Translations under genes and position numbers: made by a program
Shown here: piece after piece, positions 1-64,000 of the stretch
Layout: each line of letters starts with the position of its first letter
Numbering within the stretch: the stretch's first letter is position 1
The notes under the pieces: model-generated
Told to the model about the DNA's origin: nothing
Seen by the model: the letters and a program-made list of their open reading frames with translations, nothing else
The model's database searches: none
NCBI RefSeq assembly: GCF_011421595.1
Contig: NZ_WTLH01000005.1
Coordinates: 1-64,000 of the forward strand
Length of the DNA stretch: 64,000 bases
Direction: 5' to 3'
Source of the DNA: Streptomyces sp. YIM 98790
GTDB taxonomy: Bacteria; Actinomycetota; Actinomycetes; Streptomycetales; Streptomycetaceae

Positions 1-341
1 GCCGCCATGCCGGCCCCCGGCGCGGCGGTGGACGGCGCGCCGGGATGGCCGTGCGCCGGGCCCCCGGTGCCGGCGGTGAGCCCGCACAGCAGCAGGTGCA
101 GGGCGAGCTGGCCCGCGCCCATCAGCAGCACCGTGCGGGAGAGCGGACGGCTCCGCGCGGCGGCCCGCCCGCCCAGCGGTGCCAGCAGCAGTGCCAGAAC
201 GGACAGCCGGTCCGGTCCGGGAAGCCGCCCGCCCGCGGCCAGATGCGCGGCGAGCGCGAGCACCAGGGCCAGCTCCGCCCCGAGCGCGCCGCGCACCGTC
301 CCCCAGGGGACGGTGCGCGGGCGAGGCGGCTGCGGGGACAT
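1..341 (-). CDS. Predicted integral membrane protein, C-terminus cut by window edge
   Basis: The reading frame opens at an ATG at 341 and runs off the left edge, giving about 113 residues. It starts with a Pro/Arg-rich cytoplasmic-looking segment and has two to three Ala/Leu-rich hydrophobic stretches (for example [19 protein letters not shown] and a later [17 protein letters not shown]), then a loop with two His residues ([10 protein letters not shown]). I do not recognise the family. A CebR-like palindrome lies 31 bp upstream of the start, so expression may be under a LacI-family repressor. The frame is supported by the ATG position and by the hydrophobic periodicity, which is lost in the other frames. 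Function is unknown. Confidence 0.55.
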
Positions 342-371
342 GGATTCCTCGGACAACGAAGGGCAGCGTGT

Positions 372-385
372 TGGGAGCGCTCCCA
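372..385. promoter_or_regulatory. CebR-like LacI-family operator
   Basis: This is a perfect 14-bp palindrome, TGGGAGCGCTCCCA, identical to the cellobiose-repressor (CebR) consensus of streptomycetes. It lies 31 bp upstream of the minus-strand membrane protein gene and about 310 bp upstream of the dismutase. The first is the likelier target. The remainder of the 342-698 gap holds only the dismutase promoter region. Confidence 0.6.
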
Positions 386-630
386 CACACCATGGGCGCG
401 CAACGCCCCGCCGTCAAGAGAGCGCACCCGGGTCACCGTTCCGGATCTCCCGGCGCGGTGGGTGGTGGGGGAGTGGTGCGGGAGCGGCGCGGCCGGCCGG
501 TTCCGGCAGGTGCCGGTGAGGAAAGACGATCACCTTCCCGGAGGAGCGCGCCGCCGGGCGGGCGTTGCGTCCACGGGGAAGCCGACGGGCCGGCCCCGCC
601 GCTGCCATCATGATGCATGTCTCTTGCTGT

Positions 631-645
631 TGCAAGTAATGTGCA
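631..645 (+). promoter_or_regulatory. Nur-like box upstream of dismutase
   Basis: TGCAA-GTAAT-GTGCA matches the Streptomyces nickel-uptake-regulator consensus tGCaa-N5-ttGCA with one mismatch. It lies 54 bp upstream of the dismutase start. In S. coelicolor, nickel-bound Nur represses sodF, so the same control is inferred here. Confidence 0.6.
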
Positions 646-698
646 ATAAGGGCTTAGGGTGGGTGACATCCGATCACCGTTACGGAGAGGAAGCCGCC

Positions 699-1307
699 AT
701 GGGCGTCTACTCGCTGCCCGACCTGCCCTACGACTACGGCGCGCTCGCCCCCGCCATCACCGGCGAGATCCTTGAGCTGCACCACGCCAGGCATCACGCC
801 GCCTACGTCAAGGGCGCCAACGACACCCTGGAGCAGCTCGCCGAGGCCAGGGAGAAGGACGCCCTCACCCCCGCCGGCGTGGTGGGCCTGGAGAAGACCT
901 TCGCCTTCCATCTCTCGGGGCACGTGCTGCACTCGATCTTCTGGCAGAACCTCTCCCCGGACGGCGGCGGCCGTCCCGGCGGGGCGCTGGCCGACGCCAT
1001 CGACGAGCACTTCGGTTCCTTCGAGGCGTTCCGCAGGCAGCTCACCGCGGCCACCACCTCCGTCCAGGGCTCCGGCTGGGGTGTGCTGGCCTGGGAGCCC
1101 CTGGGCCGGCGTCTGATCGTGGAGCAGGTGTACGACCACCACGGCAATGCCGGGCAGGGCTCCACCCCGCTGCTGGTCTTCGACGCCTGGGAGCACGCCT
1201 ACTACCTGCAGTACAAGAACGTCCGCCCCGACTACGTCACCAGGCTGTGGGAACTGGTCGACTGGGCCGATGTCGCCGCCCGCTTCGCCCGGGCCGCCGG
1301 CGGCTGA
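699..1307 (+). CDS. sodF: Iron/manganese superoxide dismutase
   Basis: A 202-residue Fe/Mn-family superoxide dismutase, full length for the family, which converts superoxide to oxygen and hydrogen peroxide in the cytoplasm. The N-terminal helical-hairpin domain begins with [11 protein letters not shown]. The four metal ligands are visible: His28 (in ELHHARHH), His75 (in HLSGHVLH), Asp162 and His166 (in DAWEHAYY). The start is fixed by GGAGAGG at 684-690, nine bases before the ATG. Upstream lies a Nur-like box, so this is the iron-type enzyme expected to be made when nickel is scarce and the Ni enzyme SodN is not. Monocistronic; convergent with the GntR gene. Confidence 0.93.
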
Positions 1308-1384
1308 GCCGCGGTTCCCGGCCCGGACGGCGGCGCGGCGAGGTCTGCTGCATCCGGGGTGCACAGGCCCGGAGCCGGGCAGCA

Positions 1385-1401
1385 GCCGCGGCCGCCGCGG
1401 C
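1385..1401. terminator. Hairpin between convergent sodF and gntR genes
   Basis: GCCGCGG-CCG-CCGCGGC forms a 7-bp GC stem with a 3-nt loop, 78 bp after the sodF stop. It is typical of actinomycete terminators without a U-run. Such stems arise easily at this GC content. Confidence 0.3.
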
Positions 1402-1433
1402 CGGGCTTCCGCTCATCGGGACCGCGGCGGTCG

Positions 1434-1460
1434 CCGGCAGTACCGGCAGTACCGGCAGTG
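1434..1460. repeat. Three tandem copies of a 9-bp unit
   Basis: CCGGCAGTA occurs twice, followed by CCGGCAGTG, in the 310-bp convergent intergenic region 1308-1617. No gene is seen in that region; the repeat is probably inert. Confidence 0.5.
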
Positions 1461-1617
1461 CGGGCAGCAGACCGAGCACCGGCCGGTACCGCCCCGGCAC
1501 GGCATGCCGGTTCCCACGGAACCTCATCGCCTCACGGCTCACCGCCGGGCGACCGGCCCGTGCGCCGGTTCCGCAGCGGGTGCCCGCCGCGGCGGCGGAC
1601 GCGGGGCCGGTGCCGGT

Positions 1618-2355
1618 TCATGGCCGGTCTCCTCGGCCGCGGGGGCGACGGCGGTGCAGGCCGGGAGACTCGGCGATCTCCCGCTCGGCCGCCTCGATGA
1701 TCGACAGCACGGCCGCCGACGCCGCCGCGGCGTCGCCGGCCGCCACGGCCTCCGCCACGGCGCGGTGGAGCGGCAGAGACGCCTCGACCGCGCCGGGGGT
1801 CTGGGAGCTGATGTGGAAGCTGTGTTCCAGCGCGATGCCGACCGCGCGGCCCAGGGAGCCGAGGAGCCGGTTGCCGCCCGCGTTGAGCAGGGCGCGGTGG
1901 AAGGCGATGTCGGCCTCGACGTAGCCGCTGCGCCCGGGCCTCGCCGCCGCGGCCTCCATGGCGGCCAGGGCGTCGTACAGGGCACGTGTCCCGGCCGGGC
2001 CGGCCCGGCGCGCGGCGAGCCCGGCGGCCCCGGGCTCGATGATCCGGCGCAGCTCACCCGTGTCGCGCAGCAGGGCCGCGGGATCTCCGGCCTGTTTCCA
2101 GCGCAGCACGTCACGGTCCAGATGGTTCCAGTGCTCCGGAGGCAGCACGCGGGTGCCCGTGCGCGGACGCACGTCCAGCATCCCCTTGGCCACCAGGGCC
2201 TTCACCGCTTCCCGCAGCGCGCCGCGGCTGACGCCGATGCCGGTGGCGAGCGCGTCCTCGACCGGCAGCGGCTGCCCCGGCTCCCACACGCCGTCCACGA
2301 TGCGCCGGCCGAGCTCGTCGACCACTTGCTGGTGCCTGGTCCGGAAATGCGCCAC
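1618..2355 (-). CDS. FadR-subfamily GntR transcriptional regulator
   Basis: A 245-residue regulator. The N-terminal winged helix (about residues 8-75) contains LPVEDALATGIGVSRGALREAVKALVAKGMLDVRPRTGTRV, the GntR recognition helix and wing. The C-terminal helical FCD domain (about 95-230) has the expected Asp and His positions (ADIAFHRALLNAGGN, HRAVAEAVAAGD) that bind a metal and a carboxylate effector. It is divergent from the sugar-acid dehydratase operon, with two AT-containing inverted repeats between the genes. It therefore probably represses that operon and is released by a sugar acid or a 2-keto-3-deoxy intermediate. The effector is inferred. Confidence 0.88.
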   Translation of the reverse strand: MAHFRTRHQQVVDELGRRIVDGVWEPGQPLPVEDALATGIGVSRGALREAVKALVAKGMLDVRPRTGTRVLPPEHWNHLDRDVLRWKQAGDPAALLRDTGELRRIIEPGAAGLAARRAGPAGTRALYDALAAMEAAAARPGRSGYVEADIAFHRALLNAGGNRLLGSLGRAVGIALEHSFHISSQTPGAVEASLPLHRAVAEAVAAGDAAAASAAVLSIIEAAEREIAESPGLHRRRPRGRGDRP

Positions 2356-2389
2356 GGCCCGCGCTCACCCCCTGGACGGGATACATCGA

Positions 2390-2434
2390 ATCATTTAATG
2401 ATGCTCCATGGTACGGGTCCACGGGCCCGTACCA
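2390..2434. promoter_or_regulatory. Paired inverted repeats, candidate GntR operator
   Basis: Two palindromes lie between the divergent regulator and dehydratase. ATCATTTAATGAT (2390-2402) is a perfect 6-bp inverted repeat around one base and is unusually AT-rich for this DNA. TGGTACGGG...CCCGTACCA (2409-2417 and 2426-2434) is a 9-bp inverted repeat with an 8-bp spacer. Either could be the operator. Confidence 0.5.
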
Positions 2435-2574
2435 ACGCACGACGGGCGGCGTCCCCCGATGACCGGTGCCGGCAGCAACGCCGGCACGCGCCCCGCCCCA
2501 CCGCTCGCCTCGGCAGGCGCCGCGCGGGCATCCACCGGCGCATCGGCGGACACCACAACCACAGGAGCAGGTAC

Positions 2575-4311
2575 ATGACGGACGCGAAACGGACGAGCCG
2601 CCGCAGCCAGGCATGGTTCGGCGCACAGGGCCGCAGCGGGATGCTGTACCGCTCCTGGATGCGCAACCAGGGCTTCGGCCACGAGGTGTTCGACGGGCGC
2701 CCGGTCATCGGCATCGCGACCAGCGCCTCGGAGCTCGCCCCGTGCAACGCCCACCTGACCCGGGTCGCCGAAGCCGTCAAGCGCGGCGTGTGGCAGGCAG
2801 GCGGCTTCCCGCTCCAGTTCCCCACCATGGCCACCGGCGAGACGCTGATGCGCCCCACCGCCATGCTCTACCGCAACCTCATGGCCATGGAGGTCGAGGA
2901 GCTGATCCGGGCCAACCCGCTCGACGGGGTCGTGCTGCTGTCCGGCTGCGACAAGACGACGCCCGCCATGCTCATGGGCGCCGCCAGTGTCGACCTGCCG
3001 GCCGTCATGGTCACCGGCGGGCCGATGCTCAACGGAAAGTACCGGGGCCAGGACGTGGGCTCCGGCACGCACGTGTGGAAGTTCGAGGAGGACCTCAAGA
3101 CCGGCCGGATGACGCAGGAGGAGTGCTTCTTCGCCGAAGGCTGCATGGCCCGTTCCGACGGCCACTGCATGACGATGGGGACCGCCTCCACGATGGCCTG
3201 CATGGCCGAGGCACTCGGCATGCAGCTGCCGGGCTCCGCGGCCTGGCCGGCCGCCGACTCCCGGCGGATGGAGACCGCGCAGGCGGCGGGCCGGCGCATC
3301 GTGCGGATGGTGGAGGAGGAGCTGCGCCCCTCGCGCATCCTGACCCGTGCGGCGTTCGAGAACGCCATCCGGGTCAACGCGGCGATCGGCGGCTCCACCA
3401 ACGCCATCATCCATCTCACCGCCCTCGCCGGACGCGTCGGCGTCGACCTGGGCCCGGAGGACTTCGACGCCCTGGCCCGCGCGGTGCCGACCCTGGTCAA
3501 CCTGATGCCCAGCGGCCGGTACCTGATGGAGGACTTCTGCTACGCGGGCGGGCTGCCCGCGGTGATGGCCGAACTGCTCCGCGGCAAGCTGCTGCACGGC
3601 GAGCAGCTCACCGTCACCGGACGCGGTGTCGCCGAGAACGTCCGGGACGCCGAGCGGCTCGACCCGGACGTCATCACCGGCCTCGACGCCCCGTTCCAGC
3701 CGGCCGGGACCGGTACCGCCGTCCTGCGCGGCAACCTGTGCCCGGACGGCGCGGTGATCAAGCAGTCCGCCGCTTCCGCGCACCTGCTCACCCACCGCGG
3801 CCCCGCGCGCGTCTTCGACTCCCCCGAGGCGTACCACCGGGTCGCCGACGACCCGGACCTCGATGTCGACGAGAACACCGTGATCGTCATCCGCAACGCC
3901 GGCCCCAGGGGTTACCCCGGCATGCCCGAGGTCTCCAACGTGCCGCTGCCCGCCAGACTGCTGAAGGCCGGCGTCACCGACATGGTGCGCATCTGCGACG
4001 GCCGGATGAGCGGCACCGGATACGGAACCGTGGTTCTGCACGTCGCGCCCGAGGCAGCCGTCGGAGGACCCCTCGCCCTGGTGCGGGACGGAGACCGGAT
4101 CGCCCTCGACGTGCCGAACCGCACGCTGCACCTGGACGTGGACGACGCCGAACTCCTGCGGCGCCGGCAGGCATGGCAGCCGCCCGCGGAGCAGTACACC
4201 GGCGGCTACGCCTGGCTCTACACCCAGCACGTCGAACAGGCCGACAAGGGCGCCGACTTCGGATTCCTGCGCGGATGCCGCGGGCACGAGGTCCCGCGCG
4301 ACTCCCACTGA
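2575..4311 (+). CDS. IlvD/Edd-family sugar-acid dehydratase
   Basis: A 578-residue member of the IlvD/Edd family (dihydroxy-acid and sugar-acid dehydratases; Fe-S and Mg dependent). Cluster-ligand cysteines are visible in LSGCDKTTPAMLMGA, in the GCMARSDGHCMTMGTAST region, and in RNAGPRGYPGMPE...RICDGRMSGTGYG. It most resembles the branch acting on aldonic acids (L-arabonate, D-xylonate, D-galactonate) rather than the branched-chain pathway enzyme. The context supports that: the next gene is a 2-keto-3-deoxy-sugar-acid dehydratase-type FAH protein and the divergent gene is a GntR regulator. Start is the ATG after an AGGAG at 2563-2567. The substrate is inferred. Confidence 0.85.
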   Translation: MTDAKRTSRRSQAWFGAQGRSGMLYRSWMRNQGFGHEVFDGRPVIGIATSASELAPCNAHLTRVAEAVKRGVWQAGGFPLQFPTMATGETLMRPTAMLYRNLMAMEVEELIRANPLDGVVLLSGCDKTTPAMLMGAASVDLPAVMVTGGPMLNGKYRGQDVGSGTHVWKFEEDLKTGRMTQEECFFAEGCMARSDGHCMTMGTASTMACMAEALGMQLPGSAAWPAADSRRMETAQAAGRRIVRMVEEELRPSRILTRAAFENAIRVNAAIGGSTNAIIHLTALAGRVGVDLGPEDFDALARAVPTLVNLMPSGRYLMEDFCYAGGLPAVMAELLRGKLLHGEQLTVTGRGVAENVRDAERLDPDVITGLDAPFQPAGTGTAVLRGNLCPDGAVIKQSAASAHLLTHRGPARVFDSPEAYHRVADDPDLDVDENTVIVIRNAGPRGYPGMPEVSNVPLPARLLKAGVTDMVRICDGRMSGTGYGTVVLHVAPEAAVGGPLALVRDGDRIALDVPNRTLHLDVDDAELLRRRQAWQPPAEQYTGGYAWLYTQHVEQADKGADFGFLRGCRGHEVPRDSH

Positions 4312-4360
4312 GCCCGGCACCCCAGCGGCACCACCCCTCGAATCCCGGGAGAGCACCACC

Positions 4361-5551
4361 GTGGAACCGGCAGCAACCCGCCCCCGCCCCGCCCTCACGC
4401 CCGGCACCGTCCTGCCGGAGGACGCGGCAGCGGCCGCCCTCGTCGCACGGGTCCATGAGCCGCGGTGGGGCGGGCCGTGCGTGGCCGCGGTCCGCGGCGG
4501 TCACGCCGTCGACCTGACCGCCGTCGCGCCCACCGTCTCGGACCTGCTGGAACGCGAGGACGCGGCCACGGTCGTCCGCGAGGCCCCCGGCGGCCACGCC
4601 TGGCCCCTCGACGAGCTGCTGGAGGCGACCGCCACCGGCCGCCGGGACGCCCCGCACCTGCTCGCCCCCGTCGACCTGCAGGTGATCAAGGCCGCGGGCG
4701 TCACCTTCGCCCGGAGCCTGCTGGAGCGGGTCGTCGAAGAACGCACGGGCGGCGATCCGGCGCAGGCCGCCCGGATACGGACCCGCATCGGGCAGGTGGT
4801 GGGCGGCGCACTCGACGGCATCCGCCCCGGGTCGCCGGAGGCCGGCCGGGCCAGGGAACTCCTGGTGTCCGAGGGGCTGTGGTCGCAGTACCTGGAGGTC
4901 GGCATCGGGCCGGACCCGGAGGTGTTCACCAAGGCCCCGGTGCTGTCCGCGGTCGGCACCGGGGCCGACATCGGGGTGCTCGCCGCCTCCGTGTGGAACA
5001 ACCCCGAGCCCGAGGCCGTCCTCGTCGTGGACTCGCGCGGCCGGGTGCGCGGAGCGACCCTGGGCAACGACGTCAACCTCCGGGACATCGAAGGACGCAG
5101 CGCACTGCTGCTGTCCCGCGCCAAGGACAACAACGCCTCCTGCGCCATCGGCCCGTTCGTCCGCCTGCTCGACGACGGCTTCGGCATCGACGCCGTGCGC
5201 GGGCTCGACATCGACCTGCGGATCGACGGCACGGACGGCTACGTCCTGCACGGCAGCAGCTCCATGCGCGAGATCAGCCGCGATGTGCTCGATCTGGTGG
5301 CCGCCACCCACGGTGCGCACCACCAGTACCCGGACGGCTTCGTGCTGTTCACCGGCACCCTGTTCGCCCCCACCGAGGACCGGCACGCACCGGGTGAGGG
5401 GTTCACCCACGAACACGGCGACATCGTGCGGATCTCCAGCCCCCGGCTCGGAGCTCTGGTCAACACCGTCGTCCCCAGCGAGCAGGCCGCCCCGTGGACC
5501 TTCGGCGTGCGGGCACTGATGCGCAACCTGGCCCGGCGCGGCCTGCTGTGA
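4361..5551 (+). CDS. Fumarylacetoacetate-hydrolase-fold protein, probable 2-keto-3-deoxy-sugar-acid dehydratase
   Basis: A 396-residue FAH-fold protein starting at a GTG. Its layout matches the 2-keto-3-deoxy-L-arabonate (or D-xylonate) dehydratase branch rather than true fumarylacetoacetase. The FAH metal site is expected in the SQYLEVGIGPDPEVFTKAPVLS and GNDVNLRDIEGRSALLLSRAKDNNASCAIGP regions. It follows the dehydratase by 49 bp and is likely co-transcribed. Together they would take an aldonic acid to 2-keto-3-deoxy acid and then to 2,5-dioxo-acid (alpha-ketoglutarate semialdehyde). The semialdehyde dehydrogenase that would complete this Weimberg-type route is not in the window. Confidence 0.8.
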   Translation: MEPAATRPRPALTPGTVLPEDAAAAALVARVHEPRWGGPCVAAVRGGHAVDLTAVAPTVSDLLEREDAATVVREAPGGHAWPLDELLEATATGRRDAPHLLAPVDLQVIKAAGVTFARSLLERVVEERTGGDPAQAARIRTRIGQVVGGALDGIRPGSPEAGRARELLVSEGLWSQYLEVGIGPDPEVFTKAPVLSAVGTGADIGVLAASVWNNPEPEAVLVVDSRGRVRGATLGNDVNLRDIEGRSALLLSRAKDNNASCAIGPFVRLLDDGFGIDAVRGLDIDLRIDGTDGYVLHGSSSMREISRDVLDLVAATHGAHHQYPDGFVLFTGTLFAPTEDRHAPGEGFTHEHGDIVRISSPRLGALVNTVVPSEQAAPWTFGVRALMRNLARRGLL

Positions 5552-5713
5552 GCCCGCCGGGTACGAGGCCACGCGGCGTGCGGCGCCGGCCCCCGCCGGC
5601 GGAGACCGGAAACCCGGCCGCGGGGGAGGGCCGGTGCCCGCCGGAGCAGCCCTTCCTTCCGCCGTGCGGAGGACATGCGGTTTTCCTCCCGGCGGGACGG
5701 GCACCGGGAAGCC

Positions 5714-6970
5714 ATGCCTCATCACCGCCGACCGCTCCTCGACCGCACGGCCCTCCTGCTCGCGGAGGGCTACGCCTGGCTCCCGGACCGGATGCGGCGC
5801 GCCCCGGACCACGCCCTGCACACCCGTGTGCTCGGACGGCAGGCCCTGGCCCTGCGCGGCCCGGAAGCCGTCCGGTTCTTCTACGACGAACGGTACGTGC
5901 ACCGGCACGGGGCCGTTCCGGAGCCGGTGCTCAGCACCCTCTTCGGCCACGGGGCCGTGCACACCCTGGACGGGGAGGAGCACCGCGTCCGCAAGCGGAT
6001 GTTCCTGTCGCTCCTCACCCCGCCGGACCGGGTGGCGGATCTCGTCGCACACGTCACCGCGGCCTGGGACGAGGCGGTGGAGTCGTGGGCCCGGCGCCGG
6101 GGGGCCGTGGTGCTGTTCGACGAGGCGGCGCAGGTCCTCACCGCCGGGGTCTGCCGGTGGGCCGGGGTGCCGCCGGAGGCCGGCCGGGTCGCAGCGGTGG
6201 CCCGGGACCTGGTGGCCATGGTCGACGGTTTCGCCACACTCGGGCCGCGCCACTGGCGCGCCCGCACGGCCCGCCGCCGGTGCGAGAAGTGGCTGGCTCC
6301 CCTGGTCGAGGACGTACGGTCGGGCGCGCTCACCGTTCCGGAGGACTCGGTGCTCGCCGCGGTGGCGCGGCACCGGGACGCCGGTGACCGGATGCCCGGC
6401 CCCCGCACGGCCGCGGTCGAACTGCTGAACGTGCTGCGCCCCACGGTGGCGATCGCCTGGTACGTCGCCTTCGCCGGACATGCCCTGCACCGCTGGCCCG
6501 CCAACCGGGACCGGCTGCGCGAGGGTGACGCGGAGTACACCACCGCCTTCGTCCACGAACTGCGCCGCTTCTACCCCTTCGCACCCTTCAGCGGAGGCCG
6601 GGCGGCCACCGGACTGTCCTGGCGGGGCGCGGCCGTCCCCGCCGGAGGGGTCGTCCTGCTGGACATCTACGGGCAGAACCACGACCCCGGGCTGTGGGGC
6701 GACCCGTACGGGTTCCGGCCCGGGCGCTTCCTGGAGCGGCCCCCGGAACGGGACGAACTCATCCCCCAGGGCGGCGGCGATGCCTCGGCGGGCCACCGGT
6801 GCCCCGGGGAAGCGATCACGGTCGCCGTGCTGGAGGCACTTGCCGTCCGGCTGGCCCGCCTGGACTACCGGGTACCGCCGCAGGATCTCGGCATCCCCCT
6901 GCGACGGGTGCCGAGCCGGCCGCGCAGCGGGGTCCTGATCGAACCCGCTCCCTCCGCCGGCTCTCCCTGA
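5714..6970 (+). CDS. CYP152-family P450 peroxygenase (fatty acid hydroxylase/decarboxylase type)
   Basis: A 418-residue P450 of the hydrogen-peroxide-using CYP152 family. The acid-alcohol pair of ordinary P450s is replaced by Arg242-Pro243 ([11 protein letters not shown]), which binds the substrate carboxylate. The heme Cys is Cys363 (GHRCPGE), and the family block [13 protein letters not shown] is present. Residue 83 in GAVHTLDG is His, the residue at the OleT His85 position, where the Bacillus beta-hydroxylase has Gln. It therefore may form 1-alkenes as well as hydroxy acids. An ATG at 5675 is in frame, but its GGAGG is only two bases away, so 5714 is preferred. No redox partner is adjacent, as expected for a peroxygenase. 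Confidence 0.85.
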
Positions 6971-7134
6971 ACGTCCCGGCCGCCGGGCCCTTCCCGGCCC
7001 GGCGCGCCGCCGAGGAGCGACACGGGCGCGGATGTCCACCCTCTTCCGGAATTGCGCTGCTACAACAGACAGCCGGCGAACAACCGGCGGCAGGCGCGAA
7101 CGGTACCGCGCGCGTCAATGAGAGGAATTGCGCC

Positions 7135-8838
<1,704 letters not shown>

Positions 8839-8854
8839 CCGCCCGGGAGCCGTG

Positions 8855-9208
8855 ATGGATCTCCAGAGCCAGGCCCGCCTCACCGTGGAGCAGCTGGAGG
8901 GCTATCTGCGGGCCCGCGCGGAGGCAGCCGTGGCCCGCCGCGACGGCGAGGCGCTGGCCGACCGCATGCCCTGGCTGACCACCGCCCAGCGCGAGGAGTT
9001 CGTGCGGCTCTACGCCGAGGACCGCATCGGCCTCACCCGCTGCACCCTGCGCGCCCTGACCCGCCGCTGCCGCGAGCTGCGCGCCGAGTACGAGGCCCGC
9101 TACGCCGAACTGCGCCGGCGCCTGCTGACCGTGATCGTGGCCGTTCTGCTCGGCGCCCTCGCCGCGGCCCTAGCCGTGACGGCACTGCTGCTGCCCCGCA
9201 TCGGCTGA
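8855..9208 (+). CDS. Small protein with C-terminal membrane anchor
   Basis: A 117-residue protein beginning MDLQSQARLTVEQLEGYLRA, 16 bp after ctaD and likely in the same transcript. The first 85 residues are charged and predicted helical (many Glu/Arg, DRMPWLTTAQREEFVRLYAEDRIGLTRC). One strong transmembrane segment (VIVAVLLGALAAALAVTALLL) ends the protein. GGGAG lies five bases before the ATG; a GTG three bases earlier is the alternative. Function is unknown, but position suggests an accessory to the oxidase subunit. Confidence 0.75.
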   Translation: MDLQSQARLTVEQLEGYLRARAEAAVARRDGEALADRMPWLTTAQREEFVRLYAEDRIGLTRCTLRALTRRCRELRAEYEARYAELRRRLLTVIVAVLLGALAAALAVTALLLPRIG

Positions 9209-9213
9209 CGCGG

Positions 9214-11267
9214 TCAGGACGGGCCGGCGGGCAGCCGCAGGGCGATCATGGCGACGTCGTCGTCACCGCCGGTGGGCAGCATTCCGGCCAGCAGGTCGTC
9301 GCAGAACACCCCCAGGGGGCGGCGGGCCGCCGACACCGCCCGGCCGTGCAGCCGGTCCAGGCCGTCCGTGAGGTCTTCGCCGCGGCGCTCCACCAGGCCG
9401 TCGGTGTAGAGCAGCACGGTGGAGCCGGCGGCAGCAGCTCATGGGCGGTGCTGTGGCGGGGGTCCGGGACGAGCCCGATGAGCGGATGGCGCGCCGCGGT
9501 CAGGAACCGGGCCGTCCCGTCGGCCTGGACGAGCAGCGGGGGCGGGTGACCCGCAACGGCGTACTGGAGACGGGCACCGCCGGGTGCGGGGTTCTCGACG
9601 CGAGCCACGATGCAGGTGGCCGTGCACTCCGAGTAAAGGCTCTGCACGCAGGTGTCGAGGCGGCGCAGGATCTCCCCGGCGGGCTCCCCGCGGTCCAGGG
9701 CCAGGCCGCGGAGCATGTTGCGCAGCTGGCTCATGGTGACGGCCGCGGGCAGGTCGTGACCGGCGACGTCGCCGATGGTCAGGATGGTGGCACCGTCACG
9801 CAGGATGAAGGAGTCGTACCAGTCGCCGCCGACCTCGGTACCGAGGGTACTGGGCCGGTAGCGGACGGCGATGTCCATGCCGGGCACGTCGGGCGGTGCG
9901 GTGAGAAGGCTGCGCTGGAGGGCGAGCGCGACCTGCCGGGTGCGCTGGAATTCGAGGGCGTTGCGCAGCGGGGCATGGGCCCGTTCGAGAAGTTCGCTCA
10001 GCAGGTCGATCTCGGGGCGGCCCAGCGGCGGGTGGTCGCCGCTGACGGAGGCGGTGAGCAGGGCGGCGGTGACGCCGTCGACGACAACGGGGAGCACGGC
10101 GACACTGTTGGTGCCGTCCGCCAGCCACGGCTCCTCTCCCGGCGGGGCCAGGCCGGGCGGGGGCTCGCCGGGCGGGAAGACGGCATGGACGGTGCGGCGC
10201 TGCTCCGCGGCGCGGGCAAGCGCGCTTCCGGGCCGCAGGTGCTTCTCATGGTGCGGGGGCAGTCCGGGCAGGCCGGGGCGGGTGACGGCGACGACGCGTT
10301 CGGCGGACAGCGCGGTGCCCTCGGGGCGGTCAAGGGACTGCGGGAGGAAATAGATGGCGCAGGCGTCGGCGAGTTCGGGCACGATCACCTCGGACAGGGC
10401 GGCGAGCATGTCCTCCAGCCGGACCTTCTCGGCGGTGGCGGCAGCGGTGCGGGCCAGCAATTCCTCGCGGCAACTCTCCTGCCACTGCTGTTCGACGTCC
10501 GCACAGGTGCCCACCCACTCGATCACCGCGTCGCCGTCGCGGACGGGCGCGGCGTGGATGGCGAAGTGCCGGTATCCGCCGTCGGCCAGGCGCAGCCGGT
10601 AGGTGTGGGTGAACAGCGGGGGGACCTCGGCCAGCGCCCGGCTCCACGCCGTGAGAATCGCGTCGCGGTCCTCGGGGTGGACGGCGTTGATCCATCCATC
10701 GCCGCGGAACTCCTCCCAGGTCTGGCCCGTCACGCGTTCCCAGCCGGGGCTCGGCTCCGTCACTCCGCCCTGGGGCGCCGTGACCCACACCATCTGCGTG
10801 CCGGCATTGGCCAGACTGCGGTAGCGCAGCAGCGCACGGCGGCGCTGCTCGGACAGGACCCGGATTCTCTCCGCGGCCTCCACCTGCTCCGTGTCCTCCG
10901 CCACGATGGCCGGCACGCCGTGCTCACCGGCACCGAGTGTCGCCCGGGAGATGCTGAAGCTGAAGTAGCGCCTCGGGCTCTGCGCCGATTCCGGGAAGGC
11001 CAGGTCGACGGGGGCCGTGGCCAGGCGTTCGGCCCGTCCGGTGGTGAACACCCGGTCGAAGATCCCGAAGTAGCCGGACTGCGCGAGGTCGGGAAAGGCG
11101 TCCCGGAGCGGCACGCCCTGCGGCCGGTCGCCGAAGGTCTCCCGGAAGACGGCGTTGGTGTAGGCGATGCGGTGGTCGGGGCCGTGGGTGACGATCACCC
11201 CCACGGGAGCCGGGTCGAAGACGTGGAGCCGGATACCGCTGGACAGGCGCTGTGTCTCCTCGCTCAT
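9214..11267 (-). pseudogene. PAS-PAS-GAF-SpoIIE (PP2C) phosphatase, frameshifted near 9425
   Basis: The frame from the ATG at 11267 (GGGGAG six bases upstream) encodes two PAS-like regions (about residues 12-130 and 150-275), a GAF-like region (about 300-450) and a SpoIIE/PP2C domain (EVGGDWYDSFIL...IGDVAGHDLPAA). Such proteins dephosphorylate anti-anti-sigma factors in the RsbU type of stress pathway. After PDPRHSTAHELLPP the frame breaks. The expected continuation, beginning with a Gly-Ser-Thr-Val-type turn and then LLYTDGLVERRGEDL to GDDDVAMIALRL, is in another frame. One base (a G on the coding strand) appears missing around 9424-9428. Either the gene is inactive or the assembly has an error. 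The lost tail carries the last metal-binding Asp. Confidence 0.8.
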
Positions 11268-11652
11268 CCGTGTCTCCCCAGACTGATCGGGCGACGGTTC
11301 CGCTCGGTTCCCCGGCCCTGGTAGTGGGTATGCCGATATGGACGACGATAAGCGATATCTCCAGCTCAGGCTGGCGGGAAGGGTCACCCGGCCGCCCGCC
11401 GGCCAGGGCCGGCCCACGGCCGCCACGGTGTCCCGCGCCGCCCCCGCCGCCCGCGGTTCCCGCGGTCCCCGCCCCTGCCCCGGCCCGTGCCGGGCGCGGC
11501 GGCTGTCCGGCCAGGGGCGGTGACCCGCCGGCGCGGCCCGGCACCGCCCGGCGCGGGCACCGGGGGGAGCCGGAGGAGGCCCGGGGAGGGACCTGAGGCC
11601 CCCGGCCCCCTCCGCCGCGCTTCACGGCGGTGGCAGGCCCCTGCCGCGCCAG
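11268..11652. other. Intergenic region, no gene seen
   Basis: 385 bp between the phosphatase gene and the cellobiose phosphorylase stop. The part near 11330-11370 (GCCGATATGGACGACGATAAGC) is the only AT-containing stretch and is probably the phosphatase promoter. The rest is GC-rich with poor coding character in every frame. Confidence 0.5.
11612..11630 (-). terminator. Hairpin downstream of cellobiose phosphorylase
   Basis: CCGCCG, a 7-nt loop and CGGCGG form a GC stem starting 23 bp beyond the stop codon on the minus strand. No U-run follows. Confidence 0.35.
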
Positions 11653-14103
11653 TTACTCCTCGATGACCGCCTCGACCCGGACCACCGACCCGTCCGGGGC
11701 CAACGGCAGCTGGTTTCCCTCCACCCGCCGGCCGTCCACCGTCAGCTGCCGCACCCGGCCCCGGACGCCCGCGGCCTTGCGCACGGTGATCTCGTACGTG
11801 GCTCCCTGGTACTTCCGGCTGACGCTGAACCCCTCCCAGGCGGCCGGCAGGACCGGGTCGATCCGCAGTCCGCCGAAGTCCGGCCGGATGCCGAGTATCC
11901 ACTGTGTGATGGCCACGTAGTTCCACGCCGCGGTGCCGGTCAGCCAGGAGTTCTTGGCCTCGCCGTGGGTGGGGGCGTCCTTGCCCGCGATCATCTGGGC
12001 GTAGACGTAGGGCTCGCAGCGGTGCAGTTCCCCGATGTCCTCGCGGGCCGAGGGGTTGATCCGCTTGTAGTAGTCGAAGGCGCCGTCCCCGTTGCCCACC
12101 ATCGCCTCGGCGATCATCAGCCAGGGGTTGGTGTGGCAGAAGACGCCGGCGTTCTCCTTGTATCCGGGCGGGTAGGAGGAGATCTCGCCCAGCTCGACCC
12201 GGTACCGGGAGTACGCGGGCTGCTGCAGCACGATCCCGTGCTCGGTGGCCAGCCGCTCCCGGACGCTCGCCAGGGCCCGGACCGCCATGCCGTTCCCGAC
12301 TCCGATGCCGCCGATGATGCACATGCCCTGCGGCTCGATGAAGATCTGGCCCTCCTCGTTCTCAACGGAGCCGACCACGTTGCCGTGGTGGTCGAAGGCC
12401 CGCCGGAACCAGGCGCCGTCCCAGCCGTGCCCGGTGACGGTTCCCGCCATCTTCTCCGCCGCGCTGCGGTACTCGGCCGCTTCCCGGGGCCGGCCACAGG
12501 CGTCGGCGATGCCCGCCAGCTCCCGGGCGGCGAGCGTGAACAGGCCGGCGATGAACACCGACTCGGCGACCCCGCCCTCCTTGTTCTCGGTGGTCTGGAA
12601 GGGCTCTCCCGGGGTTTCCGAGAAGCAGTTGAGGTTCAGGCAGTCGTTCCAGTCGGCCCGGCCGATCAGCGGCAGGCCGTGCGGGCCGAGCCGGTCCAGG
12701 GTGTACCGGAGCGCGCGCTGGAGGTGTTCGTACAGGGGAGTGGCGGCCGACTCGTCGTTGTCGTAGGGCACCTGTTCGTCCAGGACCGACAGGTCGCCGG
12801 TCTCCTTGAGGTACGCCGCCACGCCGGTGATGAGCCACAGCGGGTCGTCGTTGAAGCCGGACCCGATGCCGTCGTTGCCGCGCTTGGTGAGCGGCTGGTA
12901 CTGGTGGTAGGCGCCGCCGGTGGGCAGCTGGGTCGCGGCGATGTCGAGAATCCGCTGCCGGGCCCGCTCGGGCACGATGTGGACGAAGCCCAGCAGGTCC
13001 TGGTTGGAGTCGCGGAAGCCCATGCCCCGGCCGATGCCCGATTCGAACGAGGACGCCGAGCGGCTCATGTTGAACGTCACCATGGACTGGTAGGCGTTCC
13101 AGATGTTGACCATGCGGTCGGTGTCGGTGTCCGGTGAGGTCACCTGCATGGTCGACAGCATCGCGTCCCAGGACGCGCGCAGGCCGGCGAATCCCTCGGC
13201 CACCGTCCCGGGGCTGAGCCACCGCTCGATCACCGGGCGCACCAGGGTCTTGTTCACGGTCTGCGAGCCCGGCGGGTCGAACTTGGCGTCCCGCGGGTTC
13301 TCCCAGTAGCCGAGCAGGAAGACCACCTCGCGGGTCTCGCCGGGGGCGAGCGGCAGCCGGACGTGGTGGCTGCCCATGGGCGCCCAGCCGTGCGCGACCG
13401 AGTCGAAGGACCGGCCCCGCTCCACGGCGGCCGGGCGGTCCCACCCCCGGTAGGCGCCGAGGAAGGTGTCGCGCTGGGTGTCGTATCCCGCCGGCGGCTC
13501 GGAGCAGGCGAAGTACGCGAAGTGGTCGCGCCGCTCCCGGTACTCGGTCTTGTGGTAGATGACCCCGTCCTCCAGCTCGACCTGGCCGGTGGAGTAGTTG
13601 CGCTGGAAGTTGGTGGCGTCGTCCTGGGCGTCCCACAGGCAGAACTCGACGGCCGAGAACAGCGACAGGTCGGCGGCGGCATCGCGGTCGTTGGTCACCC
13701 GCACCCGCCAGACCTCGAGGCTCTCGCCGAGCGGGACGAAGTACAGCGTCTCGGACCGGATGCCGCCGCGTGCGGAGGCGATCGTGGTGTACGACAGGCC
13801 GTGCCGGCACTCGTACGCGTCCAGTGCGCTGCGGGTCGGCTGCCAGGACGGCGACCAGAAGTCGCCCGAGCCGTTGTCCCGCAGGTAGACATAGCGGCCA
13901 CCGGTGTCGAGGGGCACGTTGTTGTAGCGGTACCGGGTCAGGCGCCGCAGCCGGGCGTCGCGGTAGAAGGAGTAGCCGCCTGCGGTGTTCGAGACAATGC
14001 CGAAGTAGTCCTCGGTGCCCAGGTAGTTGATCCAGGGCAGGGGAGTGTCGGGCCGGTTGATCACATACTCGCGTCGCTCGTCGTCGAAGAAGCCGTACCT
14101 CAC
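11653..14103 (-). CDS. Cellobiose phosphorylase (GH94)
   Basis: An 816-residue GH94 enzyme that splits cellobiose with phosphate into glucose 1-phosphate and glucose in the cytoplasm. It aligns end to end with Cellulomonas-type cellobiose phosphorylase as I remember it: YGFFDDERREYV at the N-terminus, RYRYNNVPLDTGGRYVY, FNMSRSASSFESGIGRGMGF, and the catalytic general-acid Asp in LIGRADWNDCLNLNC near residue 490. The GTG at 14103 is chosen because GGAGG lies five bases upstream and the family starts exactly here; the frame stays open further upstream without homology. A perfect CebR box lies 57 bp upstream, so induction by cello-oligosaccharides is expected. Confidence 0.92.
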   Translation of the reverse strand: MRYGFFDDERREYVINRPDTPLPWINYLGTEDYFGIVSNTAGGYSFYRDARLRRLTRYRYNNVPLDTGGRYVYLRDNGSGDFWSPSWQPTRSALDAYECRHGLSYTTIASARGGIRSETLYFVPLGESLEVWRVRVTNDRDAAADLSLFSAVEFCLWDAQDDATNFQRNYSTGQVELEDGVIYHKTEYRERRDHFAYFACSEPPAGYDTQRDTFLGAYRGWDRPAAVERGRSFDSVAHGWAPMGSHHVRLPLAPGETREVVFLLGYWENPRDAKFDPPGSQTVNKTLVRPVIERWLSPGTVAEGFAGLRASWDAMLSTMQVTSPDTDTDRMVNIWNAYQSMVTFNMSRSASSFESGIGRGMGFRDSNQDLLGFVHIVPERARQRILDIAATQLPTGGAYHQYQPLTKRGNDGIGSGFNDDPLWLITGVAAYLKETGDLSVLDEQVPYDNDESAATPLYEHLQRALRYTLDRLGPHGLPLIGRADWNDCLNLNCFSETPGEPFQTTENKEGGVAESVFIAGLFTLAARELAGIADACGRPREAAEYRSAAEKMAGTVTGHGWDGAWFRRAFDHHGNVVGSVENEEGQIFIEPQGMCIIGGIGVGNGMAVRALASVRERLATEHGIVLQQPAYSRYRVELGEISSYPPGYKENAGVFCHTNPWLMIAEAMVGNGDGAFDYYKRINPSAREDIGELHRCEPYVYAQMIAGKDAPTHGEAKNSWLTGTAAWNYVAITQWILGIRPDFGGLRIDPVLPAAWEGFSVSRKYQGATYEITVRKAAGVRGRVRQLTVDGRRVEGNQLPLAPDGSVVRVEAVIEE

Positions 14104-14159
14104 GTGTTCCTCCAGCACGGTGGGCGGAATGCGGTGGCAGGAGGGAGGTGACGAGGTCG

Positions 14160-14173
14160 TGGGAGCGCTCCCA
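14160..14173. promoter_or_regulatory. CebR operator upstream of cellobiose phosphorylase
   Basis: A second perfect TGGGAGCGCTCCCA, 57 bp upstream of the phosphorylase start. The match of site (cellobiose repressor) and gene (cellobiose phosphorylase) makes this a convincing operator. I see no gene in the rest of 14104-14467. Confidence 0.8.
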
Positions 14174-14467
14174 TCCCGGGTCTCATCCTGCCACGTCGCC
14201 CCGCCCGGCGAAAGGTGCCCGGGAGACAGTCGGTTCCCCGCGGTGCGTACACGGCCGGCCACCGGCTCTCCGGAGCGGGGGCGTCACGGGCCGGCCGGTG
14301 GACCGTCACCGCAGGCTGGACGCCTGCCGCCGGGAGCTGAGGCGCCTCACCGGAACCGGACGACGGTGGCGGGCGCCGCACACCGCTCCGGACTCACCGG
14401 CGCCGCCTCGCCGGTTCCTCCTCGGCGCCGCTCGCCGTGCCGCCGGGCCGTGCGGTGCAGCGCATGA

Positions 14468-14671
14468 TCACTCCGCGTCCGCAGGCGGGCCGGAGGCATT
14501 GTCGGGAGCTGTGATCAGCTGGATGGTCAGCAGACCGAACACGCCGCTCAGGACAATGCCGGCGATGGTGCCGACCGCGTTGCCACCGCGGATGCCCGAC
14601 CAGCCCACCGCCAAGCCGGCCAGCGTGCCCAGCAGGCACAGGCTTGTCAGACATCCTGTCGCACGTCCCAT
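14468..14671 (-). CDS. Small two-helix membrane protein
   Basis: A 67-residue protein, MGRATGCLTSLCLLGTLAG to PPADAE, with two hydrophobic helices joined by a WSGIRGGNAVGT turn and a short acidic C-terminal tail. The ATG at 14671 has GGGAGG five bases upstream, and the longer open frame upstream looks non-coding. I do not recognise the family. It sits downstream of the MocR gene on the same strand but 321 bp away, with a hairpin between them, so it is probably its own unit. Confidence 0.6.
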   Translation of the reverse strand: MGRATGCLTSLCLLGTLAGLAVGWSGIRGGNAVGTIAGIVLSGVFGLLTIQLITAPDNASGPPADAE

Positions 14672-14880
14672 CCCGGCCTCCCGCCTCTGTTCCACAAGCG
14701 TGACGGTAACGGCTGCGGGAACGGCCGGACAGACAGGACCCCGTCCGGCCCGGGCGCCGTCGGACAGCCGCACGGCCCTCGCCTGAACAGGTTCAGCCGG
14801 CGCGGGCAGGCGTCCCACGGAACTCCTCCCGGTGACACCCGCCACGCAGCAGACCGGTGGCGGCGGCAGCCATGCCGCCT

Positions 14881-14899
14881 CCGCCGCCGGCAGCGGCGG
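14881..14899 (-). terminator. Hairpin downstream of mocR
   Basis: CCGCCGC-CGGCA-GCGGCGG, a 7-bp stem with a 5-nt loop, about 95 bp after the MocR stop. The rest of 14672-14992 holds no visible gene. Confidence 0.35.
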
Positions 14900-14992
14900 A
14901 TGAACCGTCAACGCCGTGGGCCGGACCGGACACCCGCCGCGAGACGGGATCGCGTCGCGCCGAGGCCCGGGCGGGAGGCACTCGGCAGGCCG

Positions 14993-16327
14993 TCACGGCG
15001 GGATCGAGTCGATCACCTCCCTCAGGCGCCGCAGCACGGTCCCGAGTTCGTCCCGGGGCGGCGTGGCGAGTGCCAGCCGGAGCGCTCGGGGGCGGCAGGG
15101 GCCGGTGGCGAAGGCGTCTGCGGTGGACACGAGGATGCCTGCCTCGGCGAGCAGAGCCGCGACGTGGTCGGGACGCTGGTGCGGCTCCAGGCCGAGCCAG
15201 ACCATGTACGACACCGGATGCGCCGTGCAGGGCATCCCGGCCAGCGCAGCCCGGGCGATGTCCTGCCGGGCGGCCGCGTCGACCCGGCGTTCCTGCTCCC
15301 AGCGGGCGACCGTGCCGTCGGCCAGCCAGCCGGTGGCGAGCGCCGTGACGAGTCCCGGGGCGCCCCAGGCCGCCAGGCGGAGGCTCCTGGTGACGCCCTC
15401 CACATGGTGGCCGGGCAGCACGGCGAAGCCGAACCGCAGGCCGGGAGCCACGTTCTTGGACAGTCCGGCGATGTAGCAGGTGCGTTCGGGGGCGAGAGTC
15501 CGCAGGGGAGGAGGCGGTGACGATGCGAGGAACGCGTAGGTGCCGTCCTCCACGATGAGACAGTCGTGGGAACGGGCGAGCGCGACGAGACGGTCGCGTC
15601 GTTCCCGGTCGAGGACCCAGCCCAGCGGGTTGTGCAGGGTGGGGATCGCATAGATCGCGCGGACCGGGCGCGTGCGGCACAGGCGGTCGAGTGCGGCGAG
15701 GTCGGGCCCCGTCGCCGTGAGCGGGACCGGGGCCATGTCGAGACCGTGGGCGGAGGCGAGCAGCCTGATGCCGGGGTAGCTGAGCGCGTCGACCGCGAGG
15801 ACGTCACCGGGCCTGGTGAGGGAGCGCAGCACGGAGTCGAGCGCCTGCTGGGCGCCGCTCGTCAGCAGGACGTCGGCCGGCGCCGTGTCGATGCCCCGGT
15901 CCAGCAGGTAGGTGGCCACGGCCGCCCGCTCGTGCAGGCGCCCGCCCGGCGGGTCCTGGCGGAGCAGCGCCTCGGCCTCGCCCGAGACGGAGAGCGCACG
16001 CAGCGCCTGCCGCAGCCGGTCGGCCTGGCCCTCGGCCAGCGGCTGATTGAACGACAGGTCCGCGACCCGCGGCACCGGCAGGGCGCGCGACGGCTCGAGG
16101 CCGTCGTAGCCGGACTGCACCCGCACGAACGTGCCGCGCCCCCGTTCACCCACCACCAGGCCCATGGCGGCGAGTTCGGCGTAGACCCGGGTGGCGGTGG
16201 CCAGGGCGATCCGCCGTCTGCGGGAGAGATCGCGGTGCGTCGGGAGCCGGGTTCCCGCCGCGAGCGTGCCGGACCTGATCGCCGCGGCGAACTCGTCGAC
16301 GATGGCCTTGTAGGACGGTGGCCGCAT
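14993..16327 (-). CDS. MocR-type GntR/aminotransferase regulator
   Basis: A 444-residue fusion. Residues 1-75 are a GntR winged helix (AIVDEFAAAIRSGTLAAGTRLPTHRDLSRR...TATRVYAELAAMGLVVGERGRGTFV). The rest is a fold-type I aminotransferase-like domain with the PLP Lys in CYIAGLSKNVAPGLRFGF and the ligand stretch IYAIPTLHNPLG...CLIVEDGTYAFL. MocR proteins sense PLP or an amino compound and usually control a divergent gene, here the enoyl-CoA hydratase. Two direct 8-bp repeats start 8 bp upstream of the ATG at 16327. The frame is open further upstream, but that stretch overlaps the hydratase and lacks the domain. Confidence 0.87.
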   Translation of the reverse strand: MRPPSYKAIVDEFAAAIRSGTLAAGTRLPTHRDLSRRRRIALATATRVYAELAAMGLVVGERGRGTFVRVQSGYDGLEPSRALPVPRVADLSFNQPLAEGQADRLRQALRALSVSGEAEALLRQDPPGGRLHERAAVATYLLDRGIDTAPADVLLTSGAQQALDSVLRSLTRPGDVLAVDALSYPGIRLLASAHGLDMAPVPLTATGPDLAALDRLCRTRPVRAIYAIPTLHNPLGWVLDRERRDRLVALARSHDCLIVEDGTYAFLASSPPPPLRTLAPERTCYIAGLSKNVAPGLRFGFAVLPGHHVEGVTRSLRLAAWGAPGLVTALATGWLADGTVARWEQERRVDAAARQDIARAALAGMPCTAHPVSYMVWLGLEPHQRPDHVAALLAEAGILVSTADAFATGPCRPRALRLALATPPRDELGTVLRRLREVIDSIPP

Positions 16328-16334
16328 GTGGCAC

Positions 16335-16352
16335 CTGTATCCGTCTGTATCC
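16335..16352. promoter_or_regulatory. Direct repeat, candidate MocR operator
   Basis: CTGTATCC at 16335-16342 and again at 16345-16352, ten bases apart on the same face of the helix. Direct repeats with a helical period are the usual binding pattern of MocR regulators. The site lies between mocR and the divergent hydratase, with a possible hydratase -10 (TAGATT, 16374-16379) downstream. Confidence 0.6.
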
Positions 16353-16430
16353 AGGACAATAAGGAGAACGTCATAGATTACTGCCCCTAGTCTCGGTGCG
16401 TCCAAGCCCAGGCGAAACGGAGCAGGCCGC

Positions 16431-17207
16431 ATGACCGTGCACATCGACCGTGACGAGCACGTCGTCACGGTCACCATCGACAGGGAACGCAAGCTCAACG
16501 CCCTCGACTACCCGACGATCGATGCGCTGCTCGCGAGCCTCGACCGCATCGACTCCGACGGCTCCGTCCGGGCGATCGTGCTGACCGGCGCGGGGCGCAG
16601 GGCGTTCAGCGCGGGCGCCGACATTCCCTCTCTGGCGGGGAGCATCGCCGGTGGGCCCGAGCGCGCCCTCCGCGAGATCGTCCGACGGGGACACGCGCTG
16701 ACCCGGCGGATCGAGGAATTTCCCAAGCCGGTGATCGTCGCCGTCAACGGGCTCGCGTACGGGGGTGGCTGCGAGATCACGGAGGCCGCTCCGCTGGCGG
16801 TCGCCGCCGAGCACGCCACGTTCGCCAAGCCCGAGATCTCCCTGGGTTTCCCGCCGCCCTTCGGCGGCTCCCAGCGGCTGCCGCGGCACGTCGGCCGCAA
16901 GCGCGGTCTGGAGATCATCCTGACCGGCGACCCGGTCCCGGCCGCGCGGGCCGCGGAGATCGGCCTCGTCAACGCCGTCGTACCGGCCGGCGAACTGCTC
17001 GACACCGCACGTCACCTGGCCGACCGCATCATCCGGCACGCGCCGACGGCCGTAGCGGCCTGCCTGCGCGCGGTCACCCGCGGCATCAACCTGCCCGTCG
17101 ACGAAGGACTCGCGGTGGAGGCGGCCTGCTTCGCCGCCACCGTGCCCACCGACGGCGTGCGGACCGGGCTGCGGCGGTTCCTCGACCGCTCGGTCGCGTC
17201 CCCCTGA
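16431..17207 (+). CDS. Enoyl-CoA hydratase/isomerase family protein
   Basis: A 258-residue crotonase-fold protein. The oxyanion-hole segments are visible as AFSAGADIPSLAG (first half) and AVNGLAYGGGCEITEAAPLAVAAEHATFAKPEISLGFPPPFGGSQRL (second half). The second holds the Glu positions used by hydratases (EITEA; KPEISLG). It probably hydrates or isomerises an enoyl-CoA. It starts 103 bp from the divergent MocR gene, which likely controls it. It could belong to amino-acid or fatty-acid breakdown; I see nothing that ties it to the antibiotic cluster. Confidence 0.85.
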   Translation: MTVHIDRDEHVVTVTIDRERKLNALDYPTIDALLASLDRIDSDGSVRAIVLTGAGRRAFSAGADIPSLAGSIAGGPERALREIVRRGHALTRRIEEFPKPVIVAVNGLAYGGGCEITEAAPLAVAAEHATFAKPEISLGFPPPFGGSQRLPRHVGRKRGLEIILTGDPVPAARAAEIGLVNAVVPAGELLDTARHLADRIIRHAPTAVAACLRAVTRGINLPVDEGLAVEAACFAATVPTDGVRTGLRRFLDRSVASP

Positions 17208-17248
17208 AGAACGGCTGCGGCTGCGCATCGGGCCGGCGGCCTCCGCGA

Positions 17249-17261
17249 GGGGGAGTCCCCC
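17249..17261. terminator. Short hairpin between convergent hydratase and SARP genes
   Basis: GGGGG-AGT-CCCCC, a 5-bp GC stem in the 114-bp convergent gap. It is weak evidence on its own. Confidence 0.3.
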
Positions 17262-17321
17262 GGCCGGCACCGGGAGATGGAGCTGCCCCGGGTTCCGGCT
17301 CCCCCCGCACCCTTGGGTGAC

Positions 17322-19490
17322 TCAGTGGTAGGCCCGGAGACAGGTCAGGACCAGGTGTTCGAGCCGCGCGTCGCCCAGCCGACGTGCGGCACGGGAGGAC
17401 ACGCGCAGCAGGCGCAGTTCCTCGTCGTGATGGCCGCGAACGCGGAGATAGGGGAGCAACGTCAGCGGCAGCACGGCACGGTAGCGCTGGTGATCGATGG
17501 CCTCGGCCAGCTCCAGGGAAGCCAGCAGGTTCGGATGCTCGGTGTCGAACCATGCGAGGGCATCCGCCGTGTGGCGCAGTGCCGGCCGAGCCATCGGGCT
17601 GCTGCCCCGGATGGCCGGCGGGCACGTCCTGCCGAAATGGCGCGCGGCGCGCTGCGCCGTGGTGAGGTAGTACTCCAGGAGGCGCAGGGGTTCCGGGGCG
17701 GCGGCCGGGCATTCCGGGGCGGCGGCTCGTACGAGCGCCCGGTGGAGTCCGCGGAAGGCGTACCGGTAGGGCCGGGGCTGGACGAGTAAGTGCAGGTCCA
17801 GCATGGCCTCCAGATGGCGTCCCGCCGTCTCCGGCGGAAGAGCGGCCAGCGCGGCAGCCGTGTACACATCGAAGTCCGGCCCCGTGCAGATGCCCAGGTT
17901 CCAGTACAGGCTCTGCTGACCGGGGCTCAGGGCATGCACGGAAGCGGTCAGCGCGGCGCGCACGCTGCGGCCCCCGGAGACCAGTTCGTCCAGCGGCGAG
18001 TCGCTCTCCCGCAGCCGCAGTGCCACGTCCTCGAGTGTCTGGTGGGGCCGCCGTCGCAAGGGTGCGGCGGCCACCCGGATCGCCAGCGGCAGACCGTCGC
18101 ACAGGGCCACCACCTGCCGTGCCGACTGCTCCTCCGCCGCGGTCCGCGCGGTGCCGAGAAGGGCGGCGAGCAGCGCCAGTCCCTCGTCGGGAGCCAGCGG
18201 ATGCAGGGACACCGGGACCGAGCCGTCGAGGTCGGCCGGCTGGGCACGGCTGGTCACGAGGACGCAGCACCGGCCGCCGCCCGGCAGCAGCGGCTCCACC
18301 TGGCCGGCATTCGCGGCGTTGTCCAGGACCAGCAGGAGCCTGCGGGAGGCGGTGTGGGTGCGCCACAGCGCGATGCGGTCGGCAAGCGCATGCGGGACCT
18401 GTTCGGCCGGCAGACCGAGGGCGCGCAGCAGCCGGCCCAGGGCGTCGAACGGCTGCACCGGGTCCCGGCCGTCGGTGCTGAAGCCGCCGAGGTCGATGAA
18501 GAGCCGGCCGTCGGGGTACCGGTCCGCGAGCCGGTGCGCGGCGTGCACGGCGAGGGCGGTCTTGCCGACGCCGGCCATGCCGTCGAGGGTGATGATGGTC
18601 AGGGCGGTGTCGCCGGTGCGGGAGACCGTGTTCATCAGCGCGTCCAGTTCCCGCTTCCGTCCGATGAAGTCGGGGATGTCGTAGGGCAAGGTGGCAGGGG
18701 CGGCCGGCGCCACGGAAGGCACCGGGGGTGCGGCGGTCACGTGTCCTGCTCCCGATTCCACGATCTGGCGGTAGCGGCGGCGCACCTCGGGACCGGGCTC
18801 GATGCCGAGCTTCTGGGTGAGCAGCCGGCGCAGCCGGTGAAAGACCTCGATGGCCTCGGCCTGCCGGCCGCAGGCGGCGAGGGCCTGCATCAGGAGGGCG
18901 TGGAGGTGTTCCCGTAAGGGGTGCTCTCCGCTCATGGTGGTGAGCTGCTCGACGGCTTCGTGCGCTTCGCCGAATTCGATCCAGAGCTCCATCAGGCGTT
19001 CCCGTGCGGCCAGGCGCCGTTCCAGCAGCGCGGCGACAAGTGAGCGCAAGGCGGGCAGGTCCAGGCCCTCCAGCGGGGTACCGCGCCAGGGCCGCAGTGC
19101 GGTGGTGAGCCGTTCCGCTTCCCGTCGCACGTCGCCGGAGGCCCGTGCGGCGCGCGCCTCATCGAGGCATTGCTCGAAGAGCCGGAGATCCAGTTGGCCG
19201 TCGGCGACGGCCGCGCGGTACCCGGCGACGCTGGTCCGGAGAAAGGCGGCTCCCCCGGGAATGCGCAGCCTGAGGTCGGAGACGATCTTCCGCACCTGAT
19301 GCTCGGCGGTCCGTGGCGGATCGTCCTCCCAGACGCTGCTGACCAGGTCCTGGAGCGGTACCGTCTGGTTCGCCCTGAGGAGAAGCACCGCCAGTACCCG
19401 TTGCGATCTGATCCCGCCCAGGTTCACAGGTACGCCTCCGGCGGTGACGTCGAGCGGACCGAGAACACTGAACGTCACTGAAGAAGCCAT
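17322..19490 (-). CDS. AfsR-like SARP regulator with NB-ARC ATPase domain
   Basis: A 722-residue regulator. An OmpR-like winged helix spans residues 1-95 (FSVLGPLDV...SQRVLAVLLLRANQTV). The bacterial transcriptional activation domain spans about 96-245. An NB-ARC/STAND ATPase starts near 275, with its P-loop GMAGVGKT ending at residue 311 and LLLVLDNAANAGQV as Walker B. The C-terminus is a short helical tail without the long TPR array of AfsR. The ATG at 19490 has GGAG six bases upstream. SARPs activate pathway promoters by binding direct heptamer repeats; such repeats occur before the deoxysugar operon at 30150-30191. It is the left-most gene I would assign to the antibiotic cluster. Confidence 0.9.
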   Translation of the reverse strand: MASSVTFSVLGPLDVTAGGVPVNLGGIRSQRVLAVLLLRANQTVPLQDLVSSVWEDDPPRTAEHQVRKIVSDLRLRIPGGAAFLRTSVAGYRAAVADGQLDLRLFEQCLDEARAARASGDVRREAERLTTALRPWRGTPLEGLDLPALRSLVAALLERRLAARERLMELWIEFGEAHEAVEQLTTMSGEHPLREHLHALLMQALAACGRQAEAIEVFHRLRRLLTQKLGIEPGPEVRRRYRQIVESGAGHVTAAPPVPSVAPAAPATLPYDIPDFIGRKRELDALMNTVSRTGDTALTIITLDGMAGVGKTALAVHAAHRLADRYPDGRLFIDLGGFSTDGRDPVQPFDALGRLLRALGLPAEQVPHALADRIALWRTHTASRRLLLVLDNAANAGQVEPLLPGGGRCCVLVTSRAQPADLDGSVPVSLHPLAPDEGLALLAALLGTARTAAEEQSARQVVALCDGLPLAIRVAAAPLRRRPHQTLEDVALRLRESDSPLDELVSGGRSVRAALTASVHALSPGQQSLYWNLGICTGPDFDVYTAAALAALPPETAGRHLEAMLDLHLLVQPRPYRYAFRGLHRALVRAAAPECPAAAPEPLRLLEYYLTTAQRAARHFGRTCPPAIRGSSPMARPALRHTADALAWFDTEHPNLLASLELAEAIDHQRYRAVLPLTLLPYLRVRGHHDEELRLLRVSSRAARRLGDARLEHLVLTCLRAYH

Positions 19491-20515
19491 GCATGCTCCC
19501 CTGGGTTCGGACGGCTGAAGGACGGTGCCTGTGCGGCGGCGTGCATCGGAGCGCCGGTGAGGCGTCGGCACCGGCACGGTGGTGAAGGCGCGGCAGGGAC
19601 GGGATGCGGCCCTGGGCAGCCGTCCGCCGGCGATCGGTCCACGGCGAACGGCCGCGGGGACGCCCGGTTCGGCGGCGGCGGGTTACGGCGGAACTCGGAG
19701 GTGCCGGCGGCCGGCGTACATGGGCAGGGCCGCCTGCGCGGCGGTCACCCCGCGGTGAGTCCGGCGGCGCTGCCCGGGCCGGGAGCCGGTGCGTGCGTAC
19801 GGGCGGCCGGCCGGCAGGTGCGGCAGGGCCGGCCGGCCGGCGGCGGTGTGGTGCTCCGGGCCCGTTGCCGCCGCGCCCGCGGACGCGCGCAGCGGGGCAA
19901 CTCCGGGATGGCCTCGCAGGACGGTCCGGCAGCGTCTCCCGGGAGTCCTGCCGCGATGCGCCCCCGGAACCGGCTCGGTGGCCGAGAGGCGAGAAGGCAT
20001 GGACAACTCCCGTGCGAGGATGCGGTGCCGTGATCGGCGGGGACGGCGAGCAGCCTCGGCGTGCCCCGGTCCGATGCTTGTCACCACGGTCTAAAGGATC
20101 AAGACCGTGCCGCTGCGATGTCCCGAAAGAGGCACGTGGGCGGGGTTCGGTGACGGTGACCACCCCGGTGTGGAGCGCGACCCGGCCGGGTCCGCGGGAC
20201 CGGGCGGTGCCCGGCCGGGTCGCGACCGCGGAGGGTTATCCTTCGGACAGTGAAGCGAACCCGAAGAGCGTGTGGTGTGGAGCAGAGCCGGCCGCGACAC
20301 GTTGCAGCCGCCGGGGTGGCGACATGCCTCTGGGGCGAGGCCGCGGCGGATGGTGCGGCGGCCTGCCCCGGCGTCGGAGGGCTCCCGCGACGGGACGGTC
20401 GGGTCCGCCCCGGTTCCCGGCACCGGAGCTGCGGCACTCCGCCGGCCGTGGGTTTTCTCCCGCAGCCGCTGACGCGCGGTGGGCGGGGCAGGTCGGTCCC
20501 GGCCGGGGGCCGGTC
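19491..20515. other. Long divergent intergenic region, no gene seen
   Basis: 1,025 bp between the SARP and LuxR genes. Open frames exist on both strands, but their translations are low-complexity Gly/Arg/Pro-rich and match nothing I know. The region must hold two divergent promoters and contains one perfect 8-bp inverted repeat (separate entry). The length is unusual in so tightly packed a segment. Confidence 0.5.
20085..20109. promoter_or_regulatory. 8-bp inverted repeat, possible operator
   Basis: CACGGTCT-aaaggatca-AGACCGTG, a perfect 8-bp inverted repeat with a 9-bp A-rich spacer, in the middle of the long SARP-LuxR gap. It could be an operator for one of the local regulators or a small RNA hairpin. 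No regulator is assigned. Confidence 0.4.
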
Positions 20516-21259
20516 ATGAATCGGCCGGGGAACGGACACGGTTCCCTGCGCATTCTGGTGGCGGACGGCCCCGGGGCCGTCCGCGGGGGAATCACGGACA
20601 TCCTCAGCGGGAACGGGGTACTGGTCGTCGGGCGGGCCACCGACGGAGGCGACGCCTGCCGCCTGGCCGCCGCCGTCGACCCGGACGTGCTCGTCCTGGA
20701 CGTCGGGCTTCCCGGGCAGGATGTGCGCCGGACGCTGGCGGAGTTCCGCCGCGTCGCACCGCGCTGTGGAATCGTGGCGCTGACCGCGCAGGACGGCGCC
20801 GCCGTGTCGGCATGGGAACTGCTCTCGCTCGGGGCCAGCGCCTGCCTCGTGAACGGGCCGACCCGGGCGGAGGTGCTCGCCGCGGTGCACGGCGCGGCCA
20901 GCGGGCGGGTGATGCTCTCGTTCTCCAGGAGGCGCCACGGCTCACCGGCCGTGCCGCGGGGGCGTGGCCTGTCGGCACGTGAACGGGAGATCCTCACCCT
21001 CACCTCACTGGCCCTGAGCAACGCCCAGATCGCCAGGAAGCTGTCCATCGCCGAGGGAACGGTCAAGCGACATCTTGGCAACATCTTTCGGAAGCTGGGG
21101 GCGGTGTCCAGGATGGACGCCGTCAACAAGGCCGTCGCCGCATTCCTGATCCCCCTGCCGCCGGCACTCCCCGGAACGGGGCACGTTCCGTCCCGGCTGT
21201 ACGTCGCCGACCCGTTGCCGCAGACCGTGGCACCCTGCCGGGTGCCCCACCTGCGCTGA
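20516..21259 (+). CDS. NarL/LuxR-type response regulator with degenerate receiver
   Basis: A 247-residue protein with an N-terminal receiver (about 11-130) and a C-terminal LuxR helix-turn-helix (about 151-212; LSAREREILTLTSLALSNAQIARKLSIAEGTVKRHLGNIFRKLG). The phospho-acceptor Asp62 (VLVLDVGLPG) and Thr90 remain. However, the acidic pair is reduced to Asp17-Gly18, and the conserved Lys is replaced by Asn113 in ASACLVNGPT. It may not be controlled by ordinary phosphorylation. No sensor kinase is adjacent. It is probably a pathway regulator of the cluster. The ATG at 20516 is the first Met before the receiver. Confidence 0.85.
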   Translation: MNRPGNGHGSLRILVADGPGAVRGGITDILSGNGVLVVGRATDGGDACRLAAAVDPDVLVLDVGLPGQDVRRTLAEFRRVAPRCGIVALTAQDGAAVSAWELLSLGASACLVNGPTRAEVLAAVHGAASGRVMLSFSRRRHGSPAVPRGRGLSAREREILTLTSLALSNAQIARKLSIAEGTVKRHLGNIFRKLGAVSRMDAVNKAVAAFLIPLPPALPGTGHVPSRLYVADPLPQTVAPCRVPHLR

Positions 21260-21362
21260 CGAACGCCGGCCCGGGCCTGCCGTACCGCACCGGCCCCGAC
21301 CGGGCGATTCATTCTCCCGGATTATTCCCTTTCTGGTACCACCAGCCTCCCGCTGAAAATTA

Positions 21363-21392
21363 TTGACGAGGCCTGAGCCGCCGTCATATTTT
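21363..21392 (+). promoter_or_regulatory. Promoter of the OmpR-type regulator gene
   Basis: TTGACG and TATTTT separated by 18 bp, in a rare AT-rich patch 130-160 bp upstream of the regulator's GTG start. It is the clearest sigma70-type promoter in the window and would start transcription near 21399-21404, just before the hairpin leader. Confidence 0.6.
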
Positions 21393-21421
21393 GCTTCGGG
21401 TTGGTGCACGCCGCCGAGTTG

Positions 21422-21475
21422 AAGACCGGTCCGTCGAAGTTCGCTGAAGACCGAGCCGAAATCCGGACCGGTCTT
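21422..21475 (+). promoter_or_regulatory. Leader hairpin, candidate attenuator
   Basis: AAGACCGGTCCG (21422-21433) and CGGACCGGTCTT (21464-21475) form a perfect 12-bp stem enclosing 30 nt, followed directly by TT, which makes a terminator-like end. Inside the loop a second AAGACCG (21447-21453) can pair with the same 3' strand, so two mutually exclusive folds exist. The stem lies between the promoter and the ribosome binding site of the OmpR-type regulator. Confidence 0.55.
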
Positions 21476-21520
21476 TTACATGAGCACTCACCGTTGTCTC
21501 ATGCTCTTGGAGGGCTTATC

Positions 21521-22312
21521 GTGCAGCTCGACAGTGTCCACATGCGAAATCCCGCCGAATCACGGCGCCACGGCTGGAACATTCTGGTCGCCGAGGCCGG
21601 CGGGGAGGACGATCCCGTCTCCTTACGGCGAGGGCTTCAGCGGCACGGGCACCGGGTCCGGGCCGTCACCACGGGGGCCGCGGTGCTGCGCGAGCACCAG
21701 GGCGCGGACATCCTGCTGCTCGACCTCGAACTCCCGGACATCGACGGGCTGGAACTGTGCCGGGACATCCGTTCCGTCAACGATGTCCCCCTGCTGGTGG
21801 TCACCGCCCGCGACAGCGAGCTCGACCGGGTGCTCGCCCTCCAGGCGGGGGCGGACGACTATCTCACCAAGCCCTGCGTCTTCTCCGAGCTCATCGCTCG
21901 CATGGAGGCCGTGATGCGCCGCGCCCGGCCCCGCCTGTACACGACCGCGCTGCTCACTCACGGGCCGCTGACCATTGACGCCACCACCCGTACCGTCCTG
22001 CTGGGCGAGCGGGAAGTGCCGGTCACCCGGAAGGAATTCGACTTGCTGCGTCTGCTGGCGGCGCACCCGGGCACCGTGGTTCCCCGCCGGAGGATTCTCC
22101 GCCAGGTGTGGGACGAACACGGCGCGGTGCGCAGCCGCACCCTGGACACGCACGTCAACAGCCTGCGCAACAAACTCGGCTCGCGGAACTGGATCAGCAC
22201 GGTGCGCGGGGTCGGCTTCTGCTTCCAGCTTCCCCAGGACGGCACCGCTGCCGCACAGGAGCAGCCCCCCGGGGTGTTCGGGGCCCCCCGGACCGCCCCG
22301 ACGGGATTCTGA
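21521..22312 (+). CDS. OmpR-family pathway regulator, JadR1-like atypical receiver
   Basis: A 263-residue response regulator with a receiver (about 20-135) and an OmpR/PhoB winged helix (about 140-236; TRKEFDLLRLLAAHPGTVVPRRRILRQVWDEH). The phospho-acceptor Asp68, Thr95 and Lys117 are kept. The acidic pair, normally Glu-Asp or Asp-Asp, reads Glu25-Ala26 (ILVAEAGG). Regulators of this sort (JadR1 of jadomycin, LndI, LanI) drive angucycline clusters, and some bind the end product. Leu35 is a TTA codon (21623-21625), so translation should depend on bldA tRNA. The GTG at 21521 has GGAGG seven bases upstream. An in-frame GTG at 21404, almost at the predicted transcript start, would add 39 residues. 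Confidence 0.88.
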   Translation: MQLDSVHMRNPAESRRHGWNILVAEAGGEDDPVSLRRGLQRHGHRVRAVTTGAAVLREHQGADILLLDLELPDIDGLELCRDIRSVNDVPLLVVTARDSELDRVLALQAGADDYLTKPCVFSELIARMEAVMRRARPRLYTTALLTHGPLTIDATTRTVLLGEREVPVTRKEFDLLRLLAAHPGTVVPRRRILRQVWDEHGAVRSRTLDTHVNSLRNKLGSRNWISTVRGVGFCFQLPQDGTAAAQEQPPGVFGAPRTAPTGF

Positions 22313-22315
22313 CGC

Positions 22316-23200
22316 ATGCCCGGCGGGACCGCTTCCGGCCCGGCACCGGCGCTGTGTTCCGGCTCTCTCTGCCGGCAGCGGGCGGCCACCGCCCGGGCGG
22401 CGCATCCCGCCGCCCCCGGGCAGCGGCTGTGCGTGCGGTGCCGGAACCGGCTGCGGGACACCCTCCTGGGACTGCCTTCCCTGCACGGCGAATGCGGCCA
22501 GCTGCTGAGTACGGCGCGCACCTCCGGCGCGGCGCGGCAGAAGATCAGTGGCGGAAGACCGTCCGGTCTGCCGTTCAACGCCGATGCGGCGGATGTGCGC
22601 AGTGACATCAAGGGACTGCTGGCCTCATGGAGCGCGCTGGTCGCGGACGAGAACGCCCTGGCACCGCCGCCCTGCACGGTCGGCGGCCTGGCGCGGTTCC
22701 TGGTCCGTCACCTCCGGTGGCTGGCGGCGCATCCGGCCGCCGGGGATGCCAGCGCGGAGTTTGCCGAGGTCGGCGAACGGGCGCGGCGCATTGCCGGACG
22801 AGGCGGTGTGCAGCGCCGCATCCCGGTGGGGGTCTGCGTGCGGGAGGGCTGCCCGGGCGAGCTGGTGGCGCTGCTGGACGCCGGGGGCGGCGGAGGGAGT
22901 CCCGGCGAGATCCTGTGCACGGCGGATCCCGGCCATGTGTGGCCCAGCGGGCAATGGAGTGTGCTCCAGGGTTTGAGCCGGCGGACCGGCACGGCGGAGG
23001 AGCGGTCCGCGGAGCGCTGGCTGACCGCGGCCGAGGTCTCCCGCCTCTTCGGCGCCCCCGCCGGCACGGTTTACCGCCTCGCCTCCGAGCACGCATGGCG
23101 CCGCAGACGGTCGGCCGGCCGTACCCGGTACGCGATGAGCGATGCCGTGGCCAGTCTCGGTTCCCGGGTACGGCATCCCGCCGGGGAGCTCCCGGACTGA
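22316..23200 (+). CDS. Cys-rich protein with C-terminal helix-turn-helix
   Basis: A 294-residue protein starting 3 bp after the OmpR regulator stop, so surely co-transcribed. Two putative zinc sites are visible: Cys14/Cys19 with Cys39-x2-Cys42 and Cys60, and Cys174-x4-Cys179 with Cys201 and His207 (GVCVREGCPG...ILCTADPGHVW). Residues 235-280 (WLTAAEVSRLFGAPAGTVYRLASEHAWRRRR) look like an excisionase/MerR-type helix-turn-helix. It resembles the unassigned OvmZ-type proteins of angucycline clusters, but I recall that only loosely. A regulatory role alongside the OmpR protein is inferred. Confidence 0.65.
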   Translation: MPGGTASGPAPALCSGSLCRQRAATARAAHPAAPGQRLCVRCRNRLRDTLLGLPSLHGECGQLLSTARTSGAARQKISGGRPSGLPFNADAADVRSDIKGLLASWSALVADENALAPPPCTVGGLARFLVRHLRWLAAHPAAGDASAEFAEVGERARRIAGRGGVQRRIPVGVCVREGCPGELVALLDAGGGGGSPGEILCTADPGHVWPSGQWSVLQGLSRRTGTAEERSAERWLTAAEVSRLFGAPAGTVYRLASEHAWRRRRSAGRTRYAMSDAVASLGSRVRHPAGELPD

Positions 23201-23210
23201 AGGCGTGCTC

Positions 23211-23239
23211 CGGGCCGCGGTCCCGGTGGGCGCGGCCCG
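23211..23239. terminator. Bidirectional terminator
   Basis: CGGGCCGCG and CGCGGCCCG form a perfect 9-bp stem with an 11-nt loop. It fills most of the 47-bp gap between the convergent helix-turn-helix gene and the 2,3-dehydratase gene. Confidence 0.6.
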
Positions 23240-23247
23240 GGCGCGGT

Positions 23248-24654
23248 TCAGGGGCCACCCGTGCCGAGGACGGCGGCACCGGTGTTGAGGAGGGCCAGCA
23301 GAGTCCGGGCCTGGACGTTGAGGTAGTGGCTGTGCGCCGCCATCGCGTTGAGCTGCCCGGGGGTGAGCCACTGGTAGCCGGGCGGCGGGTCCGCCGGGAC
23401 CTCGTCGCCGGCTCCGTCGGCGTCCACCAGCAGATAGCGGCTCTCCGCGTTGAGGAACCGCCCGCCCTCCTCGGAGTGGACCGCCTGGTACCGGATGCGT
23501 TCGGGATCCGCCCCGAGCACCGTGTCCAGGAAGAGCGGCCGCTCCTGCCGGGGCAGATGGGCCCAGTTGGCCGGCGCGCACTGCACCGTGGGCCCCAGTT
23601 CCACCGTGCCCAGGAATCCCCCCTCCACCCGGGCGTGCACCAGCAGGTGCGGAACACCGGCGATCCGCCGGCAGAGAAAAGCGGCCACTCCGGCCCCGGT
23701 GGGTTCGAGGAGCGGCTGCGACCAGCCGGACACCTCCCGGCTGTCCGCCTCGACGGCCACGGCGACCACCCGGAAGTACCGCCCGTCCGGGCGGGCCAGC
23801 CGGTACCGGTCCCGCTGCCACCCACGCACCCGGGACAGGGGGATGCGCCTGACCTGCACGTCGTGGCGGGATCGTTCGACGGTGAACCAGGACTGCGCCT
23901 CGGCGTCGGTGAGCAGTGCCTGCCCGCCGGCCGTGGGCATGGGCAGACAGGCGAGGACAGTCCTGGCGTCCATGTTGACCACGTTGTCCCACCGGAGCGC
24001 CTCGCCGATCTGCCCCAGCGTGAGCCAGCGGAAATCGTCGTGGGGCTCCACGTCGTCCGCCGTCTCGACCAGCATGTTGCGGTTGGTCTTGCGGTAGAAC
24101 CACGAGCCGTGCTCGGACTGGAGAACGTCGGCGAGTACCCGCCCCCGGCCCGGGCCGGAGAAATGGCCGAGGTATGCGACGGGGCTGCCCCGGTGCACCC
24201 CGGTGTAGTTGCTCCGGGTCGCCTGCACCGTCGGGGAGAGCTGGACCAGATTGCGGTTCCCGGGTTCCATCTTGGCCTGCATCAGGAAATGCAGGATGCC
24301 GTCGAACTCCTTGGCCAGAATGCCGAGTATGCCTGTCTCGGGCTGCCGGATGATGGGCTGCTCCCAGTGCCGGAACGGCCCCTCGCCGACATCCGCGGAG
24401 AGTCCCTCGACACTGAAGAAGCGTCCGCTGCGGTGGACCAGGTTCCCGGTGTGCTCCGCGAAGAACCAGCCGTCGAGCTCGTCCAGCGGTATCCGGAGCA
24501 CCGAGAACCGGTGGGCCCGGGTCCGCTCCGCGAGCCAGCCGGTCAGCTCCGCGGTCCGCATCTGGCTGCCGGCGTCCCGGGCGGCGGCCGATGCCGCCAG
24601 CCGCTCCCGGAGGGACGGGTCCCGGCGCGGCCGGAGCCGCACCCCCGTGGTCAC
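23248..24654 (-). CDS. NDP-hexose 2,3-dehydratase
   Basis: A 468-residue protein made of two similar halves, as is typical for the family (EryBVI, TylCVI, OleV type). Compare the first half, VRGSPVAY-type LGHFSG...WFYRKTNRNMLVE...FRWLTLGQIGEALRWDNVVNMDARTVLACL, with the second half, AEGGRFLNAESRYLLV...YQWLTPGQLNAMAAHSHYLNVQARTLLALL. It removes water across C2-C3 of dTDP-4-keto-6-deoxyglucose, giving the 2-deoxy 3,4-diketo sugar. The GTG start overlaps the upstream ketoreductase stop (GTGA, 4 bp), so translation is coupled. Last gene of the seven-gene deoxysugar operon. Confidence 0.92.
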   Translation of the reverse strand: MTTGVRLRPRRDPSLRERLAASAAARDAGSQMRTAELTGWLAERTRAHRFSVLRIPLDELDGWFFAEHTGNLVHRSGRFFSVEGLSADVGEGPFRHWEQPIIRQPETGILGILAKEFDGILHFLMQAKMEPGNRNLVQLSPTVQATRSNYTGVHRGSPVAYLGHFSGPGRGRVLADVLQSEHGSWFYRKTNRNMLVETADDVEPHDDFRWLTLGQIGEALRWDNVVNMDARTVLACLPMPTAGGQALLTDAEAQSWFTVERSRHDVQVRRIPLSRVRGWQRDRYRLARPDGRYFRVVAVAVEADSREVSGWSQPLLEPTGAGVAAFLCRRIAGVPHLLVHARVEGGFLGTVELGPTVQCAPANWAHLPRQERPLFLDTVLGADPERIRYQAVHSEEGGRFLNAESRYLLVDADGAGDEVPADPPPGYQWLTPGQLNAMAAHSHYLNVQARTLLALLNTGAAVLGTGGP

Positions 24655-25649
24655 CGCAGCTCTCCCTCCGCGCCGCCCGCGCAGAAGCCGACGGTGCGCA
24701 GCAGTGCCTCGTCCAGCGGCACACGGGGGCGCCACCCGGTGGCCGAGCGGAAGGCCGACGAATCGATCACCAGACTGTGGAAGTCACCCGCTTCGGCCCG
24801 TCCGGGCGGCGGCACGGAGATTACCGGGACCGGGGGCTTGCCGGTGTGCCGGGCCACCAGGCGGGCGATGGCGGTGAAGACCTCGCCCAGCGGCGAGCCG
24901 ACGCCGGTGCCCAGCAGCCAGTGACGGCCGGCCAGCCCGGGCAGCCGCATCGCCGCGGTCACCACGGCCCGGGCGGTGTCCTCGATGTAGAGCAGATCGC
25001 GGCGTACCGTGCCGTCGTGCCACATGGTGAGCGGGTCGCCGGCCAGGGCGCGGCGGACCATGGCGGCGACCACGCCCTTGTCGCGCACGGTGGCGCCGGT
25101 GCCGTAGCCGAAGACGGTGGGGAGCCGGACCGAGGCGCCGCGCAGCACCCCGGCGGCATCGGCGGCCAGCAGGGCGCGCTCGGCGGCCAGCTTCTGCCGG
25201 TCGTACTCCCCGAGCGGCCGGTCGGGCTCGGTGCCGTCGAGCACCTCCTTGTCCGACCACCCGACCTGGGAGGCGGCACCGGTGAACAGGACGCCGACGG
25301 GCCGGCGGGCCCCGTCCCGTTCCGAGAGCACGGCGACGAGATCACGCACCAGACCGACATTGACGCGTTCGGCCGCGGTGTCCCCTTCGGCGATCCGCCA
25401 GGTGGTGTCCTCCGCGATGTAGGCCACGGCGTGAATGACGGTGTCGGCGCCCTCGACGGCGGCGGCCATGGCACCGGGCTCGGTGAGGTCGGCGGTGTGC
25501 ACGGTGATGTCGGCCCGGGCGTCCGCGGGGACGACGGCCGGGCGCCGGGCCACTGCCCGTACCCGCAGCGGATGACGGGCCAGTTCCCGCAGCACGGCGG
25601 AGCCGATGAAGCCGGTGGCGCCGAGGAGCACGACGAGCGGTGATGTCAC
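24651..25649 (-). CDS. dTDP-4-keto-deoxyhexose 4-ketoreductase
   Basis: A 332-residue extended SDR with the nucleotide-binding GATGFIGSAV at the N-terminus, catalytic Tyr-x3-Lys in GEYDRQKLAAE and the Ser/Thr region LFTGAASQVGWSD. It belongs to the group of sugar 4-ketoreductases in antibiotic clusters (DnmV, EryBIV, AknM type) and would set the C4 hydroxyl of the dTDP-sugar. The start at 25649 (GTGA overlap with the epimerase stop) is preferred; another GTG at 25655 lies two codons upstream. Confidence 0.85.
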   Translation of the reverse strand: MTSPLVVLLGATGFIGSAVLRELARHPLRVRAVARRPAVVPADARADITVHTADLTEPGAMAAAVEGADTVIHAVAYIAEDTTWRIAEGDTAAERVNVGLVRDLVAVLSERDGARRPVGVLFTGAASQVGWSDKEVLDGTEPDRPLGEYDRQKLAAERALLAADAAGVLRGASVRLPTVFGYGTGATVRDKGVVAAMVRRALAGDPLTMWHDGTVRRDLLYIEDTARAVVTAAMRLPGLAGRHWLLGTGVGSPLGEVFTAIARLVARHTGKPPVPVISVPPPGRAEAGDFHSLVIDSSAFRSATGWRPRVPLDEALLRTVGFCAGGAEGELR

Positions 25650-26248
25650 TGCCACAGCCGCGCCTCCGCTTCCCTGCAGGCGGCGTACTCGGGAAGGAGT
25701 CCCCGCTCTCCCGCCTCGGCCAGGGTGGGGGCGACCAGATCACGGTCCGAGCGGATGTGGTCGTACCCCTGTGGGACGGGCAGGCCGAGGGCCGGGTCCA
25801 GGGCGTCCACCGCGAGTTCGTTCCCGGCGACGTAGTCCCCGGAGAGCACGTACAGCACCATGGAATCGTCGCTGGTGGAGAGGAAGGCATGGCCGATGCC
25901 GACGGGCAGGAACAGGGCGCGGTTGCTGTCCTCGTCGAGCGTCACGGATTCGGACGTGCCGAAGGTGGGCGAACCGACGCGCAGGTCGACGACGAAGTCC
26001 TGCACCCGCCCGCGGGGACAGTACACGTATTTGGCCATCCCCGGAGGAGTGGCGGTGTAGTGGATGCCGCGGAGTGTCCCGCGGCGTGAGATGTTGTGGC
26101 TCACCTGACCGACCGGGAAGAGCGGCTTGCCCAGGGTCCTGGCGAAGGTCTGCCGCTGGAAGGCCGAGCAGAACAGCCCGCGCCGGTCGCGGTGGACCGG
26201 CGGGGTGAACTCGATCACTCCCTCGATGCCGAGTTTGCGTACCTCCAT
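25646..26248 (-). CDS. dTDP-4-keto-6-deoxyhexose 3,5-epimerase
   Basis: A 200-residue cupin-fold RmlC/EryBVII-type epimerase. The catalytic His is in GTLRGIHYTATP, the Lys in AKYVYCPRGRVQDFVVDLRVGSPTFG, and the Tyr region VLYVLSGDYVAGNELAV follows. In this pathway it would invert C5 (and possibly C3), giving an L-configured sugar. The ATG at 26248 fits the family N-terminus (MEVRKLGIEGVIEFTP). A GTG at 26260 that overlaps the methyltransferase stop by 4 bp is the alternative. Confidence 0.88.
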   Translation of the reverse strand: MEVRKLGIEGVIEFTPPVHRDRRGLFCSAFQRQTFARTLGKPLFPVGQVSHNISRRGTLRGIHYTATPPGMAKYVYCPRGRVQDFVVDLRVGSPTFGTSESVTLDEDSNRALFLPVGIGHAFLSTSDDSMVLYVLSGDYVAGNELAVDALDPALGLPVPQGYDHIRSDRDLVAPTLAEAGERGLLPEYAACREAEARLWQ

Positions 26249-26256
26249 CGGGCTGA

Positions 26257-27030
26257 TCACCTCTCCTTGCGGTGTCCGGTCCCGGGCAGTTCCCCGGGCT
26301 GTCTTACGCCGACGAACAGCCCGTTTCCGGGATACTCGCCCTCGATGTACTCCACCGAGCAGCCGGCCCGGGTGAGGGCTGAGGCGTACTGCTCGCGGCT
26401 GTAGAGGCTCATCACGTGTGTGTCGGAGAAGTGGCGCACCCCGGTGTGCGGGCGGGCGACGAGGTAGTGGGCGGTCATGCGGCTGGTGAATCCCTCCCGG
26501 ACGGTGTGGGTGACGCGGGCGACCGTCATGTCCCCGGCCGTGGTGAGTACCCGCCCGACATGCCCCGGGGTGAAGTTGTCCGGGAACCACCAGGGTTCGA
26601 GGACGAGGACCCCGCCCGGCACCAGGTGGCGGGCCATGGCGCCCACCGCGGTGTCCAGCTCGTCGGTGCCGCTCAGATAGCCCGGGGCGCAGAAGAGCGA
26701 CACCACCGCGTCGAAGCTGCGTCCCAGCCTGAGGTTCCGCATGTCGGCCAGGTGGACCGGCACGCGGGGCAGCCGGGCGCGGACCACGTCGAGCATGCCC
26801 CGGGCGATGTCCACGCCGGCCGCGTCCGGGAACTCCGCGACGAGATGTTCCAGGTGGGCGCCGGTGCCGCAGCCCACGTCCAGCAGGGACACGGCCGCCG
26901 GTCTCCGGGCGCGGATGTGCTTGGCGACCACGGACGCCTCGTGGGCGTAGTCCTTGCCCCGCCCCTGGTACAGGGCGTCGTAGAGGGCTCCGTCGGCGTA
27001 GAGGCTCAGGTGCTCCGCCACGTCACACAC
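26257..27030 (-). CDS. dTDP-aminosugar N,N-dimethyltransferase (DesVI/TylM1 type)
   Basis: A 257-residue SAM methyltransferase. The start closely follows TylM1 and DesVI (LYDALYQGRGKDYAHEASVVAKHI...SLLDVGCGTGAHLEHL), the family block LEPWWFPDNFTPGHV is present, and the end is VEYIEGEYPGNGLFVGV. These enzymes add both methyl groups to the 3-amino group of a dTDP-sugar. Its place between the aminotransferase and the epimerase genes agrees. It predicts a 3-dimethylamino sugar. Confidence 0.92.
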   Translation of the reverse strand: MCDVAEHLSLYADGALYDALYQGRGKDYAHEASVVAKHIRARRPAAVSLLDVGCGTGAHLEHLVAEFPDAAGVDIARGMLDVVRARLPRVPVHLADMRNLRLGRSFDAVVSLFCAPGYLSGTDELDTAVGAMARHLVPGGVLVLEPWWFPDNFTPGHVGRVLTTAGDMTVARVTHTVREGFTSRMTAHYLVARPHTGVRHFSDTHVMSLYSREQYASALTRAGCSVEYIEGEYPGNGLFVGVRQPGELPGTGHRKER

Positions 27031-27046
27031 TGCCTTCCGCTCGGGT

Positions 27047-28168
27047 TCACAGGGCTGCCAGGACGGTGCGCAGCGCGTCGACGATCTTGTTCTGTCGCTC
27101 CTCGGAGAGCGAGGGGTACATCGGCAGGGAGAAGATCTCCTCGGCCAGCCGTTCGGTGACCGGAAGATCTCCGCGGGTGTATCCGAGGTGCGCGAAGCCC
27201 GACATGGTGTGCACGGGCCAGGGGTAGCTGATGTTGAGCGAGATGCCGTGCGGCTTCAGCGCCTCGATGATCGCGTCCCGCCGGGGATGGCGGACCACGT
27301 AGACGTAGTAGACATGGGTGTTGCCGGGATTGACCTCGGGCAGTTGCAGCTGCCCGGGGCCGGTGAGGTCGGCGAGCTGTTCCCGGTAGCGGCGGGCCAC
27401 CTCGCGACGCCCCTCGGTGTAGGCGTCGAGCCGGCGCAGCTTGCGGCGGAGGATCTCGGCCTGGACCTCGTCCAGCCGGGAGTTGTGCCCGGGGGAGCGG
27501 ACCACGTAGTAGGTCTTGTCCATGCCGTAGTAGCGGAGCTGCCGCAGCGCGCGATCGACCTCGTCGTCCGAGGTGAGCACGGCGCCGCCGTCGCCGTAGG
27601 CGCCGAGGACCTTGGTGGGGTAGAACGAGAAGGCCGCCGCGTCGCCCATGGAGCCGGCCACCCGGCCGTGGTGGCGGGCGCCGTGCGACTGGGCGCAGTC
27701 CTCCAGGACGGCCAGCCCGTGGCGGCGGGCCAGGCGCTCCAGCGGGGCCATGTCCGCGCACTGACCGTACAGGTGCACGGGCAGCAGGGCTTTGGTGCGG
27801 GGCGTGATGGCGGCGCCCACCTGGTCGGTGTCCATCAGGAAGTCGGCGGCGCGGACGTCCACGAAGACCGGGGTGGCTCCGGTGGCGGCGATGGCGACGA
27901 CGGTGGGGGCGGCGGTGTTGGAGACGGTGATGACCTCGTCCCCCGGTCCGATGCCGAGCGCCTCGAGGCCGAGTGTGAGCGCGTTCGTGCCGTTGTCCAC
28001 TCCGGTGCAGTGGGTGACTCCGTGGTAGCGGGCGAACTCGGATTCGAATTGCTCGACGCTCTGGCCGAGGATCAGCTGTCCGGAACCGAAGACCTGGTCG
28101 ACGGCGCCGAGAATGTCGTCCTTCTCCTTCTCGTACTCGGGTAAGTAGTCCCAGACCCGGATCGTCAC
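27047..28168 (-). CDS. dTDP-3-keto-sugar 3-aminotransferase (DegT/DnrJ/EryC1)
   Basis: A 373-residue PLP aminotransferase. The PLP Lys is in [18 protein letters not shown], the cofactor-binding Asp-x-Ala in [10 protein letters not shown], and the substrate-binding end in [17 protein letters not shown]. It fits the TylB/DesV branch that installs the 3-amino group. Codon 9 is TTA (28144-28142), so this gene is also a bldA target. The GTG start overlaps the dehydratase stop by 4 bp. Confidence 0.9.
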
Positions 28169-29175
28169 CGGCGTGCCTCCTGTCGCTGGTTGCCGTGGTC
28201 TCCGGCCGTGCCTGCCTTGGCCGGTTTCCACCACTGGGGGTTGTTGCGGTACCACGCCACCGTTTCGGACAGCCCGCTGCCGAACGGCACCCGCGGCGTG
28301 AACCCGAGCTGCTCCCGGATCTTGCTGCCGTCCAGCGCGTACCGCAGGTCGTGTCCCTTGCGGTCGGCCACGTACCGGATCGCGGACCGGTCCGCGCCGC
28401 AGAGGCTGAGAATCCGCTGGGTGAGTTCGAGATTGGCCAGCCGGGTGCCCCCGCCGATGTTGTAGACCTCTCCGGCACGGCCGCGGTGGAGTACCAGGTG
28501 GACGGCACGGCAGTGGTCGTCCACGTGCAGCCACTCGCGGGTGTTGCGGCCGTCGCCGTAGAGCGGCACCGGGACGCCTTCGAGCAGATTGGTGATGAAG
28601 CGCGGGATGAGCTTCTCGGGGTGCTGGCGGGGCCCGTAGTTGTTGGAGCACCGGGTGATGGAGAGGTCGAGGCCGTGGGTGTGCCAGTAGGAGCGGGCCA
28701 CGAGATCGGCGGCGGCCTTGGAAGCCGCGTAGGGGGAACTGGGCAGCAGCGGCCAGCCCTCGTCGGACTGACCGGCTGCCACCGAGCCGTACACCTCGTC
28801 CGTGGAGACGTGGACCACCCGTCCGACCCCGGCGCGCAGAGCCGCGTCGAGCAGCACCTGGGTACCGAGGACATTGGTGCGGCAGAAGTCGGCGCCCGAG
28901 TCGATGGAGCGGTCCACATGGGACTCCGCGGCGAAGTGCACCACGGCGTCGTGACCGGGCAGCAGTTCGTGCAGCAGCCGGGCGTCGCAGATGTCGCCCC
29001 GGACGAAGTCCAGCCGGTCATGATGCGCGGGAAGGTTCCGCCGGTCCCCGGCGTAGGTGAGTTTGTCCAGGACGGTGACGTGTGTGCCGTCCGCGGAGCC
29101 GTACCGCCCGGCCAGCAGCGCGCGGACGAAGTGGGACCCGATGAAGCCGGCGCCGCCGGTCACCAGGATTCTCAT
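28165..29175 (-). CDS. rfbB: dTDP-glucose 4,6-dehydratase
   Basis: A 336-residue extended SDR of RmlB type. It has [11 protein letters not shown] for NAD, the catalytic Tyr-x3-Lys in [12 protein letters not shown], Thr-Asp-Glu in VSTDEVYGS, and the sugar-binding [21 protein letters not shown]. It makes dTDP-4-keto-6-deoxyglucose, the common intermediate for the aminosugar. It starts 1 bp after the rfbA stop. Confidence 0.95.
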
Positions 29176-29176
29176 G

Positions 29177-30070
29177 TCATGCCCTTTCCTCGGGAGCGGG
29201 CCGGCCGGCGGCGGAGATGTCCATCACGTACCGTCCGTAGGCCGTGCCGGCCATCGCCGTGCCCAGCCGGTGGCAGTCCTCACGGCCGATGAACCCCATG
29301 CGCCAGGCGATCTCCTCGATGCAGGCGATGCGCACGCCCTGCCGGTGCTCCAGGATCTGGACGTACTGGGCCGCCTCCACCAGGGCGTCGTGCGTTCCGG
29401 TGTCCAGCCAGGCGAATCCGCGGCCCAGGGAGACCAGCCGGGCCCGGCCCCTTTCCAGGTAGGCGCGGTTGAGATCGGTGATCTCCAGCTCGCCTCGCGA
29501 AGAGGGCCGGAGGTTCTTGGCGATGTCGACGACGTCGTTGTCGTAGAAGTACAGTCCGGTGATCGCCAGATTGGACCGTGGCCGGGCCGGTTTCTCCACG
29601 AGCGAGACCAGATTGCCGTCGTCGTCGACCTCGGCAACGCCGTACCGCTCGGGGTCGCGGACGGGATAGCCGAACAGTACGCAGCCGTTCACGTCGCGGG
29701 CGTTCTCCTGGAGAATTCCGCTGAATCCGGGCCCGTGGAAGATGTTGTCCCCGAGGACCAGAGCCACGTCGTCGTCCCCGATGTGGTCGGTGCCGATGAC
29801 AAAGGCTTCGGCCAGGCCACGCGGGCGGTCCTGCTCGGCATAGCCGATGGAGAGCCCGAGCGCTGATCCGTCACCCAGCAGCCGGCGGAAACTCTCGCGG
29901 TCCCGGGGGGCCGAGATGACGAGGATGTCGGTGATTCCGGCCAGCATGAGCACCGAAAGCGGGTAATAGATCATCGGCTTGTCGTAGACGGGTATCAATT
30001 GCTTCGAGGTGCCGATCGTGATGGGGTGGAGACGAGTACCGTGGCCGCCCGCGAGGATGATGCCTTTCAC
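29177..30070 (-). CDS. rfbA: Glucose-1-phosphate thymidylyltransferase
   Basis: A 297-residue RmlA. The signature is [44 protein letters not shown]; the catalytic Asp is in [10 protein letters not shown], and the family-typical [24 protein letters not shown] is present. It makes dTDP-glucose from glucose 1-phosphate and dTTP. First gene of the operon. The GTG at 30070 has GGAGG seven bases upstream. A SARP-type promoter lies about 80 bp upstream. Confidence 0.95.
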
Positions 30071-30149
30071 CTGACCGCCTCCATGGCGAATCGCCGATGC
30101 GTGTCCTGGCATGTGAATCCTGATAAAGCATCCCCGCATCCGCGGGCCG

Positions 30150-30191
30150 ATATCAAGCGACACCGGGTCAGACTACTGTCAATTACTGTCA
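30150..30191 (-). promoter_or_regulatory. SARP-type promoter of the deoxysugar operon
   Basis: Read on the minus strand: TGACAGT (30191-30185), TGACAGT (30181-30175) and TGACCCG (30170-30164), at 10- and 11-bp periods. Exactly 8 bp then separate the last heptamer from TGATAT (30155-30150), a fair -10. Heptamer direct repeats ending 8 bp before the -10 are the known architecture of SARP-activated promoters. The leader to the rfbA start is about 75 nt. Confidence 0.65.
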
Positions 30192-30295
30192 GGATATTGA
30201 ATCCTCATGCTCCGGCGGCTGACCCGTGCGGTCGGAGCGCGGATAGACTCGCGAAGCAGCCGACCGCGAGTGCACCCCCAGTGAAAGGCTTTGCC

Positions 30296-31099
30296 ATGAG
30301 CGCAACCGATGGTGTGCAGATCAGCAAGGTCATCAAGTTCTACGACGAGACGACGGACATTCTGGTGGAGATGGGCGGCCCCAATCTCCACATGGGCTAC
30401 TGGGAGAACGAGAAGGACGACACCCCTACCGCGCGGGCTGCGGAACGCTTCAACGGCAAACTCGTGGAACGGCTGGCACCCCGGCCGGGACAGCGGTTCC
30501 TCGACATCGGATGCGGTGTCGGCGGCCCGGCGCTGAGCCTGGCCGGTGCCGCGGATGTGAGCGTGGTGGGGGTCAACATCAACGACTACCAGCTCCGCCA
30601 GGCCGCCGAGCGCGCGGCGGCGGCGGGCCTGGAGAGCCGCGTCAGCTTCATCCGGGCCGATGCCGCGAGCCTGCCCTTCCCGGACGGCTCCTTCGACGGC
30701 GCCTGGTTCGTGGAGGCGATGATGCACATGCCGGACAAGGCGGGCGTGCTGCGGGAAGCGGCCCGTACGGTACGGCCCGGAGGGCGCCTGGTGCTGGCCG
30801 AGCGCTTCCGCGAGGAGGGCACCGAACCGTCCCGCGACGGGCTGCACAGCCTGCCCACGTTCGAGGGCTACCGCCGGGCGGCCGAGGAGGCCGGCCTGAC
30901 CGTGCTGGACATCACCGATGTGACCGCGCACACCGCGTTCTCGGAGGCGGCACGGGCGGAGCAGATCGAGGCGAGTCTGCGCCACCGGGACCGCCTGATC
31001 CCGTTGATGGGCGGTGAGGAGGCCTTCGAAGGCATGCTGGAAAGGCTGCGCGACGGCTATACGCCGCCCTATCTCTTCCTCACCGCTCTCCGCACCTGA
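30296..31099 (+). CDS. SAM-dependent methyltransferase (RebM/sugar O-methyltransferase-like)
   Basis: A 267-residue class I methyltransferase with SAM motif FLDIGCGVGGPALSLA, acidic residue in VVGVNINDYQL, and motif FIRADAASLPFPDGSFDGAWFVEAMMHMPD. The N-terminus (KVIKFYDETTDILVEMGGPNLHMGYWENEKDD) is the lid seen in small-molecule O- and C-methyltransferases such as RebM. It is divergent from the deoxysugar operon and may methylate a sugar hydroxyl or the aglycone. The product is not predictable from sequence. A 7-bp GC hairpin lies just after it (31105-31121). Confidence 0.8.
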   Translation: MSATDGVQISKVIKFYDETTDILVEMGGPNLHMGYWENEKDDTPTARAAERFNGKLVERLAPRPGQRFLDIGCGVGGPALSLAGAADVSVVGVNINDYQLRQAAERAAAAGLESRVSFIRADAASLPFPDGSFDGAWFVEAMMHMPDKAGVLREAARTVRPGGRLVLAERFREEGTEPSRDGLHSLPTFEGYRRAAEEAGLTVLDITDVTAHTAFSEAARAEQIEASLRHRDRLIPLMGGEEAFEGMLERLRDGYTPPYLFLTALRT

Positions 31100-31234
31100 A
31101 TACGGGGCGGCGCCGCCGCCCGCGCCGGTCTCCGGCGGAAAGTGCGCCGCCCATACTTGACGGCTCAGGAGAGCGGCCACCAGACTCGAAGGACTTTTCC
31201 GCGCTTCGGCGGATCACCGACCGGGAGGACAAGA

Positions 31235-32392
31235 GTGAGCTCCACCACCCCGCCGTTACACCTTTCCTCACTGACCGGGCTGCGTTTTCTTGCAGCCTTC
31301 GCGGTTTTCTTCTCCCATGTGTACTACGTCTTCTGGTACGTCGAGGAACCGGGGCCCACTTTCACCCGGGCCGTCCTTGTGGCGGCATCTGCCGGGGTGA
31401 GTTTCTTCTTCGTGCTCAGCGGTTTCGTGCTGACCTGGTCCGCCCGGCCGGAGGACACCGCAGGGGCGTTCTGGCGCAGAAGATTCGTCAAGATTTATCC
31501 GAATCATGTGGTCGCCTGGGCGGCCGCACTCGGACTGATGGTCTCCGCCGGCACTCTCGTCAGCGCCGGCCAGGCGCTGCCGAACCTCTTTCTCATCCAG
31601 TCCTGGCTGCCCGACCACAACCACGACGCCGCCGCGAACGGCGTCTCCTGGTCGCTCTCCTGCGAGATCTTCTTCTACGCCTGCTTTCCGCTGCTGATGG
31701 TGCTGGCACAGCGGCTGAGCACGCGGCAGATCACGGCGGCGGTGGTGGTCACCGCCGTGGGCATCTGGATGATCCCCACGCTCGCATTCGCACTGCTGCC
31801 GGACTCTCCGAGTTTCCCGGAGATTTCGGCAACCCTCCACCAGCACTGGTTCGTCTATGCGTTCCCGGTCGCCCGGCTGCTGGAGTTCGTTCTGGGGATG
31901 CTGCTGGCCACCCTGGTGCGGCGGGGCCGGCTGGGGTCCGTGCGCCCCTGGCACGCCGGGGTCCTCCTCTGCCTGGGCGCCCCGGTGGCGGTCGAGGTGA
32001 CGTTCCTGCGGGGCCTGGTGTCGGTACTGGCGGTTCCGCTGGCCGTGCTGGTGGTGGCATTCGCCAACCGGGACATCCGGGGCGGCGGCTCGGTCCTGGG
32101 GCGGCGGGGCACGGTGTGGCTGGGGACGGTCTCCTACGCCTTCTTCCTCATCCACTATCCGGTCATCACCGCTGCCGTGCAGTTCTTCGACATCGACCCG
32201 GTGCCGCTGCCGGCAGCCGCACGCATCCTGTGGTCACTGGCCGTGCTTGCCGTCTCCCTCGGCTGTGCGTGGGCGATGTACGCCGGAGTGGAACGGCCTC
32301 TGATGCGCCGCTTCGCGAATCCACGTGGCCCCGCCGGGCCACGTCCGGGCCCCGTGGACGAGGCCGCGCCCGCGCCGGTCGCGGGCGGCTGA
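31235..32392 (+). CDS. Membrane O-acyltransferase (acyltransferase-3 family)
   Basis: A 385-residue integral membrane protein with about ten helices, LSSLTGLRFLAAFAVFFSHVYYVFW at the start (catalytic-His helix) and FFLIHYPVITAAV near the end. It resembles the acyltransferases that acylate sugars of macrolides (MdmB, CarE). The GTG at 31235 follows GGGAGG at 31222-31227. Codon 8 is TTA (31256-31258), so it is a likely bldA target. Probable role: O-acylation of the sugar or aglycone hydroxyl. Confidence 0.82.
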   Translation: MSSTTPPLHLSSLTGLRFLAAFAVFFSHVYYVFWYVEEPGPTFTRAVLVAASAGVSFFFVLSGFVLTWSARPEDTAGAFWRRRFVKIYPNHVVAWAAALGLMVSAGTLVSAGQALPNLFLIQSWLPDHNHDAAANGVSWSLSCEIFFYACFPLLMVLAQRLSTRQITAAVVVTAVGIWMIPTLAFALLPDSPSFPEISATLHQHWFVYAFPVARLLEFVLGMLLATLVRRGRLGSVRPWHAGVLLCLGAPVAVEVTFLRGLVSVLAVPLAVLVVAFANRDIRGGGSVLGRRGTVWLGTVSYAFFLIHYPVITAAVQFFDIDPVPLPAAARILWSLAVLAVSLGCAWAMYAGVERPLMRRFANPRGPAGPRPGPVDEAAPAPVAGG

Positions 32393-32446
32393 CCGGCGGC
32401 TCCGGCGGTACCGGCGGCACCGCGGCGGAGGCCCGGGCGGTTCCCG

Positions 32447-34234
32447 TCAGTCGGCGACGGGCACCGCCCGGGCGAACTGCGCCGCGTACAGGCGGGCGTA
32501 GGCACCGCCGGCGGCCAGCAGCTCGTCGTGACCGCCCTGTTCGACGATGCGGCCGGACTCCATCAGCAGAATGGTGTCGGCATCGCGGATCGTGGACAGA
32601 CGGTGGGCGATCACAAAGCTGGTGCGGCCCTCGCGCAGCGCGGACATGGCGTGCTGTACCAGCATCTCGGTCCGGGTGTCGACGGAACTGGTCGCCTCGT
32701 CCAGCACCAGGATCACCGGTTCGGTGAGGAACGCGCGGGCGATGGTGACGAGCTGCTTCTCACCGGCGCTGAGATTGGTGCCCTCCTCGTCGATCACCGT
32801 GTCGTACCCGTCCGGAAGAGTCCGGATGAACCGGTCGGCGTGGGCGGCCCGGGCAGCCGCCACGATCTTGTCCCGCGAGACGCCGTCCGCGCCGTAGGCG
32901 ATGTTCTCGGCTATGGTGCCGTGGAAGAGCCAGGTGTCCTGGAGCACCATGCCGGTGCAGCCGCGCAGCTCCCGGCGGGACATGGCCGTGATGTCGACGC
33001 CGTCCAGGGTGATGCTGCCGCCGTCCAGATCGTAGAACCGCATCAGCAGGTTGACCAGGGTGGTCTTGCCCGCCCCGGTGGGGCCGACGATGGCGACGGT
33101 GTGACCGGGCTCCACTGTCAGGGACAGGTCCTCGATCAGGGGTTCCCCCGGCCGGTAGCCGAAGCGGACGTGGCGGAACTCCACCCGGCCGGCCAGCCGC
33201 CGGGGCCGGCTGGGCTGCTCCGCGCCGGGCGGTTCCTCGTCCGCGTCGAGCAGCTCGAAAACCCGTTCCGCGGAAGCGATCCCGGACTGCACGATGCCGA
33301 TCAGCGCACCGACCTGGGTCACCGGCCGGTTGAACTGCACGGTGTAGGTGATGAACGCCTGGATGTCCCCGATGGTCATCGCCCCCGCGGAGACGCGCAG
33401 CGCGCCGGCGACCGCGACCAGCACATAGTTGAGGTTGCCGATCAGCGTCATCACCGGCTCGATGATCCCGGAGAGGAACTGGGACCTGCGGCCGGCGTGG
33501 TAGACGGCCTCGTTCCGCTCGGTGAAGATCTCGGTGGTCTCCCGCTCGCGGCCGTGCACCTTGACCACCGCGTGCCCGGTGTACATCTCCTCCAGGTGCG
33601 CGTTGAGTTCACCCGTGGCCGCCCAGGAACGACGGAAGTGCGGCTGGGCGCGCCGGGCCAGGATTCTGGTCACCACCAGGGCCACCGGAATCGTCGCCAG
33701 TGCCACCAGGGTGAGCAGCGGCGAGATCCACACCATCAGCGTCAGGGCCCCGAGCAGCGTGAGGAGATTGGCGAGGACACCGGTCAGCGACTGCTGAAGG
33801 GTCAGGGCGACATTGTCGATGTCGTTCGTGACCCTGGACAGCACCTCGCCGCGGGGCTGGGTGTCGAAGTGGCCGAGCGGAAGCCGGTGGAGCTTCGCCT
33901 CCGCCTGCTCCCGCAGCCGGAACGCCATCCGCTGCGCCACCCTGACCGCCAGCCGCCCGCGGAAGAGCGCGGCCAGGGAGGCCAGGCACACGATGCCGGC
34001 CACGCCGAGAAGAATGCGGGCGATCCGGGCGAAGTCGACTCCCTGCGGCGTGCCGGTGCCCGTGACGATCAGGTCGGTGACGTGGCCGAGGATGAGCGGG
34101 ATGACCGCGGCCAGGCCGACGCTGGCGGTGTTCACCAGCACGGTCGCGATCAGCAGCCACCGGTCGGTGCCCATCTGCCGCAGCAGGCGCGCCGCGGAAC
34201 GGCGGAACGCAGCCGGCCTGGCGTCCTTGCTCAT
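32447..34234 (-). CDS. ABC exporter half-transporter, second subunit
   Basis: A 595-residue half-transporter with six membrane helices (residues about 25-310) fused to an ATPase. Walker A is VGPTGAGKTTLV. The signature is degenerate (NLSAGEKQ in place of LSGGQ), while Walker B is complete (VILVLDEATSSVD). It pairs with the upstream gene, whose stop it overlaps by 4 bp (ATGA). Together they are expected to export the finished metabolite and give self-resistance. Confidence 0.9.
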   Translation of the reverse strand: MSKDARPAAFRRSAARLLRQMGTDRWLLIATVLVNTASVGLAAVIPLILGHVTDLIVTGTGTPQGVDFARIARILLGVAGIVCLASLAALFRGRLAVRVAQRMAFRLREQAEAKLHRLPLGHFDTQPRGEVLSRVTNDIDNVALTLQQSLTGVLANLLTLLGALTLMVWISPLLTLVALATIPVALVVTRILARRAQPHFRRSWAATGELNAHLEEMYTGHAVVKVHGRERETTEIFTERNEAVYHAGRRSQFLSGIIEPVMTLIGNLNYVLVAVAGALRVSAGAMTIGDIQAFITYTVQFNRPVTQVGALIGIVQSGIASAERVFELLDADEEPPGAEQPSRPRRLAGRVEFRHVRFGYRPGEPLIEDLSLTVEPGHTVAIVGPTGAGKTTLVNLLMRFYDLDGGSITLDGVDITAMSRRELRGCTGMVLQDTWLFHGTIAENIAYGADGVSRDKIVAAARAAHADRFIRTLPDGYDTVIDEEGTNLSAGEKQLVTIARAFLTEPVILVLDEATSSVDTRTEMLVQHAMSALREGRTSFVIAHRLSTIRDADTILLMESGRIVEQGGHDELLAAGGAYARLYAAQFARAVPVAD

Positions 34235-35964
34235 ACCGCCTCCTCCTCGGTGAGCTGAGACAGCACGATCTCCCGGTAGGTGGGGCTGGAATCGAACAGC
34301 TCCTGATGGGTGCCGACGTCGGCGACCCGGCCGCGGTCCAGGACGACGATCCGGTCGGCGTCCCGCACACTGCTGATCCGCTGGGCCACGAACAGCACGG
34401 TGGCGGCGCCGAGCGCGCGGCGCAGGGCGGCGCGCAGGGACTGTTCGGTGGCATAGTCCAGAGCGGAGAAGGAGTCGTCGAACAGGTAGACGGAGGGGCG
34501 CGTCACCAGGACCCGGGCGATGGCCAGCCGCTGCCGCTGCCCACCGGAGAGATTGCTGCCGCCCTGGCCCACCGCGGAATCCAGTCCGTCCGGCAGGGCC
34601 TCGACGAACTCCCGTGCCTGCGCGGTCTCCAGCGCCGCCCACAGTTCGTCCTCCGTGGCTTCCGGTCTGCCGTAGCGCAGATTGGAGGCGATGGTGCCGG
34701 AGAACAGGTACGGCCGCTGCGGGACCAGGCCCACCGTGCGGGTGAGCAGTTCCGGGTCGCAGTCGCGGACATCGACGCCGCCCACCAGCACCGTGCCGCG
34801 GGAGGCGTCGATGAGCCGGGGGATCAGGGAGAGCAGGGTGGTCTTCCCGCTGCCGGTGGACCCGACCACCGCGGTGGTGGTGCCCGGCTCGGCCACCAGG
34901 TCCATCCCGCGCAGGACCGGTTCCTCGGCACCCGGGAAACGGAATTCGGCGTTCCTGATCCGGACCCGGCCCGGCTCGGGCAGTACGGTGACCGGAGCGG
35001 CCGGAGCCACCACGCTGGACCTGGTGTCCAGCACCTCGCGGATGCGCTGCGCGCACGACCTGGCCCGGGGCGCGGTCTGGAAGGCCCAGGCCGCCAGCAT
35101 GACGCCGTGCAGAATCTGGGTCAGGTACTGCAGGTAGGCGACCACCGAGCCCACCTCCATGGAGCCGTTCTCCACCCGGTGTCCGCCGAACCACAGCACG
35201 GCGACGGCGGCGCACTCGATGATCAGGATGACGGCCGGGTTCATCAGCGCCTGCAGGCGGCCGACCCGCAGCGCCGTCTCGGTGACGTCATGATTGGCGC
35301 GGTCGAACCGGTCCCGCTCGTGATCCTCCCGCACGAAGGCGCGCACCACCCGCATCCCGGTGATCTGCTCCCGCAGGACACGGTTGATGGTGTCGATGCG
35401 TCGCTGCAGGGTCATGGTGAGCGGGAGCACGCGGCGCAGGATCAGCACGATCACGATGACCAGGGCCGGCAGTACCACGATCAGCAGCAGGGACAGCGGG
35501 ACGTCCTGGCCCAGGGCCATGACGACTCCGCCGATGCCGAGGATCGGAGCCGTGACCATCATGGTGAAGGCCATCAGCACCAGCGTCTGCACCTGCTGCA
35601 CGTCGTTGGTGCTGCGGGTGATCAGCGACGGGGCCCCGAACCGTGCCATCTCCTGCGCCGAGAAGCCCTGCACATGGGAGAAGAGCGCGGCCCGCAGATC
35701 CCGGCCGACGCCCATGGCGACCCCTGCGCTGAGGTACACGGCGGTGGCCGCGCACAGGGCCTGCACCAGGGTGACCACGAGCATGAGGGCGCCGGTCCGG
35801 AGGATGTGTCCGATGTCCTCCCGGAGCACCCCGTTGTTGATGATGTCGGCGTTGAGGGTGGGGAGATACAGGATGGCGAAGGTCTGCACCAGTTGCAGCG
35901 CCATGACCGCCGCCGTCCGGCGGGCGTAGGGCCGCAGATGCGTACGCAGTAACCCGGCCAGCAA
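34231..35964 (-). CDS. ABC exporter half-transporter, first subunit
   Basis: A 577-residue half-transporter with membrane domain (about 1-300) and ATPase: Walker A VGSTGSGKTTLL, intact signature NLSGGQRQRLAIARVL. Walker B is VYLFDDSFSALD, where Asp replaces the catalytic Glu. With the degenerate signature of its partner this gives one dead and one live ATP site, the pattern of asymmetric heterodimeric exporters. The start is a TTG with GAGAGG upstream, and codon 5 is TTA (35952-35950). It follows the adenylation gene by 73 bp, probably in one operon. Confidence 0.9.
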   Translation of the reverse strand: MLAGLLRTHLRPYARRTAAVMALQLVQTFAILYLPTLNADIINNGVLREDIGHILRTGALMLVVTLVQALCAATAVYLSAGVAMGVGRDLRAALFSHVQGFSAQEMARFGAPSLITRSTNDVQQVQTLVLMAFTMMVTAPILGIGGVVMALGQDVPLSLLLIVVLPALVIVIVLILRRVLPLTMTLQRRIDTINRVLREQITGMRVVRAFVREDHERDRFDRANHDVTETALRVGRLQALMNPAVILIIECAAVAVLWFGGHRVENGSMEVGSVVAYLQYLTQILHGVMLAAWAFQTAPRARSCAQRIREVLDTRSSVVAPAAPVTVLPEPGRVRIRNAEFRFPGAEEPVLRGMDLVAEPGTTTAVVGSTGSGKTTLLSLIPRLIDASRGTVLVGGVDVRDCDPELLTRTVGLVPQRPYLFSGTIASNLRYGRPEATEDELWAALETAQAREFVEALPDGLDSAVGQGGSNLSGGQRQRLAIARVLVTRPSVYLFDDSFSALDYATEQSLRAALRRALGAATVLFVAQRISSVRDADRIVVLDRGRVADVGTHQELFDSSPTYREIVLSQLTEEEAV

Positions 35965-36037
35965 CTCGGCAACGCCTCTCGGTGCTAGGGGGCTTGGGCA
36001 ACTTTTGGCACTCGGTGGCAGAATATCACGCGGTCCT

Positions 36038-37588
36038 TCACCGCAGGCCGGGACCGGCCAGTGCCGAGCGGAGCGCCACGCGGTCGATCTTGCCGTTCTC
36101 GTTGCGGGGCAGGGTTTCGAAGGCGGCCAGCCGGCGAGGGATCATGTACCCGGGCAGCCGGGCGGCCAGCGCGCAGAGCAGGTCCTCCTCGGCCGCGCCG
36201 TCTCCCGCGTACGCGGCGACCAGTTCCGTCTCGCCGCTCTCGCCGGCCCCGGCGAGGACCACGGCATCGGTCACCCCGGGCTGTTCCCGCAGGACCGCCT
36301 CGATCTCGCCGAGTTCCACGCGGTAGCCGCGGACCTTCACCTGGTGATCGGTACGCCCCAGGTGGACCAGATCGTTCCCGTGGCGGGTGACCCGGTCGCC
36401 GGTGCGGTACCAGTGCTCCTCCGTCAGCGGGCCGCGCCCGTCATGGCCGGTCGCCGTGGAGCCGTCGAAGTGCAGGAAGCGGCCCGCGTTGTCGGCCGGG
36501 TCGAGATAGCCGGGGAACCGCTGCGGCCCGCGCAGGCAGAGCTCCCCGGCCCGCGCCGGGCGGCCCCCTTCGTCCAGCACGACATGGTCCAGCCCGGGGT
36601 GGACCCGGCCGATGGGAACCGTGCCGTTGGCCGGGCGCGGCCAGTCGCCCGGGTCGGCGGGCAGGCGGTACTCGGCGCAGGTGACGGTCATCTCGGTGGG
36701 ACCGTAGAGGTTCTCCACCACGCTGCCGGGGGCGGCCCTGCTCCAGGCCCCGGCCTGGAGCAGGGTGAGCGGCTCCCCGCAGAACAGGCTCCGGCGCAGG
36801 GTCGGCATGCCGCCCGGTTCCAGCGCGCGCATCCGCAGGGCGAGGGAGATGACCGAGGGCACCGAGTTCCAGTGCGTGATGCGGTTCCGGTTGATGAACC
36901 GCACCGGGGCCAGCAGGTCGGCCCGGGTGGGGACGACCAGGGTGGCCCCGGAACCCCAGGCCGTGAACATGTCGTAGACCGACGGGTCGAAGGTGAGATC
37001 GAACGCCTGGGAAACACGGTCTCCCGGCCCTGTTCCGTGCCGGGAGACCACGTGCTCCAGATAGGCGTGCACATTGCGGTGCCGGATCGGCACTCCCTTG
37101 GGGACGCCCGTGGAACCCGAGGTGAAGAGGATGTACGCCAGGCCGTCGGGGCCGGCCGGCCGTGCGGGGAGCACGGCACCGGTGTCCTCGGCCGGCGCGA
37201 GCAGCTCCTGCTCCGTGGGGGAGAACACGGGCACCCCCGGGGGCGTCTCCGGGTGCTCACCGCCGTCGGCCAGCAGCAGGCCGACTCCGGCCGCGCGTGC
37301 GATGGCGGCATTGCGGCCCGGCGGGAAGGCGGGATTGAGGGGGACCACGGTGGCGCCGAGCCGCAGCACCGCCAGATAACCGGCGTAGGCGAGAAGACTG
37401 CGGGAGGCCAGGAGGCCGATGCGGCGGGGCGCCCGGCCCGCCCGGCGCAGCAGGAGGCGGGCCGTCCGGTCGGAGTGGGCGGCGAGTTCCCGGTAGGTCC
37501 ACCGCCGGCCGCCGATCTGCAGTGCGGTCCGATCGCCGTGGACGGCCGCCGAGGCGGCGAACCAGCCGTACAGGGTCCTGTCCGTCAT
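36038..37588 (-). CDS. Stand-alone amino-acid adenylation domain
   Basis: A 516-residue NRPS-type adenylation protein without a carrier domain. Core motifs are intact: A3 ILFTSGSTGVPKGV, A4 region FDLTFDPSVYDMF, A5 NLYGPTEMTVTC, A7 YRTGD, A8 GRTDHQVKVRGYRVELGEIEAVL and A10 NENGKID. It would activate an amino acid and load it onto a discrete carrier, most likely the ACP at 41513-41767 or the ACP fused to the BtrH-like protein. The Asp in the A4 region argues for an alpha-amino-acid substrate; I did not assign a specificity code. ATGA overlap with the gene upstream. Confidence 0.88.
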   Translation of the reverse strand: MTDRTLYGWFAASAAVHGDRTALQIGGRRWTYRELAAHSDRTARLLLRRAGRAPRRIGLLASRSLLAYAGYLAVLRLGATVVPLNPAFPPGRNAAIARAAGVGLLLADGGEHPETPPGVPVFSPTEQELLAPAEDTGAVLPARPAGPDGLAYILFTSGSTGVPKGVPIRHRNVHAYLEHVVSRHGTGPGDRVSQAFDLTFDPSVYDMFTAWGSGATLVVPTRADLLAPVRFINRNRITHWNSVPSVISLALRMRALEPGGMPTLRRSLFCGEPLTLLQAGAWSRAAPGSVVENLYGPTEMTVTCAEYRLPADPGDWPRPANGTVPIGRVHPGLDHVVLDEGGRPARAGELCLRGPQRFPGYLDPADNAGRFLHFDGSTATGHDGRGPLTEEHWYRTGDRVTRHGNDLVHLGRTDHQVKVRGYRVELGEIEAVLREQPGVTDAVVLAGAGESGETELVAAYAGDGAAEEDLLCALAARLPGYMIPRRLAAFETLPRNENGKIDRVALRSALAGPGLR

Positions 37589-38571
37589 GGGCGTTCCTCC
37601 GGCGGCAAGGTGGTGGCGAGCGCGGCGGGGGCCCGGGCGAGGAGCTCCCCGGTGGTGTCCGCGAGCCGCCGGAAGGCCGCGTTCACCAGGCCGGGCCGCG
37701 GCCGGCCACGGCGGGCCGAGTCGATGGCGAAGCGCACCGAACGCGGCAGCGCCAGCCAGGCGTCGCTGACCGGCCGCGTCTCTTCCCGGCCGAGCAGGCC
37801 GCGTGACACGAGCGTTTCCAGCCGGTACCGGTGATGCCGGCCGGCCGCCCAGAGATCCTCGGCGTGGGCCGCGAGCGCGGCCTCGTCCCCGGCGAGGCGT
37901 TCGGCGATCCGCAGCAGGGTCTTGACCGGATCCACGGGCACGCCGGGCGCCGGGGCGGCCGGTACCGGGCGCGGCCCGGTCCAGCCGAGCCAGCGGTAGT
38001 GGGCGGGCGGAGGGAGTTCGGTCTTCTCGCCCAGGGCGTGGGCATCGCGGTTGCGGATCACCGCCGGCGGTTCCGGAATGGGCGTCAGCGCGGCCCGCAG
38101 CTGGCCCGAGGTGAGCCGTCCGCACCATGGCCGCTGCCTGCCCAGCGGGGTCAGGGCGGCGAAGCGGTCGGCCACCAGCCAGCCGTCCGCGTCACGGCCC
38201 AGCAGCTGCATCCAGTGCGGGGTGTACGCCCTGCCCAGCCCGGGAGACCACGGAAGATGACCGGTGTTGGCGACGACCAGCACCCGCCCGGCACGAGCCA
38301 GCTCCCCGGCCAGCGCGTCCCGTGTCTCCGGCCAGGACCCGGCGCTCCGGTAACGCAGCATCCGTCCGTGCCGGTCCTGGTCGATCCGTCCGTGCTGGGA
38401 GAGGACGAGCTCGCCGCCCTCGGTGCCGGCGTCGAGGCGGACGGCGGCGGCCAGGCGCCCGCGCACATCCGGGATGCCCGGGGCGAGATAGTCCACCAGA
38501 TTGGTGGTGTAACAGCTCAGCTCGGCCGGCTCCGGACCCGTGGCACGATGTCCGGTGAGGGATGCGGTCAC
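37585..38571 (-). CDS. BtrH-like papain-fold acyltransferase candidate
   Basis: A 328-residue protein. The N-terminal third has the arrangement of the BtrH/peptidase C39-like fold: Cys20 in AELSCYTTNLVDYL, His119 in YTPHWMQLLGRDADG and Asp135 in WLVADRFAAL. In butirosin biosynthesis BtrH uses this kind of site to move an acyl group from a carrier protein to the aminoglycoside. It is co-encoded with carriers, an adenylation protein and a PPTase, all overlapping by 4 bp. It is the first of two such proteins in the operon. The assignment rests on motif layout and context, so it is tentative. Confidence 0.6.
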   Translation of the reverse strand: MTASLTGHRATGPEPAELSCYTTNLVDYLAPGIPDVRGRLAAAVRLDAGTEGGELVLSQHGRIDQDRHGRMLRYRSAGSWPETRDALAGELARAGRVLVVANTGHLPWSPGLGRAYTPHWMQLLGRDADGWLVADRFAALTPLGRQRPWCGRLTSGQLRAALTPIPEPPAVIRNRDAHALGEKTELPPPAHYRWLGWTGPRPVPAAPAPGVPVDPVKTLLRIAERLAGDEAALAAHAEDLWAAGRHHRYRLETLVSRGLLGREETRPVSDAWLALPRSVRFAIDSARRGRPRPGLVNAAFRRLADTTGELLARAPAALATTLPPEERP

Positions 38572-39209
38572 GTCCTGCCCTCCTCCCTGTTCATGGCGAA
38601 TGCACAGCTCAGTGGGGTCTGGGACAGCCCTCGGAGGCTGATCCAGCGATATCCGCGCCAGTCGCCCGAACACCGCCACGGCGGGATGTCGATGGCCCAC
38701 GGGCGTCCGGAGAAGCCGGCCCCGGTGGCCTTGACACACGCCTCCTGCGCGGTCCAGATCCAGGCCAGTTCCCTGGCGGCGTCCTCGCCCGGCAGAGCGG
38801 CGAGGCCGGCCGTCCGGGCGGACGGGACCCGCCGCAGCAGGGGCCCGACGGCCGACTCCCGGGGATGCTGGAGATCGACCCCGACAGCCCGGTCCACGGC
38901 CGCGCAGGCCGCCACCCGTCCGCCGTCGTGCGAGATGCTGATGCCCAGCCGGGGCCAGCCCCGCAGATACGGTTTGCCGCCCCGGCGGGCGGCCACCGCG
39001 GCTCCGGCTGCGGGCCGGTGGACGTCGTTCAGCAGGGCGCGGAGCAGACCACGGCCGGCCAGGAACTCCCGTGCCCGCCACGGGGGCATCCCCGACGCCG
39101 CGGCCAGATCGGCGGGCCGGGCCCATGACCGGGAGTCCTCGGTGCCCGCGGTGGCCACCCAGACTCCGGGTGCGATCTCGGCCCGCAGGGCCGCCGTGCC
39201 GCCGCTCAT
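38568..39209 (-). CDS. Sfp-type 4'-phosphopantetheinyl transferase
   Basis: A 213-residue Sfp-family enzyme. It has ISISHDGG (residues 90-97), the Mg-binding Asp112 in AVGVDLQ, and Trp152-x3-Glu156-x3-Lys160 in IWTAQEACVKATG. It would convert the apo carriers of this operon, and perhaps the PKS ACP, to the holo form. ATGA overlap with the dehydrogenase gene upstream and GTGA overlap with the BtrH-like gene downstream. A dedicated transferase inside an operon suggests that the local carriers need their own activator. Confidence 0.88.
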   Translation of the reverse strand: MSGGTAALRAEIAPGVWVATAGTEDSRSWARPADLAAASGMPPWRAREFLAGRGLLRALLNDVHRPAAGAAVAARRGGKPYLRGWPRLGISISHDGGRVAACAAVDRAVGVDLQHPRESAVGPLLRRVPSARTAGLAALPGEDAARELAWIWTAQEACVKATGAGFSGRPWAIDIPPWRCSGDWRGYRWISLRGLSQTPLSCAFAMNREEGRT

Positions 39210-40336
39210 GACCCGGCACGGAGTTCGTCGAGCAGGGCGGGAGCGGCATCGGCGACGGCGGAGAGCATGACCTCGGTGGTGCCGCCGCCGACGCCGAAGA
39301 CTCCGGCCTGGGCGCGGAGCCGGTGGGCGCCGTCCGCGGCGAAGCCGTCGGCACCCTGGAGCCGGGCACACTCGGCGAGCACACCGTCCACCGTGGTCCC
39401 CACGGCGGCCTTGAGCAGGGCGGCGGCGCCGCTGTCGTGCCGGCGGGCGATCCGGTCGCCCAGCTCGCGGGTGAGTGCGTCGAGCAGCCGCAGTTGCACC
39501 AGGCAGCGGGCATGGCGCAGGCGTACGGCGTCCAGGTCCCACAGCGTGCCCCCGCCGTGGGCGCGTGTCCGGAGCATGCGCAGGGTGGCGTCCAGGGCGC
39601 GGCGGCAGAGTGCAACCGCCCACAGCGCCCCGGCCAGGCGTTCGTTGACGATGCACCGGGCGAAGCCGGGCAGCCCGCGCCCCGGGCGGCCGAGGAGGTG
39701 GGAGCGGGCCAGCCGCACCCCGTCGAAGGTGACATGGCCGACGCCGGAGCCGGTGAAGAACGGCGTGTCGGCCGGACGCACCCGGACTCCCGGCACGGTG
39801 GCCGGGACCGTCAGCCAGGTGAAGTCGGTGAAGTGCTGCCCGGGCCGGTGCCGGGCGAGCACCAGATAGTGGTCCGCGACAGTGGCGTTGGTGATCCAGC
39901 GCTTCTCCCCGTCCAGCCGCAGCCCGTGCGCGCCGATGTGCACCTCGGTGGACATGCCGGTCAGGTCGGAGCCGGAACCGGTGTCGGTGGCGGCCAGGGC
40001 CACCACGCCGGAGCCGGTCAGCGCGCCGGCCAGCGGGCCGGCCGCGGCGGGGTCACCGGCCAGCAGGGGCAGCGCGGTGGCCGTCTGGACGCAGACGGCG
40101 AGCGTGGTGCCGACCGGGAAGCGGGCGTCCACCGCGGCGAGCAGCCGGCCGAGCCGGTCGGGACGGACGCCGGCGGCGGCCGTGCCGTCGCGGTACACCG
40201 GCCGGATCAGGTCCGCGGCGCCGAGGGCCTGCCAGACCTCCCGGCCGGGCGCGTCGGCGGGGAGTGCGCCGAGCGTGCGGTCCAGGGTGGCCGGCCAGCC
40301 GCCGGAGGGGGCCGGTGCGGTGCCGCTGTCAGGCAA
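39206..40336 (-). CDS. Acyl-CoA-dehydrogenase-like flavoprotein 1
   Basis: A 376-residue ACAD-fold protein. FAD/substrate regions are visible as ALAATDTGSGSDLTGMSTEV and LRLDGEKRWITNATVADHYLVLAR, and the C-terminal helical domain ends in GVGGGTTEVML. The catalytic Glu of fatty acyl-CoA dehydrogenases (the YEGT motif) is not obvious. It may oxidise an aminoacyl or acyl group on the discrete ACP. The start is a TTG with GGAGG six bases upstream, overlapping the preceding gene by 8 bp. Confidence 0.82.
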   Translation of the reverse strand: MPDSGTAPAPSGGWPATLDRTLGALPADAPGREVWQALGAADLIRPVYRDGTAAAGVRPDRLGRLLAAVDARFPVGTTLAVCVQTATALPLLAGDPAAAGPLAGALTGSGVVALAATDTGSGSDLTGMSTEVHIGAHGLRLDGEKRWITNATVADHYLVLARHRPGQHFTDFTWLTVPATVPGVRVRPADTPFFTGSGVGHVTFDGVRLARSHLLGRPGRGLPGFARCIVNERLAGALWAVALCRRALDATLRMLRTRAHGGGTLWDLDAVRLRHARCLVQLRLLDALTRELGDRIARRHDSGAAALLKAAVGTTVDGVLAECARLQGADGFAADGAHRLRAQAGVFGVGGGTTEVMLSAVADAAPALLDELRAGS

Positions 40337-41516
40337 GGCGTACCTCCGGGTCGAGCAGGGCGAGCCGGCCGTCGGCGAGATGCAGCCGGTCATTGCTGTA
40401 GTTCAGGGCGGCCGAGCGCAGGTCGCGCAGCGCCAGCTCCAGCCGGGTCGGAGAGTCCTTGAGGTAGCCGTGGCGGAGCCCGACGGCGTCCACCAGGTCC
40501 TCGACGGCCCGGTGGCACTGCTCGGCCGCGGTGATCTTGAGCGCGTTGAGCAGCAGCTGGTGGCGTGGCACGGAGATGTCCGGGGCCGTGCACACCAGGT
40601 CCTCGGCACGGCGCAGCAGGGCGTGCACCGTGTCCAGCCGTTGCCGGGCCCGGGACAGCCGGGTGAGCAGCAGCTCCGAGCCGAGGTCGAAGCGTGTGCG
40701 GCCGTCCGGGCCGCGCAGCAGCCGGAGGACCCGGGACAGGGCCCCGGCGGCCGTGCCCAGCCAGGCGGCCGACCAGCCCAGATGGGCCATGGGGGCGAAA
40801 ATCCTGGTGGAGATCTCCGCGAACGAGCCCGGCGCGCCGATCACCTGATGGGCCGGTACCCGGCCGGCCAGCCGCAGCGGAATGCTGTGGCTGGCCCGCA
40901 TGCCCATGGGCTGCCAGTCACCGGAGACGGTGACGCTGAGCTGGTCCCGGTGCGCGTACACGAGGGAGACCGCTTGGGGGGAACCGTCCTCGGAGCCGCG
41001 CATGGTGATGAGGAAGCCGTCCGCATGCGCGCCTCCGGTGACGATGGGGGCGTGGCGGTCGATCTCCACGTGGCTGCCGTCACGGCGCAGGGCGGCGTGC
41101 GCGGTGAGCAGGTGGCCGCCCTTGCCGGCCTCCGTGGTGACGGACGCCAGGTAGTGCCGGCCGCTGCCGAGCCGGCGGAGCAGCTCGCTGCGCAGCGGCT
41201 CGCCGCTGTACCGCACCGTCGCCTCGACCTGCTGGCAGTGCATGACGAAGATCATGGCGATGGACATGTCGGCCCGGCCGAGCCGGATGCCGATGTCCAC
41301 CATGTCCCGGAGGGTTCCGCCGAGGCCGCCGTGCTCGGGCGGAACCAGCAGTCCCAGCAGCCCGGTGCGGCGGAGCTCGTCGAGCACCGGCACCGGGAAG
41401 GCCGCGTCGCGGTCGGTGCGCGGCGCGTGTTCCTCGGCAACGCCGGCGACGTGGTCCGCGAGGCCGGCGAGTCCGCCGGGGACGGCCGTCGCCGGACGGC
41501 TCGGCGCGCTGGTCAT
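40329..41516 (-). CDS. Acyl-CoA-dehydrogenase-like flavoprotein 2
   Basis: A 395-residue ACAD-superfamily protein, more divergent than its neighbour. It has the N-terminal helix bundle (LLVPPEHGGLGGTLRDMVDIGIRLGRADMSIAMIF), a beta domain (ASVTTEAGKGGHLL, HAPIVTGGAHADGFLI, WQPMGMRASHSIPL) and a C-terminal helix bundle. It lacks the canonical C-terminal GGTxE motif. The MGMRAS turn is common in both dehydrogenases and flavin hydroxylases of this fold, so either an oxidation or an N/C-hydroxylation is possible. ATGA overlap with the ACP gene upstream. Confidence 0.8.
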   Translation of the reverse strand: MTSAPSRPATAVPGGLAGLADHVAGVAEEHAPRTDRDAAFPVPVLDELRRTGLLGLLVPPEHGGLGGTLRDMVDIGIRLGRADMSIAMIFVMHCQQVEATVRYSGEPLRSELLRRLGSGRHYLASVTTEAGKGGHLLTAHAALRRDGSHVEIDRHAPIVTGGAHADGFLITMRGSEDGSPQAVSLVYAHRDQLSVTVSGDWQPMGMRASHSIPLRLAGRVPAHQVIGAPGSFAEISTRIFAPMAHLGWSAAWLGTAAGALSRVLRLLRGPDGRTRFDLGSELLLTRLSRARQRLDTVHALLRRAEDLVCTAPDISVPRHQLLLNALKITAAEQCHRAVEDLVDAVGLRHGYLKDSPTRLELALRDLRSAALNYSNDRLHLADGRLALLDPEVRLA

Positions 41517-41767
41517 GCCGGCTCCCCGGTGTCCTGCGGCAGCTGCGCCGCGATGGCCCGCCACAGGTTTCCTGCCGTGCCGAAGGTCGTGTCGTTGAGC
41601 TCGTCGTCGGGCAGCGAGATGCCGTAGGTGTCCTCGATGGCGAACAGCAGCTCGATGGCCTGCATGGAGTCGAGGCCGAGCGCGCGCAGGTCCGACTCGG
41701 GGGTCAGCCCGGGATCGCTGGCGAACTTCAGGAACGGGCGGAGCAGGTCGGTGAATCGCTGATCCAC
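41513..41767 (-). CDS. Discrete acyl/peptidyl carrier protein
   Basis: An 84-residue carrier protein. The phosphopantetheine Ser34 is in LGLDSMQAIELLFAIEDTYGISLPDDEL, a classic carrier helix II. The GTG at 41767 has AAGGA eight bases upstream and lies 4 bp after the decarboxylase stop. By analogy with BtrI (butirosin) and VinL (vicenistatin), it is the probable scaffold on which the amino-acid unit is loaded, decarboxylated and oxidised. It is distinct from the PKS ACP at 61893. Confidence 0.88.
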   Translation of the reverse strand: MDQRFTDLLRPFLKFASDPGLTPESDLRALGLDSMQAIELLFAIEDTYGISLPDDELNDTTFGTAGNLWRAIAAQLPQDTGEPA

Positions 41768-41771
41768 GGGC

Positions 41772-43175
41772 TCAGTCCTTTTCGTTCGGAAGGGAGGCAC
41801 GGGTGATGCCGAGCCGGGACCGTTCCGGCGGCAGTCCCGGGCGGTCGCTGTCGAGCACGATCTCCACCGGCAGGGGGTGTCCGAGAAAGGCGACCAGACT
41901 GGCGTAGAGGCCGTAGGCGCCGACGTTGGGCACGGCGACGAGGTCGCCGGGCCGCAGCCTGGGCAGCCGGGCCGTGCGGGCCCACAGGTCCAGGGGAGTG
42001 CACAGCGGGCCGGCGATCATGGCCGGGCCGCTCTCCGCCGCGGCCGGCTCTCCGCCGTCGGCCCCGCGGCCGGTGAGCAGATGCGGTACCAGCGGCGGCA
42101 GCCGGCGCAGCCCCGACATGCCGCCGAGGTGGTTGATTCCCGATTCCAGGACCACCACGTCCCGGCCGTGGGAACGCTTGACGTCCAGCACGGCCGTCAC
42201 CAGGGTTCCGGCGGAACCCACCAGATACCGGCCGGATTCGAAGACGATCCGCGGCCGGCCGGTCCGCCACCGGGGCAGTTCGCGGTCGAGCAGGGTCTCC
42301 AGCTCGGCCCGCAGGCCGGACAGGCCGGCCGGCCGGCCCGCCCGGGCGAAGGGTGCCCCGAATCCGCCGCCGAGGTCGAGCACCCGGATGTCGGCACCGT
42401 GTCCGTTCAGTATTCCGGCCAGCCGGGCGGCGGTGCGCACCGAGCGGCGGAACTGGCCGACCAGATCCGGCACGCTCTCCAGGTTGGTGCCGAGGTAGAA
42501 GTGCAGGCCGTGCACGGTCACGCCGTCCCGGCCCGCGAAGCGCCGGGGCTCCCGGACGATCCACTCGGTGTCCGCGCCGAACTGTGAGGGGCCACCGGTC
42601 ATGGCCAGTCCTCTGCTCCCGGCCGCCTGGTCGTCGTTGACCCGCAACAGGCAGCGCACGGCGGTGTCGCGGGCCGCCGCCGCGGCCCGGAGCTGGTCCA
42701 GGGCTGCCGGTGAGTCGGCGGAGAATTCCCGGACGCCCTCGGCCAGGGCCAGGTCGAGATCCCGGTCACGCTTTCCCGGCCCGGTGTAGAGCACCCGGCC
42801 GGCCGGCCAGCCCGCGTCCAGCGCGGCGGCGAGTTCTCCGGGGGAGCACACCTCGGGCCGTACGCCCCGCGCCCGGAGCTCGGCCAGCAGAGCCGGGTGC
42901 GGATTGGCCTTGAGGGAGTAGTAGAGATCCGCCTCGACCGGCAGAGCGCCGCGCAGCGCGGCGTGGTTGGCGCGGACCCGGGCGAGGTCGTAGACGTAGG
43001 CCGGGGTCTCGCCGATGTCCTGGCCCGCCCAGGAGGGCAGCCCGGTTTCCCGCTCCCCGCTGCCGGGCTCCCGGCTCTCGGGCTCCCGGCTCTCGGGCTC
43101 CCGGCTCTCGGGCTCCCGGCTCTCGACGTTCCGGCTGTCGGGGTTCCGGCTGTCGGGCTCCTGGCTCTCAGGCAC
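41772..43175 (-). CDS. PLP-dependent decarboxylase, BtrK/VinO (DAP decarboxylase fold)
   Basis: A 467-residue fold-type III decarboxylase. The PLP Lys is Lys89 (YYSLKANPHPALLAELR); other family blocks are VHGLHFYLGTN, VLDLGGGFGAP, IVFESGRYLVG and the active-site Cys392 (GPLCTPLDLW). BtrK and VinO of this fold decarboxylate glutamyl- or methylaspartyl-units bound to a carrier protein; diaminopimelate decarboxylase is the primary-metabolism relative. Residues 1-45 are an unusual low-complexity extension encoded by seven 15-bp repeats. The GTG at 43175 has GGAGG six bases upstream and overlaps the ligase by 8 bp. Confidence 0.87.
   Translation of the reverse strand: MPESQEPDSRNPDSRNVESREPESREPESREPESREPGSGERETGLPSWAGQDIGETPAYVYDLARVRANHAALRGALPVEADLYYSLKANPHPALLAELRARGVRPEVCSPGELAAALDAGWPAGRVLYTGPGKRDRDLDLALAEGVREFSADSPAALDQLRAAAAARDTAVRCLLRVNDDQAAGSRGLAMTGGPSQFGADTEWIVREPRRFAGRDGVTVHGLHFYLGTNLESVPDLVGQFRRSVRTAARLAGILNGHGADIRVLDLGGGFGAPFARAGRPAGLSGLRAELETLLDRELPRWRTGRPRIVFESGRYLVGSAGTLVTAVLDVKRSHGRDVVVLESGINHLGGMSGLRRLPPLVPHLLTGRGADGGEPAAAESGPAMIAGPLCTPLDLWARTARLPRLRPGDLVAVPNVGAYGLYASLVAFLGHPLPVEIVLDSDRPGLPPERSRLGITRASLPNEKD
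43066..43170. repeat. 15-bp minisatellite inside the decarboxylase gene
   Basis: Seven tandem 15-bp units. Four are identical (GGCTCCCGGCTCTCG on the plus strand) and three are diverged. On the coding strand they give the pentapeptide series ESREP/DSRNP near the decarboxylase N-terminus. The unit keeps the frame, so copy number can vary without breaking the protein. Confidence 0.9.
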
Positions 43176-44679
43176 GGTCGGCCTCCGTGACCAGGGCGGC
43201 GAGGCGTTTGCGGTCCACCTTGCCGTTGCCGTTGACCGGGAGACGGTCCACGACCAGGCAGCGGGCCGGGATCTTGAACACCTCGATCTGGCCGCGCATG
43301 CCGTCCAGCACCCGTGCCGGCGCCTGGTCGGTGACCGCGACCAGAACGGCCGGGTGCTCCGCCGAGGGCGGCAGCACGGCGGCCGACCGGACACCCGGTA
43401 CCCGGCGGGCCGCGGCCTCCACCTCGGTGGCGCTCACCCGGTAGCCGCGTTCCTTGTACAGATCGTCCCGGCGGCCGACCACATAGAGATGGCCCTCCTC
43501 GTCCAGGCGGCCGTAGTCGCCGGTGTGCAGTTCGGGAAAGAGACCCTCGCGGCGGACGAAGCGGCTCTCGGTCAGCGCCGGCCGCCGCCAGTAGCCGGCC
43601 ATCACGTTGGGGCCCCGCACCACGATCTGGCCGACCGGGCCGGGCGGCAGCCGGTCCCCGGCGTCGTCCACCACGAACACCTCCGTTCCCGGCAGGGCCC
43701 GCCCCGAGGTGCCCGGCCGCTCCAGGTCGGCGTCGGGCGGCGCGATGGTGGCCCGCTTGCACTCGGTGAGGCCGAACATCAGCTGCACGCGCAGCCCGGG
43801 GAGGGCGGCGCGCAGCGCGGACAGCACGGGGGCGGGCATGGCCGCTCCGGTGCTGGTCAGCAGCCGGAGGCAAGGGGCCGGTCCGGGATGCCGGCCCAGC
43901 AGCCGCACCAGGGCCTCGGCCACCGTCGGAAGGGCCGGGAGCACGGTCGCCCGGGTGGTCAGCAGCTGGGACAGCAGGGCGGGACCGGCCTCGGCGGGGC
44001 GCCCCAGCCACACCCGGGCCCCGGAGACCGCCCCGAGGAAAAGCTGGTACATGCCGTAGTCGAAGGACATCGGCAGCGGGCAGTAGACCACGTCGGACTC
44101 CCGGTAGGAGAGCGCCGACTGGATCGCCTCCACCGCGAACAGCACCTGCTGATGCGTGCTGACCACCCCCTTGGGGAAGGAGGTGGTGCCCGAGGTGTAG
44201 ATCAGCAGTACGGGATCGACGGGCAGCGTCGGTTCCCGCTCCGCCCGGACCGCTTCGTCCGGCAGACCGGGGGCGAAGGCGGCGGCGGCCAGCTCTGCGG
44301 TGCTCGCCACCCGGATGTTCCGGCTGTGCGCCGCGGCCGCGGCGGTGTCGGTGACCAGCAGATCGGGTTCGCAGTCGTCGAGGACGTGGGCCAGGGTCGG
44401 CTCCCCGGTCTGCTCGTGGAGCAGCGACACCATGGCGCCGACCCGGGAGGCGGCGTACACCAGGACGGGCTGCAGCACACTCGACGGCGTGCGCATCACC
44501 ACCCGCCGGCCGCGTCGCACTCCGGCGCGGCGCAGCCAGTGGGCGGTCCGTACGCTCGCCTCCGCCAGTTCCCGGTGGCTGACCGTCGTGGTGGCGTCCG
44601 TGACCGCGGGCCGGCCGGGCCGGAGCCGTGCCGCCTCGTCGATCACGTCGTGCAGCACGCGGGTGTGCGGGCGCATCAT
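43168..44679 (-). CDS. AMP-dependent acyl/aminoacyl ligase
   Basis: A 503-residue ANL-superfamily ligase: LLIYTSGTTSFPKGVV (phosphate loop), MFGLTECKRATI, LHTGDYGRLDEEGHLYVVGRRDDLYKERGYRVSATEVEAAA and NGNGKVDRKRL (C-terminal catalytic Lys). It would activate a carboxylic or amino acid as the adenylate and pass it to CoA or one of the carriers. With the adenylation protein at 36038 it makes two activating enzymes in the operon, as in the VinN/VinM pair of vicenistatin, which load two different amino acids on one carrier. ATGA overlap with the gene upstream. Confidence 0.87.
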   Translation of the reverse strand: MMRPHTRVLHDVIDEAARLRPGRPAVTDATTTVSHRELAEASVRTAHWLRRAGVRRGRRVVMRTPSSVLQPVLVYAASRVGAMVSLLHEQTGEPTLAHVLDDCEPDLLVTDTAAAAAHSRNIRVASTAELAAAAFAPGLPDEAVRAEREPTLPVDPVLLIYTSGTTSFPKGVVSTHQQVLFAVEAIQSALSYRESDVVYCPLPMSFDYGMYQLFLGAVSGARVWLGRPAEAGPALLSQLLTTRATVLPALPTVAEALVRLLGRHPGPAPCLRLLTSTGAAMPAPVLSALRAALPGLRVQLMFGLTECKRATIAPPDADLERPGTSGRALPGTEVFVVDDAGDRLPPGPVGQIVVRGPNVMAGYWRRPALTESRFVRREGLFPELHTGDYGRLDEEGHLYVVGRRDDLYKERGYRVSATEVEAAARRVPGVRSAAVLPPSAEHPAVLVAVTDQAPARVLDGMRGQIEVFKIPARCLVVDRLPVNGNGKVDRKRLAALVTEADRA

Positions 44680-45827
44680 GCCTCGTCCCGCACGGCGAGC
44701 CGGCCGGTCGACCTGCCGACGACCCGGCACAGGTCGTCCACCCGGCGCAGGTTTTCGGGAGCGAGTTCTGCGGCGTCGAGCTCGATGCCGAGCGCGCTCT
44801 CCAGCCGCTCCACGATTTCCGCCAGCCGGAAGGAGTCGAAAGCGGGGAAGGACCGGAAGTCCGTGCCGCCGAGCAGCGCGGCCTCGCGCACGCCCAGCAC
44901 CGGGCCCACCACGGCGGCCACGGTGCGGCGCAGCGACTCGTCCGGTGCTGCGGCCCCTGCTGCGGCTCCCGCTGCGGCTCCCGGGGCAGGCGCCGCGGGA
45001 AAGCTCCGCCGGTCCGCGGCCAGTACCTCCGCGAACCGCTCCAGCACGCCCTCCGGTTCGGGTCTGCCGCGGCTGACCCGGCGGTGGGCGAGGTAGGCCC
45101 GTTCCGCCAGACCGTCCCAGGCGTCGAGCTGCTCCCGCTGCACGGAGGTCGGCGGCATGCCGCGGTGCTCCAGGAAGGCGGCGTGCAGCCGGCGGGAGCG
45201 GGCCAGCAGCCACGTCTCCAGGGTCAGCCGTTCCATGGCGGTCTCCCTGTCCCGGTGCGACCGGTACGCCTCCAGGTAGCCGTCGGCCGGACCGTGCTCA
45301 ACCGACGGGCCGGGGCTGGGCGGCCCGGAGGGGGAGGGAGCGAACACGATCACCTCGGCGCCGGTCACCAGGAGCCCCTCGGACGGCAGCCGCCGCGGCC
45401 CGGGCACGGCCACGCCCCACGGGGTGCGGTTGTCGTACGCGTCGATGACGGTGCTGTCGCCGCCGAGCAGGAAACTGTGCTCCATGTGCTTCCGCCGGAA
45501 GTAGGGCACCCACGGCAACTCGTAGGCGTCGGCGACCACATAGGCGAATTCCCCCGGGGGCGCGAGGCCGGTCAGCTCGGCACCGACCACGGACGCCCGG
45601 TCCCGTACCCGCAGCCCGAGCAACTCCTCGGCCGCGGCGAGCTGTTCGGCCAGCGTCGGTTCCACGGTGGGCAGACCCGCGGGCCCCGGGCGCCAGCGGA
45701 AGCGCAGCGGTGCCCCGAGATTGAGATGGGCACCCGTCGTGTAATGGTGATCGGCGAGTACCGCGATATTCGCCTGCAGGCAGTCCAGCAGGCCGGTGTG
45801 CACGGATTCGCTCGACGGCATGGTCAT
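44676..45827 (-). CDS. BtrH-like papain-fold protein fused to an ACP
   Basis: A 383-residue two-domain protein and first gene of the accessory operon. The N-terminal domain (about 1-165) resembles BtrH: Cys16 in LLDCLQANIAVLADHH, His117 in KHMEHSFLLGGDST and Asp129 in VIDAYDN. A helical segment and an Ala/Gly-rich linker (residues 279-294) lead to a carrier domain (about 298-370) with Ser332 in FPAFDSFRLAEIVERLE. I know of no described enzyme with this architecture. It may receive an acyl chain on its own carrier and transfer it. The ATG at 45827 (GGGGA upstream) is preferred; 45821 is possible. Confidence 0.65.
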   Translation of the reverse strand: MTMPSSESVHTGLLDCLQANIAVLADHHYTTGAHLNLGAPLRFRWRPGPAGLPTVEPTLAEQLAAAEELLGLRVRDRASVVGAELTGLAPPGEFAYVVADAYELPWVPYFRRKHMEHSFLLGGDSTVIDAYDNRTPWGVAVPGPRRLPSEGLLVTGAEVIVFAPSPSGPPSPGPSVEHGPADGYLEAYRSHRDRETAMERLTLETWLLARSRRLHAAFLEHRGMPPTSVQREQLDAWDGLAERAYLAHRRVSRGRPEPEGVLERFAEVLAADRRSFPAAPAPGAAAGAAAGAAAPDESLRRTVAAVVGPVLGVREAALLGGTDFRSFPAFDSFRLAEIVERLESALGIELDAAELAPENLRRVDDLCRVVGRSTGRLAVRDEA

Positions 45828-45904
45828 GAAAGTCCCCAAACCCGGTGATCGGAGGACCGGATACCGGCCCGCTCGGGCATCGAAATCCGCTCCGGAAGGA
45901 ATCC

Positions 45905-45940
45905 GGCAGGCTGCCCCGAATTTCCTGGGGGCAGCCTGCC
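45905..45940. promoter_or_regulatory. Perfect 13-bp inverted repeat in the divergent promoter region
   Basis: GGCAGGCTGCCCC and GGGGCAGCCTGCC enclose 10 nt (gaatttcctg). It lies 77 bp upstream of the accessory operon start, inside its likely leader, and about 190 bp from the acyltransferase start. It could be a leader hairpin, an insulator between divergent units or a regulator site. Confidence 0.55.
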
Positions 45941-46021
45941 ACACTGCGGCGGAGGCTATGGAACAGCTTCTTCGGGACGGCGGAGCATCTCAAGGGCCTG
46001 CTTGTCAGAGATCTGCAGGAT

Positions 46022-46039
46022 TTCGTCAAGTCGCGGTCA
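46022..46039 (-). promoter_or_regulatory. Possible SARP heptamer pair
   Basis: On the minus strand, TGACCGC (46039-46033) and TGACGAA (46028-46022) lie 11 bp apart, like the TGAC heptamers before the deoxysugar operon. No good -10 follows at 8 bp, so this is weaker. It could drive the accessory operon. Confidence 0.35.
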
Positions 46040-46128
46040 ATCCCGTCGGGCGGCGGATCGGCGCGGAAAATATGCACACCATGACAATGGAAGAACTCGG
46101 CCCGAATTCGTACGGGAGGCGGGGCGGC

Positions 46129-47136
46129 ATGAACGAGCAATCGGGTGCGCCGGACGGCCGGCCCGTGGTGGTGCTGCTGCCCGGACAGGGGGCTCAGCAC
46201 CCCGGTATGGCGGTGGAGCTGTACGGGACGGAGCCGGGGTTCACGGAATCCATGGACCGGTTCTTCGCCTTCATGGGCGACGAGGGGCGGCGGCTCCGGG
46301 AGGACTGGCTCGCCGGTGAACCGTCCGTCCCGCTGGACGACGCCTCCCGCGCCCAGCCGCTGCTGTTCGCCGTCGGATACGCCCTGGCCACCGCCCTGCG
46401 GAAACGCGGCCTTCGCCCCGCGGCATTTCTCGGGCACAGTGTCGGGGAACTTGCCGCCGCCGCCCTGGCCGGTGTCTTCACCCTGCAGGAGGCGGCGGCT
46501 CTCATGCGGGCACGGTCGGCGGCCATGGCGACCGCTCCGCCGGGCGGCATGCTCGCGGTGGCCGCCACCCGGGAACAGGCGGAGAGCTGCCTGGATGCCC
46601 GGGCCCGGGCCGACGGCATGGCGGTGGCCGCGGTGAACGCGCCGCGCCAGGTGGTGCTGGCCGGCCCGGAGCCACGGCTGAGCCTGGTGGCGGCAGAGCT
46701 CCGGGACCGCGGCGTCATGTGCCGCAGGGTCAGGTCACGGCAGCCGTTCCACTGTCCTGCCGTGGCCGGGGCGGGGGAACTGTTCGAGGCCGGCTTCGCC
46801 GGAATCCGCCTGCGCCGGCCGCACACACCGGTCTGGTCGACCCGGACTGCCCGGCCGGTGCAGGACGGGGAGGCGCTCTCCGCCGGATTCTGGGCCCGCC
46901 AGCTCGACGCCCCGGTGCTTTTCTGGCCCGCCCTGGACGCCCTGCTGTCGGAGGGGGAGTTCCTGCTCGTCGAGGCGGGGCCGGGCAAGGCGCTGTCCAT
47001 GCCCGTCCGCCGTCACCCGGCGGTGCGCGGCGGGCGCAGCGCGGTCGTCCCGGTGCTGCCGGCCGGCGCCGGGGGCACGCTGCGCGCCTGGCACGACGCC
47101 TTGCTGACGCTCGGCATCGTACCGGCAGCCCGGTGA
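46129..47136 (+). CDS. Discrete malonyl/acyl-transferase (VinK/DpsD-like)
   Basis: A 335-residue FabD-fold acyltransferase. LLPGQGAQHPGM is at the start, the nucleophile is Ser104 in FLGHSVGELAAA, the Arg region is LMRARSAAM, and the catalytic His208 is in RQPFHCPAV. The HCPAV form of the usual AFHSP loop suggests a non-malonyl substrate. Possible roles: a VinK-type enzyme moving the amino-acid-derived unit from the discrete ACP to the PKS, a DpsD/AknF-type priming enzyme, or an ordinary malonyl transferase. It is divergent from the accessory operon. The ATG at 46129 has GGGAGG upstream; in-frame ATGs at 46072 and 46081 lack a site. Confidence 0.8.
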   Translation: MNEQSGAPDGRPVVVLLPGQGAQHPGMAVELYGTEPGFTESMDRFFAFMGDEGRRLREDWLAGEPSVPLDDASRAQPLLFAVGYALATALRKRGLRPAAFLGHSVGELAAAALAGVFTLQEAAALMRARSAAMATAPPGGMLAVAATREQAESCLDARARADGMAVAAVNAPRQVVLAGPEPRLSLVAAELRDRGVMCRRVRSRQPFHCPAVAGAGELFEAGFAGIRLRRPHTPVWSTRTARPVQDGEALSAGFWARQLDAPVLFWPALDALLSEGEFLLVEAGPGKALSMPVRRHPAVRGGRSAVVPVLPAGAGGTLRAWHDALLTLGIVPAAR

Positions 47137-47151
47137 CGGCAGGAGCACGGT

Positions 47152-47180
47152 GGCCGGTGCGCCGGGTCGGCGCACCGGCC
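47152..47180. terminator. Bidirectional terminator between convergent genes
   Basis: GGCCGGTGCGCC-GGGTC-GGCGCACCGGCC, a perfect 12-bp stem with a 5-nt loop, in the 84-bp gap between the acyltransferase and the membrane O-acyltransferase. Confidence 0.75.
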
Positions 47181-47220
47181 GGGGGCCGATGGCGGGCGGG
47201 GGAGCGCGGAACCGGGCGGA

Positions 47221-48441
47221 CTACGGTGCCGCCTGCCCGCCCGCCATGGGCACCGGATCCTCCGGGCGCGGCCCGGGCGGCGCGGGGTCCGGGCGGGAGC
47301 CGGCCAGACCGCGCAGCCTGCGCAGGGGGTTCTCGATCAGCACGTAGGACAGCCAGCCGAACAGCACCGAGGCCAGCAGGGTGACCGGCAGCAGGACAAG
47401 CAGGCCGTCCACCCCGAGGGTGCCCAGCTCCCGGTCCGTGATGCGCAGCGCCGCCATGATCAGGAACACGTGCCAGAGGAAGATGCCGTAGCTGATGCGG
47501 CCCAGCCACGCCATCAGCGGGTGGCGCATCAGCCGCTCCGGTCCCCGGCCCGGAGCCAGGACCAGCGGGGTGATCAGGCCCACCGTCACCACCAGGTCGC
47601 AGTACTGGCCGGGCAGGTTCAGCGGATCCCGCGGTGCCAGGTAGGCGGCGACCGCCAGGGCGGCTGCCGCGGCCGCCCACCACAGCCAGGGCACCCGGGC
47701 GGCCCTGGAGAGGGCGGGGGTGCTGCCGGACAGCGACGCCCGGACCGACACGGCGGCCAGCACCATGCCGACGGCGAAGTAGTGGAAGTAGCCGACCAGC
47801 CACCACCACATGGTCTGTTCGTAGAACGACAGGCTCAGTACGTGGTTCCACCACAGGATGTGGCCCGCCTCCAGGGCGGCGAGGAGCAGGACGGTGAGCA
47901 CCACCCGGTGCCGGGAGAGCAGGACCCGGTGCAGGACATAGGCGAGCAGCGGCAGCAGCAGGTAGAAGTGGATCTCGGTGGCCAGGCTCCAGGTCTGGGT
48001 CATGGTGCCGATCAGCGGAATGCCCTCGTCCGGCATGTCACCGACGACGAAGATGTGCTGAAGTGTGACGAGCCGAAGCAACTGCCCGCCGTCTTCGTGC
48101 AGATTCCGGTAGAAGACAGCCATCGAGACCGCCAGCAGTACCCAGTAGGCGGGCACGATCCGCAGGAAGCGGTGCCAGTAGTAGGCACGGACCCGCGGCG
48201 CGGGCCGGCTCCCGAGGGCTGCGGCGGCCCATGGCCGGTAGAGCAGATAGCCGGAGATGGCGAAGAAGACGGGTATGGCAACCGTGAAGCGCTCGACCAG
48301 CCTGGACTCCACGCCGGCCAGACCGAAGAGGTGCACCAGAAAGATCATGAGAGCGGCGGCGGCGCGCAGGCCGTCCATCGCCGGGAAGTACTCCCGCCCG
48401 GTCGCGGTGGTGACCGCCGGCTTGTCGTGCGCAGGTGGCAT
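47221..48441 (-). CDS. Second membrane O-acyltransferase (acyltransferase-3 family)
   Basis: A 406-residue protein with about ten membrane helices. FPAMDGLRAAAALMIFLVHLFGL carries the catalytic His near the start, then HRFLRIVPAYWVLL, TQTWSLATEIHFYLLLPLLAY and ISYGIFLWHVFLI follow. It is only distantly similar to the homologue at 31235, so two different hydroxyls may be acylated. It is the last gene of the leftward block that starts at the PKS. The ATG at 48441 has AAGGGA upstream. Confidence 0.83.
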   Translation of the reverse strand: MPPAHDKPAVTTATGREYFPAMDGLRAAAALMIFLVHLFGLAGVESRLVERFTVAIPVFFAISGYLLYRPWAAAALGSRPAPRVRAYYWHRFLRIVPAYWVLLAVSMAVFYRNLHEDGGQLLRLVTLQHIFVVGDMPDEGIPLIGTMTQTWSLATEIHFYLLLPLLAYVLHRVLLSRHRVVLTVLLLAALEAGHILWWNHVLSLSFYEQTMWWWLVGYFHYFAVGMVLAAVSVRASLSGSTPALSRAARVPWLWWAAAAAALAVAAYLAPRDPLNLPGQYCDLVVTVGLITPLVLAPGRGPERLMRHPLMAWLGRISYGIFLWHVFLIMAALRITDRELGTLGVDGLLVLLPVTLLASVLFGWLSYVLIENPLRRLRGLAGSRPDPAPPGPRPEDPVPMAGGQAAP

Positions 48442-48528
48442 GAAGTGTCCCTTCGGCAGGCTTGTGGGGTCGTGCCGGTCCTCGTGTGGCCGGCCGGGGG
48501 CCGGCCGGGGTCCGTCGGGGGAGCGGGG

Positions 48529-49572
48529 TCAGAGCATGTCGGTCACCGTGCGGCCGTGCCGGTCGCGCAGGTCCTGCCAGCGGTCGCCGTAGGCTCCCGC
48601 GGTCGCCTCCGGAATCCGCATGAGCTCGTGCGGGAAGCCGAGCGGCACCCGGCTGATCTCATCGAGCCGGTCCAGCTGCGCCCGGTCGAGCGTGACCCGG
48701 AGGGCCCCGAGGTTGTCCCGCAACTGCGCCTCCCGGGTGGCGCCGAGAATGGGCAGGACGGGGACGGCCCGCTGCCGCAGCCAGGCCAGGGCGACCTGCG
48801 CCGGACTCCAGCCGCCCTCACCGGCGATCCTGACCACCTCGCGCACGATGTCGTCGTGGTGGGCGTGCTGCCCCGCCCAGTCGTCCACGGTGAGCCTGCC
48901 CCGTTCGCCCCGCAGATACTTGCCGGTGAGCCGGCCCTCGGCGAGCGGACCCCAGGCGAAGGCGGTCACCGCGCAGCTCCGGGACATCGGCAGCAGTTCC
49001 CGCTCGGGTGTGCGTTCCAGCAGGTTGTAGCGGAACTGGGTGCCCGCGAACGCGGACCACCCGCGCAGTTCGGCGAGCACGTTGGCCCGCGAGATCTCCC
49101 AGGCGGGCCAGTTGGAGGCGCCGACATAGAGCACCTTGCCGGCCCGTACCTGGTCGTCGAGCGCCCGCATGACCTCCTCGACGGGGGTGAACACGTCCCT
49201 GGCGTGCAGCCAGAGCAGGTCGATCCGGTCGGTGCGCAGCCGCCGCAGGCTCGCCTCCAGCGAGCCGACGAGGTTCTTGCGGTGATTGCCCGCGGAGTTC
49301 ACGTCCCCGCTGCGGGTCATGCCGTTGTATTTCGTGGCGACGACGAACTCGTCCCGCCGGCCCGCCAGGATCTCGCCGAGGTACTCCTCGGTCCTGCCGC
49401 CGGAGTAGACATTGGCGGTGTCCAGGAAGTTCCCGCCGGCCTCGGCGTAGAGGCCGACCAGCCGGGCGCTCTCCTCCTTGGAACAGCCGATCTTCCCGGC
49501 GCCGAACGTTCCCGTGCCGAAACAGAGTTCCGATACGCGCAGCCCGGTGTTGCCCAGCAGGTGGAATTTCAT
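48529..49572 (-). CDS. Aldo/keto reductase
   Basis: A 347-residue NADPH-dependent reductase with the aldo/keto reductase tetrad: Asp and Tyr in FLDTANVYSGGRTEE, Lys in VVATKYNGMT and His in DLLWLHARDVF. Relatives in antibiotic clusters include NDP-hexose 3-ketoreductases and 2,3-enoyl reductases (TylCII, EryBII type) and reductases of the polyketide. As the aminosugar route does not need a 3-ketoreductase, it may serve a second deoxysugar or the aglycone. Start at the ATG beginning MKFHLLGNTGLRVSELCFG. Confidence 0.85.
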   Translation of the reverse strand: MKFHLLGNTGLRVSELCFGTGTFGAGKIGCSKEESARLVGLYAEAGGNFLDTANVYSGGRTEEYLGEILAGRRDEFVVATKYNGMTRSGDVNSAGNHRKNLVGSLEASLRRLRTDRIDLLWLHARDVFTPVEEVMRALDDQVRAGKVLYVGASNWPAWEISRANVLAELRGWSAFAGTQFRYNLLERTPERELLPMSRSCAVTAFAWGPLAEGRLTGKYLRGERGRLTVDDWAGQHAHHDDIVREVVRIAGEGGWSPAQVALAWLRQRAVPVLPILGATREAQLRDNLGALRVTLDRAQLDRLDEISRVPLGFPHELMRIPEATAGAYGDRWQDLRDRHGRTVTDML

Positions 49573-49668
49573 GGACAGAGGTCTCCTGTCGGTTTCGGGA
49601 CGCCCGGCGGAACACACGCCGGACGGGCGGGTCGGTGCGGAGGGCGGCGGGCCGGGTGCCGGGACCGG

Positions 49669-50919
49669 TCACCCCCGGGCGGCCGTGCCCTGCGGTGCGC
49701 CGGTGTCCGGGCGGGGTGGTTCCGGCACCGTGGCCAGCAGCAGGACCAGCAGGATGAGACCCGCCAGGCCGGCCGTCACCAGGGAGCCGGTGGTGATGGA
49801 CGTGGCGGCGATGAGCGGTCCGAACAGCAGGGGAGAGGTGAACTGACCGACGAAATTGAACGTGCCCTGGAGGGAGGTGGCACGGCCGCGGAGCTCCCGG
49901 GGGGCGGTCTCGTCGATCAGCACGGTCAGGGCGGGGAAGACGATGCCGGTGCCCAGGCCGGTCAGCACGGGTACCACGAGCAGCAGCAGGGGGTGGTCCG
50001 CCACCCCGAACACCAGGAAGCCCAGCGTCCAGGCGGCAGCGGCGGTGCGCAGCAGCGCGGCGTAGCTGCACCGGGCGCGCACCCGCGCGTAGACCATGCC
50101 GACCAGGCTCGCCATGGCGGCGCCCGTGACGACCGAGTAGATCGACACGACGAACGGGTCCTCGACCCCGACCTCGGCCAGCCGCTGCGGCATGAAGACG
50201 GCGAGCACGAACATCATCAGGGCGGTCGCCATCAGCAGTGTGTAGAGGCCGATGAGCCGCGGCCGCCGCCGGAAAAGCCGGATCACACCGCCGGAGTCCG
50301 CGCCCTGGGGTGCCGGCCGGGTGTCCGGGACGAACAGCAGCGCCGCCAGACCGAGCGGAACGCCGATCAGGTAGATCGCGAACGGCGTGTGCCAGGAGAG
50401 TCCGCCGAGCAGCCCCGCGGCCATCGGCCACAGCACCCCGCCCGCGGTGGTGGCCACCGAGCGCCATCCCATGACCCGGTCGCGCAGCGTCCCCCGGTAG
50501 AGCGAGAGCAGCGCGACCGTGGTCGCGGTGAACACCATCGCGGCCCCGGCGCCGAACACGAACCGCCCCGCCAGCAGCGCCGGATAGGTGGTGGTGACCA
50601 GTCCGGACCCGCCGCCCAGCCCGTACAGCAGAAGCCCGCCGGCCATGGGCCGGCGTATCCCCCACCGGTCCACGATCCGCCCGGTCAGCGGGGAGCACAG
50701 GGCCATGGCCAGCCCATGGGTGGTCAGGATGAGACCGGCCTGGGTACCGGTGATGCCGAGGCCGCCGCGGATGACCTCCAGCACCGGAACGATGATCGCC
50801 CCGCCCAGCACCCCGAGAGTGGAACTGAACAGCAGCAGGGCCAGGGGAGCCGATCGCCAGGGCGTGACGGCCCCGGTGCCGGGTTCGGCCGGCCGGGCCG
50901 GCTGGACACGTTCGAGCAC
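49669..50919 (-). CDS. MFS exporter 1
   Basis: A 416-residue major facilitator with 12 helices. The drug-exporter motif A region reads GRIVDRWGIRRPMAG, and the second-half equivalent is VYARVRARCSYAAL. It resembles the MFS efflux proteins in antibiotic clusters. The GTG at 50919 has AGGAGG eight bases upstream. It sits between the reductase and glycosyltransferase genes and likely exports the glycoside or an intermediate. Confidence 0.87.
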   Translation of the reverse strand: MLERVQPARPAEPGTGAVTPWRSAPLALLLFSSTLGVLGGAIIVPVLEVIRGGLGITGTQAGLILTTHGLAMALCSPLTGRIVDRWGIRRPMAGGLLLYGLGGGSGLVTTTYPALLAGRFVFGAGAAMVFTATTVALLSLYRGTLRDRVMGWRSVATTAGGVLWPMAAGLLGGLSWHTPFAIYLIGVPLGLAALLFVPDTRPAPQGADSGGVIRLFRRRPRLIGLYTLLMATALMMFVLAVFMPQRLAEVGVEDPFVVSIYSVVTGAAMASLVGMVYARVRARCSYAALLRTAAAAWTLGFLVFGVADHPLLLLVVPVLTGLGTGIVFPALTVLIDETAPRELRGRATSLQGTFNFVGQFTSPLLFGPLIAATSITTGSLVTAGLAGLILLVLLLATVPEPPRPDTGAPQGTAARG

Positions 50920-50951
50920 GGTGGTGCCCTCCTGTTCGGCGGCGGTCCGGT

Positions 50952-52235
50952 TCAGCCGCGGTGCCGGGCGGTGAGCCTCTCCAGCACCGGGACGATGTCC
51001 ACCGGACTGGGGACGGCGAGCATGTCGTCGTGCAGCCGCCGGGCCCCGGCCTGGAAGGACGGTTCGGCCAGCAGCCGGGCGAGCTGGTGTTTCATCGTCC
51101 CGGCGGAGAACTGGTCGCCGTCCACGGCGAGACCGGCGCCGCGCTCGGACACGTAACGGGCCGCCGGTGCCGAGGCGCCGCTGTCCCAGGCGGTCAGCAT
51201 GCCGGTCACCAGCTGCGGCACGCCGGCGGCGATGGCGGCCCCCATCGTGCCGGGGCCGCCGTGGTGGATGACCGCCGAACACGTCGGCAGCAGCAGATGG
51301 AGCGGCAGGTACTCCACGACCCGGACGTTGTCCGGGAGCTTCTCCTCCGGGTGGAGCTGGCCGGCGTTGAGGGTGGCCACCACCTCGATGTCCATGTCGG
51401 CGACCATGCCCAGCAGCTCACCGATGGAGATGCCGCTCGCGATGTGCCGCTCCCGGCCGCTGAGGCCCGCGGTCAGGCAGACCCTGGGCTTCACGGGCGG
51501 CTCCTGGAGCCATGCCGGAACAGCGGCGTTGCCGTTGTAGGGCACGGGCCGGACGGACACGGTGCGCACGCCGACCGGGAGCCGCATCGGTTCCGGGATG
51601 GGGTCGACGGTCCACTGGCCGAGCAGCATCTCCTCGTCGGCGTCGAAGCCGAACCGCCGCGCCATGGGGCGCATCAGTTCGGTCAGCGGGTCGTCACCCG
51701 CGCCGGGGAGACGCGAGGCCGCCCGCTCGCGGAAGAGCTGCCGCAGCCAGGCCCAGTAGTCCACCGCGATCTGCAGGCGGGCGTGGGCCGCGCCGCAGGA
51801 CCGGGCGGCGATCGGCGCACCGAAGAAGGACCCGTCCCACAGCACCAGCTCGGGCTGCCAGCGCCGGGCGAAGGACACCAGGTCGTCCACCATGGGACGG
51901 TTGCCGGGGGCGCGTTCCGTCTCCAGGAAGTACTTGCGCATCACGGGAAGGATGCGGTGACGCAGGAAGCGCCAGATGCGGCTCTCGTAGGCATCCAGGG
52001 CCAGCGCCTCGGCGAGCCGGTCGAGCTTCGCCTCGTCCGCGGGCGGGGGCTTCGCGGGGAGCTGTTCCCCCTCGCCGAGGACCACGGCGGTCAGGCCGGC
52101 GCCGGCTACGGCCTCGGCCATGCTCGGGTAGCAGGCGACCCGGAGATCGTGCCCGGCTGCGCGCAGCGCCCAGGCGAGGGGGACGACCGGGAAGACGTGG
52201 GTTGTCGACGGCCATGCCGCGATCAGGATGCGCAT
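50952..52235 (-). CDS. Deoxysugar glycosyltransferase (GT1, EryCIII/AknS-like)
   Basis: A 427-residue GT-B glycosyltransferase. The N-terminal acceptor domain starts MRILIAAWPSTTHVFPVVPLAWALRAAGHDLRVACYP, and the donor-binding block is LPLHLLLPTCSAVIHHGGPGTMGAAIAAGVPQLV. It would attach the dTDP-aminosugar to the polyketide. Members of this group that use dimethylamino sugars often need a P450-like helper (DesVIII, AknT); none is in the window. A C-glycosyl linkage cannot be excluded. It is the only glycosyltransferase seen. Confidence 0.9.
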   Translation of the reverse strand: MRILIAAWPSTTHVFPVVPLAWALRAAGHDLRVACYPSMAEAVAGAGLTAVVLGEGEQLPAKPPPADEAKLDRLAEALALDAYESRIWRFLRHRILPVMRKYFLETERAPGNRPMVDDLVSFARRWQPELVLWDGSFFGAPIAARSCGAAHARLQIAVDYWAWLRQLFRERAASRLPGAGDDPLTELMRPMARRFGFDADEEMLLGQWTVDPIPEPMRLPVGVRTVSVRPVPYNGNAAVPAWLQEPPVKPRVCLTAGLSGRERHIASGISIGELLGMVADMDIEVVATLNAGQLHPEEKLPDNVRVVEYLPLHLLLPTCSAVIHHGGPGTMGAAIAAGVPQLVTGMLTAWDSGASAPAARYVSERGAGLAVDGDQFSAGTMKHQLARLLAEPSFQAGARRLHDDMLAVPSPVDIVPVLERLTARHRG

Positions 52236-52281
52236 CTGGGGCCTCCGTGTCGTATTGCCGGCCGCGGTGCCGCGGCGGGAC

Positions 52282-53085
52282 TCATCGGGGCTTCCGGGCG
52301 ACACCGGCGTAGAGGTTGGACCGCCGGTCCGCACGTTCCGGGTGCTCGGGCCGCCACTGCGGGGTGAAGACCAGTCCCGGCTCGGCCAGTTCGAAGTCGC
52401 CGATAAGGCGGAGCACTTCGGCACGGGTGCGCGGGACGATCGGCGGGCGGCCGTTCGCCGTGAACATCGTGATCGCCGCGCGCATGGCTTCCGGGTCGTT
52501 GTCCCAGGTGAACGAGGACAGCGCGAGATAGCTGCCCGGGGCGAGCGCGGCGCGGTAGCGGGCGGTCAGTGCCCATGGGTCGTCCTCGTCGGGCAGGAAC
52601 TGGGTCACTCCGAGCATCAGCAGGGCGACCGGGCGGGAGAGGTCCAGCAGCGCGCGCACCGGCCCGGCGTCCAGCACGGATTCCGGCTCCCGGATGTCGG
52701 CGCACACCATGGCGGCGCCCTCGTTGCCGCTCAGCATGAGCCGGCCGTGCGCCGCCGCGGCCGGTTCGCAGTCGACGTAGACCACCCGGGCCCGCGGATC
52801 GAGCCGCTGCGCCACCTCGTGCACGTTGCCCATGGACGGCAGCCCGGAGCCGAGATCCAGGAACTGCGTGATACCGGCCTCGGTCAGGAAGCGCACCACC
52901 CGGTGCAGATACTCGCGGTTGTCCCGCGACATCTCCCGGACGGGCAGCACGGTCAGCACCTGCTCGGCGACCTGCCGGTCGCAGGGGAAGTTGTGCACGC
53001 CGCCGAGGAGGTAGTCGTAGGTGCGGGCGGGGCTGGGGACGGAGGTGTCGATGTCGTCGGGTATCCAGTCGGTGATGCCGGTCAT
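52282..53085 (-). CDS. DUF574-family SAM-dependent methyltransferase
   Basis: A 267-residue protein of the actinomycete S-adenosylmethyltransferase family (PF04672). It has IDTSVPSPARTYDYLLGGVHNFPCDRQVAE at the start, ITQFLDLGSGLPSMGNVHEVAQ as the SAM motif, then ARVVYVDCEPAA and LLMLGVTQFLPDEDDP. These proteins are common in actinomycetes and few have a known substrate. It may O-methylate the aglycone. ATGA overlap with the upstream hydroxylase points to a linked role. Confidence 0.82.
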   Translation of the reverse strand: MTGITDWIPDDIDTSVPSPARTYDYLLGGVHNFPCDRQVAEQVLTVLPVREMSRDNREYLHRVVRFLTEAGITQFLDLGSGLPSMGNVHEVAQRLDPRARVVYVDCEPAAAAHGRLMLSGNEGAAMVCADIREPESVLDAGPVRALLDLSRPVALLMLGVTQFLPDEDDPWALTARYRAALAPGSYLALSSFTWDNDPEAMRAAITMFTANGRPPIVPRTRAEVLRLIGDFELAEPGLVFTPQWRPEHPERADRRSNLYAGVARKPR

Positions 53086-54590
53086 CTGTCTGTCTCCTTG
53101 GCAGCGGGGTGCCGGCGGGCGGGGGAGGGAGCGCCGAACCAGCGTTCCAGGGCCGTGTCCGGGGCCTGCTCGCTGCCCGGCGCCACCCAGGCGACATGGC
53201 CGTCCGGGCGGACGAGGACGGCCGAGGCACCGGCCGGCGCACCGGGCTTCTCCGGAGCGGCGAGGCGGCAGGTGACCACACGCACCCGGTCCGCCCACGG
53301 AGCCGCGGTGCGCCGCAGGCCGGCGTCGTCGGCGAGGTCGAGCAGCACACCCCGCGCGGGATGCAGCAGCTCGGCGGTGGTGGTCCTGCCTCCGGCGGTC
53401 ACCACCGGAGTCGTCGGCATCCGCATGCCGAGCAGCGGATGGTCGCCCGGGCCGGCGTCGTAGCGGATGTCCAGGCCGGAGACCATGCCCGCCAGGTGGC
53501 GGGAGACCACGTCGTGGCGCACCAGCTCGGTGAGGAGTTCGCGGACCGGACGCATCTCGTCGCCGCCCAGGAAGATCCGTCCCTGGGCCTGGACATTCAT
53601 CAGGAGCCGGGCGCCGACGGGATGACGCTCGCCGTGGTAGCTGTCGAGCAGTTGCCGGGTGCCGGTGCCGCGCACCACCGCCCCCAGTTTCCATCCGAGG
53701 TTGACCGCGTCCTGGATGCTGACGTTCATGCCCTGCCCGCCCGCGGGCAGGTGGACGTGGGCCGCGTCCCCGGCCAGCAGGACCCGGCCGCGGCGGTACT
53801 GGGCGACCAGGCGGCAGGGGTCGCCGAAGGCGCTGACCCAGACCGGCTCGGCGTGCGAGATGTCCTGGCCGGTGAGTCTCAGCCAGGCCGCGGCGACCTC
53901 CGCGTACGCGGGCGGGGAGGTGCGGCGGCGCGCCGGGGCGTCCCGTTCGGCGATGACGATGCGGTCGGTGTCGCCCGTCAGCCGGGAGGACATCACCATC
54001 CCGCCGGGCACGGTCTCCCCGATGGGACGGGGCCGGATGTCGCAGCCCCGGATGTCGGCCAGGAACAGTTCCCTGGTGGGCGCGGTGCCGGGGAAGTCGA
54101 ATCCGGCCGACCTGCGGACCGTGCTGCGGCCCCCGTCGCAGCCGACGAGATAGGCGGCCCGGAGCCGCTCCACGGTGCCGTTCCGGCGGACCTCGGCGGT
54201 GACCGTGCCGCCGGTGTCGGTCACGGACAGGACCTCATGGCCGCGGCGGATGTCGGCGCCGAGCCCGGTGGCCCACTCCTCCAGGACGGCCTCGACCGTG
54301 GACTGGGCGATGCCCTTGACGCCGTAGTGCGCGCCGTCCAGCAGCGAGAAGTCCACCGGGACGCCGCCGAAGTGCCCCTGAGGGCTGGTCACGATCTCGC
54401 CGAAGCGGGGCAGCAGCCCGCGCTGGTCGAAGACCTCCATCGTGCGTGCGGAGAAGCCGAGCCCGCGGGACTGGCCGGTCCGCCCGGGCAGCCGCTCCAG
54501 GACGATCACGTCGGCTCCGGCGAGCCGCAGCTCGCCGGCGAGCATCAGGCCCGACGGGCCGGCTCCGACCACGATCACTGAAGAGTCCAT
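53082..54590 (-). CDS. FAD-dependent aromatic polyketide hydroxylase 1
   Basis: A 502-residue class A flavin monooxygenase. It has the FAD motif VVGAGPSGLMLAGELRLAGADVIVLER, the conserved DG motif YLVGCDGGRSTVRRSAGF and the GD motif RVLLAGDAAHVHLPAGGQGMNVSIQDAVNLGWKL. It belongs to the PgaE/UrdE/RdmE-like enzymes that hydroxylate anthraquinone or angucycline rings with NADPH and oxygen. The FMN reductase gene lies 8 bp upstream. Its paralogue at 58511 presumably acts at another position. Confidence 0.92.
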   Translation of the reverse strand: MDSSVIVVGAGPSGLMLAGELRLAGADVIVLERLPGRTGQSRGLGFSARTMEVFDQRGLLPRFGEIVTSPQGHFGGVPVDFSLLDGAHYGVKGIAQSTVEAVLEEWATGLGADIRRGHEVLSVTDTGGTVTAEVRRNGTVERLRAAYLVGCDGGRSTVRRSAGFDFPGTAPTRELFLADIRGCDIRPRPIGETVPGGMVMSSRLTGDTDRIVIAERDAPARRRTSPPAYAEVAAAWLRLTGQDISHAEPVWVSAFGDPCRLVAQYRRGRVLLAGDAAHVHLPAGGQGMNVSIQDAVNLGWKLGAVVRGTGTRQLLDSYHGERHPVGARLLMNVQAQGRIFLGGDEMRPVRELLTELVRHDVVSRHLAGMVSGLDIRYDAGPGDHPLLGMRMPTTPVVTAGGRTTTAELLHPARGVLLDLADDAGLRRTAAPWADRVRVVTCRLAAPEKPGAPAGASAVLVRPDGHVAWVAPGSEQAPDTALERWFGAPSPARRHPAAKETDR

Positions 54591-54598
54591 GGCATTCC

Positions 54599-55186
54599 TC
54601 AGGCGTGGTAGGGGCGCTTGGCCCGCGCCTCACGAAGGGCCGTCGCCCACCAGACCAGCTGGTCGAGCATGGTCTTGGCCGCGGCGCTGCATCCCTGGGG
54701 TTCCTTCGGCCGCCCCTGGGGGTCGAAGCTCTGCACGCCGCCGTGGAAACTGACGGTGTCGCGGATGGTGACGGCGTGCAGCTCGGCGAAGACCTGCCGA
54801 AGCTGCTCGACGGCCCGCAGACCCCCGGCGATGCCGCCGTAGGAGACGAAGCCCACCGGCTTGGCGCGCCACTGCGACAGGTGCCAGTCGATCGCGTTCT
54901 TCAGGACGGCGGGAAAGCTGTGGTTGTACTCGGGGGTCACCACCACATAGGCGTCGGCCCGGTCGATGCGGGGCGATACCGTGTCCAGCACCTGGGCCAT
55001 CTCCGGTGCGGGCGGACGCGTGGGCCCGGCCATGCTCAGCGGGACATCGGCCAGATCGATGACATCCAGCGCGAGGTCGTCCCGCTGCCGCGCCTCGCCC
55101 ACGAACCACTGCGCCACCGTGGGCCCGAAGCGGCCGTTGCGGGAGCTACCGATGATCACCGCGACGGGGATGGGCGTGTCCGGCAT
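54599..55186 (-). CDS. NADPH-dependent FMN reductase
   Basis: A 195-residue flavodoxin-fold reductase with VIIGSSRNGRFGPTVAQWF (phosphate loop) and VVTPEYNHSFPAVLKNAIDW (flavin-binding). It would supply reduced flavin to an oxygenase or reduce a quinone. Similar genes lie in gilvocarcin- and jadomycin-type clusters. The second ATG (55186) is preferred because AAAGG lies too close to the first (55192). Confidence 0.87.
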   Translation of the reverse strand: MPDTPIPVAVIIGSSRNGRFGPTVAQWFVGEARQRDDLALDVIDLADVPLSMAGPTRPPAPEMAQVLDTVSPRIDRADAYVVVTPEYNHSFPAVLKNAIDWHLSQWRAKPVGFVSYGGIAGGLRAVEQLRQVFAELHAVTIRDTVSFHGGVQSFDPQGRPKEPQGCSAAAKTMLDQLVWWATALREARAKRPYHA

Positions 55187-55198
55187 GGTCATCCTTTC

Positions 55199-55258
55199 GA
55201 CAGGCAGGTGAGCGACAGGCAGGTGAGCGGCGGGCGGGTGAGCGGCGGGCGGGTGAGC
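55199..55258. repeat. Four tandem 15-bp units upstream of the FMN reductase gene
   Basis: GACAGGCAGGTGAGC occurs twice, followed by GGCGGGCGGGTGAGC twice, in the gap between the methyltransferase stop and the FMN reductase start. It is the second 15-bp minisatellite in the cluster. It is non-coding here. Confidence 0.85.
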
Positions 55259-55297
55259 GGCGGGGGCCGGCGGGAGGCGGCGGGCTCGCCGGTGGGC

Positions 55298-56200
55298 TCA
55301 GCGCTTCCGGTAGAGGGCATGCCAGTACCAGGTGTACGGAGCCGCCCATGCGTCCGCGACGCAGTCCCAGTTCCCGCCGGGCCGGTAGGCCGTGGTGAAC
55401 TTGCCCGCCTGGGCCCGGACCGCCCGGTTGTCGTTGATGTCGATGACGTCGGTCAGCGGCCCGGGGCTCATCGCCCGGGCGATGGCGTCCTCCCCCCGTG
55501 CGTGGCCGTCCAGGCTCTTGTCCATGTACTTGCCGACCGGGTTGTTCACGTAGAAGTGCCCGCAGTGCCGGTCGATGAAGGACAGGTAGAACCGGACGGT
55601 GTCCATGTCCATTTCGGCCAGCGAGTCGATATTGATGCACAGGTCGAAGGGAATCTCGGCCCGGAACCGGTCGAGCTCGTCGATCGGGATGAAGGAGATC
55701 TTCGTGAACTGTGCCTTCGGCAGGACGGTCTCCAGATACTTCCTGGAGATTTGCAGAGTGTTCGGCAGGTCGATGATGCGGTATTCCGCGATGTCGTGAT
55801 TGGACATCATGGTGTGGCAGGTGCGTCCGTAGCCGGCGCCGATCTCCAGCACCCGGCTCCCGTCCGGGGAGAAGTTCCGGGTGAGGAAGTCGAGATCGAG
55901 CACGGCCCGGAGATAGTCGAGGCAGACCTGTTCGCCGTCGTAGGTGACGGTGTACGGGTTGCCGACCTCGCGGTTGCGGATCCGCCGCAGCCGTGCCCAG
56001 TTCTCCTCGCCGAGTGCGGCGGCGAGATTGAAGACCAGGGTTTTGAGATACCTGACACCGTTCGTCCGTACGTCGAAGTAGGTCAGCCGGTAGTTGACCT
56101 CCTCCCTCTTGAAGTTGGTCAGGTCGGATGTCGAGTCGGGATTGATGTGCGTCTCGGTGATGTGCTGCCACAGCGGATTCACGCGGGGCATCAGGGTCAT
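55298..56200 (-). CDS. Putative sugar O-methyltransferase (NanM-like)
   Basis: A 300-residue methyltransferase with SAM motif SRVLEIGAGYGRTCHTMMSNHDIAEYRIIDLPNT. It has the long N-terminal region (LWQHITETHINPDSTSDLTNFKREEVNYRL) and the segment DLCINIDSLAEMDMDTVRFYLSFID seen in the putative sugar O-methyltransferase family that includes NanM. With the methyltransferases at 30296 and 52282 it is one of three non-N-methyltransferases. It probably methylates a sugar hydroxyl, though the substrate is uncertain. ATG at 56200; a promoter-like pair lies 68-97 bp upstream. Confidence 0.78.
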   Translation of the reverse strand: MTLMPRVNPLWQHITETHINPDSTSDLTNFKREEVNYRLTYFDVRTNGVRYLKTLVFNLAAALGEENWARLRRIRNREVGNPYTVTYDGEQVCLDYLRAVLDLDFLTRNFSPDGSRVLEIGAGYGRTCHTMMSNHDIAEYRIIDLPNTLQISRKYLETVLPKAQFTKISFIPIDELDRFRAEIPFDLCINIDSLAEMDMDTVRFYLSFIDRHCGHFYVNNPVGKYMDKSLDGHARGEDAIARAMSPGPLTDVIDINDNRAVRAQAGKFTTAYRPGGNWDCVADAWAAPYTWYWHALYRKR

Positions 56201-56267
56201 GTGCGTCACCTGTCGTAGGCGGTGCGGGTTCAGGGGTGCCGAATCTCCGGGCGCCATTCCGGATCCA

Positions 56268-56297
56268 AGTATTTTCCCTGCGGTATTCGGCGGTCAA
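56268..56297 (-). promoter_or_regulatory. Promoter of the tailoring genes
   Basis: On the minus strand, TTGACC (56297-56292), 18 bp, then AATACT (56273-56268), in the 144-bp gap after the MFS gene. It would start transcription about 60 nt before the methyltransferase ATG and could drive the tailoring block 56200-47221. A further TTGACG lies 46 bp upstream. Confidence 0.5.
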
Positions 56298-56344
56298 GCG
56301 TGCTTTTCCTGGGAACTTGCAATTCTCTGTGAAATTCCGTCAAA

Positions 56345-57586
56345 TCAGGTCGTCGCGCGGCCGGGACCGGAGCCCCGGGAGCCCTTCCGCAGCCCGGTCA
56401 GCGCCACCAGCAGGCCGGCGGCGCCGACGGCGGTGATCAGGACCAGGGCCGGGCGGTACGCATCGCCGTCGTCGCCGAGCAGCAGCGCCACCTGGGAGAG
56501 CGTCAGCACCGCCCCGAGCTGTACGCCCGTCTGGTAGAGCGGCACGGCCTGTGCCCGGCTTCCGGCCGGCAGTCCGGAGGTCGCCTGCATGTTCAGCGGC
56601 GCAAAGGCGAATACGAAGCCGGCTCCCACCAGGAGCAGCGTGGGCAGCACCCCGGTGAGGTACGTCCCGGGTTCCGGGTCGCGAAGCAGCAGCAGGTACC
56701 CGGCGGCGGGCGCCAGGGCGCCCAGGGCGATGGGCCGGGCCGTGCCGAAGCGTGCCACCATGCGGCCCGCGAACGGGGCCGTGACGGCGACCGGAAGACA
56801 TGCGGGCAGGAAGGCGAGAGCCGTCTGCAGCGGGCCCCAGCCCGGCCGCTGCTGGAGCTGGAAGCTCAGCAGCAGGAGCAGCCCCAGGTAGCTGCCGTTG
56901 AGCGTGGCCGCCCCGAGCGCCGAGCGCAGCAGCGTCCTCTCGGCCAGCAGGGCGGGCCGGAGCCGGTGCGCCTCCGGCCGTCCGGGATCCGGCGGGACCA
57001 GCCGGGCGCCCATGGCGAACAGCAGCAGCGCCACCGGCGCCGGGAAGAGGAACACCAGATGCCAGTCGGCGCCGGTGAGGATTCCGGAGAGCAGCAGCCC
57101 GGTGGTGAAGCCGATGCCGCCGAAGAGCGCGTACACCGAGACCGCCCGGCGCTGCGGCGGCCCGTCGGGGAACGCGGTGCTGATGATGGCCAGGCCGGCC
57201 GGGGCGGTCAGGGCCGCGCAGACGCCCTTGACGAAACGGGTGGCGATCAGCAGCGCCGCGCTGTCGGTCAGCCCTCCGGCCACCGAGGCGGCGGCGAAGA
57301 CGAGCAGGGCGGCGAGGTAGACCCGGCGGCGTCCCCACCGGGCGGTGATCCGCGGGCCGAGCAGCAGGGTGGCGGCGAAGCCCAGGGCGAAGCCGCCCAT
57401 CACCCACTGTACGGTCCACATCGAGAGCCCGAGGTCGGCGGCGATGGCGGGGAGCGCCACCAGCACCACCGACACCTCGAGCGCGTCGATGAGCATGTTT
57501 CCCGCGAGCACCAGCAGCAGTGCCCACATCCTGGGCTGCCAGGCGGCGGACGCGGAAGCGGAAGCGGATGAGGAGTGTGTCGTCAT
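56345..57586 (-). CDS. MFS exporter 2
   Basis: A 413-residue drug:proton antiporter-type MFS protein with a Ser/Ala-repeat N-terminus and 12 helices. It has LLGPRITARWGRRRVYLAAL (motif A) and GIGFTTGLLLSGILTG (motif C-like antiporter signature, DHA type). A second exporter besides the ABC pair and MFS 1, it probably provides self-resistance. No strong ribosome-binding site precedes the ATG at 57586. Confidence 0.87.
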   Translation of the reverse strand: MTTHSSSASASASAAWQPRMWALLLVLAGNMLIDALEVSVVLVALPAIAADLGLSMWTVQWVMGGFALGFAATLLLGPRITARWGRRRVYLAALLVFAAASVAGGLTDSAALLIATRFVKGVCAALTAPAGLAIISTAFPDGPPQRRAVSVYALFGGIGFTTGLLLSGILTGADWHLVFLFPAPVALLLFAMGARLVPPDPGRPEAHRLRPALLAERTLLRSALGAATLNGSYLGLLLLLSFQLQQRPGWGPLQTALAFLPACLPVAVTAPFAGRMVARFGTARPIALGALAPAAGYLLLLRDPEPGTYLTGVLPTLLLVGAGFVFAFAPLNMQATSGLPAGSRAQAVPLYQTGVQLGAVLTLSQVALLLGDDGDAYRPALVLITAVGAAGLLVALTGLRKGSRGSGPGRATT

Positions 57587-57645
57587 GGTGAGTGCACCGC
57601 CGGCGGTGGGAAGCGGGAACGGTGGGCGCGGCCGCGGGAGGGGTC

Positions 57646-58407
57646 TCAGCCCAGCAGGGAGCCGCCGCTGGCGTCGACGAACGCCCCGGTGATCCACCGG
57701 GCGTCGTCGCTGACGAGGAAGGCCACGATGTCGGCGACGTCGGCCGTCCGGCCCACCCGCTTGAAGGCCGAGAACTCGGCTATCTGCCGGACGGCCTCGG
57801 GGTCGTCGAAGACGGCGCTGCCGTTGTCCGTGATGCCCGGCGCCACGCTGTTGATGGTGATGTTGCGCGGGCCCAGATGCCGCGCGTAGTGCAGGGAGAT
57901 CTGCTCGACCGCTCCCTTGGTCATGGAATAGGCGACTTCCTGCGGATTCGCGAAGCGGGTGAGGCCGGAGGAGATGTTCACGATCCGACCGCCGTCCGGC
58001 ATGATCCCCACCGCGCGCTGGACGATGAAGAACGGTGCCTTGGCGTTCACCGCGAACAGCCGGTCGAAGAGCTCCGGGGTGACCTCCTCGGGCGGCAGTC
58101 CGCCCATGACGCCCGCGTTGTTGACGAGGATGTCCAGTGCGCCGGAGCCGGTGCGCTCGGTCAGTCCCTTCTCCAGAGCGGTGAACAGCGTGTCGATGTC
58201 GCCGGGGACGCCGAACTCGGCCCGGACCGCGAAGGCCCGGCCGCCGTCCGCCTCGATCCCCGCGACGACCTCCTGCGCGGCGTCGGCGTTGTTCGCGTAG
58301 TGCACCGCGACCAGCGCCCCTTCGCGTCCCAGCCGCCGCGCGGTGGCCCGGCCGATGCCGCGGCTGGCGCCGGTGACCAGTGCCGTGCGGTTGTCCAGTG
58401 TGCCCAT
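57646..58407 (-). CDS. SDR ketoreductase (tailoring)
   Basis: A 253-residue short-chain reductase: GASRGIGRATARRLGREGA for NADPH, LDILVNNAGVM, and the catalytic Ser, Tyr and Lys in NISSGLTRFANPQEVAYSMTKGAVEQ. It resembles the tailoring reductases (LanV-like) that lie beside the oxygenases in angucycline clusters, distinct from the C9 reductase at 61032. It may reduce an oxygenated ring after hydroxylation. Confidence 0.85.
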   Translation of the reverse strand: MGTLDNRTALVTGASRGIGRATARRLGREGALVAVHYANNADAAQEVVAGIEADGGRAFAVRAEFGVPGDIDTLFTALEKGLTERTGSGALDILVNNAGVMGGLPPEEVTPELFDRLFAVNAKAPFFIVQRAVGIMPDGGRIVNISSGLTRFANPQEVAYSMTKGAVEQISLHYARHLGPRNITINSVAPGITDNGSAVFDDPEAVRQIAEFSAFKRVGRTADVADIVAFLVSDDARWITGAFVDASGGSLLG

Positions 58408-58449
58408 GGTGTCCCTCCGAGACAGGTGAGTGCAGGGGAAACGGTCGGT

Positions 58450-58479
58450 GGTGCGGGTGCGGGTGCGGGTGCAGGTGCA
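58450..58479. repeat. Five tandem hexamers
   Basis: GGTGCG three times then GGTGCA twice, in the 103-bp gap before the SDR gene. It is a short simple repeat, likely inert. Confidence 0.7.
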
Positions 58480-58510
58480 GTGCGGCCCGGCGGGCCGGGA
58501 GCCCGGGGGC

Positions 58511-59980
58511 TCAGCCGCGTGCCGGCCGGCCGAACCAGGTGTGCAGGGCGCCCCGCAGCTCCGCGGCGCTGCCGTCGGCCCAGACGAGGTGGCCGTCCGG
58601 CCGGATCAGCGCGGCGGTGAAGCCGAGCGCGGGCGCCGCCGCGGACTCCGCGGGTACGGTGCGCACCCGGTCCGCCCAGGGGGCGGCCACCGTACTCAGC
58701 GCCGGGCTGCCGGTGAGGTCGAGCAGTACCCCGCGGCCGGGGCGGAGCAGTTCCAGGGTGGTGACGGGCCCGGCCCCGGTCTCCAGAAGGTGGTACGGCA
58801 GCCGGCTGCCGAGCAGCGGGTGGCCGCCCTGGCCCGCCTCGTACCGGATGTCCAGGCCGCCGATGGCCGCGGCCAGGTGCGACCGGGCCGTCGGCGTGGC
58901 CAGCAGCTCGCCGAAGACCTGACGGGCCGGGTCCGCACGCGGCCCGCCGAGGAGCAGCAGGGCCTGGGCGGCGATGTTGGTGAGCACCCGCCGGCCGACC
59001 GCGTGCCGTTCGTCGTGGTAGGTGTCGAGCAGGCGCGGTGCCCCCCAGCCCTTCAGCTCGGCGGCGAGTTTCCAGCCCAGGTTGGCCGCGTCCTGCAGAC
59101 CCAGGTTGAGGGCCTGGCCGCCGACCGGCATCTGCTGGTGGGCGGCGTCGCCGGCCAGCAGGATGCGGCCCCGGCGGTAGCGGGTGGCCTGCCGGCGGGT
59201 GTTGTCGAAGGCGTTGAGCCACACGGCGGTGCCGTGGGAGATGTCCTCGCCGGTGATCCTGGCCCACGCCGCGGCCAGTTCGGCGAAGCCGGGCTCCCCC
59301 GTGCGGGAGCGGGGCGCCGTACCGTATTCGTGCAGCATGATCCGGGTGATGCCGCCGGGGCCCCGGGAGGCGATGGCCAGCCCCCGCGGATGCCGTTCGA
59401 AGCGCCGGTCCGGGATGTCCAGGCCGGCGACGTCGGCGCGCAGCAGTTCCTTGTCGGCTTCCTCGCCCGTGTAGTCGAAGCCGGCCAGCCGGCCCACGGT
59501 GGTCCGTTCGCCGTCGCAGCCGACGAGGTACCGGGCCCGCAGGGTCAGCGGGCCGCCCGGGGAAGCGGCCCGCACCGCCACCCCGCCGCGGTGTTCGGTG
59601 ATGCCGGTGAGCTCGTGATCCCGGCGGATGCAGGCACCGAGTCCGGCCGCCCACCGGGCGAGCACCGCCTCGGTGCGGGACTGCGGGACCTTCCACAGAC
59701 CCGGGAACGGGGCGGGCAGCGTCATGTCGAGCGGGATGCCGCCGAAGTGGCCGCGTGCTGCGCGTGGCGGTGTGCCCAGCGCGCCCACGAGACCCCGCTG
59801 GTCGAGCAGTTCCATGGTCCGGGCGTGCAGTGTGGAGGCCCGGGACTCGCCGGTCGGCTCGGCCAGCCGCTCCAGTACGGTGACCGGGACCCCGCCCAGG
59901 CGGAGCTCCCCGGCGAGCAGGAGGCCCACCGGGCCGGCACCGGCGATGACCACCCCGGTGCCGGTGTCCTGCCCGGTCAC
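58511..59980 (-). CDS. FAD-dependent aromatic polyketide hydroxylase 2
   Basis: A 489-residue flavin monooxygenase with VIAGAGPVGLLLAGELRLGGVPVTVLERLAEP, YLVGCDGERTTVGRLAGFDY and RILLAGDAAHQQMPVGGQALNLGLQDAANLGWKL. It follows the cyclase gene with a 4-bp GTGA overlap, the place of the early hydroxylase (PgaE, UrdE, LanE) in angucycline clusters. It is similar to but clearly different from the copy at 53082. Confidence 0.92.
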   Translation of the reverse strand: MTGQDTGTGVVIAGAGPVGLLLAGELRLGGVPVTVLERLAEPTGESRASTLHARTMELLDQRGLVGALGTPPRAARGHFGGIPLDMTLPAPFPGLWKVPQSRTEAVLARWAAGLGACIRRDHELTGITEHRGGVAVRAASPGGPLTLRARYLVGCDGERTTVGRLAGFDYTGEEADKELLRADVAGLDIPDRRFERHPRGLAIASRGPGGITRIMLHEYGTAPRSRTGEPGFAELAAAWARITGEDISHGTAVWLNAFDNTRRQATRYRRGRILLAGDAAHQQMPVGGQALNLGLQDAANLGWKLAAELKGWGAPRLLDTYHDERHAVGRRVLTNIAAQALLLLGGPRADPARQVFGELLATPTARSHLAAAIGGLDIRYEAGQGGHPLLGSRLPYHLLETGAGPVTTLELLRPGRGVLLDLTGSPALSTVAAPWADRVRTVPAESAAAPALGFTAALIRPDGHLVWADGSAAELRGALHTWFGRPARG

Positions 59981-60930
59981 CGGTTCCGCTGCTCGGCGTA
60001 GGCCTTGGCGTGGCCGAGGGTCGCGCGGCTGTTGGCCCCCAGCGCGTCCCGCACGAAGGTGCGGGCCCGGACGACATCGGCGTCCGGGCCGAGGACGCGC
60101 GCGATGTTCTCCGTGTTGACGACCACCGTGTGCTCGGCCGTGGCGTGGATGCCGCCGCCCTGGGGGCGCAGCTCCCAGGAGCCGGTGTGCAGGGCCATCA
60201 GTGCGGGCAGGGTGGTCTGCTTGTAGACGATCCGGTGGTGCGGAAAACACACCCGGACCGACTTGGTGGTGTGCGTGGAGCCGTCCTTGGTGCGGGTGTC
60301 CATCTCCAGCAGCTGCAGACCCGGTGTGTCCTCCTGCATCGAGACGCGGGCCACGTGCGGCAGCCGTTCGGTCCACCGGTCGGCCTGGTACAGGAACTCG
60401 TAGACGTCCTCGGCGGAGCCGTCGATCTCGACGCTGTCGGTGAAGGACATCAGCAGATTCTGCTCGGCGGCGGCGGTCGCCTTCTCGATGTTGGACTTCA
60501 GGCCCGCCAGCTCGGTGCGGCTGTTGCTGTCCACGGCCCGGTCGATCCACTCCAGGCTCCGGGGGTCGTCGTCGATCGCCCGGAAGTCGTGCAGCAGCCG
60601 GATCCGGCTCTCGTTCTCGGAGAGCGGCTCGATCAGCCAGGCGCCGCCCATGCTCGCCACCGGGGGCGGCGAGACCTCCTGGCGGAAGTCGATGCGCAGT
60701 GCCTTCGGGTCCAGCCACCTGCGCGACGTCCAGTTCTTGGCCTCGCCGTTGGCCGTTGCCCAGATGCGTATCCGTTCCTCCTCCGCCGACCGCTCGACGC
60801 AGTCGACGAAGACGGTGGGGGGGAAGATGCGGGGCCAGTTCTCCACCTCGGCGAGCAGCCGGTAGACGGTGGACGCGGGGGCGAGCACGGTGATCTCGTG
60901 CTCCACCTCTCGGGTGTTCAGCTGCGCCAT
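59977..60930 (-). CDS. Didomain aromatase/cyclase
   Basis: A 317-residue protein with two START/Bet v1-like (SRPBCC) halves (about 1-150 and 160-317), each opening with the polyketide cyclase pattern: VEHEITVLAPASTVYRLLAEVENWPRIFPPTVFV, then SFTDSVEIDGSAEDVYEFLYQADRWTERLPHV. Such didomain enzymes (ActVII, UrdL, JadD type) close and aromatise the first ring of C9-reduced chains. GGAG precedes the ATG. Confidence 0.93.
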   Translation of the reverse strand: MAQLNTREVEHEITVLAPASTVYRLLAEVENWPRIFPPTVFVDCVERSAEEERIRIWATANGEAKNWTSRRWLDPKALRIDFRQEVSPPPVASMGGAWLIEPLSENESRIRLLHDFRAIDDDPRSLEWIDRAVDSNSRTELAGLKSNIEKATAAAEQNLLMSFTDSVEIDGSAEDVYEFLYQADRWTERLPHVARVSMQEDTPGLQLLEMDTRTKDGSTHTTKSVRVCFPHHRIVYKQTTLPALMALHTGSWELRPQGGGIHATAEHTVVVNTENIARVLGPDADVVRARTFVRDALGANSRATLGHAKAYAEQRNR

Positions 60931-61031
60931 GTTCTCCTCCGTCGTCGTGCCAAGAGAGCCGGGTCATCGGGCACCCCGCGCGGCTGGCCGCCCGGCCCGT
61001 GGGGTGAACGGCGGCCGGGGCCGCCCGGTCG

Positions 61032-61817
61032 TCAGAAGTTGCCCAGCCCGCCGCAGACGTTGAGCGCCTGGGAGGTGATGGAGGCGGCCGTGTCGGAGGC
61101 GAGGTAGCCGACCAGGCCGGCCACCTCCTCGGGACTGGAGTAGCGGCCGAGCGGGATCTTGGCCTGGAACTTCTCCAGGATCGCCGCCTCGGTGGTGTCC
61201 CAGGCGGCGGCGTAGCCCTGGCGGACCCGCACCGCCATCGGGGTCTCCACATAGCCCGGGCAGACCGCGTTGACGGTGATGCCGGTGGGCGCCAGCTCGT
61301 TGCCGAGCGCCTTGGTGAATCCGACGACGCCGTGCTTGGAGGCCGAGTACGGCGCGCCCAGGACGACTCCCTGCTTCCCGGCGGTGGACGCGATGTTGAT
61401 GATCCGGCCGCGGTTCTTCTCCCGCATGCCGCCGGTGGTGAGCACCTCGCGGGTCACCCGGAACACGCTGTTGAGGTTGGTGTCGATGACGTTGAACCAC
61501 AGCTCGTCGGTGAGCTCGGCGGTCGTTCCGCCCCCGCTGCGGCCGGCGTTGTTCACCAGCACGTCCACCGCGCCGTAGCGGTCGACCGCGGCCCGGACGA
61601 ACCGCCTGATGTCGTCGGCCGAACAGACGTCGCAGTGGGTGCCGTCCGCCTCGTGCCCCTCCGCCCGGAGGGCCTTGACGGTGTCGGCGACGTCGGCGGG
61701 CGTGCGGGCGCAGAGGAACACCCGGTGGCCCTGCCGGGCCAGAGTGCGGGCGCTGGCCAGTCCGATTCCGCTGGTGGCGCCGGTCACCAGGGCGTTCCGT
61801 GCTTGCTGATCGGGCAT
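61032..61817 (-). CDS. Polyketide C9 ketoreductase (ActIII type)
   Basis: A 261-residue SDR close to ActIII: NALVTGATSGIGLASARTLARQGHRVFLCART, VDVLVNNAGRSGGG, and catalytic Ser, Tyr and Lys in INIASTAGKQGVVLGAPYSASKHGVVGFTKALG. It also has the C-terminal PLGRYSSPEEVAGLVGYL. It reduces the C9 carbonyl of the nascent poly-beta-ketone on the ACP, which sets the fold expected for angucyclines, anthracyclines and benzoisochromanequinones. Confidence 0.95.
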   Translation of the reverse strand: MPDQQARNALVTGATSGIGLASARTLARQGHRVFLCARTPADVADTVKALRAEGHEADGTHCDVCSADDIRRFVRAAVDRYGAVDVLVNNAGRSGGGTTAELTDELWFNVIDTNLNSVFRVTREVLTTGGMREKNRGRIINIASTAGKQGVVLGAPYSASKHGVVGFTKALGNELAPTGITVNAVCPGYVETPMAVRVRQGYAAAWDTTEAAILEKFQAKIPLGRYSSPEEVAGLVGYLASDTAASITSQALNVCGGLGNF

Positions 61818-61892
61818 GTCTCCTCCTGCGGGTTGTCACGGTGGTGGCCCCTTGTGCCGCGGCGGCCGGCGCGGCAGGGACCGGTGCTCACA

Positions 61893-62162
61893 TCAGGCCG
61901 GGTCGGGGCTGCGCAGTTCGGCGTTCACGAACTCCAGCAGCGCCCGCGGGGTCCTGGCCTGCGTCAGCGCCTCCTCGGAGAGCGTGATGTCGTATTCGCG
62001 TTCGATCCGGCCGCTGGCCTCCAGCAAGGCCAGGGATTCGTAGCCGAGGTCCGCGAACTCGGTGTCGAGGATGTCGCCGTCGAGATCCACGCCCTCGTCC
62101 TCACCCGCGCATTCGCGCAGGATCGTGGTGAGCTCCTCGACCGTCATCGTTCGGCCTGCCAT
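61893..62162 (-). CDS. Type II PKS acyl carrier protein
   Basis: An 89-residue ACP with phosphopantetheine Ser43 in FADLGYESLALLEASGRIEREYDITL. It carries the growing polyketide chain and completes the minimal PKS with the two ketosynthase subunits. It starts 1 bp after the chain length factor stop. Confidence 0.95.
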   Translation of the reverse strand: MAGRTMTVEELTTILRECAGEDEGVDLDGDILDTEFADLGYESLALLEASGRIEREYDITLSEEALTQARTPRALLEFVNAELRSPDPA

Positions 62163-62163
62163 G

Positions 62164-63387
62164 TCAGTTCTCCTGTTCCACGGCCCGCACGACCATGGCC
62201 GAATTGAATCCGCCGTGTCCGCGGGCGATCACCAGTACTGCGTGGACCGGCACCTGCCGGGGATGCCCGGTCACCAGGTCGAGCCGGTAGGCGGCGTCCG
62301 GCACGGTGTTGACGGTGGGCGGAATGACACCGTCCCGGATGGCCAGCAGTGCGGCGGCCACGTCAAGGGCCGCAGCGCCGGAGTACAGCCGCCCGGTCAT
62401 CGTCTTGGGGGCCGTGACCGGGATTCCGTGCGGGCCGAACACGGAGCCGATGGCGTCGGCCTCGATCCGGTCCAGTTCGGGAATCGCGGCGGCGTCGGCG
62501 AAGACCGCGTCGATGGCTCCGGCACCCAGCCCGGCGTCGGCGAGGGCCAGCCGGATCGCCCTGGCCAGCCCGGGCTTCCTGCCGGTCCCCGGCCGCGGGT
62601 CGAAGGTCGCGCCGTAGCCCGCGATCTCCCCGTAGACCCGGGCACCGCGGGCCCGCGCCGAGGCGGCGTCCTCCAGAATGTGCAACGCCCCGCCCTCACC
62701 GGGCACGTAGCCGCACGCCGCCGCGTCGAACGGCAGGTAGGCGCGCCCGGGATCGCCGCTGCGGCTGAGCCGGCCGCCGGCCAGCTGCGCCACCCAGCCC
62801 CAGGAACAGACCGCGGCGTCCACACCTCCGGTGACCACCAGCCGGCTCCCGCCGCGGATCTCCCGCCGCGCCTGGGCGATGGCGTCCAGTCCGCCCGCCT
62901 GGTCGCTGACGAGTGCGCTGCCGGCACCCTGCATGCCGTGACGGATGGACACCTGGCCGGTGTTCACCGCGTAGAACCAGGCGAAGGACTGGTAGGCGCT
63001 GACATAGCGGTTGCCCCGGTGCCACATGTTCCGCAGCTCCTGCTGGCCGAACTCGAAGCCGCCCGAGGAACTGGCCGTCACCACTCCCATGTCGAAGCCG
63101 GGCAGCGTCGCGGGGTCCACTCCTGCGTCGTCGAGTGCCCATTCGGCGGCCACCAGAGCGAGGCGGGTCATGTGGTCCGTCTGCGGAATCAGCCTGCTCG
63201 GCAGCAGCTTCTCGGCGTCGAAGCCGGGCACCTCGCCGGCGAGCCGTGACGGGTAGCCGGAGGCGTCGAATCGTGCGATCGGCCGGATGCCGCTCGTGCC
63301 GGCCCTGGTGGCGGCCCAGAACTCCCCGGTGCCCAGCCCGTTGGGAGCGGTCACGCCGATGCCGGTGACCACCGCCGACGACGTCAT
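62164..63387 (-). CDS. Ketosynthase chain length factor (KS-beta)
   Basis: A 407-residue KS-like subunit whose active-site Cys is replaced by Gln163 ([13 protein letters not shown]), the mark of KS-beta. In the chain-length gate [10 protein letters not shown], the positions that are Phe109, Thr112 and Phe116 in the actinorhodin protein read Phe, Gly and Leu. The small Gly and Leu match decaketide (C20) synthases more than the octaketide enzyme. ATGA overlap with KS-alpha. Confidence 0.95.
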
Positions 63388-64000
63388 CCGCGTTCCTTTC
63401 CTCCGGTCAGCACCATCGCGCTCTGGAACCCGCCGAATCCGCTGCCCACCGTCAGCACCGTGTCGGTCCGCTGCTCGCGGGCCGTGACCGGCACATAGTC
63501 CAGGTCGCATTCCGGGTCCGGAGCGGTGAGGTTGGCCGTCGGCGGCACCACGTCGTGGGTGATGGCCAGGACGGAGGCGGCGATCTCGATCGCGCCGATC
63601 GCGCCGAGCGAGTGGCCGACCATCGATTTGATCGAGCTCACCGGGGTGGTGTACGCGTGGTGGCCCAGGCTCCGTTTGAAGGCCGCGGTTTCGTGCCGGT
63701 CGTTCTGCTTGGTGCCGGAGCCGTGCGCGTTGACGTAGTCGATGTCCCGCGCGTCGACCCGGGCCCCGGCCATCGCCGCCCGTATCGCTTCGGCCATCTC
63801 CCGCCCGTCGGCCCGCAGCCCGGTCATGTGGTAGGCGTTGCAGCGGGAGGCGAAGCCGGCGATCTCCGCGTGGATGCGGGCTCCGCGCCGACGAGCCGCC
63901 TCCCGTTCCTCCAGGACGAACATGGCGGCGCCTTCGCCGAGGACGAAACCGTTCCGGGTGAGGTCGAAGGGCCGGGAGGCATGGGCCGCGTCGTCGTTGC
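63384..64000 (-). CDS. Ketosynthase KS-alpha, N-terminal part beyond window
   Basis: The C-terminal 205 residues of the condensing ketosynthase. Two catalytic His regions are present: [14 protein letters not shown] and [17 protein letters not shown]. The active-site Cys lies outside the window. The sequence is typical of aromatic (type II) PKS KS-alpha. The cluster therefore continues to the right, where a second cyclase and further genes would be expected. Confidence 0.95.

Follow-up and report, generated by a model that had tools for sequence, protein, structure and literature searches.

The nine-gene operon g1–g9 is probably an azicemicin-type aziridinyl-starter cassette that primes the adjacent angucycline-like type II polyketide synthase (PKS), whose product is expected to bear a deoxyaminosugar (probability about 0.76). 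The operon is a minus-strand run of tightly packed genes (45827–36038, read from the sequence) in the window, the whole stretch of 64,000 nucleotides of Streptomyces sp. YIM 98790 that was analysed. Chance cannot plausibly account for the arrangement: its gene order was found again, complete or almost so, in five further Streptomyces and in many actinobacteria. Few natural products contain aziridines, which are DNA alkylators. The comparison puts forward concrete candidate genes for every step, namely g5 together with a flavin reductase, g9, and g1/g8. Dozens of genomes carry the same cassette, in PKS as well as NRPS contexts, and a glycosylated azicemicin-type compound is predicted from this strain.

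Gene content of the operon and its surroundings

Seven of the eight junctions within g1–g9 are overlaps of a few bases, and g3 and g4 are separated by about 4 bases. g1 (45827–44676, −) encodes a BtrH/AziU3-like papain-fold protein with a C-terminal carrier domain (PP-binding) and g8 (38571–37585, −) a further BtrH/AziU3-like papain-fold protein. The two AMP-forming activators proposed in an earlier sequence-only reading correspond to g2 (44679–43168, −), a stand-alone AMP-forming enzyme, and g9 (37588–36038, −), an amino-acid adenylation enzyme, both of which match AMP-binding. Its assignments likewise hold for a fold-III PLP decarboxylase (g3, 43175–41772, −; Orn/DAP/Arg decarboxylase), a discrete acyl carrier protein (ACP; g4, 41767–41513, −; PP-binding), a phosphopantetheinyl transferase (PPTase; g7, 39209–38568, −) and a divergent discrete acyltransferase (AT; 46129–47136, +; Acyl_transf_1). 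g5 (AC1; 41516–40329, −) and g6 (AC2; 40336–39206, −) belong to the acyl-CoA-dehydrogenase (ACAD) family, g5 as an ACAD-fold flavoprotein and g6 as an acyl-CoA/acyl-ACP/prolyl-PCP-dehydrogenase-like flavoprotein.

To the right of the operon, a type II PKS extends from 57.6 kb to beyond the window end, into locus L009. It includes an SDR reductase (57646–58407, −), a FAD-dependent hydroxylase-like gene (58511–59980, −; assigned by eye and from homologues in syntenic clusters), a polyketide aromatase/cyclase (59977–60930, −), an SDR presumed to be the PKS ketoreductase (61032–61817, −), the type II PKS ACP (61893–62162, −; assigned by position and similarity) and two ketosynthases, taken as KSβ (chain length factor; 62164–63387, −) and KSα (63384–64000, −; start beyond the window, in L009). 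Beside the minimal PKS lie a ketoreductase, cyclases and hydroxylases of the angucycline type. No KSIII was present among the PF08545 matches on the contig, which counts for the aziridinyl-starter reading. The deoxyaminosugar genes (23248–29953, −) have Pfam matches to nucleotidyltransferase, DegT aminotransferase, methyltransferase, 3,5-epimerase and epimerase/reductase, and 2,3-dehydratase-like (23248–24654, −) and 4,6-dehydratase-like (28165–29175, −) sugar genes were recognized by eye. An EryCIII-type glycosyltransferase (50952–52235, −) and an NADPH-dependent FMN reductase (54599–55186, −), a candidate partner of g5, are also encoded in the window.

Syntenic clusters and the azicemicin type

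Three relatives, Kibdelosporangium persicum, Actinosynnema sp. ALI-1.44 and Labedaea, likewise combine cassette, AT and type II PKS. Identities to the window are 75–78% for KSα, 69–74% for KSβ and 59–70% for the AT, and each of the three clusters contains a PPTase and a homologue of the FMN reductase (66% identical). In the g5 tree the clade of the window consists of exactly these three relatives (support 100/99), and ALI-1.44 is placed in the same Kibdelosporangium genus as K. persicum. Azicemicins are aziridine-containing type II polyketides whose cluster was sequenced in 2009, and 'aziridinyl' appears in a published list of type II PKS starters. In a published table, the known cluster nearest to Streptomyces sp. 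BR123 contig 29 (43,146 bp, lanthipeptide/NRPS) is that of azicemicin (BGC0000202, 8%); this contig is our locus L104 (NODE_29_length_43146), which contains g1 and g4–g9. The syntenic clusters, the single genus Kibdelosporangium for two of them, and BR123 contig 29 give an indirect link to the azicemicin type. The abstract of 2009 reportedly names two adenylyltransferases, a decarboxylase, an additional ACP and oxygenases for azicemicin; the window encodes the adenylating pair, the decarboxylase and the extra ACP of that list.

Linked in this indirect way, through syntenic clusters, BR123 contig 29 and the gene list reported for azicemicin, the window cluster looks like the azicemicin type. 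It would share a type II PKS, an aziridinyl starter and that gene list with the azicemicin cluster of Kibdelosporangium sp. MJ126-NF4 (BGC0000202/GU134622), and differs from it by additional deoxyaminosugar genes, the glycosyltransferase, two Acyl_transf_3 genes and an ABC exporter pair. The sequence-only reading had regarded the combination with an aromatic PKS as unprecedented; this no longer holds, since the combination fits the azicemicin type and the same set recurs in three syntenic type II clusters. The comparison with characterized clusters, which had been set beforehand as a refutation test, came close to finding the operon in the azicemicin type, compared indirectly. More widely, the cassette was present at 52 of the 66 g5 loci examined, and NRPS genes lie beside at least 10 of 54 cassette-related loci.

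Relatives of the cassette enzymes

The best solved relatives of g2 are 3wvn and 3wv4, both of which we take to be VinN, and at least 97% of the 48 sequences compared keep D207, K308 and R309, presumably the VinN substrate-binding positions. Judged by this similarity, g2 would act on the side-chain carboxyl of an amino acid, in all likelihood aspartate or one of its 3-substituted relatives. g9 has 8k4r, which we assume to be VinM, as its best solved relative and keeps an Asp (D201) at what is presumably the alpha-amino-binding position. The closest solved relative of g3 is BtrK (2j66, E 1.8e-52), and Ser34 of g4 is conserved. A 15-bp tandem repeat is located in the N-terminus of g3. VinN accepts aspartate only at low efficiency (PMC11284099), which counts against an azicemicin-type reading with aspartate loading; the same work lays out the beta-amino-acid starter logic to which 3wvn, 8k4r and BtrK, the closest relatives of g2, g9 and g3, correspond.

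The operon thereby resembles the vicenistatin system (VinN/VinL/VinO/VinM/VinK/VinJ) in adenylation, ACP, PLP-dependent decarboxylation of the ACP-bound unit and the presence of a further adenylation enzyme that forms an amide, in a comparison where the decarboxylase match is BtrK and not VinO itself. It differs by two flavoproteins, two BtrH-like proteins and a PPTase, by having no peptidase family of the VinJ type among g1–g9, and by a type II instead of a type I PKS. Decarboxylation on an ACP, the closeness of g3 to BtrK and the BtrH-like proteins are shared with butirosin (BtrI/BtrK/BtrH), whereas AMP-forming ligases, ACAD-family flavoproteins and the PKS-starter context are not. BtrJ of butirosin is an ATP-grasp ligase; no such ligase was found among g1–g9, in which both activators are AMP-forming. 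With BtrK, 3wvn and 8k4r as homologues, the earlier suggestion of likeness to both systems was borne out, and a carrier-bound, decarboxylated amino-acyl unit was judged right.

Among the PDB profile matches of g5, TdsC/DszC rank on top and DnmZ and nitrososynthase are present, with ordinary dehydrogenases intermixed. The 'two flavin dehydrogenases' of the sequence-only reading are thus doubtful as far as g5 is concerned. Its best NCBIfam match is acyl-CoA dehydrogenase FadE16 (E 1.9e-35; DszC, E 1.6e-15), which counts against the azicemicin-type reading. With the ACAD-family enzyme encoded at the alanosine locus of S. alanosinicus, which we infer to be AlnG/AlaD, g5 shares 68% identity. N-hydroxylation of diaminopropionate (a beta-amine) by AlnG/AlaD is a published hypothesis, and this status also counts against the azicemicin-type reading. 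The L-alanosine cluster differs from the cassette in that the eight alanosine-type loci gave no match to g1, g2, g3, g4, g6, g7 or g8 at E 1e-6. A flavin reductase was detected near 34 of the 54 loci with g6 (none found near the other 20) and 0 of the 12 loci without g6, with probes drawn from these same clusters and two of the matches being the probes' own loci. The genome background is 4 Flavin_Reduct genes in the 6.48 Mb of the window's genome, and a flavin reductase also adjoins two plasmid copies of the cassette. The TdsC/DszC lead, the alanosine-locus identity and the nearby flavin reductases count for the preferred reading, under which g5 is a candidate for a two-component (group D) flavin monooxygenase, probably an N-hydroxylase.

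g6 looks like a true, desaturating acyl dehydrogenase: at least 97% of the 54 sequences compared keep E232-R233 in the ERLAG region, and we take E232 to be the catalytic-type Glu by analogy with related dehydrogenases. Ring closure would require one oxidation fewer than two flavoproteins can supply, and the S. californicus plasmid copy of the cassette has a single ACAD gene in a gene table that is incomplete for this copy; both points count against the azicemicin-type reading.

g1 and g8 are homologues of each other. C16, H117, D129 and the carrier Ser332 are invariant in 44 g1 sequences, as are C20, H119 and D135 in 37 g8 sequences. BtrH_N (PF14399) was matched by 12 of the 44 (best E 0.0019) and 14 of the 37 (best E 8.4e-6), sets that include the window proteins, for which the profile search gave no match at E up to 2. 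Over their whole length, the confident structure models of g1 and g8 (mean pLDDT 92) resemble AziU3, CcbD and CtaG in fold. Compared with the ~330-residue chains of the AziU3/U2 structure, taken to be AziU3, Foldseek gave E 2.1e-9 (g8) and 1.4e-4 (g1) and VIA gave Z 17.2–17.6. Judged by modelled fold and invariant Cys/His/Asp, g1 and g8 are BtrH-like, in agreement with the two BtrH-like proteins, one of them ACP-fused, for which the sequence-only reading had named structure prediction as a check. Foldseek TM-scores are moderate (g8 0.50–0.58, g1 0.38–0.44), CtaG and CcbD, which we take to be acyl-transfer enzymes, give fits that equal or exceed that of AziU3 (with Z reaching 19.7 for CtaG), and a profile search with g8 against PDB sequences gave no match; these results count against the azicemicin-type reading. 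Published work terms AziU3/U2 functionally an aziridine synthase, which closes the azinomycin ring by displacing a leaving group from carbon; AziU3 acts on a sulfated substrate. The operon shares the AziU3 fold over the length of g1 and g8 and differs in that no sulfotransferase is present and no small AziU2-like partner was identified among its genes; the missing sulfotransferase again counts against the azicemicin-type reading. The resemblance of g1/g8 to AziU3, together with the beta-amino-acid logic of g2, g9 and g3, counts for an aziridinyl starter.

The AT is nearest to AT domains of type I PKSs and keeps an Arg that we take to be the residue usual for malonyl transferases, and both features count against the azicemicin-type reading. 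It is possible that the AT is a starter transacylase, perhaps one like VinK.

Predicted pathway and alternative explanations

Gene content, modelled folds, conserved residues and gene order, and the synteny with three further type II PKS clusters are what the analysis shows; the reactions and the product are predictions. In the predicted pathway, g7 would convert the carriers to the holo form and the VinN-like g2 would load an amino acid, most likely aspartate in view of its closest relative and conserved residues, onto ACP g4 by the side-chain carboxyl. Loss of the alpha-carboxyl by the BtrK-like g3 would give beta-alanyl-S-ACP, whose amine would be oxygenated by g5 with reduced flavin from a reductase, probably to the N-hydroxy form that has been proposed for its alanosine relative. 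The VinM-like g9 would aminoacylate this intermediate, providing a protecting or leaving group, and the g1/g8 pair, with or without g6 as base, might close the aziridine and shuttle the acyl group between carriers. The AT would then pass aziridine-2-carbonyl to the PKS ACP for extension by the ketosynthases without a KSIII. No account of azicemicin ring closure was found in the literature searched. A speculative version, which we consider rather doubtful, makes the nitrogen electrophilic: an AlnG-type g5 would N-hydroxylate carrier-bound beta-alanine, the VinM-like g9 would O-aminoacylate the hydroxylamine and so create a leaving group, and the BtrH-fold pair would join N to the alpha-carbon (g6 serving as base where present), in a form portable across NRPS clusters of many actinobacteria and aromatic PKS clusters. 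If this were true, aziridine amino acids would be building blocks in wide but so far hidden use.

The same product could arise by carbon chemistry, a possible though on balance unlikely variant within the preferred explanation, in which g6 desaturates or g5 alpha-hydroxylates (to isoserinyl-S-ACP), g9 esterifies the hydroxyl and g1/g8 drive attack of the amine on carbon, in the way that AziU3 does with sulfate. Ring closure at carbon by AziU3/U2 and the dehydrogenase-like character of g6 speak for it. Against it, the relative of g5 for which a function has been put forward is a candidate N-hydroxylase, and the alanosine-type g5 clade nests within a supported 42-row group containing many cassette g5s, the window's included, in a tree whose root is for drawing only.

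An oxidised open-chain beta-amino-acyl starter (N-hydroxy-beta-alanyl, 3-aminoacrylyl or isoserinyl), with the aziridine never closed in this strain, is improbable. Homology alone suggests just loading, decarboxylation and flavin oxidation, a single-ACAD cassette exists, and at 4 of the 66 g5 loci g2-g3-g4-g5 stand without g1 and g6, so products may vary; yet the synteny with three azicemicin-like PKS clusters, the cohesion of the cassette genes and the relation of the g1/g8 fold to the aziridine synthase argue for closure. Less probable still is a butirosin-like side chain, moved by g1/g8 to the aminosugar or aglycone of a polyketide started with acetate, for which the BtrH_N similarity, the CcbD- and CtaG-like fold and the aminosugar and glycosyltransferase genes of the window can be cited, but against which stand the lack of a BtrJ among g1–g9, the discrete AT that goes with the PKS in each of the 4 type II cases, and the three syntenic clusters, which keep the cassette and have no homologue of the seven sugar genes or the glycosyltransferase (E 1e-5, 60 kb of each cluster). 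Since the cassette is kept in clusters where these genes were not found within 60 kb, a PKS starter is likelier than aminosugar decoration, and of the two uses offered for the unit in the sequence-only reading, the starter is favoured over attachment to aminosugar or aglycone.

Gene content of the cassette and its type II PKS relatives

The cassette comprises nine minus-strand genes (g1–g9, 45827 to 36038), all with intact open reading frames and with overlapping ends at seven of the eight junctions, next to a divergent discrete acyltransferase (AT, 46129–47136). Family searches identified g2 as an AMP-binding enzyme, g3 as a fold-III decarboxylase, g4 as an ACP, g5 and g6 as members of the acyl-CoA dehydrogenase family, g7 as a phosphopantetheinyl transferase and g9 as an amino-acid adenylation enzyme; the BtrH-likeness of g1, which also carries a carrier domain, and of g8 derives from Pfam matches in orthologues and from structure models. 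The nine-gene operon of the sequence-only reading, with its overlaps, named families and divergent AT, was thus recovered. The cassette is real, intact, conserved and biosynthetic. To its right lie genes for an Acyl_transf_3 protein, an AKR, an MFS protein, an EryCIII-type glycosyltransferase, a SAM methyltransferase, an FAD hydroxylase, an FMN reductase and a type II PKS, which runs past the window into stretch L009 of this contig (81,375 bases). On the left side of the cassette are an ABC exporter pair and, at 23.2–30.0 kb, the deoxyaminosugar genes.

Cassette, AT and type II PKS also occur together in all three 60-kb stretches that were compared, one each from Kibdelosporangium persicum, Actinosynnema sp. 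ALI-1.44 and Labedaea rhizosphaerae. Identities to the window were 59–70% for AT, 75–78% for KSalpha, 69–74% for KSbeta, 68–70% for the PKS ACP, 79–80% for the ketoreductase, 73–78% for the aromatase, 56–62% for the small cyclase and 66% for the FMN reductase, and hydroxylases are likewise shared. The window's seven sugar genes and glycosyltransferase had no tblastn match at E 1e-5 in these stretches, beyond which sugar genes may lie farther out, nor had its two Acyl_transf_3 genes and AKR; the sole match to the ABC genes was one generic transporter in Labedaea. A maximum-likelihood tree built from 66 g5 proteins grouped the window with exactly these three relatives (100/99). K. persicum and ALI-1.44 belong to one genus, and a g5 match at E 1e-60 was found in four of its eight genomes.

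The g3 gene contains 8.1 copies of a 15-bp unit (43052–43173) in its N-terminal coding region; they encode a repetitive ESREP peptide, and the homologues from K. persicum and ALI-1.44 show no such peptide at their start. Inspection by eye revealed a second cluster in the window's genome (contig C90; L010, L011) with a type I PKS and an FkbH-like gene, together with similar PLP decarboxylase-like, discrete ACP, AMP-forming and ACAD-like genes.

Probable link to azicemicin and fate of the cassette product

With a probability of roughly three in four, the window encodes an azicemicin-type line with an aziridinyl starter, in a cluster that additionally carries glycosylation genes, azicemicin itself being compared by description only. 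The azicemicin study published in JACS in 2009 reportedly described an aspartate-derived aziridine, two adenylyltransferases of which one is aspartate-specific, a decarboxylase, an extra ACP and oxygenases. The open-licence papers searched yielded no account of how the aziridine forms, which proves little. The consulted portion of PMC4384478 describes the azicemicins of Kibdelosporangium sp. MJ126-NF4 as type II polyketides that contain an aziridine, and that of PMC4383371 lists aziridinyl among the type II PKS starters of a training set, its main text lacking the word azicemicin; PMC8532670, PMC12420744, PMC6624776 and PMC9120177 only mention azicemicin in the sections available. For Streptomyces sp. 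BR123, contig 29 (43,146 bp) was assigned to azicemicin BGC0000202 at 8% (PMC9405382, in part). This contig (L104) bears the cassette without g2 and g3, and as it is otherwise labelled as lanthipeptide and NRPS, we infer that the genes shared with the azicemicin cluster are those of the cassette. Excerpts of PMC7918784 and PMC7375171 report Micromonospora NRPS regions with 13% to azicemicin; several Micromonospora genomes among the g5 loci carry cassettes, and the published regions may be others. The sequence-only reading, which knew of no such combination with an aromatic PKS, was mistaken on this point: the cluster fits a known kind, the azicemicin type, and the same set recurs in three type II PKS clusters. 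Novel here are the glycosylated variant, the functions assigned to g5 and to g1/g8, and how widely the cassette occurs.

We favour use of the cassette product as a PKS starter because none of the ten PF08545 (KSIII) matches in the genome lies on this contig and because AT, unlike the sugar genes, is found with the PKS in each of the four type II cases. AT, which may or may not be VinK-like, is closest to the AT domains of type I PKSs. Of the two fates proposed earlier for the amino-acyl unit, the starter role is thus strengthened by the AT and KSIII evidence, and attachment to an aminosugar loses ground with the relatives: a butirosin-like side-chain transfer was demoted because the window's sugar genes have no match at E 1e-5 in the three syntenic 60-kb stretches. 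A plain macrolactam starter of the vicenistatin type was also demoted, as the flavoproteins, the two BtrH-like proteins and the type II nature of the PKS set the cluster apart from that system. Kosinostatin (pyrrolopyrrole), a first guess, was dropped, since PMC7918784 and PMC5321127, in the parts consulted, give nicotinic-acid loading by another gene set.

Putative functions of the cassette enzymes

All reaction steps of the cassette are putative. Among solved structures, BtrK (2j66, E 1.8e-52) is nearest to g3, 3wvn/3wv4 to g2 and 8k4r to g9; we take the latter two to be VinN and VinM, respectively. At least 97% of 48 g2 sequences share the residues aligned with VinN D230, K330 and R331, presumed substrate-binding positions, and the A-domain Asp is conserved in at least 97% of 50 g9 sequences. 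According to excerpts of PMC11284099, VinO decarboxylates 3-methylaspartyl-VinL, VinM adds alanine and VinK transfers the resulting dipeptide onto the PKS; aspartate is accepted by VinN with low efficiency.

The g5 profile matched TdsC first among PDB entries, followed by DszC, DnmZ and nitrososynthase, and its best NCBIfam match was FadE16; ordinary acyl-CoA dehydrogenases are interspersed with these in the set of 35 PDB matches, and their high rank weakens the assignment of g5 as a monooxygenase. An enzyme of S. alanosinicus (L094) that is 68% identical to g5 and adjoins SbnA/SbnB-like, adenylation and CreD/CreE-like genes (by eye) is probably AlnG/AlaD. Eight alanosine-type loci were seen (L046, L048, L053–L055, L058, L059 and L094), and their g5 proteins form a 100/100 clade nested in a larger group to which the window's g5 also belongs. 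With five probes, a flavin reductase was found within the flanks of 34 of 54 g6-bearing loci vs none of 12 others, a figure that leans upward as the probes came from these clusters and two matches are their own loci. Chance proximity should be rare, given four PF01613 genes in the 6.48 Mb of the window's genome; the window's own reductase belongs to a different family, FMN_red. On two Streptomyces plasmids, a gene annotated by RefSeq as 'flavin reductase family protein' closes the cassette run. For g6, the similarity is to acyl-CoA, acyl-ACP and prolyl-PCP dehydrogenases, and E232-R233 is conserved in at least 97% of 54 sequences; g6 may be dispensable in some cassettes, as a S. californicus plasmid copy lists a single acyl-CoA dehydrogenase gene.

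g1 and g8 are mutually homologous (hhalign 98.1%), and C16/H117/D129 of g1 (44 sequences) and C20/H119/D135 of g8 (37 sequences) are invariant. BtrH_N is the commonest Pfam match of both families besides the carrier domain, yet occurs in a minority of members, and the window's own g1 and g8 had no BtrH_N match in the Pfam search. Searches of PDB sequences gave no match to the g8 profile at E up to 10 and only weak matches to g1 (E 0.18 or worse). The best VIA matches of the models (mean pLDDT 92.5 for g1, 92.2 for g8) are CtaG, CcbD and AziU3, clearly ahead of the rows that follow, in lists that leave room for other folds: Z is 17.5–19.7 for g8 (262–271 residues, 3.7–4.2 Å; next row 10.1) and 16.7–17.4 for g1, whose rows 15–50 match the carrier domain only. 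In Foldseek, AziU3/U2 chains were the top match to g8 (E 2.1e-9) and came third for g1 (E 1.4e-4), behind CtaG, with moderate TM-scores of 0.50–0.58 for g8 and 0.38–0.44 for g1. The BtrH-like nature proposed earlier, which modelling in unrelated families would have overturned, accordingly holds up. AziU3/U2 is functionally an aziridine synthase that acts by sulfate displacement (PMC12559475, in part), a step described for azinomycin in excerpts of PMC9570651. As modelled, the fold would fit ring closure and acyl transfer alike, and fold alone cannot tell them apart.

Spread of the cassette

g8 matched nine of 150 genomes at E 0.001; these include the window's own and five others of its genus, which matched at E 4.3e-63 or better. 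Three genomes (G060, G084, G068) contain g1–g9 in the window's order, G059 contains g1–g8, and G066 contains g1 and g4–g9 without close g2 and g3. A g5 scan of genome contigs gave 66 loci outside the window's own genome, in which patterns were set by our own bit-score cut-offs, so that weak g7 and g8 copies may escape: g1, g4, g5 and g6 occur together in 52, g6 is present in 54, g5 stands alone of the set in eight, and g2-g3-g4-g5 without g1 and g6 occur in four. The 54 g6-bearing loci were labelled as type II PKS (1), NRPS (10) or none (43), labels that rest on flanks of at most 10 kb and few query domains and therefore undercount; L040 and L041 were labelled 'none', yet their PKS sits further out in the 60-kb stretches. 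A search of viral contigs with g1 gave eight pattern matches, none of which encodes relatives.

TrpB-like and/or ProA-like genes adjoin the cassette in 25 of the 54 g6-bearing loci (L024, L027, L035 and many of L039–L104), in several with a further carrier protein, and are a second conserved module beside it. Short sets of an AMP ligase, a decarboxylase, an ACP and a g5 homologue (45–47%) were seen at L095, L096, L099 and L101 in Nonomuraea, Actinokineospora and Streptoalloteichus tenebrarius, with no matches to g1, g6 or g8. At L098, in Actinoplanes liguriensis NRRL B-16723, the matches to several of the cassette genes are broken into pieces, which suggests frameshifts or assembly errors. Two copies (L120, L121) lie on the linear Streptomyces plasmids NZ_CP109002.1 and NZ_CP070262.1, one of them typed as mobilizable, which suggests horizontal spread of the cassette.
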